Origin: Jimgerdemannia flammicorona
Taxonomy: Eukaryota > Mucoromycota > Endogonomycetes > Endogonales > Endogonaceae
Reading direction: 5' to 3'
NCBI GenBank assembly: GCA_003990745.1
Contig: RBNI01000006.1
Span: 1-64,000, forward strand
Length of the DNA stretch: 64,000 nucleotides
Shown piece by piece: positions 1-64,000 of this stretch. The notes below the pieces were generated by a model. The model made no database searches. It was given only the letters and a program-made list of their open reading frames with translations, and was not told the DNA's origin. Each line of letters starts with the position of its first letter. Positions within the stretch are counted from its first letter, which is position 1. The position numbers and the translations under genes were made by a program.

Positions 1-216
1 CCCCCCCACCCCCTTGCAATGAAAGACCACTTTGTTAGACACCAGCACTACTCGCCCACCACTCTGTTCACAAATCCCTTCTACTAGTCAGTGACATTGC
101 CCATCCTGGGGACCTCAACCAATCCACCACTCAGTCAGCAAATCACTCAACAACCCCTCCCACCTAAACAACTTCTTCTAGACACCCATCTGATACTTTT
201 CCTCAAAAACAAAGAG

Positions 217-3200
217 CTAATGTCCAGCCAGCCCTACCCATACTGCTAAAACCCACTCTATAGTAAGCCAACCATTGCCAACACCCCCAACTAAATAAGG
301 TTTCAAATCCTCCCAGCGATCTCTCTCTCCATCTGGTCTCCTCACTACACCTAGCCGGTCCCCTACTGCTCTCCAAAAGTCCCCAAGAACTTTACACTCT
401 CCTAGCCAATGTTCTGACATTTGCACAAATCCCCCAAATTGCCCTACATTGTAACACTCCTCACAATCAAATTGGCCACCATCCACCAGATGCCCAGCAT
501 GGAAATTTAGCATGACATTCCTTCTCAGCATCTGCCACCATACTACCCAGAACTTGGGTGGAAGCCATCTCTGCACCTCAGCACTCCATGACCAGACACC
601 TGCCCAGTCCCACTCCTCACCAATCCCCACCACCTGCAAACTAATCGGTCAAAGATCCTGGCCAAGTCCTCGCTGACACTCCACCCCATCACAAATATCA
701 AACTCAGCAAGTGGAATACCCCCCAGAAGGAGTCTGTCCCACCTCTACATAGTTGGACCCCAGCTCCTCCCCCTTGTTTCCTCACCAGTATAGGCCTATC
801 TGGTGTGCTCCCTCTACCACCCCCCACCAGAAGCCCTTATACCATAGCTGTCAGCTTCCATTCAGGTCCACCAGAGAGAGCAAATCTCCTGAGGATCCCT
901 GAGGGGAGTACCTCATCTCCTGCACCTTCTGCATCAGCAGCACCCAATCTCCTCTCTGCAGTTCAACAGCTCTCTTCAACCACCAGGCTCACAGGCAGTG
1001 CAGCTGCTTAGGGAAATCCATAAGGCCTAGTCCTCTCCTAACCACCAGTGTTGCAAGAGTATCCCAACTGATCTGAGACCTCCTCCCTCCCCAAATCCAA
1101 TCCCTGGCCAGTTTCATCAGTCTCTTCACCACCCAAGCTGGGAAATCTAAGTAATAGGTCACATACCACAGCTTGAGGAACCAGTAGACATTCAGAATTG
1201 ACACCCACCCTACCAGGGAGATGTGGCGACCCCCTCAATCTCTAAGAGCCTCTCCCCAAATGACCACTCTCCTCTCCCACTACTCTCGAGGCAAGAAAGA
1301 ACCATATACTGAAAGAAAGATGCCCAAATACTGCACCACCTCTCCCATGGGGACAATTGTTCCAATGATGTCCCCTCCCACTAGCCTATTCCCTAACACC
1401 ATCATCTCACACTTATGCCAGTTGAGTTTCACCCCAGAGTGCACCTCATACCATTCCACTGTCTCCTTAAGTGCCTCAATGTCTGCCACTGATCCAAGTC
1501 CAACTACTATATTATCTGCAAAAGCCCCCACCTTCTACACTACACCATACATAGAGAGCCCTGCCACCCTCCAATGTATCCTATCCATCAAAGGTTCCAA
1601 TAAGAGAGCTTGAAGGATAGGAGACAGTGGGTCTCTCTGAGGAACTCCTCTTCCCAAGGGAAATGCCAAACTCCAGTGACCATTACACATTAGCGCCACC
1701 CTACTTCCCTCCAACAAATTCAACATAGAAGCCTGAAACTGTGGGGGAACCCCAATTCTGTCCAGCACCTTGCCTAGCCAAACCTGCAAAACATGGTCAT
1801 AGGCCTTCTCCTGGTCCAAAAAAACCAATCTACCATCCAGTCCGCATGCCCTGGCCTCTTCAATGATGCTGTGCACCCAGGCAGTCCCATCCCTGATAAG
1901 CCTGCCTCCTACAAAGCCCCTCTGCTCCTCACTCAGTACCTGTTGAGCAACCTTCTGTAGCCTTGCAACAATCATCTTAGTCACCATCTTCCTGTCCATA
2001 TCCAGAAGCATGATCAGCCTCCAGTTCTTCTAGTCCTCCCTCCTCTCCTTATCTTTGTACAATAAGGCCACCAGCCCTAAGTCCTGCTCACCCACCCACT
2101 TGTCATTTAGAAGAACATAGTCACATAGGGCAGCCATCTCTCCTAAAACTCCAGAGGCCTGTGCCATCTTCTTCCAGAAGTCCCAAGGTAATCCATCCTC
2201 ACCCGATGCCATCTCCAGCTTAGTTGCTGTAAGGACTCACTGAATTTCCTCCTCTTGGACCAGTAAGATCAAATCACCCAGTCTGTCTACTTGTAGCAGC
2301 CCCCACTCTTCCAGTGAGTCTTCAATTGCCTCTTCATCAACACCCCCTTCCTTCTCACTCTACAGACCCCTCCATCTTTCCTTCAGTACTCCCAAGATCT
2401 GTTGCATGCCATGCACCATATCTCCCTTGGCATCCAAGACCCCATCCTATCAGGTTCACACTCTTCTAGCTTAGAGGAGCCTTGACAGGTGTCTAGTGGG
2501 CTGCTCTCCCTCCTCAAGCCCCTGCCACCATAGTCTGGCAGCCATCCCTTTTATGTGAATCTCCTCCTCAGCTTGCAATATATGTTGCAGCTCTATCACC
2601 TCCAATTTCGCCCACTCCAACCTCCAATCCTCCACCACTTCAGAGCAAAGCAACTTGGCCCACTTCATCTGCAATCTAATCAGCCTATTGGAAGCATACT
2701 GCACTCTCTTCCTTCTCTGCCCCCCAGCCTCCCTACCAGCTCCTCCCCAATAAACCCTTATAGTCTCCTTCAGCCTCATCCACTAGACACCCACAGATAC
2801 ACCCTCACCTATCCAGGTGGCAATCTTCACTTAGATGCCTGCCACTCATGGGTCCCACAAACCCTGCTCAGCCAGCAGGGAGGAGTTAAGGCACCAATGT
2901 CTGGGTCCATCTCCACTCCCCCCAAACTGTCTCTGCCCCAATAGTCCCCAGTGGTCAGACAAAGGGCACCACTCTACTGCCAACTCCCTCTAAACATCAA
3001 CACCCCAATATTTAGCCATCAGAATCCAGTCAATCCTTGTACCCAGTCTATTTACCCAGTATGTATAGACCCTCTTGTCATCCCACCATATTCTGCCCAT
3101 ATCCCCTAAGGAGCTAAGGGTCTCCACCTCCTCCCACTTATCTAGTCCACCACTCCTTCCACCTGTACTCCTCCCTCCATCAGTTCGATCCAGCTATGAA

Positions 3201-3650
3201 TCCTGCACCATATTAAAGTCACCCCCCAGAACATTGACACCTTCCTCCAAGAAGACACCCTCCTCTAATAGATCTCCAATCTACTCAATATACTCACCCC
3301 TAACTGCAGGGCAGTAGCAGGAGTCAACTCTCACTGATTCCCACCCAGGTCAATGCCATTCTCCTCAGACCAAATGGTCCCCCCAACTCTGAATCCCACT
3401 CAAGTCCCCTCTGCCCTTCCTCACCAAAATCACCACTTTGCCATTCCAAGCAGTAGCTCCTCCCCATTCTCTAGTCCACTCTACTTGATCAATCTCATCC
3501 TCATACCATACATCCTACAGTAAAAAGAGATCAGCCTCCAATCTCTTAAGCTAAGTAAAAATGTTCTTACATTGCCCAGAGCCTCACAATCCATTCACAT
3601 TTAGAGAGAAAATGTTAGTTATACTGTTCATTAGGAATAATGTTGATTTA
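217..3650 (-). pseudogene. LINE copy 1 ORF2: endonuclease-reverse transcriptase, broken
   Basis: The endonuclease lies at about 2860-3640: one sees LGGDFNMV, then RIDWILMAKYWG and CPLSDHWGLLG, the last matching the SDH motif of AP-like LINE endonucleases. Reverse transcriptase follows at about 1280-2280, with GFVGGRLIRDG, FLDQEKAYDHV and GVPQRDPLSP. The catalytic F/Y-A-D-D box reads FADN near 1513, so the second aspartate is lost. After the thumb-like region (989-1204) the last open stretch, 217-639, contains C-x2-C-x14-H-x4-C, a zinc-binding cluster common at the LINE C-terminus. Several in-frame stops and frame changes separate these blocks. It would nick target DNA and copy its RNA at the nick. 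Confidence 0.88.
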
Positions 3651-3689
3651 TCAGTCATAGCCTCTACAAATCTGCATTCAACTCCTCCT

Positions 3690-4612
3690 GTGTCAAGTTC
3701 AAGTTATGTTCAGTAGCCAGCTCCTTCTCTTCAGCTGCCCATGCCTCCAGCCCTTCCAGAAGTTCAGCCATTACCCCATCCTCCTTTTCCTTGAAGTTCT
3801 AATGATACTCCAGACATACCTCTTGCCAGAGTTACAAACTATAATGCTCTACCCAACAGTAGGCAGCTCACTCACCAGCAACTACTGTCAGCTCTACCTC
3901 TCTCACCTTATCAACCTCATATCTCTCCTCCTCCAGGAAAATAGCAAGAATCTCCACCTTCAGTACCTCCACCACCCCATCCCCATGCAGAATCTGTGCC
4001 CAATGCTCCTTTGGCATCACATGCAGGTCAACTTCTCCCAACTCCTCAGCTGCGAGGTTATCTATCACCTTGCTCATCCACAGCAGGTTCCCCACCTCCT
4101 TCTCTCTAGAAGTCTCTGGCCACCCTACATCCAGCATCATGGTATCAGCTCCCACACTGGCTGTCTCTTCCCACTCCTCCTCTGGGACATCCACCAGCTC
4201 GTCCTCACTAACTGCCCCCACCTGGCCCCCTGCATCAGCACATCCTCCACTGCCCCACTATTTCCAACTGGGCCCCTTCTGATAAGTGGGGGGGGTGCTA
4301 TCCAAATCCTGCTCCCAAACTTCGAATATACCATCAGCATAGGGATCCTTGTCCAGCACCTTCCCAGCCCCTTCCTCATTTGTCTTCACCTTCTCTCCTC
4401 CTTTGTCAGTCCAGATGCTGGCTTCGACACCTCTAGGATCCTCAGCCCCATCCACCATCTTCTTCATCCCTCCTTTCATACTAGCCAAAAGCTCCCTCTG
4501 CCTCTTGTGCCCCTGGGCCTGCTCTCACTGCCTTCTGTCAGTACAGAATCCTCCACCTCCCTCACTACTCATATCTCAACCACCAATATACCAAATCAAC
4601 TTATAGGCCAGA
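3690..4612 (-). pseudogene. LINE copy 1 ORF1 (gag-like), C-terminal part
   Basis: An acidic open stretch at 3868-4221 (EDELVDVPEEEWEETAS near its start, then HWAQILHGDGVVEVL) has a clear counterpart in LINE copy 2 at 6755-7147 (EELLDIPEKEWDESG, HWKEILYREEVLRM). The shared spacing identifies this as ORF1, placed upstream of the endonuclease frame. ORF1 proteins of LINEs bind the element RNA. The N-terminal half seen in copy 2 is absent here because of 5' truncation near 4612. Frames switch several times between 4200 and 4612, so it is not translatable as one protein. Confidence 0.7.
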
Positions 4613-4683
4613 AATAATTGAATCTATAACAGAAGTCTTCAACTACACCTAGTGATGAGAAATCATTCGGATTAAGCCAATAG

Positions 4684-5550
4684 AGTCAGCAGACTACCAG
4701 TTGGATCAGGAAATATGAAAATGTAAAGAGTGTATCATCATCATATTTTTTGCTATACAATGACAGAGAGGTAGATAGACTGCATCAATTGAACTTTGTA
4801 ATGAAAGAGGTCTTTCAAGGAAATATATTGTCAAGCACTAAGCATTGCCTACAGGAGGGAGTGCTAATTCTGGACATCAGTTGTGGACCAGTCACATGGG
4901 TTTTGGATATTGCTACTGAATACCCAGAAATAGAATTTATAGGATTAGACATCAATCCTGTATTTCCCAAGACAATATAACCACCAAGTGCAACTTTCAT
5001 ATTAGCAAATATCCTTTCTGGGCTTTCCTTCAAAGATAATATATTTGATTTAGTATACATAAAGCAGATAAATCTAGCTTATCAAAAAGAAGAATGGCCA
5101 AAGGTACTTGATGAGATTTTCCATGTAATGAAACTAGGGGGATTCACTCAGCTTACAGAAATAGGATCCATTTTGATGTCAATGGATCTAGTAGTCCAGA
5201 AGTTCAGCAAGAGGATTGAAATGCTCCTATCTACTAGTGGGAATGACATACACCCAGGCATTAGGCTCATGGAATTGGAAGAAAATGCTGGATTCAACGT
5301 CATCCAGCATGATATATTATGTAAACCAATGGGATGAGATGGGGCAATTGGTGACCTAATAGTGAATGACCTGCAGCAGATCCTGTTTGGGCCTACTAAA
5401 CAATTTCTAATAGCAGTATTCAGGATGGAAGTGTATGAATGTGACACATATCTTGAAGATATAATAGGGAGACTCAGAGGGTCCAAAACTTACAAGGTAG
5501 ATCATAAGGTGGCTAGGCAGAAACTGGAACAAATGGAGCAGAATGTATAG
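4684..5550 (+). pseudogene. SAM-dependent methyltransferase-like gene, two in-frame stops
   Basis: One frame runs from 4684 to 5550 (289 codons) interrupted only by TAA at 4978 and TGA at 5335. The order is typical of class I SAM methyltransferases found in fungi: a lead-in DREVDRLHQLNFV, motif I as ILDISCGPVTWVLDIATEYP (normally LDVGCGPGTW; two glycines are changed), acidic loop FIGLDINPVFP, then VLDEIFHVMKLGGFTQLTEI where LKPGGxxxLxE is expected. Both stops are one C-to-T or G-to-A step from a sense codon (CAA, CGA or TGG), matching the mutation bias of the window. No intron is visible and an A-rich tract follows at 5671-5735, so a retrocopied gene is possible. It lies between two LINE copies. 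Substrate unknown. Confidence 0.75.
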
Positions 5551-5765
5551 AGTATCGAAATGAAAGAATAAGACTATATTTAATTGTAATTATGTTCCAA
5601 GAAATCCAGCACCTTTTTGTTTGTGCAGGTTTTTACTGAGTTGAATCAGATACCAAGGTACCAAAACAAACAAACCAAAAAAAAAAAAAGATGACATATA
5701 TGTTATTCTTAAAATATATATAAAAAAAAAGGTACCATTCTCTAACAAAGAAGATTTCATTCACC
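5551..5765 (+). other. A-rich spacer downstream of the methyltransferase pseudogene
   Basis: It contains two short A runs (about 5678-5690 and 5723-5731) and no coding signal. The first could be a decayed poly-A tail of a retrocopy, but no target-site duplication was found on the far side near 4620-4690. Confidence 0.4.
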
Positions 5766-6560
5766 AATATCCAGGCCCATCTTCACTTCTCCCAAATCTC
5801 CCACTTCCTATCAGACCCCAGTGATCTGACTATAGGCACCAAGCCACCTCCAGTATGTCCCAAACATTCACTCTCCAGCACCCTGCCATCAATACCCAGT
5901 TGATCCTGGAGCCCAGCTCTGCCACCCAGTGAGAATAAATTTAATGATCCTTCCAAAGCTGTCACCCTGAGTCAACCAAGGAGCTCATCCTCTTAACCTC
6001 CATCCAATCATCTAACCTACCACTTCTGCTTCTCACTCCTCTTCCACCATCAGTTCTGTCTACTCTATTATCACATACCATGTTAAAATCACCCCCCAGG
6101 CAATCAATCCCAGGCTCACTTATAATCCCAGCCTCTCTCAAGACTCTGATCCAATTTATGCATTCCCCCCTCTCAGCCAGACAATAATACATTCCAACAG
6201 TCAAGAGGTTCTATCCAGGCCTCTTCCATACTCTTCACACCAATCTGCTCCCCCAATGTCCAATATCTCCAATATCTTCCATCTCCTTTCAAACCAGAAT
6301 GCCCATCTACCTGGTCCACACAGCTGCCCCACCCCATTCTCTAGTCCAGTCCTATAAGTCCTTATCTACCTCATACTATATATTCTATAATAAGAAGAGA
6401 TCCACATCCAGCCTTTTCAACCATCCAAAGATATTCCTTCACCATACCTCACCCCTCAACCCATTTATATTCAAAGAAAAGATTCTAGTTGTACTGTTCA
6501 TATTGAATAATGTTTGATTTTGAGAGCCCAGTCTAGTATTCTATACTTATCTCATCTTTA
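5766..6560 (-). pseudogene. LINE copy 2 endonuclease remnant
   Basis: The frame at 5962-6204 reads CLGGDFNMVCDNRVDRTDGG, the same block as in LINE copy 1 (LGGDFNMV with DRTDGG), and the 5783-5965 frame carries the following region. The SDH motif of copy 1 corresponds to RSLGSDRKWE here, so the final histidine is lost. Stops and frame changes are present, and the sequence ends before any reverse transcriptase. Confidence 0.75.
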
Positions 6561-6599
6561 GTAAGATTTAAGTGCCACTCTGCCTCCAACTAATCCTCT

Positions 6600-8274
6600 G
6601 CTACAACCTGAGCATCCAGTGCTTCCAAGATTTCCTAACACTCCACCTTGTCTACAACCTCTATTTCTACTCAATAATCTGTTCATACCACTCTCTACTT
6701 CTTCAACCCCTTCCTCAAATTCTACTAGTATGCTGCCCAGTCATTCATAATTCCTCAAAAGGCCTTCTCTCTCTGATTATCAACTTGATATTCCTCCAAC
6801 TCCAAGAGCACTGCCAGGATCTCATTTCTAATCATTCTCAGCACCTCCTCCCTATAGAGAATTTCCTTCCAATGCCTATCACTTAGGATCTGGAAGTCCT
6901 CTTCCCCCAGCTCCTTAGCTGCCACCCCCTCCAGAGACTTCCACAGCCACTTCTCTTCATCCATTGCCTCAGCAATACTCTGGGCAACTCCTTCAATCTC
7001 CACCACAGGGTCCACGCAAGCCCTCCTCCTCCCAGACTCATCCCACTCCTTCTCTGGTATGTCCAGTAGTTCCTCCTCACCACTAGCCCCACTTGGGATA
7101 CTATACTGATGATGGACTTCTTCATCCATTTCAGTATTTTCTACCATACCACCCTATCCCTCCCCACTCAAGCCATCCTAGGTCACATCCTGGGTCACCC
7201 TGTACTCTCCTGCCCAAGCACTCTCCCTCAGTCCAGTACTCTCTCCTCCTTGCACTGCTGTCTACCACACCCCCTCCTAATCTCTCTAACAGCTCTTTCT
7301 GGATTCACCTCTCCTGCATCTTCTCTCAGACCACCTGATCCATCTGGATTCTCTTTCTATCTACAATCTCCACCACCATCTTGGCTTCATACTCCTTCCA
7401 AGCTAATCTCCTCCTCTTCACTGCTCCTGCCAGATCCTCCAGAGCCTCTAGCAAGTCCTCTTCTTTCTTAGGCATCCTCTTCATCTGTGAAACCTTGCAC
7501 TCAATCAGTCCCCACTTAAGGATTGCTGGCCAATCCCTCAACTTCCCCATATTCTCTCTCTCAGCCACCTCACCCTGATATTGGTGTCTCCTATCCAAAG
7601 TTCAGTACCTTCCAGACTCTGAACCCAATGTCCACAATCTCCCTATACTCCTTGACCACCCCCACAATCAGCTCCCTAGCACTCTCCCTTGACACCATTG
7701 GAAGATCTAACACTATAAACTATACCATATGTGGGTCCCAACACATACACCTGGCCATAGGAACCACCACTCCACCCACTACTACTCTCTTCTCTACAGC
7801 CTCCAAAATTGTTGTCACTTTTTCAAATCCAATCTTGATCCCTCCTTTCTCCTTCAAGAACTTCACTGAAGCTGCCCCCTTCACCACCTGTACCACCAGC
7901 CCCAAAATCATCCTTGTAGTTACCACCAAGCCTTAGAAGCACAATGTGATGGTGAATTCTGATCTCAACATTTTGAGTAACAGTGCTGACACCATGCCTG
8001 TCACACCATCTGTCAGATCCCCAGGCCTCATACTCTTCCCCTGTCCTGATCCACCAGCAACTGTCATATCTGGATTTTTTTCCAGATCTCTAGTCACAGC
8101 TCCATCAGTAATCACATCTCCAGCCTCTACTCCCCCCCTCTCTCTACTGTCCAACCCTCCCAGGGGGGCCCCTCCCTGTCCCATAACTGAAGCTATTGAT
8201 GCCTTCCCTAGTCCCAACCAACTATCCAGACCAAATGCCATTCTCTTCATCTTGACCTTGTCAGCAAAGGTCAT
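6600..8274 (-). pseudogene. LINE copy 2 ORF1 (gag-like), broken
   Basis: The start is probably the ATG at 8274 (MTFADKVKMKRMAFG). The N-terminal 110 codons are Gly/Asp-rich and look disordered. The middle (about 7600-7930) reads VKGAASVKFLKEKGGIKIGF and FIVLDLPMVSRESARELIVG, which has the look of the RNA-binding core of LINE ORF1 proteins, although no CCHC knuckles were recognised. The C-terminal acidic part (6755-7147) matches copy 1. Frame breaks occur near 7930, 7600 and 7150. Confidence 0.65.
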
Positions 8275-8470
8275 CCACCTCCCTCCTTATTGCCTCAATT
8301 TACTTCTCCCTCCACTGCCAACACCATGGCCAACCATAGAAGGCTCTGGCATCTCCAGACCATCTCCCTGCCTCCTCCCAACATGCTGCCAGTCAAAGGC
8401 ACTAATGCCCCCCTTGTTAATATGCTCACCAGTACATTCATTGCTGTCTATATTGATAGGCTCTTTTTAC

Positions 8471-9335
8471 CAAAAACATTGTGAAAAGTATTATCTGAGT
8501 CTTGTACCACCTGAATGTTACTGATGCAAGAAGAGGTCTATGGTCTATCTGTGAGAACATTCTAAGCTTATATAATGCTAGGGAAATTCAAGTAGTACTA
8601 CTCCTATAGTGGGATCTCTTTTGTAGTATATCTTTGATCTTTAATGCTATATGTAACATACTACTCTATTTTCCATACTCTCTTCTAGTCTCTCTCTTCT
8701 ACTATCTCAGTACTTAAGAATGTGGTTTCTTACTTTACAATGTTCTTTAAACAACTCAAAGCTTTACTCTATCTCAATGACTCTGAGCATATTTTTCCCC
8801 TTAGTGTGGGAATTCTTGTCTGCAGTTTTAATTTGACCAAACTGCAGATCTGTAGCTACTCTCTTATAAAAATCTATAGAACTGACTCCTTGCTTATCTG
8901 GATTCTTCATATAATAGTTGAGAAGAAGAATACTTCTTATAGCCTATTGATAGTTATATTATTCTTCTTCCAGCTATATATAGTACAGGGCTCACTCTAT
9001 ATTACAAGAATACTATCATCATTACTTCAGTCTCTAAAAAAGAGAAATTCTAAACTATGAATAGTTTTCACCCTATTACTCTTACTAAGATATTCTACTG
9101 ACTCTTTAAGTAGTATTTGGAAGGCTATATTAAGAGCTATAATGATCTGATAGAAATATTATACTACCAAGATGGCTTTTGAACCTGCTTCTTATTCTTT
9201 TTTTATATGTATCTTACTTTTACATAAGATGAGGATTAAGAGATAGGACTACCATATATTTCTAGATCATAAGCAGATATATAATTAGTTTCTCTTAAGC
9301 TTATTCTTTTCTGTCTTGAGGCATGAGAAGCTGAT
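8471..9335. other. AT-rich region, no gene seen
   Basis: Longest open frame is 112 codons of low-information sequence (8722-9060). No motif, LTR edge or tandem repeat was recognised. It may be strongly mutated transposon DNA. Confidence 0.5.
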
Positions 9336-9506
9336 GTAGCTGTAAGCGCACAACCTCCAAGCCACGGAAATCACACGCGATCTATGAACAAATCCGGAAA
9401 TCACCTGCAAGATCACGAAGCTGAGTCAAACAGAAGTCACAGTACACAAGGCTGAGTCAATACCAAGTCACGGAACACAAGATTCACACAAACGAGAACA
9501 AATGCA

Positions 9507-9512
9507 TATATA
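9507..9512 (+). promoter_or_regulatory. TATA-like box of LTR-B
   Basis: TATATA lies 70-75 bases before the ATG at 9582, and a TATATA stretch is kept at the matching place in copies B2 and B3. This would start transcription about 45 bases ahead of the LTR reading frame. Function is inferred. Confidence 0.4.
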
Positions 9513-9581
9513 CCCAGCCACGAGACGTGTCGAAACAGAGAACCAAAACAAATAACAACCACAACTTCCAAACACACAAAC

Positions 9582-10679
9582 ATGACCACCGAGATCTACA
9601 ACTGAATCTGCGCTGACATTTGGAATGCCATTGTCAACCGAGCCACACCCCCTCTGCCCCTCATGAATATCTACAGTCAAGCACCTCTCTACTTCATAGA
9701 AGCCCGATGGAATGCCCTGAACATGCTTAACAAGGCCCACCAGATTGGACAAATCTCAAGCTACTACCAGATCGGCTGCCTTCTGGAAGACATGGTTGAA
9801 CACCACCATGATACAGACATTACCCAGATGTCTCAACACCAGAAGCTCATTGCCCACAAACACCGAGAACTCTTTTATGAGTACAGCACCTTTATTCCCC
9901 GCCTCCGAGCCACTACCAGTGAAATGGTTGCTACCCTGTTCTATGGCCAAATCGATGACATGATACAAGAACTCAACCATAAGTATCTTGAGTACATAGA
10001 AACCACAGACAGAACCTTCCCACACCCCAACAATCACATCCTGCAAATGCCCCAAGTTGGATATGCCATGAAGGACGTCTACGATATAATCAACTTCGAC
10101 AAAGATGAAGCAGAAGACAATGATCCTTCCAATGCCGACATGACCTCAAGCCAAGGATCTCTTCCAACTCTGATCACACCGCCAACTCTGCCAATGAACT
10201 TAGAACAGTTCATAACCACATACGAGACTTATTGGGACAATGACCACTGGCACGAATACCAACCTGCATTCACCCCCGATTACTTCAACTACAATGAAGA
10301 GACTGGAGAATACAACCTGTACCTTCAGACAACCCTCGAGATCGAACCAACCACTCCACCACCTGAGTACGAGTGACATGAACTACAGCCGCCAGCATAC
10401 TACAACCCCGCGACTCATAGCGCTGTAACCTACAGAAGGTACGCAGACAGCGAATCCGATGAAAATGAAGATGATACACCACTTCTTCGCCCCCCAACAC
10501 CTTATCCAGCATATGAGACAGATGATGCTATCCTGTGCAACAGAGATGAAGTTCCAATGTATTACTACCTCAGTGAACAAGGAGAAGTAATCCGCAAACC
10601 ACTCTTCCTAGACGACTACTTCATCAGAGATGATGTCATCAATGGTGATGTCATCGAAGACTACCCAGACAGCGCCTAA
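9582..10679 (+). pseudogene. LTR-B-encoded protein, 365 codons, two TGA interruptions
   Basis: Reading from the ATG at 9582 the frame stays open to TAA at 10677 except for TGA at codon 8 and TGA at 10374. In copy B2 the codon at the first position is TGT and in B3 TAT, so codon 8 was not ancestrally a stop; the second is one step from CGA. An internal ATG at 9663 gives an uninterrupted 237-residue product. The N-terminal 150 residues look folded, with IEARWNALNMLNKAHQIG and YYQIGCLLEDMVEHHHDTD. The rest is rich in Pro, Tyr, Asp and Glu, ending FIRDDVINGDVIEDYPDSA. It has no recognisable domain. Its N-terminal part aligns with the LTR-A protein at 31696-32514. Role unknown; it sits where retroviruses place no ORF except accessory genes. 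Confidence 0.7.
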
Positions 10680-11380
10680 ACCTATAAATAGATTAGCAGT
10701 CATAGTATAGTTAGATTAGCCTTGTACGATGTGACTGTGAACTGACTCAGCAGTCAGACGATCTCTTGACATGTCAGATCACACTTGTACTACATGACTG
10801 CATTCCGACTCAGCAAAGCACTTAGTGCTACACCTATATTTAGCATAGTCCAGATAGCCCCTCACCAGTATAAATACCCCCTCCCCCAGACCTCAGAATC
10901 TCAGATCTGAACAATCTGAACACAACTCCTGAGCACTTCCCCACAATACCCTTCACACAAACCACTCTTAAGTAAATCTGCTCCCCGTTAGGTCCTACTC
11001 CTAACCCCATCACGAAATTTCCTAATTGGGTATTGTCTGCAGTGATACGCCAATTCAACTAAGCTGGTCTTAGTTTCTTGAACTTCCTGAAATATGGAAA
11101 ATCCTGAACATCCAGAACTAGTCCGAAAAAGGACTTTGGTTGAGATGTCAACCTGATCTTGAAATCAATAAGCGTAGAGGACGTACTACATATGAAATTG
11201 ATCTTGACTATAAGAAAACGGTCTTCCGGAATATCCAGAACTTCCAGAAAACTCTTTCAGAACTATGTAACGGTTACCCTAAAAAGCAACCCTCTTACAG
11301 TAGCTCTCTTAGTATCATTCACAGCCTATTCAATAACTATTCTGATTAGGTGGTTATTAATGATCTCATTATCTTGGCTC

Positions 11381-11739
11381 ACTATAGGGTGGGTTTTAGT
11401 AGTATGGGTAGGACTGACTAGACATTAGCTCTTTGTTTTCAAGGAGGGGTGACAGATGGGTTGATAGGAGAAGTTATTAAGATGAGAGGGGTTGATGGGA
11501 GATCTGCTGACTGGGTGGTGAGTGGGTTGGAGTTCCCAGGGTGAGCAATGTTACCATCTGGTAGAAGGGATCTGTAAACAGAGTGGTGGGTGATGGAGAT
11601 GGTGTTAGACAAAGTAGTCTTTCATCAAGTGGGGGTAGGAGAGAGAGGGGGCCCCCTTAGGGAGATTGGATAGGATTAGGCACTATGTATTATTTAGAAG
11701 ATAGACAGGTGTATTAATAAAGGAAGAAGTCCAAGTGAC

Positions 11740-11777
<38 letters not shown>
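11381..11777 (+). mobile_element. LINE copy 3: 5'-truncated 3' end with poly-A tail
   Basis: From about 11381 the plus strand matches the reverse complement of bases 1-270, that is, the 3' end of LINE copy 1; the short coding tail is IGWVLVVWVGL here and IEWVLAVWVGL there. It ends in 35 A residues (11743-11777). This defines the LINE 3' UTR and shows insertion with extreme 5' truncation. A target duplication could not be made out. Confidence 0.88.
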
Positions 11778-11780
<3 letters not shown>

Positions 11781-12439
11781 ATGCAAATGATACAAATAAT
11801 GCAAATAAACCATATCCACTTATCTCCAGTATAGCAAATACTGTAGCAACTGATCATTGCCTAACAATAAAGGTTCTGATCACAAAGATATTCCTGATTA
11901 CAAAACACCTAATCATAAAGATCATAATTACAAACCTCATCTATAGTTACCAAATTAGTCACTCTTACTTAGTCAGAAATCATAAACCAACTTATATAAA
12001 TACTCCCAAGTTTCCATCCAAAATAAAGACAGTTTTAGTTCAATCCTTGATATAAAAATCAAGTCCCCCCTCAATACACATATTCTTCTGAGTCTTAGTA
12101 ATAACACCTAAGTGACTTTAGTATTTCTGACTAAACTCCAGAAGCCTAGTTAACTTCTGTCAGAACTGAGACTAGTATATAAATCCCAAAGACTTAAGTA
12201 AACCCCCTTATTGAATCTGAATTCTAAAGCAAATTTAGTCTGTGTACAGTAAAGAACAAGTCTCTTATAACTATAGTTAATAAGAAGAGTACTACTACTA
12301 TAATTACTTTTAAGTGAGTACTTCTTTATACTAAAGGCTTCCTGGTATACTTGTGTACTAAGTCTCTAAGTAATATCTTGTTTTTCTAATTATCCAAAGA
12401 ATAAGAGTGGGGTAGAATTAAGAGTTATTACAACTTAGT
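11778..12439. other. AT-rich region, no gene seen
   Basis: No open frame above about 100 codons and no recognised repeat. Base composition suggests decayed transposon DNA. Confidence 0.4.
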
Positions 12440-13445
12440 AGCAGCAGAATTTCTGAGCCAAGAAGATATTAAGAACACACTCTTGAGAAGTTGGAATAAG
12501 ACTAACCTTGGACAGAAGTAACCTCAGAACCAACTGTGGATTCCCTAAGAACAAATCCCGAATTAGTAGGCTTCTAGGAATATTACTTGGAAATAGTAGT
12601 TTCAATTGAGAAAGGGTGTCTTGGCAAGTTATATTAAAGACTGGCTTTGTTTGCATGATAGATTACTGTGAAGTTATATCAGAAACTGGCTTGAGCAAGG
12701 CAGCTTTCTCTTAGGCTTTCTGAGAATATAGATAACTTAGAAACAGCAGCAAAGTCCTTCACTTGAACTTGGCAGCAAACTTCAGATTCTTCAGGCTTAT
12801 CTGGTAAGTGAACCAATAGCATAGCTTATTCCTTAAGTGACAGGTTTCTCTTCAAAAGGCAGTAAAGTTCTTCCTCAAACTTGATGGCAAATCTTCAGCT
12901 TTGTATCAGAAAGTGGACTAGAGTGGAAAGAGAATCAATGCTCAATCTTTAGAGGCTTCTTTGGTGTTTATATTTCAGACTGAGGTTTATTCACTCTTAT
13001 CTCTAGGGTATTTTATACAGTTATGGTTACCACTAGTTACTATGTTGCTAACTATAAATTACTATCTATGGCAAGTGTGTAAATCTTGCACAGGTGTGCA
13101 GGTCTTATACAGGTATGCAGATCTTATATAGATGTACAGGTCTTGCACAGGTGTGTAGGTCTTACACAGATGTGCAGGTCTTGTATGAATATATCTTATC
13201 TAGTAGTCTGGCTATTTATACAGTTTTCAGTAGCAATAGTTGCTGTGTTTAGTTACTATGCTATGTATTTATATCAGCTGGCTAAGTTATAATTTGAGTG
13301 GTACATTTTGGTCTGTTATAATAGGTAAATATACTGTTTCTGGTATCTCTGGCTAATTATACAGATTGGTATAGTAAAGCAGTCTTACTTACCTAGTATA
13401 CTAGATATAGTATATAGCTAATTTATAATTTTGATAATATGGTTA
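12440..13445 (-). repeat. LTR family C, copy C1 (approximate limits)
   Basis: The reverse complement aligns with copy C2 (about 17930-18705), with the 3' LTR of gypsy-C (about 45600-45698 joined to 50063-50829), and partly with 35070-35350. Shared blocks include the stretch around a TATACTATATC site at the outer edge and repeated AAGAATCTG...GTTATC segments. Exact ends were not fixed. It abuts the truncated gypsy-B pol at about 13450. Confidence 0.65.
13092..13186 (+). repeat. 19-bp minisatellite, five units
   Basis: Five adjacent units of the form acaggtgtgcaggtcttat with a few changes each. It lies inside LTR-C copy C1 and is not seen in C2, so it expanded in this copy. The short open frame across it is a by-product. 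Confidence 0.8.
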
Positions 13446-13459
13446 TATTACTCATCTCA

Positions 13460-15290
13460 CTACTGATATCTCTGATCTAACTCTTGAAATAGTACTTATA
13501 CAAGAAGGACACCCTATGACCTATTATTCTCATAAGTTCAATGATACCAAAAATAACTATACTATTCATGAGAAGGAAATATTAACCATAATAGACACTC
13601 TGATCAAATAGCACTCATACCTTGAAGAAGTACACTTTATCATATTAATAGACTATAAATTATTAATCAATATAAAGACCCAGACCACTCTTTCTCAAAA
13701 GTAAGCTAGATAGATGAAAGTCCTTATCAATTTTGATTATAAAATCCAATACTGTCCTGATAAAGAAAATATTATCACTAATATAATCTCTAGACTACTA
13801 ATTGAAGAAGTCATATAAACTCTCACCTTGGTTATCAACTCTATCATATAACAAATTATTATAGTATACACTGATGATAAGAAAGCTTAAGTACTCTAAG
13901 AAATTCTGAACAGTAATGATATTGACAAGTACTCTCAGTATAATTAATATCAATTAAAGAACAATACTATCTATTACAAAAATAGACTATATATTCCCAA
14001 CAATTGAGACCTCTGAAGGACTATTCTGTTTGAATATTATGATACTCTTATAACTAGATATTTAGAATTTGATAAATACTATGAAGTTATTTTTCAAAAC
14101 TTCTATTAGCCCTATATAGCAGACCAGTTAAAGACTTATATTACTTTCTATAATACCTGCCAATGCAATAAGTTCTCAACTCTAGCAAAACCAGAACTAC
14201 TCTACTCTATTCCAGTATCTTCTGCTAATTGAAAAAAAATATCTTTAGACTTTATTATACAACTTCTCTGAACTAAGAATAGGAAAGATATAATTATTAT
14301 CTTTATAGACTATCTTAGCAAACAAGCTCACTTTATATCTACTGCTACTATTGTAATATATCAAAAATTACTATACTCTTATTTAATAATATCTTTTACT
14401 ATCATGGTCTTTCAAAGATCATTATTAGTAACTGTGACCCAAAGTTCATCAGTTATTTTTAGAAAGCTCTATATATATACTCTAGAACAAAACTAGCACT
14501 ATCTAAATAGTCTTTTATCCTGAAACTAATGGATAAATTGAAAGAATGAACTAAACTCTAGAACAAATGCTAAGGAACTATATTTCTTATAGATAAGATA
14601 ATTGGCATGAATATCTTACTATAGTCAAGTTTGTCTATAATAACAACAAACAAGCTTCTCTTAGAATGACCCATTCTTTACCAATATAGGATAAAATCCA
14701 CACACACTTCTGATACTTATCAAAACTGCTGATAAACTCTCTACTATCAAAGCTATTGAAGAATTCTTACTCTGAATATACAACTTAAGCCAGATTGCAA
14801 TTGAGAATTTACCTTAAGCTCAAGAGCAATAATTATAGTATATTAACCAATACTACTAAGAAGAAACTTTTAATATCAGAGAAAAAGTTTTACTAGATAT
14901 CTGAGGATACTATATTGATAACCTCAAACACAGACCCTCTACAAAGCTGAACAGTAAGTTCATTAGACTATTTAAAGTTATTGCACAAGTCTCTCTAATA
15001 TTCTACAAATTAGTACTATCAGATATTATCAAGATTTACCCAGTCTTCAATATTCAACATCTTAAGTAATAAAATGAAAATGATATTGAACTATTCCCAA
15101 ATTGAACTACAAAACTACTACTATCTATTATTATTAATAACTAGAAAGAATATAAAGTTGAACAAATTCTTGACAAATGTAGTCACAAGAACCACCCAGA
15201 ATATCTTATCAAATAGAAAGATTACTCAATCTATAATGCTATATAGAAACCCAAAACAAACCTCCAGAATACTACTGACTTAGTTTAAGA
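13460..15290 (+). pseudogene. Gypsy-B pol 3' half: RNase H, integrase, chromodomain
   Basis: RNase H at about 13460-13815 shows HPMTYYSHKFNDTKNNYTIH and EKEILTIIDTL. The integrase zinc region follows at about 14020-14190 (CQCNKF as the CxxC pair), then the core, with ISNCDPKFISYF near 14425 (normally SDRDPKF). A chromodomain is visible at about 15150-15290: YKVEQILDKCSHKNHPEYLI, then KPKTNLQNTTDLV. Many tryptophan positions read TAG or TGA, as expected from G-to-A decay. The gag, protease and RT halves are missing to the left, where LTR-C1 begins. This makes family B a chromovirus, whose chromodomain would tether integration to modified chromatin. Confidence 0.85.
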
Positions 15291-15760
15291 ATATGACTCT
15301 TTGAACAACTAGTTTGAATACTCCAATATCTATTATTCCCATACTATATATGTATTACCCCTCTCAAATACTGTTAAAGTACACTTATAATTATTATAAA
15401 TAAAATCAAACACTTTGCTATACTCTCAGTAATCAAGATGAAAGAAATACTGACCCTCTAGAAAAAATAGCAAAACTGAAAGCCAGCCTATTATCTCTAT
15501 ATTACTGATGGAAAATGAGATATAGATATTTAAGAAGATTTCTTAGAGAAAATTCTTCAGTAGTAAATAACATCAGAATCACTTCTGGTATATAGCATCA
15601 AACATATAACTCTTTAATATATAAATCTAATACATTAGGCAACTATACTATAAGCATATTACTTTCTGAAAAAAAAGAATATTACTGAGCTTTTGATCAT
15701 CCAAATAGTATAACAACACTAGACCAAATTAGAAGACCTTGACAAGGTCATCAAAAACTA

Positions 15761-15772
15761 AGAAGGGGAGAG
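15761..15772 (+). promoter_or_regulatory. Polypurine tract of gypsy-B
   Basis: agaaggggagag directly precedes the LTR edge at 15774. It is the plus-strand primer site and fixes 15774-17810 as a 3' LTR. Confidence 0.7.
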
Positions 15773-15773
15773 T

Positions 15774-17810
15774 TATAAGTATATAATCTCTAAGCTATCA
15801 AAATTGCATATCACTCTTAGAATAAATTTGAAAATTACATATAAGATTATAAAGCTGAGTTAAACTGAAGTCACAGATCACAAAGTTAAATAAACTTGAA
15901 GTTATAGAATATAAGATATACAAAAATGGAATCTTACCAATCAGGACCAAAAGTATATATATACTAAATATATAGTACATCAAAATAGAGAACTACAATA
16001 AACCAAAACAACAACTACAACTCTCAAACATATACTTAGCTATGACTACTGAAGTCTATAACTGTATCTGTACTGACATTTGAAATACCATTGCCAACTA
16101 GGCCACAGCACTCCTGCTTCTTATAAATATCTACAGTTTAGCACTCCTCTATTTTGTAGAAGTTCATTAGAATGCCCTGAACATACTTAGTAAGATCCAC
16201 TGAATCAGACAAATCTCAAGCTACTATCAGATTGGCTACTTTCTGAAAGATATGGTTAACTATCACTATGATATAGATATTATTGAAATATCTCAATACT
16301 AGAAACTCATTATCTGCAAATACCAAGAACTCTTTTATAAGTATAGTACTTTATTCTCTATCTCTGTGTCATTACTACTAAAATGATTGCCATCCTAACC
16401 TATGGCCAAATCAACAATATGGTGTAAGAACTCAATCATAAATATATCAAGTATATCCAAAAGATAGATCCTTTTTACACCCAGATGATCATATCTTATA
16501 AATACCTCAAGTTAGATATACTATAAAGAATATCTATAATATAATCCAATTTAATAATAATGAAGCTGAAGATAATAATCTCTCTGATAATAATATGACC
16601 TCCAGCCAAAGATCTCTACTAACTCTAATTACTCTGCCAATCTTGTTGATAAACTTATAACAGTTTATAACTATTTATGAGACCTATTGAAAATGACTAC
16701 TAATATAAGTATTAATCTATATTTATACCTAACTACTTCAACTATAATGAAGAGACCAGAGAATATAATCTATACCTTCAGACAACTCTCAAGATAGAGC
16801 CATCAATTCTACTTTCTATATATAAGCAAAATAAAAAACAGTTACCAGCTTACTACAACTCTGCGATATATAGTACTATAATTTATTAAAGATATACTGA
16901 TAGTAAATTTGATAAAAGTGAAGATGATATACTTCTACCTCACCCATCAATACTATATCCAGTATATGAGATAGATGATATCATCCTGTGGGACAGTGAT
17001 ATAGTTTTAATATATTACTATATAAATGAATAAGAAGACATAATCTAAGAACTACTCTTCCTAGATAACTACTTCATTAGAGATAATATCATTAATAGTG
17101 ATCTCATCAAAGAATATCTGAATAGTATCTAAATCTATAAATAGCTTAGTAAGTCATTAGTATAGTTAGATTAGCCTTATATTATATAATTATATACTGA
17201 CTCAGTAGTCAGTTGATCTCTTGATATATCAGTTCACACTTCTATATAACTGTATTCTGACTCATCAAAGTACTAAAGTATTATATTCATATTTAGTATA
17301 GTCTAGATAATCTCTCATTAGTATAAATATCTCCTCTCTCAGATATCAGAAACTCAGATATCATTAAGCCAAGAATACTTCTCCATACAAATATTTCTTC
17401 ACATACTACTTCTAGTACTAGCTAATAGCAATATTATGAATAGTAAATAAATCTATTTAATAACTTACAAACTACTCTTAAGTAAACTTATACTATATTA
17501 GATCTAACTTCTAACCAGATCCTGAAATTTCCTAATTAAGTATTATCTGTAGCAATATGCTGATTCAACTAAGCTAGTCTTAGTTTCTTAAACTTTTTAA
17601 AATAAGAAAAATCCTAAACATCCAGAATAAGACTGAGAAAAGACTTTAGTCGAGATATCAACCTAATTTTAAAATCAATAAATATAGAGAATATACTCTA
17701 TATAAAATTAATCTTGATTTTAAAAAAAATAGTCTTCTAGAATATTCAGAACTTCTAGAAAAATCCTTCCAAAACTATGTAATAGTACTTTAATAAAGTA
17801 CTCTCTTATA
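15774..17810 (+). mobile_element. 3' LTR of gypsy-B (copy B2), heavily mutated
   Basis: It aligns with B1 from TATAAG (TGTAAG in B1) to CTCTTATA (CTCTTACA). Differences from B1 are mostly TpG-to-TpA and CpA-to-TpA, for example GATGTC to GATATC and TTTGG to TTTAG near 17645. The reading frame of B1 is present at 16043-17131 but full of stops; it still shows YNCICTD at the start, revealing the codon that became TGA in B1. Confidence 0.88.
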
Positions 17811-17929
17811 TATTTAGTGATATAAATATAATACTAGATTCTTGAGTGAGTTCTTTTATTCATATAATGAATAATTTTAGTAATTTCTAATTTAATAGTA
17901 ATCTAATATAATATAGATGATCTTGGTAG

Positions 17930-18705
17930 ATTTTTTTTGAGTAAAACAGATTTCCTCAAGTTGGTGAATAACTTCAGTAATGCAGATTCTTCCTGAATCA
18001 ATAGACTTCTCTTAAAAATAACTTAGATAATACAGATTCTTTTTAAATTAGTAGGCTTCTGGCTTTATCTAGTAAGTATACTAAAATATAATAGTCATCT
18101 TCTTCAGGCTTAATCTGATAAGTAGATCAAAAATATAGTAATAAGCAAAGTTATATCAAAGATTGCTTTGTTTGTATAAATTAGATTTTTTACTATAAAG
18201 ATATATGTATCTTATACTAGACTGGCTTTGTGTAGGCAGACTTCTTCTTTATACATATCAGAAAGTAAACTAGAGTGAAAAATAGCTTAAAACTTCTTAA
18301 TAGTAGCTTATTAGCAGATTTTTCCTCCTAAGTATATCAGCTAATTGACTTTTACTTTAATTTTTAAACTGAAGTTTATTCACTTGAATCTCTGGGATAT
18401 TTTTATATAGTTGTAATTGCTATCTGATTACTATATGCTAATTATAGATCGCTATTTCTGATAATATTTAGCTATTCTTATTGAGAACATAAATCTCAAA
18501 TTCTGGTACAGTATACTAGCTAGGAATACTAATCTCAAATTCTAGTACAGTATACTAGCTAGGAATACTTTGTGCCCTTATTTGGCTATCTGGATTATTT
18601 ATACAAGTTGGCACAATAGAGCAGTCCTAGTTGCCTAGTGTACCTGATATAGTATATAACTAAATCATAGTGATTAATTTGAATGATAACTTGGTTTGTT
18701 TCTCT
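17930..18705 (-). repeat. LTR family C, copy C2 (approximate limits)
   Basis: The reverse complement matches C1 and the gypsy-C 3' LTR. Near 18640-18660 it has an uninterrupted TATATACTATATC, the empty site for the Harbinger insertion at 45699. No internal gypsy-C sequence accompanies it. Confidence 0.6.
18492..18569 (+). repeat. 39-bp tandem duplication
   Basis: Two adjacent 39-bp units starting aatctcaaattct and ending ggaatact, differing at one base. It lies within LTR-C2. Confidence 0.85.
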
Positions 18706-18977
18706 TTTTTTCTTTTTCTATAGGCTGTAGCCTCATTTATTAACTATCTATAACATGCTACATATCCTCATACAACATCAGTAGCCCCATTTCACAATAT
18801 TAACCCACCTTCACCCTCACCCAGCCTTGCACCTTTAGGGTGTGAGTTGTGACCTTACTGCCTGAGTAACTAGATCCTCCTACCTGGCCTGTCCCACTCA
18901 ATGGGTATGGGTTGTAAGCCCCAACCACCTCAAGTACTTGGCATCTAGTGCACCTGACCTACCCCTATTAGTACCTC

Positions 18978-20076
18978 CTGTCTTGCCCATCTAACCTGTC
19001 TTGCCTGTCTTGCCTGCCCGTGTTGCCCATGTTGTCTGTGTTGCCCGTCTTGCCCATTTTGCCCATCTTGCCTGTCTTGCCCATCTTGCCCGCTCGTATT
19101 GCCCATATCCCATGTTGCCTGTATTGCCTGTATTGCCCATATTACCCGTTTTGCCCGTTTTGCCCATCTTGCCCATGTCGCCTGTCTTGCCTGTCTTGCC
19201 CGCCTATGTTGCCTATATTACCCATATTGCCATCTTGCTGTCTTGCCCGTCTTGTCCATCTTGCCCATCTTGCCCATCTTGCCTGTCTTGCCTGTCTTAC
19301 CCGCCTGTGTTGCCTATATTGCCTGTATTGCCTGTGTTGCCCATGTTGCCTGTATTGCCCATTTTGCCCATTTTGCCCATTATGCCTATGTCACCTGTCT
19401 TGCAATCTGCCCATCTTGCCCATGTCACCCATCTTGCCGTCTTGCCCATCTTGCCTGTCTTGCCTGTCTTGCCCACCCGTGTTACCTGTGTTGCCTGTAT
19501 TGCCCACCTGTATTACCTGTGTTACCTGTGTTGCCCGCCCATGTTGCCCGTGTTGCCCATGTTGCCTGTGTTGCCCGTTTTGCCCATCTTGCCCATGTCA
19601 CCTATCTTGCCATCTGCCCATCTTGCCCATGTCGCCCATCTTGCTGTCTTGCTGTCTTGCTGTCTTCTGTCTTGCCCATCTTGCCCATCTTGCCTGTCTT
19701 GCCTGTCTTGCCTGTCTTGCCTGTCTTGCCCATCTTGCCTGTCTTGTCCATCTTGCCCATGTTGCCCATCTTGTCGTCTTGCCATCTTGCCTGTCTTGCC
19801 CGTCTTGCCCATCTTGCCTGTCTTGCCCATCTTGCCTGTCTTGCCTGTCCATGTTGCCTATGTTGCCCATGTTGCCTGTGTTGCCCCCCATGTTGCTGTG
19901 TTGCCCGTGTTGCCCACCCGTGTTGCCCGTGTTGCCCGTGTTGCCCATTTTGCCCATTTTGCCCATGTCACCTGTCTTGCCATCTGCCCATCTTGCCCAT
20001 GTCGCCCGTCTTACCATCTTGCCATCTTGCCCATCTTGCCCGCCTGTGTTGCCCGTGTTGCTGTGTTGCCCCTGTC
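18978..20076 (+). repeat. 9-bp minisatellite, unit (C/G)TTGCC(C/T)(A/G)T
   Basis: About 1.1 kb of 9-bp units, mainly cttgcccat, cttgcctgt, gttgcccgt, with occasional shorter or interrupted units. Because nine is a multiple of three and the unit lacks stops, several frames on both strands are open for 100 to 385 codons (Leu-Pro-Val/Ile repeats on plus, Gly-Gln-Asp or Gly-Lys-Thr/Met repeats on minus). These are not taken as genes. CpG is retained, unlike the surrounding transposons. It marks the left edge of the gene-like island. Confidence 0.92.
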
Positions 20077-20269
20077 TGTGTGGCTTAGCTCGCTCTGAGT
20101 GGTTTGAGCAAAAGAGGCGTCGGCTTGGTATGTTTCTCTGCTGGCTTGTCACAATAGTTATAGATAATATTGGTTAAAACGGAATTCGATTTCACCTAAT
20201 TATCTGACTGCGCCTCTGATTGCGATTCCTAAATTAGGAATTTCTCAACTGGGGTTTCCCTCGACAATG

Positions 20270-20349
20270 TGGAGGCTCGGTTTGGGGACAATAGTTACAC
20301 GCTCGGTTATTTGGAGCCTCGAGCAAACCGACTCGCAACCGAGCCTCCA
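20270..20349. repeat. Inverted repeat with 13-bp perfect arms
   Basis: TGGAGGCTCGGTT (20270-20282) and its exact reverse complement (20337-20349) are separated by 54 bases that contain further partial copies of gagcctc and ctcggtt. It could form a hairpin or be a cluster of short binding sites. It lies downstream of the gene ending at 20569. Confidence 0.6.
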
Positions 20350-20568
20350 AGAGCCCAACCGTTGATCTAGAGCCTCCAACCGACTGCTGGAGGCACGGAT
20401 CAATACATTAACATGGATCCCTATTAACATCAACGACTTTTTATAAAGATAGTCCGATAATAATCATTCAAAAAATTGTGGGTCATCTACAATAGGGGGT
20501 GTGCAAAAAACCGACATACTTTTTTTTATTGGACTGTTCACGATACTTGTCAAAATACAATCGCATCA

Positions 20569-21194
20569 TCAATCTTCCTCTCTAACTGGCGAGCTTCCTG
20601 GGAGTACATGCTCTCCTACCCTAGCGTACTCGGTCTTTTTGTCGAGTGTCGTGGTTGCGATCTTACTCTCGGGCGGAGACGTCACAGGCCTTAAAACGTC
20701 ATAGAGATACTGTCCACACCTTCCACCAAGTTCTATCTCCAGCGCCTTTTCCATGTGCTTCTCCAGTATCTTTGTGGTGTTCAAGACCTCAATCTGTAAA
20801 GATATACGTTCGGAGGTAAGTGATAGCAATTGCGAAAATAAACCGAATTAAGCATAAATAAAGTCCTGTAGTTACCCTCAGTGTCCACAGGAAATTGATC
20901 AGCTCGCAGAGGAGCCAGGCTTCATCAAATTTAGAGGGACCATTGCCTTCGAGATTTGTTGCATCAAAAAGATGCCGGGTGAAAGCATGCCAAAGAGCCA
21001 CAAGTGCAGAGTTTTCTCTACAACCATGCGTATACTGGTTAGCCACAGAAGCAATGGAAATTATAAGCCAGAATTAATTCTTCACTACTAACCGTGTGCG
21101 TGAACGAAAGCCACCCTGACCACTTGAAGGAGTTCAATAAGATCCATGCGGGAAAACATACGCAATACGCGACAGCATAGCCAGCAGGGCGCAT
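20569..21194 (-). CDS. Hypothetical protein, three-exon model, 161 aa
   Basis: Model: exons 21194-21093, 21034-20876, 20793-20569, all joined in phase 0, with GT-AG introns of 58 and 82 nt (donors GTTAGT and GTAACT, acceptors CCAG and ACAG). The product starts MRPAGYAVAYCVCFPAWILL, a hydrophobic stretch that could be a signal or membrane anchor, and continues with ENSALVALWHAFTRHLFDA, ELINFLWTLRIEVLN and a Lys/Glu helix. The C-terminus is polar (TSPPESKIATTTLD...). No family is recognised. Another frame in the first exon (21306-21088) is open and longer, so the true start is uncertain, and this could be the 3' part of the gene at 21481-22279. The CpG content is normal, unlike the flanking transposons. 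Confidence 0.4.
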
Positions 21195-21480
21195 GACCCC
21201 TTAATATGGTCCCAGACTCGTCCTGGAGCCAGTCATGTCCGATCACCTCCATAGACAACAACTCGGTATGAGAAAACTCGGTACACACTACTCCATCCAC
21301 TTTCATATGCGATTCCCTGATGACGGAACCTCCGCATGGTCGATAGCCTCAAGGTATTTTTCACCCTTACCAAATTGTAGCCAAAATGGTGTAATATGTG
21401 AGAGCAGGGCTAACGGAATACTTCACAAACAAGTATTTGGTATACGTACGGCAGGAATTTCAGATTCCCCAAGTTGGATG

Positions 21481-22279
21481 TCAATCCGCTGTTAGCTGCA
21501 TCATGCATAGCCAGAGTGCCAGGTGATTGTAGCATATCTCGGATAGCTTGATATCGGAGTCCTCATTGTCTAACATGAACACCTCTTGAGCACTGTTGAA
21601 ATACAAAAAAGAAATGTAAGCACCTTAGAGAAGCGAGCAGCATTCGGAAATCTGAAAAAAAGATCACGACTTACAACTGGTTGAATACTCGGTCAATGAT
21701 GTAGTGTTTACTCCCTCGAGGCTCATTGATAGGTGGTGCTCTCGAACGGATCGCTTGTTGTATGCTTTTAAGAGATTTCTGTGGACCCAAAGGTTAATCA
21801 AAGGAACAAAAGTATGATCCATATGAAAAAAATAAATAAAACCTACCTCTCAGAAAATAACTAAACATGTAAGACTTGAAATCAACGAAAGATGTGCGAT
21901 CTGCTTTTAATAAGCCGGCTTGTAGAGATTGATAGATGTTTTTTTTCGTCCAGTCCGAGAGCAGTTTACTGGCTCCACAACGTATGATGTCATAGTTCTC
22001 TGGGACCTGCTTTAGGTGGATCATGCACGTGCAATAAAATAAAAGTTACAAGTGACATACCAGGGGATCCCCTTTTTTTGGCCTCCTGAGGGAGCGCGGC
22101 CCACTTTTTCCAATCCCGTCCACAAGGCCGTTATCAATCTCATCTCTCTTGGTCATCTCCGTGCGCTCTTCCTCGGGGAGACAAAGCTCTATCAAAGCAT
22201 CTTCTTCGTCACTGTCGCTTATACAAATTACGGAGTTTTCGTATTCCGTAGATGTCAATGAATTCTGTTCATCTCGCAT
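21481..22279 (-). CDS. Hypothetical protein with SUMO-interaction-like motif, four-exon model, 190 aa
   Basis: Model: exons 22279-22061, 22009-21847, 21753-21675, 21592-21481, with introns of 51, 93 and 82 nt (donors GTATGT, GTAGGT, GTAAGT). The phases agree and the total is 191 codons including TGA. The N-terminus (about residues 15-35) reads ENSVICISDSDEEDALIE, a hydrophobic V-I-C-I core followed by Ser and acidic residues, as in SUMO-interacting motifs. A basic RSLRRPKKG follows and may be a nuclear signal. The rest (QVPENYDIIRCGASKLLSDW, later SKHYIIDRVFNQFAQEVFML) looks globular but is not recognised. The last exon has other open frames, so the C-terminus may differ or the gene may continue toward 20569. 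Confidence 0.5.
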
Positions 22280-22792
22280 ATGCTTCTGAGGATTTGTGTC
22301 TATTTAGGTTCCAATACAGGTATCATGAGATAAAGCTAACAGTTTCGATACTTCTGCAAAGAAAGAAACCTTGCCTTTACTAGAAAGTCCCGTTGGTTCG
22401 GCATTGGCAGTAATATATGTAAACAATGTATCTTATCATAAGAACAGAGAGGGTCTCTGTCTGTACACACACATTAAACGATTGGAAGATATAAAATACG
22501 AGTTGCTAGCAGTGAGGTGAGTTTTATTCCAACCTTCTTCTCAGATTGATTTTGCCAGATAGCGTTGCGTTTCCTCTCGGCTCTCTAAAATGCAAAATCG
22601 CGTTCATGAACGTGAGTGAATTAACATAAAGAATAACATCGCACCACGCACAATCCTCTCGAACACTCCAGTCGCTTTGCACATTGCAAACAATTCACCT
22701 AAGTTGCTCATTCGCCGACGGCTTCGATTTTGTAGCTGTTGCCATCAACGCCGTCATCTTCGTCATCCTCACACTCACTACTGACATTGTTC

Positions 22793-22794
<2 letters not shown>
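22280..22794. other. Gene-like DNA, no confident model
   Basis: CpG-containing, non-repetitive sequence upstream of the gene starting at 22279. On the minus strand an acidic run SSECEDDEDDGVDGNSYKIE (22711-22770) and a basic run AERKRNAIWQNQSEKK (near 22540-22590) might be exons of another gene, but I could not join them in phase. Confidence 0.3.

Positions 22795-22825
<31 letters not shown>
22795..22825 (+). repeat. Run of 31 A
   Basis: An uninterrupted A homopolymer. No retroposon body was recognised before it on the plus strand or after it on the minus strand. Confidence 0.9.
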
Positions 22826-22830
<5 letters not shown>

Positions 22831-22847
22831 CTGTGAAACGTTGAAAC

Positions 22848-23185
22848 ATGAACCTTTCAGTGATATATAATAAGGCCTACATTGGGACGTATTCGGCGTT
22901 GAAAGATTTAGGTTCTTCGTTTTCATTGTCGACCAAAGATGAACCAAGCCTCATTTCATCAGCATCACCAGCAATTTCACCATGTCAAAGAAATACTCTG
23001 GTTATGAAGGCAATGGCATTTCAATACCAGGATTCCCGGTAATGGATTAGACTTCATGAACCTCGTCACTTTTTTTTGATAGTCTGACATTTCCGAGGTC
23101 GCGCTTTCGAGGATATCACGCATATGATGCTTCAATTCAATCACACAAAACAATTAGAATGGTGGAGCAGATCTGTTACATCTAG
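22848..23185 (+). CDS. Possible small two-exon gene, 97 aa
   Basis: Exon 22848-23038 joins 23083-23185 across a 44-nt GTAATG...GATAG intron, giving 98 codons with stop. The product is Ser-rich in the middle (DLGSSFSLSTKDEPSLISSA) and basic near the end (LTFPRSRFRGYHAYDASI). No family recognised. The intron is very short and the second exon is only 34 codons, so chance is a fair alternative. Confidence 0.2.
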
Positions 23186-23485
23186 CTAGCATGCCATCTC
23201 AAAACATAAAATTATTCAACTGACCAAGGTTCGAGTGTTCTGTATATCTGCATGTATGATTGCCATTGTTTTTTCCTCTGCTTTTGTACATACCTTCAGA
23301 ACATATGCGAATTAAATCAGATCACTTTTACTAAATCAATTCAAACAATAACACCTACTTTGATGTCATCTTGTTGCTCGTGTGGATACCATTAGCAGTA
23401 ATGATAGAAATCAAATTAGAGTGTGTTGACCAAAATATATAAAGGCATGCCACTAGTCACAAGGGGCAATGTGAAACTTCTTCAC

Positions 23486-23701
23486 GATTTAGGGACGTAC
23501 TCATTGAGAGATAACTCCCGAGTTGTCATTCAACACTTGCATAAGCAAGTGGAAGCGTAACTCCTAAGCGTGATTTGCCGTTCGTTCAAAGAACCACAAA
23601 CAAAACGAAGTTTCTGCACAGATTTAGGGACGTGCTCATTGAGAGATAACTCCCGAGTTGTCATTCAACACTCGCATAAGCAAGTGGAAGCGTAACTCCT
23701 A
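23486..23701 (+). repeat. Direct repeat, two 81-bp copies 135 bp apart
   Basis: 23486-23566 and 23621-23701 are nearly identical (two differences seen), starting gatttagggacgt and ending cgtaactccta. The 54 bases between them are unrelated. CpG is kept. It may be part of a larger repeat unit or a duplicated regulatory region. Confidence 0.85.
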
Positions 23702-23997
23702 GACTATTTCACCAGCAAGGAGAGTGCTGATAGAGAATGCAAAAACTTGTATAAGTCTGTGTTGTTCCAACAGCTGTCGTAATACTATTATTACTCTGAA
23801 CTAATAAATAGACAATCTATAATTTATATTTTTTTATAATACCTAATTTAAAATGTATGTTAGATTTAATTTTAATTATTTTTAACTCTCAGAGTTAGTT
23901 ATAAGTAAGATCAAAATAGATAAAAAGTATGTCTAAAAGGCTATTATTAAAAATATTTTTATTTTTACCAAACTATTTTAATTTGAGATTTATTTAT

Positions 23998-25527
23998 TGT
24001 CACTGAGTTCTTCAAATACATCAGATTCTCTTCAAGGTGTATCTCTTAGACTAACTCAAGTTTGTTATAAGTAAGTTCTTATTGGAGTGCCTTCCCAAGG
24101 TCTTATAGTCCTCAAACTTCTTATCTTTAACTGTCTTGTTATCTCTTAGATTGCTTGCAAGGAAGTGTGTATAAGTGAAACCAGAACTGACTTTATTTCA
24201 GAGGAAATATGAGAGATATTTATATAAAATATAATTCAATGATTGCTAAGATATAAAGCTAAATATAAACTCCAATAACTAAAACTACTAAGTTCCAGGG
24301 TCGGTACTGATAGTTGTACAGGTTCAGGATGCTGGCATTATCCAGTGTCATATCAAAATGCCAGTGCTGGAACAATTTCGCATCACCTCAGAATACCAGT
24401 GCTGGCATTATCTGGTGTTACATGAGAATACTGGTACTGGCATTATCCAGTGTAACAAAGAACTTAGAGCAGAAAGTTCAGGACCATGGGGGCTTCATCA
24501 TCATCATCATCACTGAAGGAGATGAGATCTGCAAATTTGTCATGCAGATCATGCGTTTTGCATACTTTAGATATGTCATGCGGGATGACATCATCGATGA
24601 TGTCATCATGTTCGGCTGTGGCGGGGAAATCAGGAACAAGATTTGGAGCTCTCTAGTCTATGAGGTTCTCTTCTACAAAATAAGGAACAAATGTGGGGTC
24701 TTGGGGAGATCTAACCCGGATGCTTGGACCTTGGAATACTGAGATCAATCCTTGTAGGAATTGATCTGGGTTGTCCTGGAGGATAGGGTGCCAGAAGTCT
24801 TCTACTTCTTTGCTATTAAGAGTGATAGTGGACTGGGCTTCTGTAGCCACCCTGACTTCTAGTGCATTGATACAGCAGGATGACAGGTCTCTGAAATCTG
24901 AGACTCTAACATACTCTAAGTTGGGAATCAACCATAGTGCATGCCTGAAGATCTGATGGATCTTCTTAGCTATCCTTATTTCACGTCTATCTATGGGAGT
25001 AACATCTTGTAGCTCTTGGGTACTGGCCTGTGGGAACTCCTGGCAGAGGAGGTTTCCTATTTTGTACTCCTACCACATTTGGAGGCATTCAGTAACAATG
25101 GTGATCCTTGTTTCCATTTCACGGTGGTAGAGAATGAAGTGATAAGGGTCTGCAGTACCCAGGTAGACACTAGGAGTCCTTCTTGAGTGGGTCCCCATAG
25201 CTCTTCTGATGTTTTAGAACATCCTTTCTTCAACTGAGGTGCCTTGGTGGTTCCTTGACCTTGAGGTTTGGTAGGCAGTAGGCATTTTATTTATAGTAAG
25301 TCTTTGAGCTATTTTGGGATTAGTGGTTCTTATTGGTTACTGCTACTACGGTTCCTTGATCCTTCTTTTATATTCTTCAGGATACTTATACTGTGGTCAC
25401 AATGACTCACAGTTGGTCATTATTACTCATCTTGTATGCTGTATAATCTTCTTGTGCTCCGATCTGGTGGCTTACAAGGAAAGACTGTCTCCTGTGCTGA
25501 TGTCATCATTCTGAGGTCACTGTTACA
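23998..25527 (-). repeat. 3' LTR of gypsy-A copy 1
   Basis: 1530 bp, TGTAACAGTGACC...CTCAGTGACA in element orientation. The LTR reading frame begins with ATG at 25285, 242 nt in, as in the 5' LTR, but is interrupted by stops; open pieces include 24931-24653. Many differences from the 5' LTR show that insertion was not recent. Confidence 0.9.
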
Positions 25528-25539
25528 TCTTTCTCCTGA
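25528..25539 (-). promoter_or_regulatory. Polypurine tract of gypsy-A copy 1
   Basis: In element orientation, AGGAGAAAGA directly precedes TGTAACAG of the 3' LTR. The same tract is at 54511-54520 in copy 2. Confidence 0.65.
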
Positions 25540-25889
25540 ATAAGGATCTTCCTGAGCATCCTTATTCATTAGTCCAGTCCTGAAAAATTTGCTGATTCCA
25601 TAACCTCTGGTAAGGGGTTAAAAAGTAGTGTTTATGGGCTGGTGTCTTCTCTTTGTATTTTGGTGTGATGGTGAAGGGTCACTCCCTTCATATAGAGCAA
25701 GGACCTGATTCTGATCTTGACCAATCAGTTGACAGTTTGAACTCCTCTGACTTCGAAAGTCTCATGAATGAGTAGTTGCCAGTGCCGTATCCCTTAGAGA
25801 ATGGTCCAGACAGATAGCCTGCTAGTCACAGGACATACTGTTACAATTCGCAGACTAGAACCTTACAGGCGGTCATCATATTTTGCTTC

Positions 25890-27095
25890 TCTTGTATAGG
25901 TTCGTGGTATTTCTTGAGTCTGTTCCTATATATTATAGTAGACAGTATGGTCCCTGAGATTTTTCTAAGCCAGAAGGTGGTTCCCTTGATATCTTGCACA
26001 TAGAAGGGTCCTTCCCATTTGGGCTCCAGTTTTCATAACTATGAGGCTTCTACCATATTTCAATATAGTAGAATCTTTTCTCCAATTCAGATGGGTTCTA
26101 GGGCCTTGTGATTCTTTTTCACATTCTTCCTTATCAGTGCTTGTGACTTGGTAATATAATCTTCAGCCTTCTTCCTGATTTGGTGTAGTCTCCAGATTTC
26201 TGCATCAACTCATCTCCAAGTTAGGTCTAGATTTGTAGCTGAGGTTCCATCAGAATCTTCTTCTCTGAAGAGCAGCTCTCTTGGGGTAAAATGTGTACTC
26301 TGTGACCATATATCTTGTAGGATAGAGAGAGTGATTGAGAGATAGTTATCCCAATTCTCATATATCTCTGAGATCTTCGCTAGGATGTTCTTGAGGGTCT
26401 TGTTGGTTCTTTCTGTCTGTCTATTTTCTTGAGGATAGTATACAGTGGTCTTGATGTGCTGAATCTTGTATTTCTGATATATTATCTCATAGAATTTATT
26501 GACAAATTCTGTGCTGTAGTCTGTGGTGATTTGCTTCAGTGTCTTGTAGTGGCAGATGATTTCTCAGTACAAGAAGTTGGCTATAGAGAGGGCATTGGCT
26601 TCTTGTAATGCTCCTACCTCTATCCATTTGGTAAAGAGGTCTACAATAACTATAATATAGCAGTTTTCTGATAGTGTTACTGGTAGTAGTCCAATGATAT
26701 CCATTATGATGTGATAGAAGGGGATAGGCTCAATTCTTGATTACCTGGGTGCCTGGTCTTACTGATCTTGTTTCTGTTTTTGACACTTGTCACACTCTTT
26801 GACAAATTGGTGCAGGTCTTCTTCCATCTTGAGCCACCACATGGTTCTTCTTACCTTATCATATATGTTGGTTCCTCCTAAGTATCCTTGCTCATATACT
26901 TTCTTCATTACTTGATACTTCTTGTATTTGGATATTACTAGCTTTTCTCCTTTTCTGAGTGTAGTGTTGTCTAATTTAAACTGTTTCCAAGTCCAGTTGA
27001 TGATAGTGATTGTCCAGGGTTCAAGGTGGTTGGGCATCTTCCACTGCCCAAGATAGCTGATTAATCTATAGTATAGCTCCTTATTCATGTTGAAT
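25890..27095 (-). pseudogene. Gypsy-A copy 1 integrase
   Basis: The N-terminal zinc region ends ECDKCQKQK. The core shows MDIIGLLPVT (first Asp), TDYSTEFVNKFYE (second Asp) and QENRQTERTNKTLKN (Glu). A C-terminal GPF/Y-type block reads LEPKWEGPFYVQDIKGTTFW. The open part is 27214-26759; after it stops appear every 20-60 codons. The frame is one base off from RT/RNase H. It would join element cDNA to the genome. Confidence 0.85.
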
Positions 27096-28590
27096 GGTCT
27101 TGATGGGGGTGTTTTGGGGTGTCCTTGAGAGTGCATCAGCATTGATGTTGGTCTTTCCTGAGTGGTGCTTGACAGTACAGTCATACTCTTGCAGCCTGTA
27201 GATCCATCTGGCATATATTTCTTTGGAGTTCAGAGTGTGGAATAGCCAGGCAAGAGCAGAATAGTCTGTTTGAATGGTGAAGTGTTTCTCAGCTAGGTAG
27301 TAGTGGAACTTGTCTACTGCCCAGACTACTGCTAAGTATTCAAGCTTGCATGACTCATAGTTCTGTTCTACTCTGCGGATACCTCAGCTTGTATAGGAGA
27401 TGACATATTCATGTCCATCTTTCTTCTGAGCTAGGACTGCTCCAAGTCCTATAGCACTTGCATCTATCTGTAGGATGAATTCTAGGTTCCAGTCTGGTCT
27501 TCTGAGGATGGGTGCTTGGGTCAATCTGGTCTTGAGTTCATTGAAGATTTCTTGGCACTCCTTGGTCCATTCAAATTTGGTCTCCTTCTTCAGTAGCTCA
27601 TAAATAGGTGCTGCAATGTTGGAGTATCCTTTGATGAATCTTCTGTAGTAGCTGGCCAGTCCAAGGAAGGCATGGACTTCTGTAGTTGTTCTGGGTCTTG
27701 GATAGGCTGCAACAGCCTCGATCTTCATGGAGTCTGTATGGATTCTGGTCTGGTTGATGAGGTATCCTAGGTAGGCAATTTCTTGAGCAGCAAACTTGCA
27801 TTTCTTGGGCTTGATGTAGAGGCCATACTCCTTGAGCCTCTTGAGGGCTAGCTGTATGTGATTGACATGTTCCTGTACAGTATTGCTGAAGATGATCACA
27901 TCATCAATATAGACAAAGAGCCATTTTCCAATCTCATTGCTGAAGACTCTGTTCATCATTCGCTGGAAACTTGCTGGGGCATTGCACATTCCAATTGGCA
28001 TTCGCAGATAGATATAGGTGTCATCAGATGTAATGAAGGCTGATTTCTCACTGACATCTTAAGTGAGACCAATCTGATGGAAGTCTGAGAATAGATCCAA
28101 AGTGGTGTAGTATTTGGCTTTGCTTCTAAGGGTGGTAAGGATTTCTTGAATATTTGGCAAGGGCTGCCTATCCTTCTTGGTAATGGCATTGAGCTTCCTG
28201 TAGTCAATGCAGAGTCTTGGTGCAAACTCTCCAGGCTTGCTTCCTTTCTTCAGGGCTAGGACAATGGGTGAGGCCCAGGGGCTGATAGCTTACTTAATGA
28301 TTCTGGCTTCTTCCATTTCCTTGAGTTCTGCTCACAGCCACTCTCTGTAGGCAGGTGGTATGGGTCTGGCTTTCTGGTAGATGGGCTTGGTATCACTAGT
28401 GTCAACTTCATGATAGTACTTGGGTTCTTGATTGTGGATATCTCTAAAGTCTGTAGCAAGTACTCCTTCATTCTGGTACAGGATCTTGAGAAGTTGTTCC
28501 TCCAGAGGAAAGTTTTCTCCAATGGTATATATGTACTTGTTCTGGTCCTTGTCTTTCTTATACTCAAGTTTGGTAATCTTAGTGGCAGTA
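27096..28590 (-). pseudogene. Gypsy-A copy 1 reverse transcriptase and RNase H
   Basis: RT: APRLCIDYRKLNAITKKDRQ, then LRMPIGMCNAPASFQRMMNR and the intact catalytic box FVYIDDVIIFSNT. RNase H: ILQIDASAIGLGAVLAQKKD, FTIQTDYSAL, ending TNINADALSRTPQNTP. The longest open piece is 28001-27384. A few stops (TAA or TGA at former Gln, Arg or Trp codons) interrupt it. The catalytic residues seen are kept. Confidence 0.9.
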
Positions 28591-28960
28591 TAGGCTCCTC
28601 TTTCAGTAGATCTAAAGCCTTGTTCTCCTCTCTTGGTCTTGATGAGTTCAATGGCTTCAATGATCTTGGGCTTCTTGATTTCGTGAATCAGCATCTGGCC
28701 AATCCTGTCATGCTTCTTGACTTCGAAGGGGGTGGTGTGATTGTGATTTCTGACTATGAGGAAGATCTCACCAGTGTAATCAGGGTCAATTACTCCTCCT
28801 TCAACTGAGATTTCACTTTTGGCCAGACTGCTCCTGGTCTTGATAATTCCGGCATAGTTTTCTGGTAACTTGACTCCAATTCTAGTGCCAAGTAGAGTGG
28901 TGGTCTGTGGTTTGAGGGTAGCATCTTGAATACTAGCAAGGTCTATTCCTATGGCTTCTT
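28591..28960 (-). pseudogene. Gypsy-A copy 1 dUTPase domain
   Basis: All five motifs of trimeric dUTPases occur in order: an AGxDL-like LASIQD region near 28945, KTRSSLAKS-type motif 2, a DPDYTGEIFLIVRN motif 3, KKHDRIGQMLIHEI motif 4 and RGEQGFRSTERG motif 5. The domain lies between protease and RT in the same frame. It would hydrolyse dUTP to dUMP and limit uracil in element cDNA. Such domains are known in some retroviruses and in some fungal Metaviridae. A stop splits the copy between motifs 3 and 4 or nearby frames; copy 2 keeps motifs 2-5 in one open frame. Confidence 0.85.
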
Positions 28961-29399
28961 CAGTCTTGTATTCTGGGATCTTGGCTTTGAGGTGAAACTT
29001 CTTGACCTTGAGGGTGATGTCTGATTCTTATTCCTCCTCATCATCACTATCAGCTTGAAGCTCTGGGGGCTGGTCATCTTCTTCAGCTTTCCTTTTTACT
29101 TCAGCGGCTTCTTGCTCATGTTTCTATTGGTAGATTTTCCTGACTTCACTGATATAGGACCAGCAGTCATTCAGGTGTTCAGAGTAGTACATTCTAGTAC
29201 CATGGGGGCATCTTCCTTGAGGGGTATAGCTATCAATAATCTTGTTGTACCACTGCTCATCTGTGAGCTTGGGTGTCTTGCTCTTGTTCTTGTTCACCGA
29301 GTGCATGAAGACCTCTGTGTCTTCTTCATCTCCTTCCTCTATGTCTGATAGGACTCCTTTGTGGACATTGATAGAGACTCATACCTTTCTCCCTCTGTA

Positions 29400-29876
29400 G
29401 TTGATCTGCATCTTCTGGGCATTGAGATCAATGATGGCCCTGGCCTTGTGAAGCTATTAGTTGTCAATGAGGATGTCATAGTTGGTGGCACTTGTAACAA
29501 TCACGTCTACTGGGATAGTAGCTCCTCCTATCTTAATGGGGACTTCTCAGATTTTGCCAAGAGGGATAACTTGTATACCATCTGCTGTGACATAGACCAT
29601 CTTGGTGGACTCTTCAATGTCCCAACCTAGGTGGTCAATTGCCTTCTTGCTCATGAGGCATCCTTCAGCACCAGTATCAATGATGGCATCAAAGATACAG
29701 TCTTTGATCTGGCAGGGAGTATAGGCTGATGTCTTGTACTGGTCTTCAGATTCTTCACCTGAGTTCTCGGATTCTTCCTGTGCATTGTGAGCTTCTACAA
29801 TCTTGTACTCTTGATTCTTGGCAGTAGTTGCAAGTCCTACTCTCAACTGCTGTCTGAAGGCAGGGACTTCAGCTAG
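29400..29876 (-). pseudogene. Gypsy-A copy 1 aspartic protease
   Basis: IFDAIIDTGAEGCLMSKKAI carries the D-T/S-G active site; the second conserved region reads NYDILIGNQWLHKA. The frame is the same as gag and separated from it only by a TAG (29874) that is CAG in copy 2, so gag and protease were one polyprotein. Confidence 0.85.
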
Positions 29877-31109
29877 CTATCCAAAGGTAGTATTGACCTT
29901 CTGTTTCTTGAGATCCTTGTAGATGTCATACTGGTGGATCTTGGTCTTGCACAGCTTCTGTTCCTTCTTGCTTTCACTTTCTCCTGAGACTGGAGTAGTG
30001 CCTTCAATAATTTGGCAGGCAGCTTTGTCTAACTCCATGTCTTGATCAATCTCCTCAAGTTGGGTCTTACTTTGAATAGTGATAGCTGGGGTCTTCTTTG
30101 GTCTTCCAACTGGCTTGCTGTTGCTCTTCTTGTTATAGGGCTTAGACTGGGTTCTGGTACCTTCAGTAGCAGGGTAGAATTTGAGCTCCTCATAGTATTC
30201 TTCATCATCAGTGTTACCAATCTCCTTGATGACTACTGTATTGGTTTTTTCTCTAGTTCTGCTAGTATTACTTGGTTGGGCTTTGCGTCTTGTTTTGATC
30301 ATACAATTCTTTGCATAGTGGCCTTCTTCTCTATATCTGAAGCATATGATATTATTGCTTTCTTCTGTAGCAGCTGCAAATCTCTGTACTGGTCTCCTGT
30401 TCATGCTTCGGACTTCTCTAACAACATCACCAAGGTGTATAGTCATCTCGGCAAACTGCTTGGCAAGTTCTTCCACTGGATCAACTTTGGCTGTCTTGGG
30501 GGTAGGTAGGGTTGGTTGTCTGTTTATGACTGTAGCAGGTAAGATACTAGTTGGCTTTGATGGCTCCATCTTGATACTAGTTATTTTCTCTATTGAGTGT
30601 TCGACAGGGTGTCTGGCAGTCCAATATCTCTGTGCAAAGACCACTTTCTGATCAAGGGTCAGTGCAGCTAGGGTAGACCAGATTGCTAGGGCAATTTCAG
30701 GGTGAACTCCTTTGAGGAAAGTTGAATTCGCTATTTGTTCCTTGAGGCAGTTATCATAGCCAGCCAAGACAATCTGGTGGCAGATTTGGGTATAGAATGA
30801 GTTGGGATCTTCACTAAGTCCCTGGCAGATAGTATTGAGTTGATTCTTGAGAGCTTGCTTGATCTCTTCGATATAATATATTGTTCTGAGGAAGACCTTC
30901 ATGTTGATAAGTTTGGCTGCACCAGCATCAGCAATGGTGGCTGCATTGAACTTATCTCTAGCAAGTCCTCTGAGGCTGACTGGTAGAAGGGCCAATTGAG
31001 CATCTAAACCAAGGGCTCGTATGGCAGCGAATTGTTCAAAGTCTTCAATGAAGATCAGGATTGACTCTTCAGTAGTATATCTATAGAATGTGGGGGGATG
31101 CATTTCCAT
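29877..31109 (-). CDS. Gypsy-A copy 1 Gag
   Basis: A 410-codon open frame starting MEMHPPTFYRYTTEESILIF, close to the start of Gag proteins of this type (about 120 nt after the primer site). The N-terminal 200 residues are helical (LRGLARDKFNAATIADAGAA). A CCHC zinc knuckle is expected at about residue 255-268, but reads C-F-R-Y-R-E-E-G-H-Y-A-K-N-C, so the second Cys is Tyr. The C-terminus is basic and acidic by turns. It would coat the element RNA. The ancestral frame continued into protease. Confidence 0.9.
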   Translation of the reverse strand: MEMHPPTFYRYTTEESILIFIEDFEQFAAIRALGLDAQLALLPVSLRGLARDKFNAATIADAGAAKLINMKVFLRTIYYIEEIKQALKNQLNTICQGLSEDPNSFYTQICHQIVLAGYDNCLKEQIANSTFLKGVHPEIALAIWSTLAALTLDQKVVFAQRYWTARHPVEHSIEKITSIKMEPSKPTSILPATVINRQPTLPTPKTAKVDPVEELAKQFAEMTIHLGDVVREVRSMNRRPVQRFAAATEESNNIICFRYREEGHYAKNCMIKTRRKAQPSNTSRTREKTNTVVIKEIGNTDDEEYYEELKFYPATEGTRTQSKPYNKKSNSKPVGRPKKTPAITIQSKTQLEEIDQDMELDKAACQIIEGTTPVSGESESKKEQKLCKTKIHQYDIYKDLKKQKVNTTFG

Positions 31110-31211
31110 CTTGTCTTGAATTCTTGCAGGGGTGACTCTTGTAGTCAGGGTAGTTGTTGTGGGGGTTGTTCATTTTTCAGCTTGAAAGTGAGGGATTTGT
31201 CTTGAATCACC

Positions 31212-31229
31212 AGCCAATAGGCACCAAGT
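31212..31229 (-). promoter_or_regulatory. Primer binding site of gypsy-A copy 1
   Basis: Element orientation: TTGGTGCCTATTGGCTGG follows the LTR end (…TGTGACA, then AC). TGG at the start fits pairing with a tRNA CCA end. The tRNA was not identified. Copy 2 has TTGGCACCTATTGCCTGG. Confidence 0.6.
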
Positions 31230-31695
31230 TGTCACATAGTAGTTGCTGAGTCCTTCAAATATGCCAGATTCTCTTCAAGGTGTATCTCTTAGACTAACTC
31301 AAGTTTGTTATAAGCAAGTTCTTATTGGAGTACCTTTCCAAGGTCTTATAGTCCTTAAACTTCTTATCTTTAACTGTCTTATTATCTCTTAGATTGCTTG
31401 CAAGGAAGTATGTGTAAGTGAAACCAGAACTGACTTTATTTCAGAGAAAATAAGAGAGATATTTATATAAAATATAATTAAGATATAAAGCTAAATATAA
31501 ACTCTAATAACTAAAACTACTAAGTTCCAGAGTCAGTACTGATGGTTATACAGGTTCAGGATACTGTTATTATCCAGTATCATATCAAAATGCCAGTACT
31601 GGAACAATTTTGCATCACCTCAGAATACCAGTGCTGGCATTATCTGGTGTTATATGAGAATACCAGTGCTAGCATTATCCAGTGTAACAAAGAAC

Positions 31696-32514
31696 TTAGA
31701 GCAGAAAGTTCAGGACCATGGAGGCTTCATCATCATCATTATCACTGAAGGAGATGAGATCTACAAATTCATCATGCAGGTCACGCATTTCATGTACTTC
31801 AGGTATGTTGCACAGGATGATGTCATTGATGATGTCATCACGTTTGGCTGTGGCAGGGAAATCAGGAACAAGATCTGGAGCTCTCCAGTCTATGAGGTTC
31901 TCTTCTACAAAATAAGGAACAAATGTGGGGTCTTGGGGAGATCTAACCCAGATGCTTGGGCCTTGGAATACTGAGATCAATTCTTGCAGAAATTGATCTG
32001 GGTTGTCCTGGAGGATAGGGTGCCAGAAGTCTTCTACTTCTTTGCTATTGAGGGTGATAGTAGACTGGGCTTCTGTAGCCACCCTGGCTTCTAGTGCATT
32101 GATATAGTGGGATGACAGATCTCTGAAATCTGAGACTCTAACATACTCCAAGTTGGAGATTGACCATGGTATATGCCTGAAGATCTGATGGATCTTAGCT
32201 ATCCTCATTTCACATATATCCATGGGAGTAGTATCTTGTAGCTCTTGGGTACTAGCCTGTGGGAACTCCTGGCAGAGGAGGTTTCCTATTTCATACTCCT
32301 GCCACATTTTGAGGTATTTGGTAGCAATGGTGATCCTTGTTTCCATTTCACAGCAGTAGAGAATGAAGTGATAAGGGTCTGTAGTACCCAGGTAGACACT
32401 AGGAGTCCTTTTTGAGCAGATCCCCATGGCTCTTCTGATGTCTTGAAACATCCTTTCTTTAACTGAGGTGTCTTGGTGGTTTCTTGACCTTGAGGTTTGG
32501 TGGGCAGCAGGCAT
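31696..32514 (-). CDS. LTR-A-encoded protein, 272 aa, intact frame
   Basis: ATG at 32514 lies 242 nt inside the LTR and the frame runs 272 codons to the stop at 31696. Residues 20-120 appear folded (KERMFQDIRRAMGIC, YHFILYCCEMETRITIATKY, EYEIGNLLCQEF, KIHQIFRHIPWSISNLEYV). A middle block reads EARVATEAQSTITLNSKEVE and DFWHPILQDNPDQFL. The C-terminus is acidic (SFSDNDDDEASMVLNFLL). No known domain is recognised. Decayed copies at the same place occur in four other LTRs (ATG near 25285, 54268, about 61747 as ATA, and 62666). It shares order and spacing of motifs with the LTR-B protein. This is the only copy with no stop, although other ORFs of the element are broken. Confidence 0.75.
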   Translation of the reverse strand: MPAAHQTSRSRNHQDTSVKERMFQDIRRAMGICSKRTPSVYLGTTDPYHFILYCCEMETRITIATKYLKMWQEYEIGNLLCQEFPQASTQELQDTTPMDICEMRIAKIHQIFRHIPWSISNLEYVRVSDFRDLSSHYINALEARVATEAQSTITLNSKEVEDFWHPILQDNPDQFLQELISVFQGPSIWVRSPQDPTFVPYFVEENLIDWRAPDLVPDFPATAKRDDIINDIILCNIPEVHEMRDLHDEFVDLISFSDNDDDEASMVLNFLL

Positions 32515-32594
32515 TTCATTTGTGGTAAGTCTTTGAGCTATTTTGGGATTAGTGGTTCTTATTGGTTGCTGCTACTGTGGTTCCTTGATCCTTC

Positions 32595-32601
32595 TTTTAT
32601 A
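32595..32601 (-). promoter_or_regulatory. TATA-like box of LTR-A
   Basis: TATAAAA in element orientation lies 81-87 nt before the ATG at 32514; the same stretch is kept in the LTRs at 54345, 61826 and 62581. It would place transcription start just upstream of the LTR reading frame. Confidence 0.45.
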
Positions 32602-32756
32602 TTCTTTAGGATACTTGTACTGTGGTCACAATGACTCACAGTTGGTCATTATTGCTCATCTCGTATACTGTATAATCTTCTTGTGCTCCAATCTGGTGGC
32701 TTGCAAGGAAAGGCTGTCTTCTATGCTGATGTCATCATTCTGGGGTCACTGTTATA

Positions 32757-33000
32757 ATATCTAAGCTTCATCTTATATAGCTTATATAATAATATTATTA
32801 TTTATAAGTAAAGTACTATATTTTTCTCTACTTTTTTATATTAGTAATCTATAGATATTTCTATAACTTTGTTATTATAGATAAAAAGTTTTGTTACTGA
32901 TAAAAGGAATATCCATTGCTATAAAAAATTTTCTCATTTCTATAAAATCTATAGTTGTAATAATAATAGTAGTAGTAATTCTAGCTTGAGCTAATAAATT
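32757..33000 (-). pseudogene. Copia RNase H C-terminal remnant
   Basis: In minus orientation one reads RKFFIAMDIPFISNKTFYL, then NNKVIEISIDY, KKVEKNIVLYL and LLYKLYKMKLRY, matching by position the end of Ty1/copia RNase H (…LRxLLxELG…, DNxxAI, KHIDIRYHFIR, ADILTKPL). It contains stops and is very AT-rich. It ends exactly at the outer edge of LTR-A, as does the remnant at 61984. Confidence 0.55.
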
Positions 33001-33690
33001 TTTTTTTTTTTCCTAGTTTCAGTAGAATATATCTTTGACTCTCTATTAAATATACTAAATTCTCTATAGTTTGTATAAGTGAATGTTAATTCTACAGATA
33101 GTACATACTTTTGCTCATTACAATTGTAAAGTATTAGCTATTTCTATAGCTGAAAATTTCCATAATAAAGTTGATTAATGTTTGCTAACTAATAATTACT
33201 ATTCTTAATTCTTTAATAATATTAATAGACTAATATTATTGTTGCTAATTATATTCTGAATATGAAAGTTTTCTATTATCTATCTTAGTAATATGTTTAG
33301 AGTAACAAAGATGATATTTTATAAATATTTTGTAAAATTCTATATTAAGTCCAAAAAACTTTAGTTTATTAATACTTTCTTTCAATACTAAAGTCTATAG
33401 TCCTGATGGTTTCTTACTTTTAAATATCTAATTTGTTGAAAAATTATATATACTAAAAATAGTAATTATCTTATTGATATAGAGATATTAAAAAAATATT
33501 ATTAGTGATCTTTTTCTCATTTATATATATCTATCTATCTATCTCAAATAATATATACTTTATAATGTTATTTAATAATTTTCTCAAAATTTATAATATA
33601 TAAAGTATCTAATTATTATTATTAATTATAGATATTAGTAATATCTATAATTTAAATAATAGGTAAATATAGAAAAGCAGTAGAATAAGA
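33001..33690. other. AT-rich region, no gene seen
   Basis: Very AT-rich with T runs (33000-33012) and short TA repeats (33530-33545). It may continue the copia remnant, but no motif could be read with confidence. Confidence 0.4.
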
Positions 33691-33699
33691 GAATAGTGA

Positions 33700-34300
33700 G
33701 TAAGGAGAATGATAAATAGTAAGTAAGCAGAAGAATAGTAAGTAAGCAGAAGAATAGTAAGTAAGTAAGAAAATAGTGAGCAAGCAGAAGAATGGTAAGT
33801 AAGTAAGAAAATAGTGAGCAAGCAGAAGAATAGTAAGCAAGCAGATAAGTAAGCAGAAGAATAGCAAGTGAGCAGAAGAATAATAAGTGAGCAGATAAGC
33901 AAATAGAAGAATAGTGAGTGAGCAGAAGAATAGCAAGTAAGCAGGAGAATAACAAGTGAGTAAGTAAGAGAATAGTAAGTGAGTAGAAAAATAGTGAGCA
34001 AGCAGAAGAATAGTGACTAAGTAAGAGAATAATAAGTAAGCAAGAGAATGGCAAGTGAGTAGAAGATAATAAGTAAGTGAGTAAAAGAATAGTGAGTGAG
34101 CAGAAGAATAGTGAGTGAGCAAGAGAATAGTAAGTAAGTAGAAAAATAGTGAGTGAGTAAGAAAATAACAAACAAGTAGAAGAATAATGAGTAAGTAGAA
34201 GAATGATAAGTAAGCAGAAGAATGACAAGTGAGTAGGAGAATAGCAAGTGAGCAGAAGAATAGTAAATGATAAATAGTAAGTAAGTAAGTAAGAGAATGA
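33700..34300 (+). repeat. Minisatellite of GTAAGTAAGCAGAAGAATA-like units
   Basis: About 600 bp built from variants of agtaagtaagcagaagaat and agtgagtaagaaaatag, about 16-20 bp each, with changing order of modules. Open frames on the minus strand (Leu/Ser/Tyr-rich, up to 197 codons) are repeat artefacts. Confidence 0.85.
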
Positions 34301-34549
34301 TAAATGAGTAATATATTAGAAATAATAGACTGAGCAGTAAGTATTGAAAGATAAGATATTGAAGTAAGTAAGATGAGTGAGTCTTGAAAATATATAAATA
34401 ATATTTTTCAAAAATAAGTATAAAAAAACTACAAAGTATAGATTTTATTTAACTTGAAAAAATAAGTAGTAAGATATTAGAAATAAGTATTGGAAACATA
34501 TGAGTACAACTCTCCAAAAGATTACAAAATATAGAATTTATCTAACTTA

Positions 34550-34740
34550 AATAGTGAGCAAGCAAGTAAGTAGAAGAATAGTAAATAGTAAGTAAGTAGA
34601 AGAATAGCAAATAGATAAGTAAGAGAATGGTAAATGAGTAGTATAGTAAACTAAGCAGTAAGTAAGATATTAAAGTAAGTAAGATAAGTGAAATGAGTAA
34701 GATAAGTGAGTCTTGACCACTATCCTTCAAAAATAAGTAT
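34550..34740 (+). repeat. Second patch of the same minisatellite
   Basis: Units such as aagtaagtagaagaatagtaaatag recur, ending near aagtgagtcttgac. The block around it (34320-34400 and 34660-34760) also recurs, so a larger unit of about 330 bp containing the minisatellite seems duplicated. Confidence 0.65.
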
Positions 34741-34844
34741 TGAAAAAACTATATTTATCTAACTTGAGTAGTAAGATATTGAAAATAAGTAACTCTCAAA
34801 ATATAGTTATGTATGTACTCAATATATATATTCAAGTATGCTCA

Positions 34845-34975
34845 AGCAATCACATAATAGTATATCTAAGTAGTTACATAATAGTATATCTAAGCAGTTA
34901 CTGATAGTATACTCAAACAGTTATATAATAATATACTTAAGCAGTCATATAATAGTATATCTAAAATAAATATAC
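34845..34975 (+). repeat. Short tandem repeat, about 27-bp units
   Basis: Four to five units of the form cataatagtatatctaagcagtta with single-base changes. Confidence 0.75.
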
Positions 34976-35069
34976 TTGGTGACTGCTCATTTCAAAGTTT
35001 AACTTTATTTATTCTAATACTTTATATTATCTCTTATTTTAATACTTTATCTTACTTCTTATTTATAAC

Positions 35070-35355
35070 TTTGCCAAGAGAAGAATCTACTATCTAAGTT
35101 ATTTCTCAGAGAGCTTACTATAGAAATCTTACTATAAAGTCAGTCTATCTGATACAACTTTATAGTGGAGCCAGTCTTCAATATAATCTCATATAAATAA
35201 AGTCAGTCTTTGATATAACTCTACTAAGAATCTATACTATCTAAGTTATTGAGTTATCTGAGTTATTATTTAAGAAGCTCATCAATTTAGAAAAATCTGC
35301 ATTAAACTGAGTTATCTGAATTATCTACCAAATTGAGTTATCTACTAACCTACTT
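35070..35355 (+). repeat. LTR family C, partial copy C3, probably the 5' LTR of gypsy-C
   Basis: Aligns with 50545-50825 in the same orientation (gagaagaatc-actatct-agttatt ... gaattatctac-aaattgagttatc). The outer part is missing, replaced by minisatellite DNA. Same orientation as the C copy after gypsy-C supports a 5'/3' LTR pair. Confidence 0.65.
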
Positions 35356-36277
35356 ATTAAGGAATTCTATATATTATACTAAGACCATTATATTAAAAAT
35401 TACATACTTTTGGAGATTATTACACTATATAGAGATTATTATATAGAAATTATATACTTTTGAAAGATCACTACTACTTAAGAAGAAAACTACTAAATTA
35501 CTAGATCTTTCTATATAAAAAAATTACTTATACTATACAAATCATCTGCTATTATCTAAATTATCACTAATAATAAGGAAATCAATATATAAATTAACTA
35601 CTATATTTAGATTTGACTATTATACTACTAAATATCAATAAGAATACTAGAAACAATTGAATATTTTATTGCTTTTTAATAAAATAACTAAGATCTTAAA
35701 CCAAACTATATCAATTCCCAACCTTGTAATTTATCTCTATTGAGCTGACATATTATATTTGTGGACTCAACTGAGAAGATTTCCAAATTGATATAACTTT
35801 TAACTCATAAGAACCTATAGTCAAACTGGATATATTTGATACAATACTAATCTCTACTACTATAGAAGAACTAGTCATTACTAGTATTTGGACAGAAAGA
35901 GAAGTAATCACTTTAAGACTTACCAACTACTCAGTATCAGAAGAATTCCAACCAGAAGCTAGTACAATATAGAATCCTTAGTTAGTATCAACAGATTCAC
36001 CACTAAACTAATTAGATCAATTAGATAATATAGACAATTCTGTTAGAAACTTTAATGAGCTTATATAAGAACTTAAAGACCTTATTGTACAAGTCTAATT
36101 TTCTGTAGAAGTTCTATTAATTTCATCTATTGAACCCCTACCACTAGCTATCATAGAGCCAGAAGAACTGAGAGTAACTTCTTCAAGAATACCTAGATCT
36201 ATTGTACCTTATCCAAGGTCAGCAACACTATCTTCAGGATACTCAAGTATTCCAAACTCTAGTAACAACTCAGAAAG

Positions 36278-38406
36278 TATAAGTATACAATCTTTAAGCC
36301 ACTGAAATTACACATTACCCTCAGAACAAATTCAGAAATCATATATAAGATCACAAAGCTAAGTCAAACTAAAGTTATAGATTATAAAGCTGAGTCAATT
36401 TAAAGTTACAGAATACAAGATTTACAAAAATAGAATCTTATCAATTAAGACCAAAAGCATATATACTGAATATATAGATATATCAAAATAGAGAACTACA
36501 ACAAATCAAACAAATAACCATAACTCTCAAACATATATATACTAAATATAACTACTAAAATCTACAATTATATCTATGCTGATATTTGGAATACCATTAT
36601 CAACTGACCCACAGCTCCCCTGCCCCTCATAAATATCCATAGCCTAGCACTTCTCTATTTTGTGAAAGTCTGATAGAATACTCTGAACATGTTTAGTAAG
36701 GTCCACTGAATCAGACAAATCTCAAGCTACTATCAGATTAACCACCTTCTGGAAGATATAGTTAGTCATCACTATGATATAGATATTACTAAAATATCTC
36801 AATATCAGAAACTAGTGCTCCCAAAATGAATATTCAAATCAATTCAAAGTAGATATATATGATATTCAAATCGAATTGATTCAATTCAATTTGAATATTA
36901 TTTTGATTTCCAAATTAGAATATAAACATTTTTCTCAATAACTCTATGAGGTTTTATCCAATTTTAGTGATCTTGGTGTTATTGGAAAGTCATTATAGAG
37001 AGCTTTTCAGTGATACTAGTTTCATCAAAATTGGATGAAAACTCATGGAGTTATTGAGGAAAATGTTTGTGTCCTAATTTGGAAATTAAAATAATGTTTG
37101 AATCAAATTAAATCAATTTGAATACTATATATATCTACTTTGAATTGATTCAAATATTCATTTTGAGAGTACTACCAGAAACTCATCACTTACAAATACT
37201 GAGAACTCTTTAATGAGTATAGCACCTTTATTCTTTATCTCTAAGTTACTACTACTAAAATGATTATCACTCTATATTATGGCCAAATTAATGATATGGT
37301 ATAAGATCTCAACTACAAATATATTGAGTATGCTCAAACTATAGACAGACCCTTCTCACACTCTAATGATTATACTCTATAAATGCTCTAAGTTGGATAT
37401 ACTATGAAGGATGTCTATGATATAATCTAGTTTGATAATAATAAAGTAAAAGATAATAATCTCTCTGATACTGACATGATCTCTAGCCAAAGATCTCTGC
37501 TAACCCTAATTACTTTGTTAATCTTACTGATAAACTTACAACAATTCATAACTACCTGTGAGACCTATTGGGATAATGATCACTAATATGGTTCCAACTT
37601 ACTATTATATAAATAAACAGAGAGATATAATCCAAGAACCTCTCTTTCTAGATAACTACTTCATCAAAGATAATATCATTAATGGTAATCTTATTGAAGA
37701 ATATCCAGACAATATCTAAATCTATAAATAGCTTAGCAGTCATTAGTATAGTTAGATTAGCCTTATACTATATAACTACATACTGACTCATTAGTTAGAT
37801 AATCTCTTGATATGTCAGTTTACATTTATACTACATAACTATATTCTGACTCAGCAAAGTACTAAGTACTACAACTACATTTAGCATAGTCCAGATAGCC
37901 TCCTATTAGTATAAATATCTACTCCCCCAGACCTCAGAAACTCAGATATAAACAGATAGAAATATAGATAAGAACTTCTGAACACTTCTCCACAATATTC
38001 CTTTATACATTACTTCTAGTATAGTAATATTATAAATAGTGAATAAATTTATTTAATAACCTACAAACTACTCTTAAGTAAATCTGTACTATATTAGGTC
38101 CCACTCCTGACTAGATTCTGAAATTTTCTAATTAGGTATTATCTATAGCAATATACTAATTTAACTAAGCTGGTTTTAGTTTTTTGAACTTTCTGAAATA
38201 TAGAAAATTCTGAACATCCAGAACTAGTCCAAAAAAGGACTTTGATTGAGATGTTAACTCAATCTTGAAATCAATAAGTATAGAGGATATACTCTATATG
38301 AAATTGATCTTAACCTTAAGAAAACAGTCTTTTATAATATCCAGAACTTTCAGAAAACTCTTTCAGAACTATATAACAGTATTTCTAATAAAGTAACCCT
38401 CTTACA
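36278..38406 (+). mobile_element. Solo LTR of gypsy family B (copy B3)
   Basis: Edges TATAAG and CTTACA match B1. Five bases, gaaag, are repeated at 36273-36277 and 38407-38411. It contains a 360-bp foldback insertion and has lost about 320 bp within the LTR reading frame near 37590. The frame is interrupted by many stops; its codon 8 is TAT. Confidence 0.9.
36814..37173. mobile_element. Foldback-type MITE, 360 bp, inside LTR-B3
   Basis: AGTGCTCCCAAAATGAATAT at the left pairs with AGTACTCTCAAAATGAATAT from the right end, and the complementarity continues for most of each half, so the element can fold into one long hairpin. It is absent from LTR copies B1 and B2. Flanks atcagaaact (36804-36813) and accagaaact (37174-37183) form a 10-bp target duplication with one change, a length expected of Mutator-like insertions. 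No coding capacity. Confidence 0.88.
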
Positions 38407-39019
38407 GAAAGTAAATCAGAATTAGAATCTGAATCTGAATCTGAATTAGAATCAGAATTAGAATTAAAACTAGAATTAGAATTAGAAGATAGTAATGATG
38501 AAATAGCTACCTTAATGCTAATCTTTGCAGAATATCCAAAAGAAGACCCAAGAGAATTTCTTGATGGAATTGAAGGAATCACAGCTCTGAAAAACCTCTC
38601 TATTGAAAGAAAAATTGCTATTTATAAGATCCAACTTAGAGAACTAGTCAGAGGAATTTTCAGCTAAGTAAGAAATGATATATACTCAGACCTTGGAGTA
38701 GCTATTTATGTAGCAGCAATCTGAGAAGCAGAGTATAGAGCTATAACCCACTGGCTTATTGAGAAGTATATAGAAAATAAGATCCATCATAAGGTCCAAG
38801 AATCTATTATAGAAATGAAAATGAATTTTAGAGAATCATCCAGAGCATTCTTTATAAGAATTCAAAAGAAAATGTATGTAGCTAGGTTTAATGCTACTAA
38901 CCAAGACATCATAAGTCTAATGATCTTTATAAATGAGATTCCTCTAAACATTGCTCAGCATGTTTACATCCTAGGCATCAGAAGACCTAAAGAGCAAGTA
39001 GATATAGCCTAAGAATTTT

Positions 39020-39990
39020 TTTGATATCAGACAAGAAACTATCTGGAGTGATCATGATAAGAAGGATGATAAGAAGGATCTCTTGATTAAAGCTATATAA
39101 TGACTTCTCTAGAGATAAGAGAGATCCGAAGAAAGAAAACCAGTCAAAGAATAGAAGATAGAAATAAAATTCAAGACCTCAGTTCTAAGTTAGACCAATT
39201 GATTGAGTAGATTGAAAAACTTACTATATGTGAAGATTGGAGCTATCCACAAGACAACAGAGAGTATATACTACAAAAGAATCAAGATTACCTACCTAGA
39301 GATAATGGAAGCTATCAGTAAGAAGAAAGAAGATATTTTATCTAGAATAGAGCTCAAGTTCAATACTTCTACTATAGACAGTTTGAACACTATATCACTA
39401 AATATAATAATAGAAGAAGTGACCAAAGAGACTCAAAACCTCCAAATCAAAAGAACAAAACCCAGTACAAGAAGACTGAAGCTGACTCTATTGAAGACTT
39501 TAAAGAAGAAAATAACAGTAAAGACTATAGTGATCTAGACTTATACCCAGCCAAGATCATTACTAGGAAAACAGTCTACCCAGCAGAGAAAAGAAAGAGA
39601 CCTATAGAAAGACTATCTAGAAATACTAGCAAAAGAATTATTCAGGAAGAAGATAAAGAGCATGAGGAAGAACAGATGGAAATATCTCTCTAATCTCTTA
39701 TTTTTTATTTTTGAAACAAATGAACTACCTTTAAAGAATGAAGAAATAGAGCAAGAAGAATAAGAGCCTGCTTCTCTAAAGCCCAAGAAGAAGTACACTC
39801 CAAAGACTATATCCAAAGATATCTACAATAAAGCTTAGCAAAAGATTTAAGAAGTTAAGATAAAAGTCTCTCTTCTGTAGTTTATACAACTGATACTAGC
39901 TGAAGTCTAAAATAAATATTAAGAACCAGCACTGATCAAGTTCTAATTCTATAACAAGAATCAGCTCCAACTATAATTCAGGCTGTAGAA
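39020..39990 (+). pseudogene. Gypsy-C gag C-terminus and linker, unreadable
   Basis: Lys/Glu-rich open pieces (39203-39538) follow the capsid region. A zinc knuckle is expected here; SIYYKRIKITYLEIMEAI may be its remnant with Cys changed to Tyr, but this is uncertain. Confidence 0.4.
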
Positions 39991-39999
39991 AGACATATC

Positions 40000-40345
40000 A
40001 GCACCTATCTATATAATAATATTAGAGGTCAGAAAGTGAAAATCCTCATTAATACAGAAGTAGCTATCTGTATTATTGTTAAATAATTTTTGGACACACT
40101 TCAATGATCCATTGATAAACTATCTAATATCAGCATTATAGTAGCAGATGGGATCTGAACTCAATCTCTTAAAGAAGTATGAAATATCACTATCTCTCTT
40201 AAATACATTCAGTTCTCTATCTCAAAAGCTATTATATATTACTGAAGCTATTACTTATGACATGATCTTTGGTACCAACTAGATGAAAGAAATGAATGCA
40301 GTTATTGATATTAGTCAACAAGTACTCAAATTTGATTACTGAGGA
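40000..40345 (+). pseudogene. Gypsy-C protease remnant
   Basis: Reads KILINTEVAICIIVK where a DTGA active site is expected (D-T-G changed to N-T-E), then NISIIVADGI and ISLKYIQFSISKAIIYY. Position between gag and RT agrees. Confidence 0.5.
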
Positions 40346-42699
40346 AAAAAGTATAGAGTTAAGATGATTAGCTATAAGCAAAAGAAATAGAAAAAGATCA
40401 CTATTCAGAAAGAATATACTAGTAGTGAAGAGTCTATTATAGAAGAAAAAGAAAAATCTGAAGATATAAATGACCCCAGACTCAATCTTCAAATCAATCT
40501 AGTGGATGATAGGCCAGAAGACAATATGTGGACCAAGAATACTATCTCTATCACAATTAAAGCCATTGTAGGACAAATCAAAGGATGCCTCATCTGTCTC
40601 AAAAGACACAAGTGCTTCAAATACTCCTCCAAGATCATTGGAACAAGGAATTCACCTGATATAGTCTACTCTAAGTATTGAAAAAGAAAGAAGAAATACA
40701 ATCACACTTTAGGAATCTCTACAACTAAAGCTATAGAAGTATAAGAAATTTGGAGTCAAGAAATATCTGAGGAAGAAAAAATCTCTAAATAAGAGATTTC
40801 CAAACAAGAGGAGCTCTCTGAACTTATCTCCTGGGATAATCCTTACTAGATATTACTAGAAGACAATAACCTCTAAAATACTGAAGAAGGACCAAGTATA
40901 ATTACTATCATCCCAAAATAAGAAATATATCAGAAAAGAGCCTTTTGGCTAAAAAGATATCTATATCAAATTGTCTTCCACTCTCTCTAAGACTACTGCT
41001 ATTAGTACTACTTACTGGATCAATAAGAAAGATAAAAACCCCACAGACCAAAAGCTCTGATCATAATTATATAAATAATTACCTTCTAAGAAACTACTAC
41101 AATATTAAAAGGCTGAGCTAGGGGACAAGACCTCTTCACTAGAATAGAAATACAACTCTTGACCACATCTCTCTCAACTTATAACTAAGATAGATATCAA
41201 TTCTCAAAATAATAAGAAATTAATAACTGAGAATAGAATTTTTAAGCAATAGAATATTGTAATCATGAAAGACATCCAGACTGCCAAGACTGCCAGCATC
41301 AGAAGATTTATCTCAATTGTTTATATCTTAAAGAGAGGAGACAACAGAACTCAGATTTGAAAAAGTCAGACCAGAAAACCAAAAAAGAAGACCCTCAAGA
41401 TCTATAATCTGAGAGAAGATATTTTAACTCTCATAAGATATATAACTTACTAATAATGGATAAAAGATGCTACTAACTTTATGGAAGCCTTAGACTCTAT
41501 AGAAAAAAGAGAAATAAATTATCTCTAAGATCTCTCTACTGGAGCTAAATGGCTACATCTCAACCTTAGAGCCTAGATACTTACTATCAATAGAGTTTTG
41601 GCCCAAGAACAATCCAAACTTAGCAAAGATATTACTCAGTATATCTTACTATATTCCAAGACTAAACTCCTGACCCAAGCTCACCAGAAAGATATAGAAT
41701 ATGACCTCTACAGTCTGGAGGACAAATATATTAAACCTGATAGAATAGTGGTGTTTAGAATAAGATTAGCTATGTAACCATCTAAAGAAACTTATATCTA
41801 GCTGACCTCAAGGTCTGAACTTATTAGTCAAGGAGTAACTATAGAAGGAGAAACTATAGACCCAGGATATATAGGTGAAATCAAGGTCATTTTGTATAAT
41901 AGTGATATAGAATAGTACTAAATCTTTAGAGAATAAAAGATTATACAAGTAGTCTTCATAGAAGTCAAGACCCTCCAATTACAAGAAGTCCCTGAACTGA
42001 CTAAAGAAATAAGACAAACTGAAGAATTCAGAAGTTCAGATAAGAAGGAAATATATCTTCTTCAGGTCAACTATTTCAAGAAGGATGCCTTAGCAAGTAT
42101 ATTACCAATTAGTTAAATTTTACAAGAACTTCATCCTGGAATCAAGAGAGCAAACCATTTTCGAAATCTTTATACTACCTAACTTAAGAAACCTCTTTTT
42201 TGAATTCAATAAAGATATTAAGAACCTGGATATTGAAGGACATATATTCTCTGATAAGATGAATTCTGTGTACTCCCAAGCAATCAACCAGAGCTGAAAA
42301 AGCATCATTTTGCTAAAAGAAACCATTATAAGATATCTAGTACCTTATCTCAACCAAATCTATAAAAATTTTATAAACTAAACCTATCAGAAAATGGCAA
42401 AAGGTCCCAGAAGAAGAAAAGACCTCTCTGTAACCCAGAAGAAAGCAAAGCCTTCCATCAATATTGAAGAAGAATTGACATCTCAGCAATAGTAATAACT
42501 AGTAGAACTTCTCTATAGATATCAAGATATCTTCACTACTAATTATAGCAACCTATTATATAACCCATAATATCACTATAGTATAAATATAGAAAATGTA
42601 ACACCTATCTAGCAGAAGTCTTATAGAATACCCTATCACCTAAAGATATTTGAAAAAGAATATAATTAAAAACTCTTAGATAATAAAGTCATCTAATCC

Positions 42700-44000
42700 T
42701 CTACTAGTCCCTAGACCAGCTCTATACTTATTATATCAAAGAAAAAAAGATGGAGACTTTACATAAACTACAAAAAGCTTAATTTAGTTACTAAAAAAGA
42801 TACTTACCTCTTGCCCAGAATTGATGACCTCTTAGACCAGTTATAAGATACTAGATATTTTAGCAATATAGACCTTTTTGCAGGATTCTATGAGATCTTT
42901 ATAAATCCTAAAGATATTTAGAAGACAGCCTTCCTTATTTTAGAAAAACTATTTGAGTATCTCTAAATACTCTTTAGACTTTGCAATATACTTCCCACCT
43001 TTCAAAGAATGATAAACTCAGTCTATAGCCTACTGATTCTGTTAGAATTACAAGTCAATATATATCTATATAACTTTACACTAATTTATTTTACATTATT
43101 TATATATTATTATTTATAGTATCTAAAAGCATATGATTTATATAATAAATAAATTACTTCTTCTGTTTATCACAACAAATTCACCACCACCTAATTATAT
43201 ACATATATGGATTATTTCAACATCTATTCAGCAAATTTTGAAGAATATCTGTATTATCTAGAAGAATTCTTCAAGCTTACTCACAAAAATTACCTAAGAC
43301 TCAATACTAAGAAATACTACTTTGGAAAACAGAAACTTGAATTTCTTAGATTTATAGTTTCAAAAGAAAAAATTCATATAGATCTAAAAAAAAACTGAGA
43401 AGATTAATAACTGGTCAGTATCCAAGACTCTGAAGGAAATACTATTATTTTTAATATTAGTGTCTTATTATAGAAGATTTATTAAAGACTTTATCCAAAT
43501 TGTTACCCTAATCTGAACTCTTCTCAAGAAAGAAGTACCATACAAATAGAAGAAACTATAAGAACTAGTCTTCAAAAAACTCAAGCACTATATGACTACA
43601 ATACTAATCCTTATATAGTCCAATCTACAAAAGCTATTTATCTTATATATAGATACTTTCAAAGATAAATGCTTTCAAAGATAGTCTTAGAGTAGTTCTA
43701 ATCCAAGAAGGACCTGATTAGCAGTACTATGTGATAGCTTATATAAGCCAAACTATCAATTAGTAGTAAGTCAATTATGGTAGCACCAAATTAGAATATC
43801 TTACAGTTATATGAGCAGTTACTCTGTTCAAACATTATCTTATCAGAAAAAAGTTCACTCTGATAACTAACTATATTGCTCTCAAATAGCTATTCAACTA
43901 TAAGAAACCTATTAGAATTCTTGTCTGCTGAATTCTTATCCTTTGGGATTACAAAATTACTATTATCTACAAAGCAAAAAAAGCTCACAATAATGTTAAT
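42700..44000 (+). pseudogene. Gypsy-C reverse transcriptase and RNase H
   Basis: RT: INYKKLNLVTKKDTYLLPRI, DDLLDQL, FSNIDLFAGFYEIFINPKDI, and after an AT-rich insertion of about 150 bp (43050-43205) the catalytic region as YMDYFNIYSANFEEYLYYLE, where the second Asp of YxDD is Tyr. Then the RNase H connection (SYYRRFIKDFIQI) and RNase H (YGSTKLEYLTV, FTLITNYIALK). Stops are frequent. Confidence 0.8.
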
Positions 44001-44149
44001 ATACCTTCTTACCAACTCTAATAAATCAGAAAAAGAGTGTACCAAGGAACTACACTCTAAAGGAAGCTCCTCTGACTATTAAGATATAAGAAGATCTCAT
44101 TAAAAAAGAATACTAGAAAGCCTGCCAAAAACAGGCAAATATAGAAGAA

Positions 44150-45095
44150 AAGCTGCAGACAATATACTAACATTGGCCCAATCTCAGAATACAAGTCTGA
44201 GATATACTCAAGAAATATGATATCTGTCAGAAGTATTAAGAAAAGAAGAACTATTAAGTACTATTATAACTAATTATAGCACTAGACAATATCTTCCAGA
44301 GATAGAGAGTAGATATAATTGAACCTCTATCAGTTATATATATTAAGAAAAAACAAATATATCTTAATATTTATAGAATATCTGACCAAATGGCCTGAGG
44401 CTTTCTTAATGAAAATTACTGATACTCTGACTATTATTAACCTCATCTATGAACTCACACTCAGATATAGACCTTCAGAAGAATTTGTCTCTGACTGAGA
44501 TATAGAATCTATTAATAATATAATCATAAGCTATGTCTAAATTCACAAGATCCATCTTAAATAAACTATATCATACTACTTTCAAACTAATGATATGCCA
44601 GAATAGATGAATCAGACCATTAAGAAAGAACTTATCTAAGTCAATTCTACCAATTGAGACCTCTACTTATCTAAGATCCTATGGAAAATTCAGAACACTC
44701 CTACTGCCTCTACTCAACAAAAGCTATTTGAGATAATGTTTGCTAAGAAAGTTAGAACTACTGACTATGAGAACCTTAGAGACCTCCTTGGAAAGACAAA
44801 ATAATTATATAATTAAGCCCAAGCTCAGATAATCAAAGCTCAAGAAAGACAAAAAAAGTACTATAATCAGAAATAGAAAAATTAGAACATTAATATTGGA
44901 GACCAAGTACTAGTTTGGAGAAGCATAATTGAAATAAAATTTACCACCAAACTAGAGCCCAAATGAGAAGGATCTTATCTTGTATATAATATTAGAGAAA
45001 CCAGCATCTATTTAAGAAGAGATAGATAAATTCTAAGGATATTAGTATACATCAATCATCTCAAGCTATATCTCCCTCCACACCATGAATCAGAG
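44150..45095 (+). pseudogene. Gypsy-C integrase
   Basis: The zinc-binding end of the HHCC region falls near 44220-44245 (YDICQKY, second Cys lost). The core runs from about 44340 (IFIEYLTK) through FVSDDIES-like text to QTIKKELI. The C-terminal block GDQVLVWRS...TTKLEPK and EGSYLVYNIRETSIYLRR is of GPY/F type. A proline-containing tail follows and no chromodomain was seen. Confidence 0.7.
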
Positions 45096-45099
45096 AATT

Positions 45100-45650
45100 G
45101 ACCAGTACCTTTAGATCTTTATTCTCAGCTCCTTCTAAGCTCTGCTTATTCCTCTGCCCCAGTTCTGCCTACTTGAAGGAACCTCAATACAACTGATCTG
45201 AAAATATCAAGAAAACCTTATTATTGCCCAGAGGTTATTGCAGATTCACTATCTGTAAGCCTTCTATAATATTGAACAATTACTGCAAGAGTGATCATAT
45301 CTGTAGAGACTAGCTGATATAATTAACCAAGAGACCTAAGCTATAAAAAGACTTTATATCTTATATGGACAAAATCCAAGAGCTCTGTTACAAGCCTATT
45401 TCCATCTAACTGATATCTACCAGATAAATAAAGTGACTTTCCAGGACACTCTCTAATAAGTAGAGATCTTATTTCTTGAAGAATCAGATGAAGACCCAGA
45501 ATTAGAGTAGAGTAACTCAGATATAAGAGAAGATGATAGTACTAGTATAGATGTAGAAAATACCTATAGATATTAGAATGATAACTAAAGAACAGTCTAG
45601 AGATAGACCATTCTTTAGTAGAGACTGATATAATGAGCCAGTAGAAAAAT
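45100..45650 (+). other. Region between gypsy-C integrase and 3' LTR
   Basis: Degraded, partly open sequence with acidic residues (EDDSTSIDVENTYRY-like text near 45530). Probably the end of pol and the 3' untranslated part. No separate gene is supported. Confidence 0.4.
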
Positions 45651-46259
45651 ATACCAAGTTACCATCTAAATTAGTTACTATAATTTAGCTATATACTAGA
45701 GGGTTTCAAAGTAGGTTATAGAATTCCAAATATCAGAAAATTCAGAAAAAATTTTGGCCAATCAGATCTAGTTTAGAGTTCTATGTCTTGCTGAGGTTTA
45801 AAAACCCATAAAAGTCAGTTTACAGAAGGATCTCTCTAGCTCTTAGGTTGTAATGTAGATAAATTTGTCTGCTAAAAAATTGAATATTTCACAACTTTAC
45901 TGACAGTGAAGATATTTATTTTTAATTATTAAACAACAATAGTATGATATATCACTTTGTAAACTTCCAAATATTTCCTAATTTCGAATGAAGCTGTTTA
46001 TTTTATTTTTATTTTTGAAGAGAATTCTTGAGTATGAAATTTACATCAAAAATTCTGAATCAGCTATGATAGGGGCCAGATGGTGGATGCTGAAGAGTGG
46101 AGATACAGAAAGGTGAATGCAGGAGAATAGGCACAGAAGGGTTGATGAGGAGGTGGGCATAGAAGGGCAGAAATGGGTCCTATTGGTAGGAAAAGAGGGG
46201 AGAGTAAATGAAGGTGAGTGAGGCAATAGATGGAGGGCAGGGCCAGGCTCTCTCTGATG

Positions 46260-46735
46260 TACCAGCCCTTGAAGGAATACCCTGTGGAATCAGTCCTACC
46301 TGCTCCAATCCTCACCTGATGTAAGAGGTTTGTCTCAGAAAGAATGAACATACAGTAATGCTTTTGAGCAGCAGAGCTAGGAGAGAGGTAAAAACTGAGG
46401 TTTGCCACTAGAACCCAGAACTCTTTACAGACAGTAGAAAGAGAAGCAGAGAGTTTACTATTTCAGTTTGACTGGTTGAAGATGAGACAGCAGATGAAGG
46501 TAGTAAGGGTGCTGAGATGGCAGACAAGGACAACAGAGTGATATGGCAATAGGGAAACAGTGACAAGTATCAGCACAGTGGGTCAGCAGCCATCCAAATC
46601 TAGGGTGTAGTATGAACCCAACTCTACCCTTCCAAATCCCTGCCCAATACAAGAGATTTACAGAGAATGAATATGCAGCAACACTTTTAAGCAGTGGAGC
46701 TACAGAAGTAGCAAAAGCTGAGGTTTCATAACTAT
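46260..46735 (+). repeat. Two imperfect direct repeats of about 95 bp
   Basis: 46302-46405 and about 46630-46730 share the order caat-cctcacc/tgccc, agaggtttgtctcag, gaatgaacatacag, gcagcagagcta, aaaactgaggttt with many changes. They lie in the left non-coding part of the Harbinger element. Confidence 0.65.
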
Positions 46736-46819
46736 AACACAGAGCTACCAGAGACCTGAAGTAGAGATTTTACCTGACAAAAGGATGGTACCAAGAAGTA
46801 TGTCAGAATTGGCTACAAG

Positions 46820-47125
46820 GAATGTCATGAGCCATTAGAATAACTGTGAGCCATTAGAATAGTTGTGAGCTGTGGGAATAGTTGTAAGCTATTGGAATAA
46901 TTGCAAGTCATTAGAATGATTGCAAGCCATCCATCAGAGTGAGGATAGAAAACAGAGTTATCAGAATGTAGAAATGAGAGTAGAAAACAGAGTCATCAGA
47001 ATACAGAAATGAGGGTAGAAAACAGAGCTATCAGAAATAAGTATAGAAAACAGAGTAAGGGTAGAAAACAGAGCCAGAAATAAGAGTGGAAAACAGTGCT
47101 ATCAGAAATGAGTATGGAAAACAGA
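46820..47125 (+). repeat. Two adjoining minisatellites
   Basis: 46825-46935 has about six 18-19-bp units like gagccattagaatagttgt. 46935-47125 has units like agggtagaaaacagagctatcagaaat, 20-30 bp. Both are inside the Harbinger element. Confidence 0.75.
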
Positions 47126-47336
47126 GCCCCTTATGAAGATTTTTACCCAACAGAATAACAGCATGGAGATTCAGAGAGGTAGCATAGCATCAGAATGCCT
47201 CTATTTTGTCATAGTCTTGGTCTGGAAATATTATGTAATCTATCTGATCTATGGCACTCAAATGGACTTTGGCCCCCCACCTGCACTTATCTATAACCTA
47301 AGGGCTAGAAGATATATATTAAATTGTTTTATTGAG

Positions 47337-47355
47337 AAAAAAAAAAAAAAAAAAA
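47337..47355 (+). repeat. Run of about 19 A
   Basis: It directly precedes the Myb/SANT-like frame. It may be a homopolymer expansion or the tail of a small retroinsertion; no duplication was found. Confidence 0.6.
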
Positions 47356-47401
47356 GTCTTCTACTTGTGCTGAAGTTCATAAAGTGCATAAGGTACTCAA
47401 G

Positions 47402-48419
47402 AGATGGGAGGATGATGGTATTGATGAAGGACTATCCTCAATGGACATTATTCTTGACTGGATTATATTAGAGATGAACTATGTCAGGTAGAAGAGAGAC
47501 ATGGAGGAGATAATGAAGCAGACTCTCTGTAGGGAGATAGTTGACCTTCTGAAAGAAGCTAGTATCCACTACTGCAACAGTACAGATATTCAAATGAAAA
47601 TATTAGAACTCCAAACTGCTTACAATAAGGCTCAGGACTGGAGTGAGAATATAGAAGAGGAGATTTAGGTAGAAGGTAGAGATGATATAGAGATAACAAT
47701 CCAAGGTATATTTTGGACTTTGATCTTTATCAATGAATTGAATTTATACTGAATACAAATTCCTATCCAATGACAGCTGCTCTCAAAAAAAGGTACAAGT
47801 ACTGGATCTGATCTTTGCTGACAGGACTTTGTCCTGGCCAAGGTTTACAGCTGACAGCTTGGAGGATGATGACATTGCCAGAGATCTGCTAGAGAGCAGA
47901 GATAACAATGATGATAATGACAAAAGTGATGATAACAACAGCAATGATGGTAATAGTAATAGTAATGGCAATGGCAATGATGATAATAATAATAATAACA
48001 ATAATGATAATGATAATGGCACTAACAATACTCCTTCCAGTCCTAGAGAGATGCTGCTGAGATCAGAGGCTGAGAAGGTATATGACAGGATAGTGAAGAA
48101 GAAGCCAATGAGGCTTGGAGTGAACTACCCTCAGAATAAATCAAAGTCCTCATTGGCTGATACTTTTATGGTGGGAAATACAATAAAGAATAAGAGAGCA
48201 AAGGATGCTCTGAACTTCACAAAGAGAAAATGAGATAAGGAGATAGAGGAGAAGAGATATTAGAGGATAGAGAAGTATGAACTGATAATAAAGAGATTGA
48301 GAATAGAGGAAATGAGGGCTAAGACCAAGAGAGCTCTTGCAAAGATTTTATTAATGAAATCATTATGTGAATTGGGTATGTTAAAGGAAGAAATTTTAAA
48401 GCAGATGAAGGATTTGTAA
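47402..48419 (+). pseudogene. Harbinger Myb/SANT-like partner protein
   Basis: Reads RWEDDGIDEGLSSMDIILDW, then QTLCREIVDLLKEASIHYC and ILELQTAYNKAQDWSENIEE, the trihelix Myb/SANT-like fold of fungal Harbinger partners, which bind the element ends and guide the transposase to the nucleus. A conserved LSWPRFTADSLEDDD follows. Next is a 40-residue Asn/Asp/Gly tract from a trinucleotide repeat (47908-48025). The C-terminal part (ADTFMVGNTIKNKRAKDALN and a charged helix, IEEMRAKTKRALAKIL) looks like a coiled coil. Stops at 47456, about 47667 and 48232, plus a frame change near 47790, break it. It converges with the transposase. Confidence 0.75.
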
Positions 48420-48719
48420 ATATGTAGATATGTTTATTAAAGCATTAGATGTGGATGAGTTTCTGTGTGAATTGTTTTTCCCTGAATATTTCAGAGTGAT
48501 TAATACTTCAAACAGTAGAATTTCTTTCAAATTTCACAAGACATTTATTGATATCCTAACACTATGGTCATCATGTCTCTTTGCTTTTTTTTTTTCCTTC
48601 ATTTTTCCCCCAATCTAACCTTTTCTCATACTCCATTTCCACTAATTAGCTCTCTTCCTCTTCACCTCTTTTGTCTTCTAACTATTCACTATCTATCAGA
48701 TTTTACAGAATGAGATTGT

Positions 48720-49870
48720 AAAGAATACAATAAGTGTGGATCCAGTATACTGCTCACTTGATGTTCTTTTTCCATCTGATTATAATCCACAGCCCCTTGA
48801 GACTTTGAAAGCATCCTTTGAGAATACCAATACAATGCTCTACCCAGATATAGATTTTACTTAGCTGAAAATTGAACTGAGTCTCCTCTATTGTCAAACT
48901 ACAGTATAGGGGCTTCTTGAAGACTAGAATGATTTGGGGATTTGGAGTATAGTCTGAGTCAGCCAGGAGGTATTCATTACTAGAGAAGAATTATTCTGGC
49001 TGATGTGATAGTATACTGTTTTCAAATATATGAGTATCATGGACACAGCTAGCCCAATCAGTGTAGATGTATCAGATCCTCTTATTATCATTATACACAA
49101 TCAACCTGGCAATACCATACCATTCCTTCTGACTGTAGTAGTCCTCTCTATCCAAGAAGAACTTGTTCTCTAGAACAAAAAGAGTTCCATCAATAAGCCC
49201 CAGACAGGATGGGAAACTGCTATCTATCTATATTTAGCACTTAATCACTTATTGTTCCTCCTCTTCTGGTCAGGAAATAGCCTGCTTCTCTAATGATAGA
49301 ATGGCAATAATATACTAGTTAGTATATAGATCTATAGCTCCTTTTATAAAAACATATATATAAAAGAGTTTACTTCAGATCCTCTTCTTACTATGGAAAT
49401 ATAAAAGAGCAGAATACTATTATCTGATAAGCCAGAACCTCACATGATCACTCCAACTGCTGCTCTATTTTCAAAATATCTGAACCTCTTCAGTGTTACC
49501 AGGAGTTGATGGTAAATAAGATGCTACTGATAATTGGAGTTGTTTTGAAAAACAGGGTGATTTTCAATATATATAAGAAGATTCTGGAAGTACTGCCTGG
49601 ATATGCAGACTTTCTGCTTGAATCACCTATCATCAAGTTTATAAAAGAGTTAGTCCAGGTGGCCTGAGGCTTGGGCTATATGATCTTGTAGCTCTAGGTA
49701 GCACTGAAGGTGGACTTAAAGATAGGTCATCAAGAGCATATTGTTATTATCATCAGTGGAGTAATTGATGCCATTAAAGTTAGAGCCCTCACTCTCACCT
49801 TCACCCTTATAGGAAGAACCCACAAGTTTCTGGAGAACTAGAGCTTGCTCAAGGTCCTCAAGGAGGAGTT
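48720..49870 (-). pseudogene. PIF/Harbinger DDE transposase
   Basis: DDE_Tnp_4 layout: first Asp in CLGLIDGTLFVLENKFFLDR, then YIYTDWASCVHDTHIFENS, second Asp in EYLLADSDYTPNP, and Glu in IYIWVEHCIGILKGCFQSLK. The N-terminal region (KVCISRQYFQNLLIYIENHP, HQLLVTLKRFRYF) matches fungal Harbinger transposases. All three catalytic residues remain, but stops occur (TGA in KRI*YIYTD, TAA in PE*FFSS, and several upstream). It would cut and paste the element. Confidence 0.88.
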
Positions 49871-50062
49871 GATATTCAGATTTTTAGGACATTTTCAAGA
49901 TAAGAGTGAAGTGAGTGAGTTTTCTTGAGTTCTAGAGAAATTTTTCCTAGAATTCAGATATTCTGTAACTGTTAGAAAACTTCAGAATTCTAGAAAATAG
50001 TTCTAGAAAAAATTTGACCAATTATGTCATTCTAGAATTCTATAACCTACTTTGAAATCCCC

Positions 50063-50829
50063 TACTATATCAAGAGTACTAGATAACCAGAACTACTCTA
50101 CTGTACTAACTTATATAAATAACCCAGATAGCCAAAGAAGAAAATATTATAAAATATTAAAGATCTCCTCAAGATATTAAAAGTCTCCTTGAGATATTGA
50201 AGGTCTCCTTAAGACATTGAAGGTCTCCTCTCTCATAAATAGTAATCTATAGTTAGCCATATAGCAACCAGATAACAACTAGCTTGTATAAAATACTCCA
50301 GAGACAAGAGTGAATAAACCTTAGTCTAAAAGTTAAAGAAAAGCAAAAAGCTTTGAAGAAGAATCTGCTACTTAAGAAAAGCTACTATTTTCAAGAGAAA
50401 TCTATTATATTTTAGTCTGCTTGCCAGATAAGTCTGAAGAATTTGAGAAGTCTGCCTATCTCTTACCATCAAGCCAGTCTATTAGATGTAACTTTACAGT
50501 GAACTTATTTGCATAAATGAAGTCAGTCTTTGATATAACTTTACCAAGAGAAGAATCCACTATCTGAGTTATTTTCCAGAGAGCCCACTATAGGAATCTT
50601 GTCATAAAGCCAGTCTATCTGATGTAACTTCACAGTAGAGTTAGTCTTTGATGTAATCCTATATAAATGAAGTTAGTCTTTAATATAACTTGCTAAGAAT
50701 CCACATTATTTAAGTTATCAAATTATCTGAGTTATTATTCAAAAAGCTTACTGATTTAGAAGAATCTATATCAAACTAAGTTATCTGAATTATCTACTAA
50801 ATTGAGTTATCTACCAATCTTAATACTTC
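50063..50829 (+). repeat. LTR family C, copy C4: 3' LTR of gypsy-C, right part
   Basis: Continues the LTR-C sequence interrupted at 45698. Contains a run of four 20-bp units (gatattgaaggtctccttaa-like) at 50155-50230 and the block shared with C3 at 50545-50825. The inner/outer end is cut by the element starting at 50829. Confidence 0.7.
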
Positions 50830-51998
50830 TAAATAAATCAAATCAATTTGAATTGAATTGAATTGAGGGTGTTTTGAATTAAATTAAATTGAGAATTTTT
50901 CAATTCAAATTGAATTGGGGTCCAATTCAAAATATTCAAATTGAATTGAGGTCTGATTTGATTTGAAATTGGAAGTCAAACTTTGAAATATAATAACTAG
51001 ATGAAAATATATTCAAATTTGATGTATTTTAGCTTATTGGATTCACTTTGATAAGACAAATCCAGTATAACAAAGATCATTAGATTTGAATATATTTTTA
51101 TTATGTTATTGTATTTCAAATATTTGGTTCAAAATTGAGATCTGATTCAATTTGAAATTGAAAATCAAAATTTGGAATATAATAACTTAATGAAAATATA
51201 TCAAAATTTGATATATTTTAGCTTGTTGGATTTATCTTAATAAGGTGAATCCAGTATAACAAAGATCATTAAATTTGAATATGTTTTCATCAGGTTTTGA
51301 ATTTTAAAAATTTAGGTTTATGAATAAAGGTCTGATTCAAAGTCAAACTTTGAAATATAATATCTTGATAAAAACATATCTAAATTTGATGTATTTTAGC
51401 TTATTGGATTCGCCTTAATAAGGTGAATCCAGTATAATAAAGATCTTTAAATTTGGACATGTTTTTGTCATAATATTGAATTTCAAATATTTAGGTTCAT
51501 GAATTGAGGTCTGATTTGAAGTCAAACTTTGAAATATAATAATATGATGAAAACATATCCAAATTTGATGTATTTTAGCTTGTTGGATTTGTCTTGATAA
51601 GGTGAATTCAGTTCAATAAAGATCATTAAATTTGGACATGTTATTGTTATGTTATTTAATTTCAAAATTTAGGTTTGTGAATTGAGATCTAATTTGAAGT
51701 CAAACTTTGAAATGCAATAACTTGACAAAAACATATCTAAATTTAATATATTTTAGCTTGTTTGATTTACCTTAACAAGGTGAATGTAGTACAATAATGA
51801 TAATTAAATTTGGATATATTTTCATTGAGTTATTGAATTTCAAAAAATTTAAATTTGAATTGAAATTCAAATCAAATTGATTTGAATCAAATTGAGCCTC
51901 AATTCAAATTGATTCAAATTAAATTGGGTCTCAATTCAATTCAAAGTTTTCAAATTGAATTGAATTTGGGTTCAATTTGATTCAATTTGATTTATTGG
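50829..51998. mobile_element. Foldback-like element containing a ~178-bp satellite
   Basis: Left end AATACTTCTAAATAAATCAA and right end (reverse complement) AGTACTCCCAATAAATCAAA are related to each other and to the ends of the MITE at 36814 (AGTGCTCCCA). The subterminal parts are rich in CAATTCAAATTGAATTG-type palindromes. Inside, one unit is repeated at least five times: the mark agctt(a/g)ttggatt recurs at 51031, 51220, 51398, 51577 and 51755, spacings 189, 178, 179, 178. Each unit carries tttgaaatataataac and ggtgaatccagtataa. No coding capacity. Confidence 0.75.
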
Positions 51999-52230
51999 GA
52001 GTACTAAGTATAAGAGAGATTAGTATAGAAGAGATTAGTATAGAGAAAGTCAGCATAGAGGAATATGGAGAGGTTGGCATAGAGGATGAAATAGAGATTA
52101 GTACAGAGAAGATTGGTACAGAGAAAGATATAGAGGAGAAGGATATAGAGGAAAGTAGTTCAGAATATATAAAGAAAGATGGTTCAGAATATAAGGAGGA
52201 GGAGAATTAGTTGATTTATAGTAATAAAGA
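51999..52230 (+). other. Low-complexity Glu/Ile/Ser frame
   Basis: Open from before 51999 to 52210 with repeats such as EISIEEISIEKVSIEE and EKDIEEKDIEE. It is a short purine-rich repeat (agtatagaagagatt). I do not regard it as a gene; it may be a remnant of an acidic gag region. Confidence 0.45.
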
Positions 52231-52394
52231 GTAAGATCTATTTATACTGATAAGTTCTTTATTTTTCTAATTTACTTTCTATTTATTTCTGATTTCATTT
52301 TGATTTCTGATTCTTAATTATATTTCTATTTGTTTATTCTAAATATATATCTTAGATATACAATATATATATTTTTATATCTTATAGCTTAAGG

Positions 52395-52765
52395 CAGATT
52401 AAAGATGAGTCTGTATTAGATTAAATATAGATCAGAGTCAGGTTATATATATTTCTCAGATTGAGTCATATATATTTCTTAAGTTAGATTATATATATTT
52501 CTTGGATTAGATTATATATATTTCTCAGATCAGATTAAAGATGAGTTATATATAATTCTATAGGTTAAAGGCAAATTATATATAATTCTAAGTTGTGTTA
52601 AAGATAGGTGATATATATTTCTGAATCAAATTAAAGATGAGTGATATTTAATTCTAAGTTAGATTAAAGATAGATAATGTATATTTCTGAGTCAGATTAA
52701 GATAGATTATATATAATTTCAGGTCAGATTAAATATATATATAGGTCAGCTCAGGTTGTAGAGTA
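52395..52765 (+). repeat. AT-rich tandem repeat, about 30-40-bp units
   Basis: Units such as cagattaaagatgagttatatataattct and agattatatatatttctcag alternate, about ten in all, strongly diverged. Confidence 0.7.
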
Positions 52766-52931
52766 CTAGCAGTGGGAGGCTTTTTAGTACCTAAAAAACT
52801 TCCTATTATGTCTCATATTATCATTATTGCTTGCTGCTCACTAGTATAGAATTACTGCTTACTGGTATAAAATTACTACTTGCTAGTATAAAATTATCTA
52901 TAAGTCTAATTTCTTATATATTATTACATAG

Positions 52932-54510
52932 TGGTCACTGAGTCCTTCAAATATACCAGATTCTCTTCAAGGTATATCTCTTAGACTAACTCAAGTTTAT
53001 TATAAGCAAGTTCTTATTGGAGTATCTTCCCAAGGTCTTATATTTCTCAAACTTCTAATCTTTAAACTGTCTTGTTATCTCTTAGATTGCTTGCAAGAAA
53101 GTGTATATATTACACTGAGTAGACTGACTTTATTTTAGAGGAAATAAGAGGGGCATTTATACAAAATATAATTCAATAGTTGCTAAGATATAAAGCTAAA
53201 TATAAATTTTAATAACTAAAATAAAATGCCAGGATAGGAAAAACTACTAAGTTTCAGAGTTGGTACTAATGGTTATATAGGTTCAGGATGCTGGTATAAT
53301 TTTAGTGATATAGAAAAATAGTGCTGGAATAATTCCATGTCACATCAGAATGCTAGTACTGGTATAATTTAGTATCATATCAGAATACTGGTGCTGGCAT
53401 AATTCAGTGTCATCAAAGGACTTTAGAGCAAAATGTTCAAGACTATAAGGGCTTCATCCTCATCAGAGGTCAGAATATCTTCAAAGGAGATAAGGTTTAT
53501 AAATTCATCATTATCACATAGATCACATGTTTCATATATATTGTACATCTCATATATATCACACAGGATGATGTTATCACCAATGATATCATCATGTTCA
53601 GCAGTGGTAAGAATAAGGATGTCTGGGGCTCTCTAGTCTATAAGGTTCTCTTTCACAAAATAGAGGACAAATATAAGGTCTTGGAGAGGTCTAACCTGGA
53701 TACTTGGGTCTTGGAATACTGAGATTAATCCTTGCAGGAATTGGTCTGGTTGTTCTGGAGGATGGGATGCCAGAAGTCTTCTATTTCATCACTATTGAGA
53801 GTGATAGTAGACTGGGCTTCTGTAGCTACTCTGGCTTCTAGTACATTGATACGGTGGACTGATAGGTCTCTGAAGTCTGAGACTCTAACATACTCCAAGT
53901 TGGAGATTGACCATAGTACATACCTGAAGATCTGATAGATCTTCTTAGCTATTCTTATTTTGCATATATCTATGAGAGTAGCATCTTGTAGCTCTTGAGT
54001 GCTGGTCTGTAGGAACTCCCAGCAGAGAAGGTTTCCTATTTTATACTCCTGCCATGTTTGGAGGTATTTAGTAGCAATGGTGATCCTTGTTTCCATTTCA
54101 CAGTGATAGAGAATATACATAATGATAAGGGTCATCAGTACCTAGGTTGACACTAGAAGTCCTTCTTGAGCAGATCCTTATGGCTCTTCTGATGTCTTGG
54201 AACATCCTTTCTTTGACTGAGGTACCTTAGTGGTTTCTTGACCTTGAGATTTAGTGAGCAGCAGGCATTTCATTTGTGGTAAGTCTTTGAGCTATTTTGG
54301 AATTGGTGGGTCTTGTTGGTTGCTACTACTGCAGTTCCTTAATCCTTCTTTTATATTCCTCAAGATACCCATACTGTGGTCACAATGACTCACAGTTGGT
54401 CATCATTGCTCATCTTGTATGCTGTATGATCTTCTTGTGCTCTGATCTGGTAGCTTGCAAGGAAAGGCTGTCTCCTGTGCTGATGTCATCATTTTGGGGT
54501 CACCATTACA
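52932..54510 (-). repeat. 3' LTR of gypsy-A copy 2
   Basis: About 1579 bp, TGTAATGGTGACC...CAGTGACCA in element orientation. The LTR reading frame has its ATG at 54268 (242 nt in); open pieces include 54135-53725, which begins after a short insertion and keeps EYVRVSDFRDLS and EAQSTITLNSDEIEDFWHPI. Confidence 0.88.
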
Positions 54511-54859
54511 TCTTTCTCCTAAATAAGGATCCTCTTGAGCATCCTTATTCATTGGTCCAGTCCTGAAAAATTTGCTGATCTCATAACCTCTGGCAAGGGG
54601 TTGAAAAGTAGTATTTATGAGCTAGTATCTTCCTTTTATATTTTGGTATGATGGTGAAGAGTCACTCCAGCAAGGGCCTGATTCTGATCTTGACCAATCA
54701 GTTGATGGTTCAAACTCCTCTGGCTTTGAAAGTCTCACAGATGAGTAGTTGCTGATACTGTATCTCTTAAAGAATAGTCCAGATAGATAGCCTACTGGTT
54801 ATAGAATATGCTATTATGATTCACAGACTAGAACCTTGCAGACAGTCATCACATTTTAC

Positions 54860-56065
54860 TTCTCTTATATAGGTTCATGGTACTTCTTAAGTCTGTTTCT
54901 ATATACTGTAGTAGGCAGTATGGTCTCTGAGATTTTTCTAAGCCAGAAGGTAGTTTTCTTAATATCTTACACATAGAAGGATTCTTCCTATTTGGGCTCC
55001 AGTTTTTGTGACCATGAGGCTTCTATCATATTTCAATACAGTAGGACCTTTTCTCTGATTTGGATGGGTTCTAGGGTCTTGTGATTCTTTTCTACATTTT
55101 TTCTTGTCAGTGCTTGTGACTTGATAATGTAATCTTCAGCCTTCTTCCTGATTTGGTATAGTCTCCAGATTTCTACATTGACCCATCTCCAAGTTAGGTC
55201 TAGATTTATAGCTGAGGTTTCATCAGAATCTTCTTCTCTGAAGAGCAGTTCTCTTAGTGTAAAGTGTGTGCTCTGTGACCATATGTCTTGTAGAATAGAG
55301 AGAGCAGTTGGGAGGTAGTTATCTCAATTCTCATATATTTCTAAGATCTTTGCCAGGATGTTCTTGAGAGTCTTGTTGATTCTCTCTATCTATCCATTTC
55401 CTTGAGAGTGGTACACAGTAGTCTTGATGTGCTGAATCTTGTATTTCTAATACATTATCTCATGGAATCTATTGACAAATTCTGTGCTACAGTCTGTTGT
55501 GATTTGCTTCATTGTCTTATAGTAGCAGATGATTTCTTAGTATAGGAAGTTAGCTATAGAGAGGGCATTAGCTTCTTGTAATACTCCTGCTTCTATTCAT
55601 TTGGTAAAGAGGTCTACAATAACTATAATATAGCAGTTTCCTGATAGTATTACTGATAGTAGCCTAATGATATCTATTGCAATGTGGTAAAAGAGGATAG
55701 GCTCAATTCTTGATAATCTGGGTACTTGGTCTTGCTGATCTTATTTCTGTTTTTGGTACTTATCACACTCTTTGACAAATTGGCACAGGTTTTCTTCTAT
55801 TTTGGACCACTACATAGTTCTTCTTACCTTATTGTATATGTTGGTTCCTCCTAAGTGTTCTTGCTCATATACTTCCTTCATTACTTAATACTTCTTGTAT
55901 TTGGGTATTACTAGCTTTCCTTCTTTTCTGAGTATAGTATTGTCTAGTTCAAACTGTTTCTAAGTTCAGTTGATGATGGTGATTGTCCAGGGTTCAAGAT
56001 GGTTGAGCATCTTTCACTGTCTGAGATAGCTGATTAATCTATAGTATAACTCCTTATTCATGTTG
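54860..56065 (-). pseudogene. Gypsy-A copy 2 integrase
   Basis: Same order as copy 1 but with stops throughout. The zinc-region text around 55740-55830 and the acidic core near 55480-55690 align with copy 1 at the DNA level. The frame offset relative to RNase H is the same as in copy 1. Confidence 0.75.
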
Positions 56066-57535
56066 AATAGTCTTGATGGAGGTGTTTCAGGGTATCCTTG
56101 AGAGTGCATCAGCATTGGTATTGGTTCTTCCTGAGTGGTGCTTAATAGTACAGTCATACTATTGCAGTCTAGTAGATCCATCTGACATATATTCCTTTGG
56201 GGTTCAGAGTGTGGAATAGCCAGGCAAGAGCAGAATAGTCTGTTTGAACAGTGAAGTATTTCTCAGCTAGGTAGTAGTAGAACTTGTCTACTGTCTAAAC
56301 TACTGCTAAGTATTTGAGCTTGCATGACTTGTAGTTCTGTTCTACTCTGTAGGTACCTTGGCTTGCATAGGAGATGACATATTCATATTCATCTTTCTTC
56401 TGAGCTAGGACTGCTCCAAGTCCTATAGCACTTGCATCTGTCTGCAGGATGAATTCTAGATTCCAATCTGGTCTTCTGAGAATAGGTGCTTGGGTCAACC
56501 TGGTCTTGAGTTCATTGAAGGTTTCTTGATATTTCTTAGTTCATTCAAATTTGGTTTCCTTCTTCAGTAGCTTGTAGATAGGTGCTGCAATGTTGGAGTA
56601 TCCTTTGGTTAAATCTTCTGTAGTAGCTGACCAGTCCAAGGAAGACATAGACTTCTATAGTTATTCTGAGTCTCAGGTAGGCTGCAATAGCCTCAATCTT
56701 TGTAGAATCTGTATAAATTCCAGTCTGGTTGATGAGGTGTCCTAGGTAGGCAATTTCTTGAACTACAAACTTGTATTTCTTGGGCTTGATGTAGAGGCCA
56801 TACTTCTTGAGCTTCTTGAGGGCTAGCTATATGTGATTGACATATTCCCATACAGTATTGCTGAAGATGATCACATTATCAATATAGACAAAGAGCTATT
56901 TTTCAATCTCATTGCTAAAGACACTATTCATCATTCACTGGAAACTTGCTGGGGCATTGCACATTCCAAATGACATTCACAGATAGATATAGGTGGCATC
57001 AGGTATGATGAAGGCTGATTTCTCACTAGTATCTTGAGTGAGACCAATCTGATGGAAGCCTGAGAACAGATCCAAGGTGGTATAGTATTTGGCTTTGCTT
57101 CTAAGGGTAGTAAGGATTTCTTGAATATTTGGCAAGGGCTGCCTATCCTTCTTGGTGATGGCATTGAGCTTCCTGTAATCAATGCAGAGTCTTAATGCAA
57201 ACTCTTCAGGCTTACTTCCTTTCTTTAGGGTGAGGACAATGAGTGAAGCCCAGAGACTGATAGCTTGCTTGATAATTCCAGCTTCTTCTATTTCCTTGAG
57301 TTCTGCTCACAGCCATTCTCTGTAGGCAGGTAGTATGAGTCTGGCCTTCTGGTAGATGGGCTTGGTATCACCAGTATTAACTTTGTAATAGTACTTGGGT
57401 TCTTGATTGTGGATATCTCTGAAGTCTGTAGCAAGTACTCCTTCATTCTGGTGTAGGATCTTGAGAAGTTATTCTTCCAGAGGAAAGTTTTCTCCAATAG
57501 TATATGTGTGCTTGTTCTGGTCCCTGTCTTTCTTG
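56066..57535 (-). pseudogene. Gypsy-A copy 2 reverse transcriptase and RNase H
   Basis: The catalytic box reads FVYIDNVIIF near 56890, so the second Asp of YIDD is Asn (GAT to AAT). RNase H keeps ILQTDASAIGLGAVLAQKKD (56498-56295). Several stops and a one-base insertion near 56170 are present. Confidence 0.85.
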
Positions 57536-57918
57536 TGCTCAAGTTCTGTAATCTTAGTGGTGGCATAGGCTCCTCTTCTAGTAAATCCAAAGCCTTGTTC
57601 TCCTCTCTTGGTCTTGATGAGTTCAATGGCTTCAGTGATCTTGGACTTCTTGATTTCATGGATCAGCATCTGGCCAATTCTGTCATACTTCTTGACTTTG
57701 AATGGGGTGGTGGGGTTGTGATTCCTGACTATGAGGAAGATCTTACCAGTGTAATCAGAGTCAATTACTTCTCCTTTAACTGAGATTTCACTTTTGGCCA
57801 GACTGCTCCTAGTCTTGATAATTCTAGCATGGTTCTCTAGCAGCTTGACTCCAATTCTAGTGCCAAGTATGGTGGTGGTCTGTGGTTCAAGGATAGTATC
57901 TTGAATGCTGGCAAGGTC
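57536..57918 (-). pseudogene. Gypsy-A copy 2 dUTPase domain, N-terminus cut by insertion
   Basis: The open frame 57921-57469 starts MDLASIQDTILEPQ (motif 1 region) and carries KTRSSLAKSEIS (motif 2), VIDSDYTGKIFLIVRN (motif 3), KKYDRIGQMLIHEI (motif 4) and RGEQGFGFTRRG (motif 5). The order and spacing confirm the dUTPase call made in copy 1. The retroposon at 57933 separates it from the protease frame. Confidence 0.87.
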
Positions 57919-57932
57919 CATTCCTATGGCTC

Positions 57933-58096
57933 TTTTTTTTTTTTTTTTTTAATGGACTCAATGTCCTGTAGATTTTTATTAGAAGGGAACCTAGACTATA
58001 TAGGCCAAAACCCTCCCCCACCACCCATCAAGCACTGCTCCTCTATTAACCTAGGCTAGCTATTGTCCAGCAGCTCAACCATGCTAGGTGCAGCTT
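57933..58096 (-). mobile_element. Short retroposon (SINE or truncated LINE) with A18 tail
   Basis: In minus orientation 146 bp of body is followed by 18 A (57950-57933). It is absent from gypsy-A copy 1. The flanks cattcctatggctc (57919-57932) and catttctatggctc (58097-58110) form a 14-bp target duplication with one change. The body starts AAGCTGCACCTAGCATGGTT and ends TTGAGTCCATT. TGGTTGAGCTGCTGG resembles a pol III box A only weakly, and the end (taataaa...) slightly resembles the LINE 3' end at 11720, so origin is open. Confidence 0.85.
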
Positions 58097-58559
58097 CATT
58101 TCTATGGCTCCTTCAGTCTTGTATTCTGGGATCTTGGCTTTGGGGTGAAACTTCTTGACTTTGAGGGTGATGTCGGATTCTTGTTCCTCCTCATCATCAC
58201 TATCAGCTTGAAGCTCAGGGGGCTGGTCATCTTCTTCAGCTTTTCTTTTTACTTCAGCAGCTTCTTGCTCATGTTTCTGTTGGTGGATTTTCCTGACTTC
58301 ACTGATACAGGACCAGCAGTCATTCAGGTGTTCAGAGCAGTACATCCTAGTACCATAGGGGTATCTTCCTTGAGGGACATAGCTATCAATGATCTTGTTA
58401 TACCACTGCTCATCTATGAGCTTGGGTGGCTTGTTCTTGTTCTTATTCTTATTCTTGTTCTTGTTCACCAAGTGCATGAAGACTTCTGTGTCCTCTTCAT
58501 CTCCTTCCTCCATGTCTAATAGGACTCCTTTGTGGACATTGATAGAGACTTGTACCTTT

Positions 58560-58920
58560 CTTTCTCTATAGTTGATCTATATATTCTGGGCATTGAGGTC
58601 AATGATGGCCTTGGTCTTGTGAAGCCATTGGTTGCCAATGAGGATGTCATAGTTAGTAGTGCTTGTAACAATCATATTTACTGGGATGGTAGCTCCTCCT
58701 ATCTTAATAGAGACTTCTTGGATTTTGTCAAGGAGGGCAGCTTGTATACCATCTGCTATAATATAGACCATCTTGGTGGACTCTTCAATGTCTCAGCCTA
58801 GGCAGTCAATTGCCTTCTTGCTCATGAGACATCCTCCAGCACTGGTATCAATGATGGCATCAAAGATACAATCTTCAATCTGATATAGAGTATAGGCTGA
58901 TGTCTTGTACTGGTCTTCAG
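58560..58920 (-). pseudogene. Gypsy-A copy 2 aspartic protease
   Basis: The active site reads FDAIIDTSAGGCLMSKKAI: DTG of copy 1 is DTS. The second block NYDILIGNQWLHKT is kept (58771-58577). Stops separate it from gag. Confidence 0.8.
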
Positions 58921-59020
58921 ATTCTTCACCTGAGTCTTCTGATTCTTTCTGTGCATTGTGAGCTTCTACAATCTTATACTCTTAATTCTTGGCAGTAGTT
59001 GCAAGTCCTACTCTCAACTA

Positions 59021-60290
59021 CTATCTGAAGGCAGAGACTTCAGCTAGCTGTCCAAAAGTAGCATTGACCTTCTGTTCCTTAAGGTCCTTGTAGATATCAT
59101 ACTGGTGGATCTTGGTCTTGCACAGCTTCTGTTTCTTCTTGCTTTCACTTTTTCCTGAGACTAGAGTAGTGCCTTCAATGATTTGGCAGATAGTTTCATC
59201 TAACTCCATGTCTTGATCAATCTCCTCAGATTGGGTCTTGCTTTGAAAAGTGACAGCTGGGGTCTTCTTTGGTCTTCCAACTGGCTTACTGTTACTCTTC
59301 TTATCATAGGGCTTGGACCAGGTTCTGGTACCTTTAGTAGCAGGATAGAATTTGAGCTTCTTGTAGTATTCTTTATCATCAATATCACTAATCTCCTCGA
59401 TAACTACTATATTGATTTTTTCTCTGGTTCTGCTAGCATTGCTTGGTTGAGCTTTGTGTCTTGTTTCAGTTATGCAATTCTTTGTATAGTGGCCTTCTTC
59501 TCCACATCTGAAGTATATGATATTGCATTCTTCTATAGCAGCTGCAAATCTCTGCACTGGTCTCCTGTTGGCACTTCAGACTTCTCTAACAATATTACTA
59601 AGGTGTATAGTCATCTCAGCAAACTGCTTGGTAAGTTCCTCCACTGGGTCAGCTTTGGTTGTCTTGAGGGTAGGTGGGGATGATTGTCTGTTTACAACTA
59701 TAGCAGATATAATACTAGTTGGCTTTGGTGGCTCCATCTTGATGCCAGTTATTTTCTCCATTGAGTGTTCAGCAGGGTGTCTGGCAGTCCAATATCTCTA
59801 TGCAAAGACCACTTTCTGATCAAGAGTCAGTGCAGCTGGGATAGACCAGATTTTTAGGGCAATTTTAGGGTGAACTCCTTTGAGGGAGGTTGAATCTGCT
59901 ATTTGTTCCTTGAGGGCATCATCTTAGTCAGCCAAGACAATCTGGTAGCAGATTTAGGTATAAAATGAGTTGAGATCTTTACTGAGTTTCTGACAGATAG
60001 TGTTGAGTTGATCCTTGAGAGCTTGCTTGATCGCTTCAATATAGTATGTTGTTCTGAGGAAGGCCTTCATATTGGCAAGTTTGGCTGCACCATTATTAGT
60101 AATAGTAGTTGCATTGAACTTATCTCTGGTAGGTCCTCTGAGGCTGACTAGTAGAAGGGCCAATTGTGCATCTACATCAAGGGCTTGTATAGTGGTAAAT
60201 TGTTCAAAGTCTTCAATAAAGATCAGGATTGACTCCTCAGTAGTATATCCATATAATATAGAGGGATGCATTTCTATCTTATCTTGAATT
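59021..60290 (-). pseudogene. Gypsy-A copy 2 Gag
   Basis: Open pieces 60271-59954, 59761-59576 and 59557-59021 together cover the Gag of copy 1. The zinc knuckle reads Y-F-R-C-G-E-E-G-H-Y-T-K-N-C: the first Cys is Tyr, while the second, lost in copy 1, is present. The frame continues past the copy 1 stop (FGQLAEVSAFR), showing that TAG there was CAG. Confidence 0.85.
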
Positions 60291-60397
60291 CTTGCAAGAG
60301 TGACTCTTGTAGTTAGAGTAGTTATTGTGGTAGTTGTTCATTTTTCAGCTTAAAAGTGAGGGATTCATCTTGAATTACCAGGCAATAGGTGCCAAGT

Positions 60398-61983
60398 TGT
60401 TATATAGTAGTTACTGAGTCCTTCAAATATACCAGATTCTCTTCAAGATATATCTCTTAGACTAACTTAAGTTTGTTATAAGAAAGTTCTTATTGGAGTG
60501 CATTCCCAAGATCTTATAGTCCTCAAACTTCTTATCTTTAAACTATCTTGTAATCTCTTAGATTGCTTGCAAGAAAGTGTGTATATTGTACTAAGTAGAC
60601 TGACTTTATTTCAAAAGAAATAAGAGGGGTATTTATATAAAATATAATTCAATAGTTACTAAGATATAAAGCTAAATATAAATTCCAATAACTAAAATAA
60701 AATACCAGAACAGAAAAAACTGCTAAGTTCCAGGATCAGTACTGATGGTTGTACAGGTTCACAATACTGGTATAATTTCAGTAGTACAGAAAAATGGTGC
60801 TAGAATAATTCAGTGTCACAACAGAATGCCAGTACTGACATAATTCAATATCATATTAGAATGCCAGTGCTGGTATAATTCAGTATCACCAAAGGACTTT
60901 AGAGTAGAATATTCAAGACCATAGGGGCTTCATCCTCATCAGAGGTCAGAATGTCTTCAAAGGAGATGAGGTCTACAAATTCATCATTGTTACATAGGTT
61001 ACATGTTTCATATATGTTGTACATCTTGCATATGTCATGTGAGATGACATCATTGCTGATGATATTATCATATTCAGCAGTAGCAGAAACAAGGATATCT
61101 GGGGCTCTCTAGTCTATAAGGTTCTCTTCCACAAAATAGGGAACAAATGTGGGATCTTGGGGAGGTCTAACCTGGATGCTTGGATCTTAGAATACTGAGA
61201 TCAATCCTTGCAAGAATTGGTCTGGGTTGTCCTGGAGGATAGGATGCCAGAAGTCTTCTATTTTATTACTATTGAGAGTAATAGTAGACTGGGCTTCTGT
61301 AGCCACCCTGGCTTCTAGTATATTGATATGGTGGGCTGACAGGTCTCTGAAGTCTGAGACTCTAATATACTCCAAGTTGGGGATTGATCATGGTACATGT
61401 CTGAAGATCTGATGGATCTTCTTAGCTATTCTTGTTTCATATATATCTATAAGAGTGGTATCTTGTAGCTCTTGAGTGCTGGCCTGTGGGAATTCTCAGT
61501 AGAGGAGGTTTCCTATTTCATACTCCTGTCACATTTAGAGGCATTCGGTAGCAATAGTGATCCTTGTTTCCATTTCATGGTGGTAGAGGATATAATGATA
61601 AGGGTCATCAGTACTCAGGTCGATACTAGGAGTCCTTCTTAAGTGGGTCCTCATAACTCTTCTGATATCTTGGAACATCCTTTCTTTGACTGAGGTACCT
61701 TAGTGGTTTCTTGATCTTGAGGTTTAGTGAGTAGTAGGTATTTTATTTGTGGTAAGTCTTTGAGCTATTTTGAGATTAGTGGATCTTATTGGTTACTACT
61801 ACTATGATTCCTTGATCCTTCTTTTATATTCCTCAAGATATCTATATTATGGTCACAATGACTTACAGTTGGTCATTATTGCTCATCTTGTATGCTGTAT
61901 GATCTTCTTATACTCTGATCTGGTGGCTTGCAAGGAAAGACTATCTTCTGTACTAATGTCATCATTCTGGAGTTACTATTATA
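60398..61983 (-). repeat. 5' LTR of gypsy-A copy 2
   Basis: About 1586 bp, outer edge mutated to TATAATAG. The start codon of the LTR frame is ATA here. Open pieces include 61375-61187. The primer site TTGGCACCTATTGCCTGG follows at 60379-60396. Confidence 0.88.
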
Positions 61984-62423
61984 ATATATATATAAGTTAA
62001 ACTTTATCTTTTGAAGAGCTTTAGTTAATAAATCTGCTATTATATACTCTATCAGAGTGTATTTTAAGTATATAGTATCATTTTCCATATATTTCTATAT
62101 AAATAATATTTTATATTAATATATTTAGTTCTTATATAATATATATATAGAGTTCTTTGTTAAAACTATTATAGACTGATTGTCTTATTAGAGTAGTATA
62201 GAGTATCATTGATTATATCTTAACTCTTTTAGTAGTTTCTAAAGCTATATAGTTTCCTTCATTTCTGTAGATAATACTTAGTACTTCACTTGTATAAGTA
62301 ACATTGCTACTGAAGATTACTTATATATTTATTATCAAATAGTTCTATTTTTACTAATTTTAAAGAGGTACTAGTTATAGATCATCTGTTATCTAGATTA
62401 TTAGCCCAATTAGCATTATATAT
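61984..62423 (-). pseudogene. Copia RNase H remnant between two inverted LTR-A copies
   Basis: Minus orientation: NANWANNLDNR (copia DADWAGDLDDR), then TSLKLVKIELFDNKYISN, RTKYINIKYYLYRNI (KHIDIRYHFIRE) and LKYTLIEYIIADLLTKALQK (YIPTEDMIADILTKPL). Full of stops and very AT-rich. Left end coincides with the edge of LTR-A copy 2, right end with the edge of the LTR at 62424. Confidence 0.75.
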
Positions 62424-64000
62424 TGTAATAGTGACCCCAGAATGATGACATCAGCACAGAAGATAGTATTTTCTTGCAAGCTACTAGATCAGAGTATAAG
62501 AAGATCATACAGCATATAAGATGAGCAATGATGACCAACTGTGAGTCATTGTAACCACAGTACAAACATCTTGAGGAATATAAAAGAAGGATTGAGGAAC
62601 TGCAGTAGTAGTAACCAACAAGACCCACCAATTCCAAAATAGCTCAAAGACTTATCACAAATGAAATGCCTGCTGCTTGCCAAACCTCAAGATCAAGGAA
62701 CTATCAAGGTATCTCAGTTAAAGAGAGGATGTTCCAAGACATCAGAAGAGCCATGAGGACCTGCTCAAGAAGGACTCCTAGTATCAACCTGGATACTGGT
62801 GACTCTTATCATTATATCCTCTACTATTGTGAAATGGAAACAAGGATCACTATTGCTACTGAATACCTCCAAATGTGACAGAAGTATGAAATAGAAAACC
62901 TTCTCTGCCAGGAGTTCCCACAGGCCAGCACTCAAGAGCTACAAGATACCACTCCCATGGATATATACAAAATGATGAGGACAGCTAAGAAGATCCATCA
63001 GATCTTCAGACATATACCATAGTCAATCCCTAACTTGGAGTATGTTAGAGTCTCAGATTTCAGAGACCTATCATCCTGCCATATTAATGTACTAGAAGCC
63101 AGAGTGGCTATAGAAGCCCAGTCCACTATCACCCTTAATAGTAATAAAGTAGAAGACTTCTGACATCTTATCCTTCAGAATAACCCAAACCAATTCCTAC
63201 AAGGATTGATCTCAGTATTCCAAGGCCCAAGCATTCAGGTTAGACCCCCCCAAGACCCATATTTGTCTCTTATTTTGTAGAAGAGAACCTCATAGATTGG
63301 AGAGCTCCCAATTTCTCCACTACCAAATGTAATGACATATGTGAAATGTGTGATGAAACATATGAAGTATGTGAAACATATGACTTATGTGATGATAATA
63401 ATAAGACAGATAAGATATTCGTGGACCTCATCTCCTTTAAAGACATCCTGATCTCTGATGATGAAGCCCCTATAGTCTTGAACATTCTGCTCTAAGTTCC
63501 TTGGTTATACTGAATAATGCCAGCATCAGCATTTTGATGTAACACTGAATAATGCCAGCACTAGTATTTTGATGTAATACTGAATAATGCCAGCACCAGC
63601 ATTTTGATGCAATACTGAATAATGCCAGCACTGGTATTTTGATGTGATACTAAATTATACCAGTATCCTGAATCTGTACAACCATCAGTACTGACCCTGG
63701 AACTTAGCAGTTTTTCCTATTCTGGCATTTTATTTTAGTTATTGGAATTTATATTTAGCTTTATATCTTAGCAACCATTGAATTATATTTTATATAAATA
63801 CCTCTCTTATTTTCTCTGAAATAAAGTCAGTTTCTCTCAGTGCAATATACACAATTTCTTGCAAGCAATCTAAGAGATAACAAGACAGTTTAAAGATAAG
63901 AAGTTTGAGGACTAAAGACCTTGGGAAGGCACTCCAATAAGAACTTGCTTATAACAAACTTGTAGTTAGTCTAAGAGATATATCTTGAAGAGAATCTGAT
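62424..64000 (+). repeat. Third LTR-A, plus orientation, running off the window
   Basis: Begins TGTAATAGTGACCCC and is collinear with the other LTR-A copies to within a few dozen bases of the expected end. Orientation is opposite to both gypsy-A copies, so it belongs to another insertion whose body, if any, lies beyond 64000. Confidence 0.9.
62666..63495 (+). pseudogene. LTR-A-encoded protein, decayed copy
   Basis: ATG is again 242 nt from the LTR edge. Reads MPAACQTSRSRNYQGISVKE and YHYILYYCEMETRITIATEY, then stops at 62876 and beyond; later text keeps IHQIFRHIP and EYVRVSDFRDLSSCHINVLE. The C-terminal part diverges and contains ECVMKHMKYVKHMTYV-like repeats absent from the intact copy. Confidence 0.75.

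Follow-up and report, generated by a model that had tools for sequence, protein, structure and literature searches.

The present study revealed that two retrotransposon families of the fungus Jimgerdemannia flammicorona carry an open reading frame (ORF) within their long terminal repeats (LTRs), and these ORFs almost certainly code for proteins under selection. On balance, we lean toward regarding the ORF as a U3 accessory gene in two Ty3/gypsy families, with N-termini that are probably kin and a regulatory role as the likeliest function. LTRs are ordinarily regarded as non-coding. The window, namely, the whole stretch of DNA analyzed, comprises 64,000 nucleotides with a G+C content of 36.9%, and the source assembly comprises 134.8 Mb in 7754 contigs. 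Rfam and tRNA scans of the whole window gave no matches. The families are designated A and B, and family B is represented in the window by the following features.

9336-9340 and 11300-11304: target site duplication (TSD) GTAGC of the window LTR-B, edges read
9341-11299, plus strand: solo LTR-B with the ends TGTAAG...CTTACA, from an alignment to the LTR of the copy on contig C3549 (L061/L062), edges read
9582-10679, plus strand: LTR-B ORF of 365 codons followed by TAA; this copy contains two TGA stops
15774-17808, plus strand: decayed relative of LTR-B
36278-38407, plus strand: decayed relative of LTR-B with an insertion

Since GTAGC is present on both flanks of 9341-11299, the window LTR-B is a solo LTR. 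TGA interrupts its ORF at codons 8 and 265 (9603-9605 and 10374-10376, respectively). The original prediction, which had been made from the sequence alone, gave this frame 365 codons, two stops, and an ATG 241 nt from the LTR edge, and all of these values were reproduced. It also attributed LTR-B to a chromovirus, which is right for the family on the basis of the C3549 copy. This copy has LTRs of 2033 bp (96.1% identical, TSD TTCGC) and a chromodomain, identified by eye, just before the 3' LTR (L062). It is internally deleted and contains a dUTPase, a protease, and part of the reverse transcriptase (RT). Chromo domain matches are also present in the genome. Family B is a Ty3/gypsy chromovirus, with a chromodomain at the C-terminus of pol, TG...CA LTR ends, and a 5-bp TSD. 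The family-A element was located on the opposite strand.

24003-25527, minus strand: 3' LTR of the family-A element, in which the ORF copy is broken
26210-31169, minus strand: internal part, with gag (assigned from its position; no match in Pfam), protease, dUTPase, RT, and integrase
28332-29027, minus strand: dUTPase in pol of family A (in family B, L110:1283-2212, plus strand)
31234-32752, minus strand: 5' LTR of the same element, edges approximate, from a self-comparison of the window
31696-32514, minus strand: LTR-A ORF of 272 codons, uninterrupted here

The two LTRs of this element are approximately 1.5 kb long and 90.8% identical to each other. Family A is Ty3/gypsy, with protease, RT, and integrase in that order between the LTRs. 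The pol of each family includes a dUTPase, which precedes the protease in B and follows it in A. This differing order suggests separate gains or a rearrangement. As predicted, the frame is present in both LTR families at the same offset, 241 nt from the edge in B and approximately 238 nt in A.

A first look at the genome yielded 3287 candidate places for B and 4390 for A, which are places rather than copies, and all of those scored matched (150/150 for B and 142/142 for A). Thirty loci per family were then picked by protein. dN/dS at these loci was 0.096 in B (over 237 codons) and 0.295 in A, while the two shifted frames of the same loci gave 1.33 and 1.89 in B and 0.73 and 0.98 in A. Third codon positions accounted for 69% of the differences in B and 48% in A. 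A protein-picked set favors intact proteins; therefore, the analysis was repeated with 19 B and 20 A copies chosen by the non-ORF DNA downstream of the frame. Of the 19 B copies, 15 could be aligned over more than 90%, three were truncated by contig ends, and one was aligned over only 55 nt. pN/pS was 0.17 over the 15 full B copies and 0.39 over 14 full A copies. The aligned parts of the LTR-B ORF contained no indels in any of the 19 DNA-picked copies. The window copy of LTR-A is itself three bases short, and another natural open copy was used as the reference for indels in A. The LTR-A ORF had 46 indels representing 27 distinct events. Sixteen of these events were multiples of three, as were all seven that recurred in more than one copy, and each of the 11 frame-shifting events was confined to a single copy.

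Among the DNA-picked copies, 3/19 in B and 1/20 in A were without a stop or frameshift over the part covered, and such low numbers are as expected with the decay of copies after insertion. When the count was confined to copies whose alignment covered 90% or more of the frame, 7/26 in B and 9/30 in A were free of stops. Most stops were located at sites occupied by CGA, CAA, or TGG in other copies. Relatives were also detected in other public data: P0001 for the LTR-B protein (66% over 59% of the query), and P0002-P0007 (57-83% identity) and P0008 for the LTR-A protein. A decayed group, A2, matched A at approximately 36-50% in all eight stretches fetched, two of them in two pieces. On viral contigs, 95 and 89 stretches fitted the patterns and none were confirmed.

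The positions of putative promoter elements relative to the ORF are as follows.

9507-9512, plus strand: TATA box P1 of LTR-B, 75 nt before the ATG
10869-10876, plus strand: TATA box P2 of LTR-B, a putative gag-pol promoter approximately 190 nt downstream of the ORF
31435-31467, minus strand: TATA box P2 plus AATAAA of LTR-A, from sequence
32596-32601, minus strand: TATA box P1 of LTR-A, 87 nt before the ATG

TATA[AT]A was found 74-79 nt before the ATG in all 29 B copies examined and 86-87 nt before it in all 30 A copies. A second TATA followed the ORF in 18 of the 21 B copies that extended far enough (at 185-200 nt) and in 22/25 A copies (at 205-250 nt), and AATAAA came after this TATA in the copies inspected. 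Another chromovirus family in the same genome (three loci) has an LTR of approximately 405 bp without the ORF, in which the longest stop-to-stop frame is 68 codons. Its core, TATAAATATCTC...AATAAA, resembles the core behind the LTR-A ORF. Based on this resemblance and the TATA and AATAAA after the ORF, we placed the ORF in U3, and this sequence-based placement ahead of an ordinary core promoter is likely. In 16/21 B copies, a further TATA was present no more than 15 nt from the end of the ORF, and, thus, promoter assignment is not unique.

Two alternative interpretations concern the frame itself and its position. If the frame were fortuitous, with no protein behind it, stops in most single copies would be natural, and this is what the copies show. 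However, dN/dS, the distribution of differences over codon positions, the indel pattern, and the origin of stops mostly from CGA, CAA, or TGG are at odds with this interpretation, as are relatives that retain 57-83% protein identity in other data. With pN/pS pointing in the same direction, we rejected a fortuitous frame as extremely improbable. Alternatively, P1 may drive the genomic RNA, in which case the ORF would be the first in a long leader (R/U5). The spacing of P1 is the most constant, which fits this proposal. However, a second TATA and AATAAA lie behind the ORF, the post-ORF core of LTR-A is like the whole core of the ORF-less LTR of approximately 405 bp, and R would need to exceed 1 kb. 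A leader ORF is, therefore, improbable, and we retain the location in U3.

The original prediction also proposed that the A and B proteins form one family, and the residues and spacings that it quoted are present in the translations. This proposal was upheld in part. Approximately 125 N-terminal residues probably share descent, judging from the performance of an A profile on B sequences and from the proposed register, on which BLASTP, hhalign, and HMMER agree. As a statement about the proteins as a family, it is unproven: hhalign was not significant and the reciprocal test was weak. The absence of a significant score in a profile-profile comparison had been named beforehand as evidence against one family, and no significant score was obtained. 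Single hhalign comparisons of A and B gave E values of 0.042, 0.021, and 0.17, and the score was reached by 66/600 column shuffles at full length and 55/600 for the N-terminal part. When A2 and the relatives were left out and A was used by itself, the profile alignment of the N-termini was matched by 143/1000 shuffles; the local profile alignment of the N-termini was matched by 164/3000. The B profile on A sequences was weak or negative, and the reciprocal N-terminal test was marginal (11/1000 for the maximum and 38/1000 for the mean). AlphaFold models of both LTR proteins were unusable (mean pLDDT 33.2 and 35.9).

With an earlier A profile, the best B copy scored 5.2 bits, which was reached by 7/2000 shuffles. 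Three further sets of results were suggestive of common descent. BLASTP gave an E value of 0.059 for one A-B pair and 1e-4 for P0006 against a B copy, the latter being one of several possible pairs. The score of a semiglobal alignment of the N-terminal profiles was reached by 21/3000 shuffles. An A-group profile, broadened with A relatives including A2, placed four of seven B copies at 7.0-7.5 bits (2/3500 shuffles reached this). Clearer separation was obtained with an A-group profile of 23 rows, which had a median of 3.0 and a best score of 13.1 bits on 75 B ORFs. The comparison set consisted of 311 other ORFs, many of them non-coding frames; 217 received a score, the best score was 2.9 bits, and none exceeded the median B ORF. 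We also used 20 distinct B N-terminal segments (residues 8-130), which were cut once the register had been seen. Their mean was 10.1 bits with A2 and 8.0 bits without it, and 0/1000 column permutations reached the score in either test. Reversed segments scored 0.5 bits or less, compared with 3.0-15.5 bits forward. Reversal preserves helical periodicity, whereas permutation destroys it.

Regarding the C-terminus, the original prediction that it is acidic in both proteins held, with a pI of 4.05 for residues 151-365 of one B protein and 166-276 of one A protein. Both also have a DDVI-like motif near the C-terminus, and CRE-like DNA was found in the window LTR-B ORF.

10631-10638 and 10646-10653, plus strand: two CRE-like octamers TGATGTCA inside the LTR-B ORF

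In the DNA of this C-terminal region, the CRE-like octamer TGA[CT][GA]TCA occurred 2.96 times per segment in A (25 copies) and 1.55 times in B (22 copies), in comparison with 0.09 and 0.07 per segment, respectively, in base shuffles. The exact form TGACGTCA was present in A only. An additional CRE-like site was found approximately 220 nt before the ATG in 20/25 A copies, and six of the eight A2 stretches had an octamer near the matching place. The C-terminal alignment of A and B reached a score matched by 0/3000 shuffles in semiglobal mode and 12/3000 in local mode. Since CRE-like DNA can explain part of this likeness, it was not counted toward homology. The DDVI motif may reflect DNA, protein, or both.

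These results need to be weighed against the possibility that the two proteins are unrelated and entered U3 of their respective families by separate captures, in which case the N-terminal likeness would be due to chance and helical composition, and the DDVI motif to CRE-like DNA. The non-significant hhalign results, the weak reciprocal profile tests, and the CRE-like octamers at the DDVI motif in both families are in line with separate capture. The differing dUTPase order also indicates that the elements are unlike in other respects. On the other hand, column permutations did not reproduce the scores of the A profile on B, reversed segments failed, three programs agreed on one register, and the ORF occupies the same place within the LTR. 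We regard separate capture as fairly unlikely and prefer common descent of the N-terminal part.

No Pfam match was found for the two LTR proteins or P0003, while P0006 had one sub-threshold match, and PDB sequences gave no match at E values up to 10. Derivation from gag was rejected because there was no significant similarity to the gag of either family (best E 0.70). Each of these LTRs has the appearance of a small gene, in which TATA box P1 and the ORF are followed by an ordinary LTR core. The ORF would be transcribed from P1, and the core (TATA box P2 and AATAAA), with transcription from P2, would serve gag-pol. A protein with an acidic tail, supplied in trans by full elements, and possibly by solo LTRs as well, may then act on LTR transcription or silencing, perhaps via bZIP sites. 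Such a regulatory role is a reasonable possibility, which we place slightly below an even chance. A more specific version appears unlikely as a whole: every LTR, even a solo one, would be a full gene for an acidic regulator; this transactivator would raise the transcription of its own LTR via CRE-like sites, partly within coding DNA; and the family would be old enough to be common to two gypsy lineages, a Tax-like solution that evolved in fungi. The protein may instead limit its own element or serve particles or packaging. The dose of a gene that lies in the LTR would follow copy number, in line with self-limitation, and the present evidence fits activation and repression equally well. Ty1 p22 exerts copy-number control and is a gag product, whereas the LTR proteins show no similarity to the gag of A or B. 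We consider limitation or a particle function to be rather unlikely, and continue with a regulatory role on the LTR as our working interpretation.

Tax of HTLV-1 and Tas/Bel1 of foamy viruses act on LTR transcription. Under the regulatory interpretation, the LTR-A and LTR-B proteins would resemble them in their acidic activation region and in the CRE-like sites of U3. This likeness would be one of function, and, in contrast to the proposed placement of the LTR-A and LTR-B ORFs, Tax and Tas are not wholly encoded inside U3. The nearest architectural precedent is sag of mouse mammary tumor virus, which, in the available text of its description, is an accessory gene located mostly in U3 with promoters within the LTR (PMC4667437). 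The comparison is by position, given the likely placement of the LTR-A and LTR-B ORFs in U3; sag belongs to a mouse retrovirus, whereas LTR-A and LTR-B are fungal and have their own TATA before the ORF. ORF0 of plant Retrosat2, RIRE3, and RIRE8 is similarly an extra ORF, with a function described as unclear, upstream of gag-pol in long-LTR gypsy elements; however, according to the accessible part of the source, it lies between the LTR and gag-pol and, thus, outside the LTR (PMC3485330). In bdelloid rotifer LTR retrotransposons, ORF3 encodes an enzyme, coiled-coil, or env-like protein, and the same types of accessory ORF recur across unrelated lineages, several with a dUTPase in pol; however, ORF3 is a separate third ORF beside gag and pol, and the available text does not describe an LTR-encoded one (PMC5408684). 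The fungal gypsy elements of Postia, Phanerochaete, and Tuber (Tmt1) share a dUTPase in pol with A and B, at varying positions, while an LTR-encoded protein is not described in the accessible portion of that study (PMC2864245). The available parts of the fungal literature cited (among PMC10787394, PMC3248453, and PMC2864245) do not mention an LTR-encoded protein, and the open-access titles and abstract openings searched do not describe an ORF in a fungal LTR.

The thousands of candidate places point to LTRs with a selected protein frame. Were the protein to be produced, action in trans could extend to solo LTRs. It can now be directly tested whether Metaviridae, like some retroviruses, encode regulators in their LTRs.

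Several other elements were noted. A further, inverted copy of LTR-A is present at 61435-64000 of the window, with arms at 61435-61990 and 62417-62972 and 426 nt between them. A family-A-like LTR fragment at L113:889-1260 (73% to A) adjoins the short-LTR chromovirus, contains three CRE-like repeats, and represents a further A subfamily. The stretch at 1535-2029 (minus strand) of the window looks, by eye, like a fragment of a non-LTR retrotransposon reverse transcriptase. At 18958-20177 and 33635-34450 of the window, there are two long tandem repeats that are degenerate and open in several frames, with Cys/Pro/Leu-rich and Leu/Ser-rich translations.
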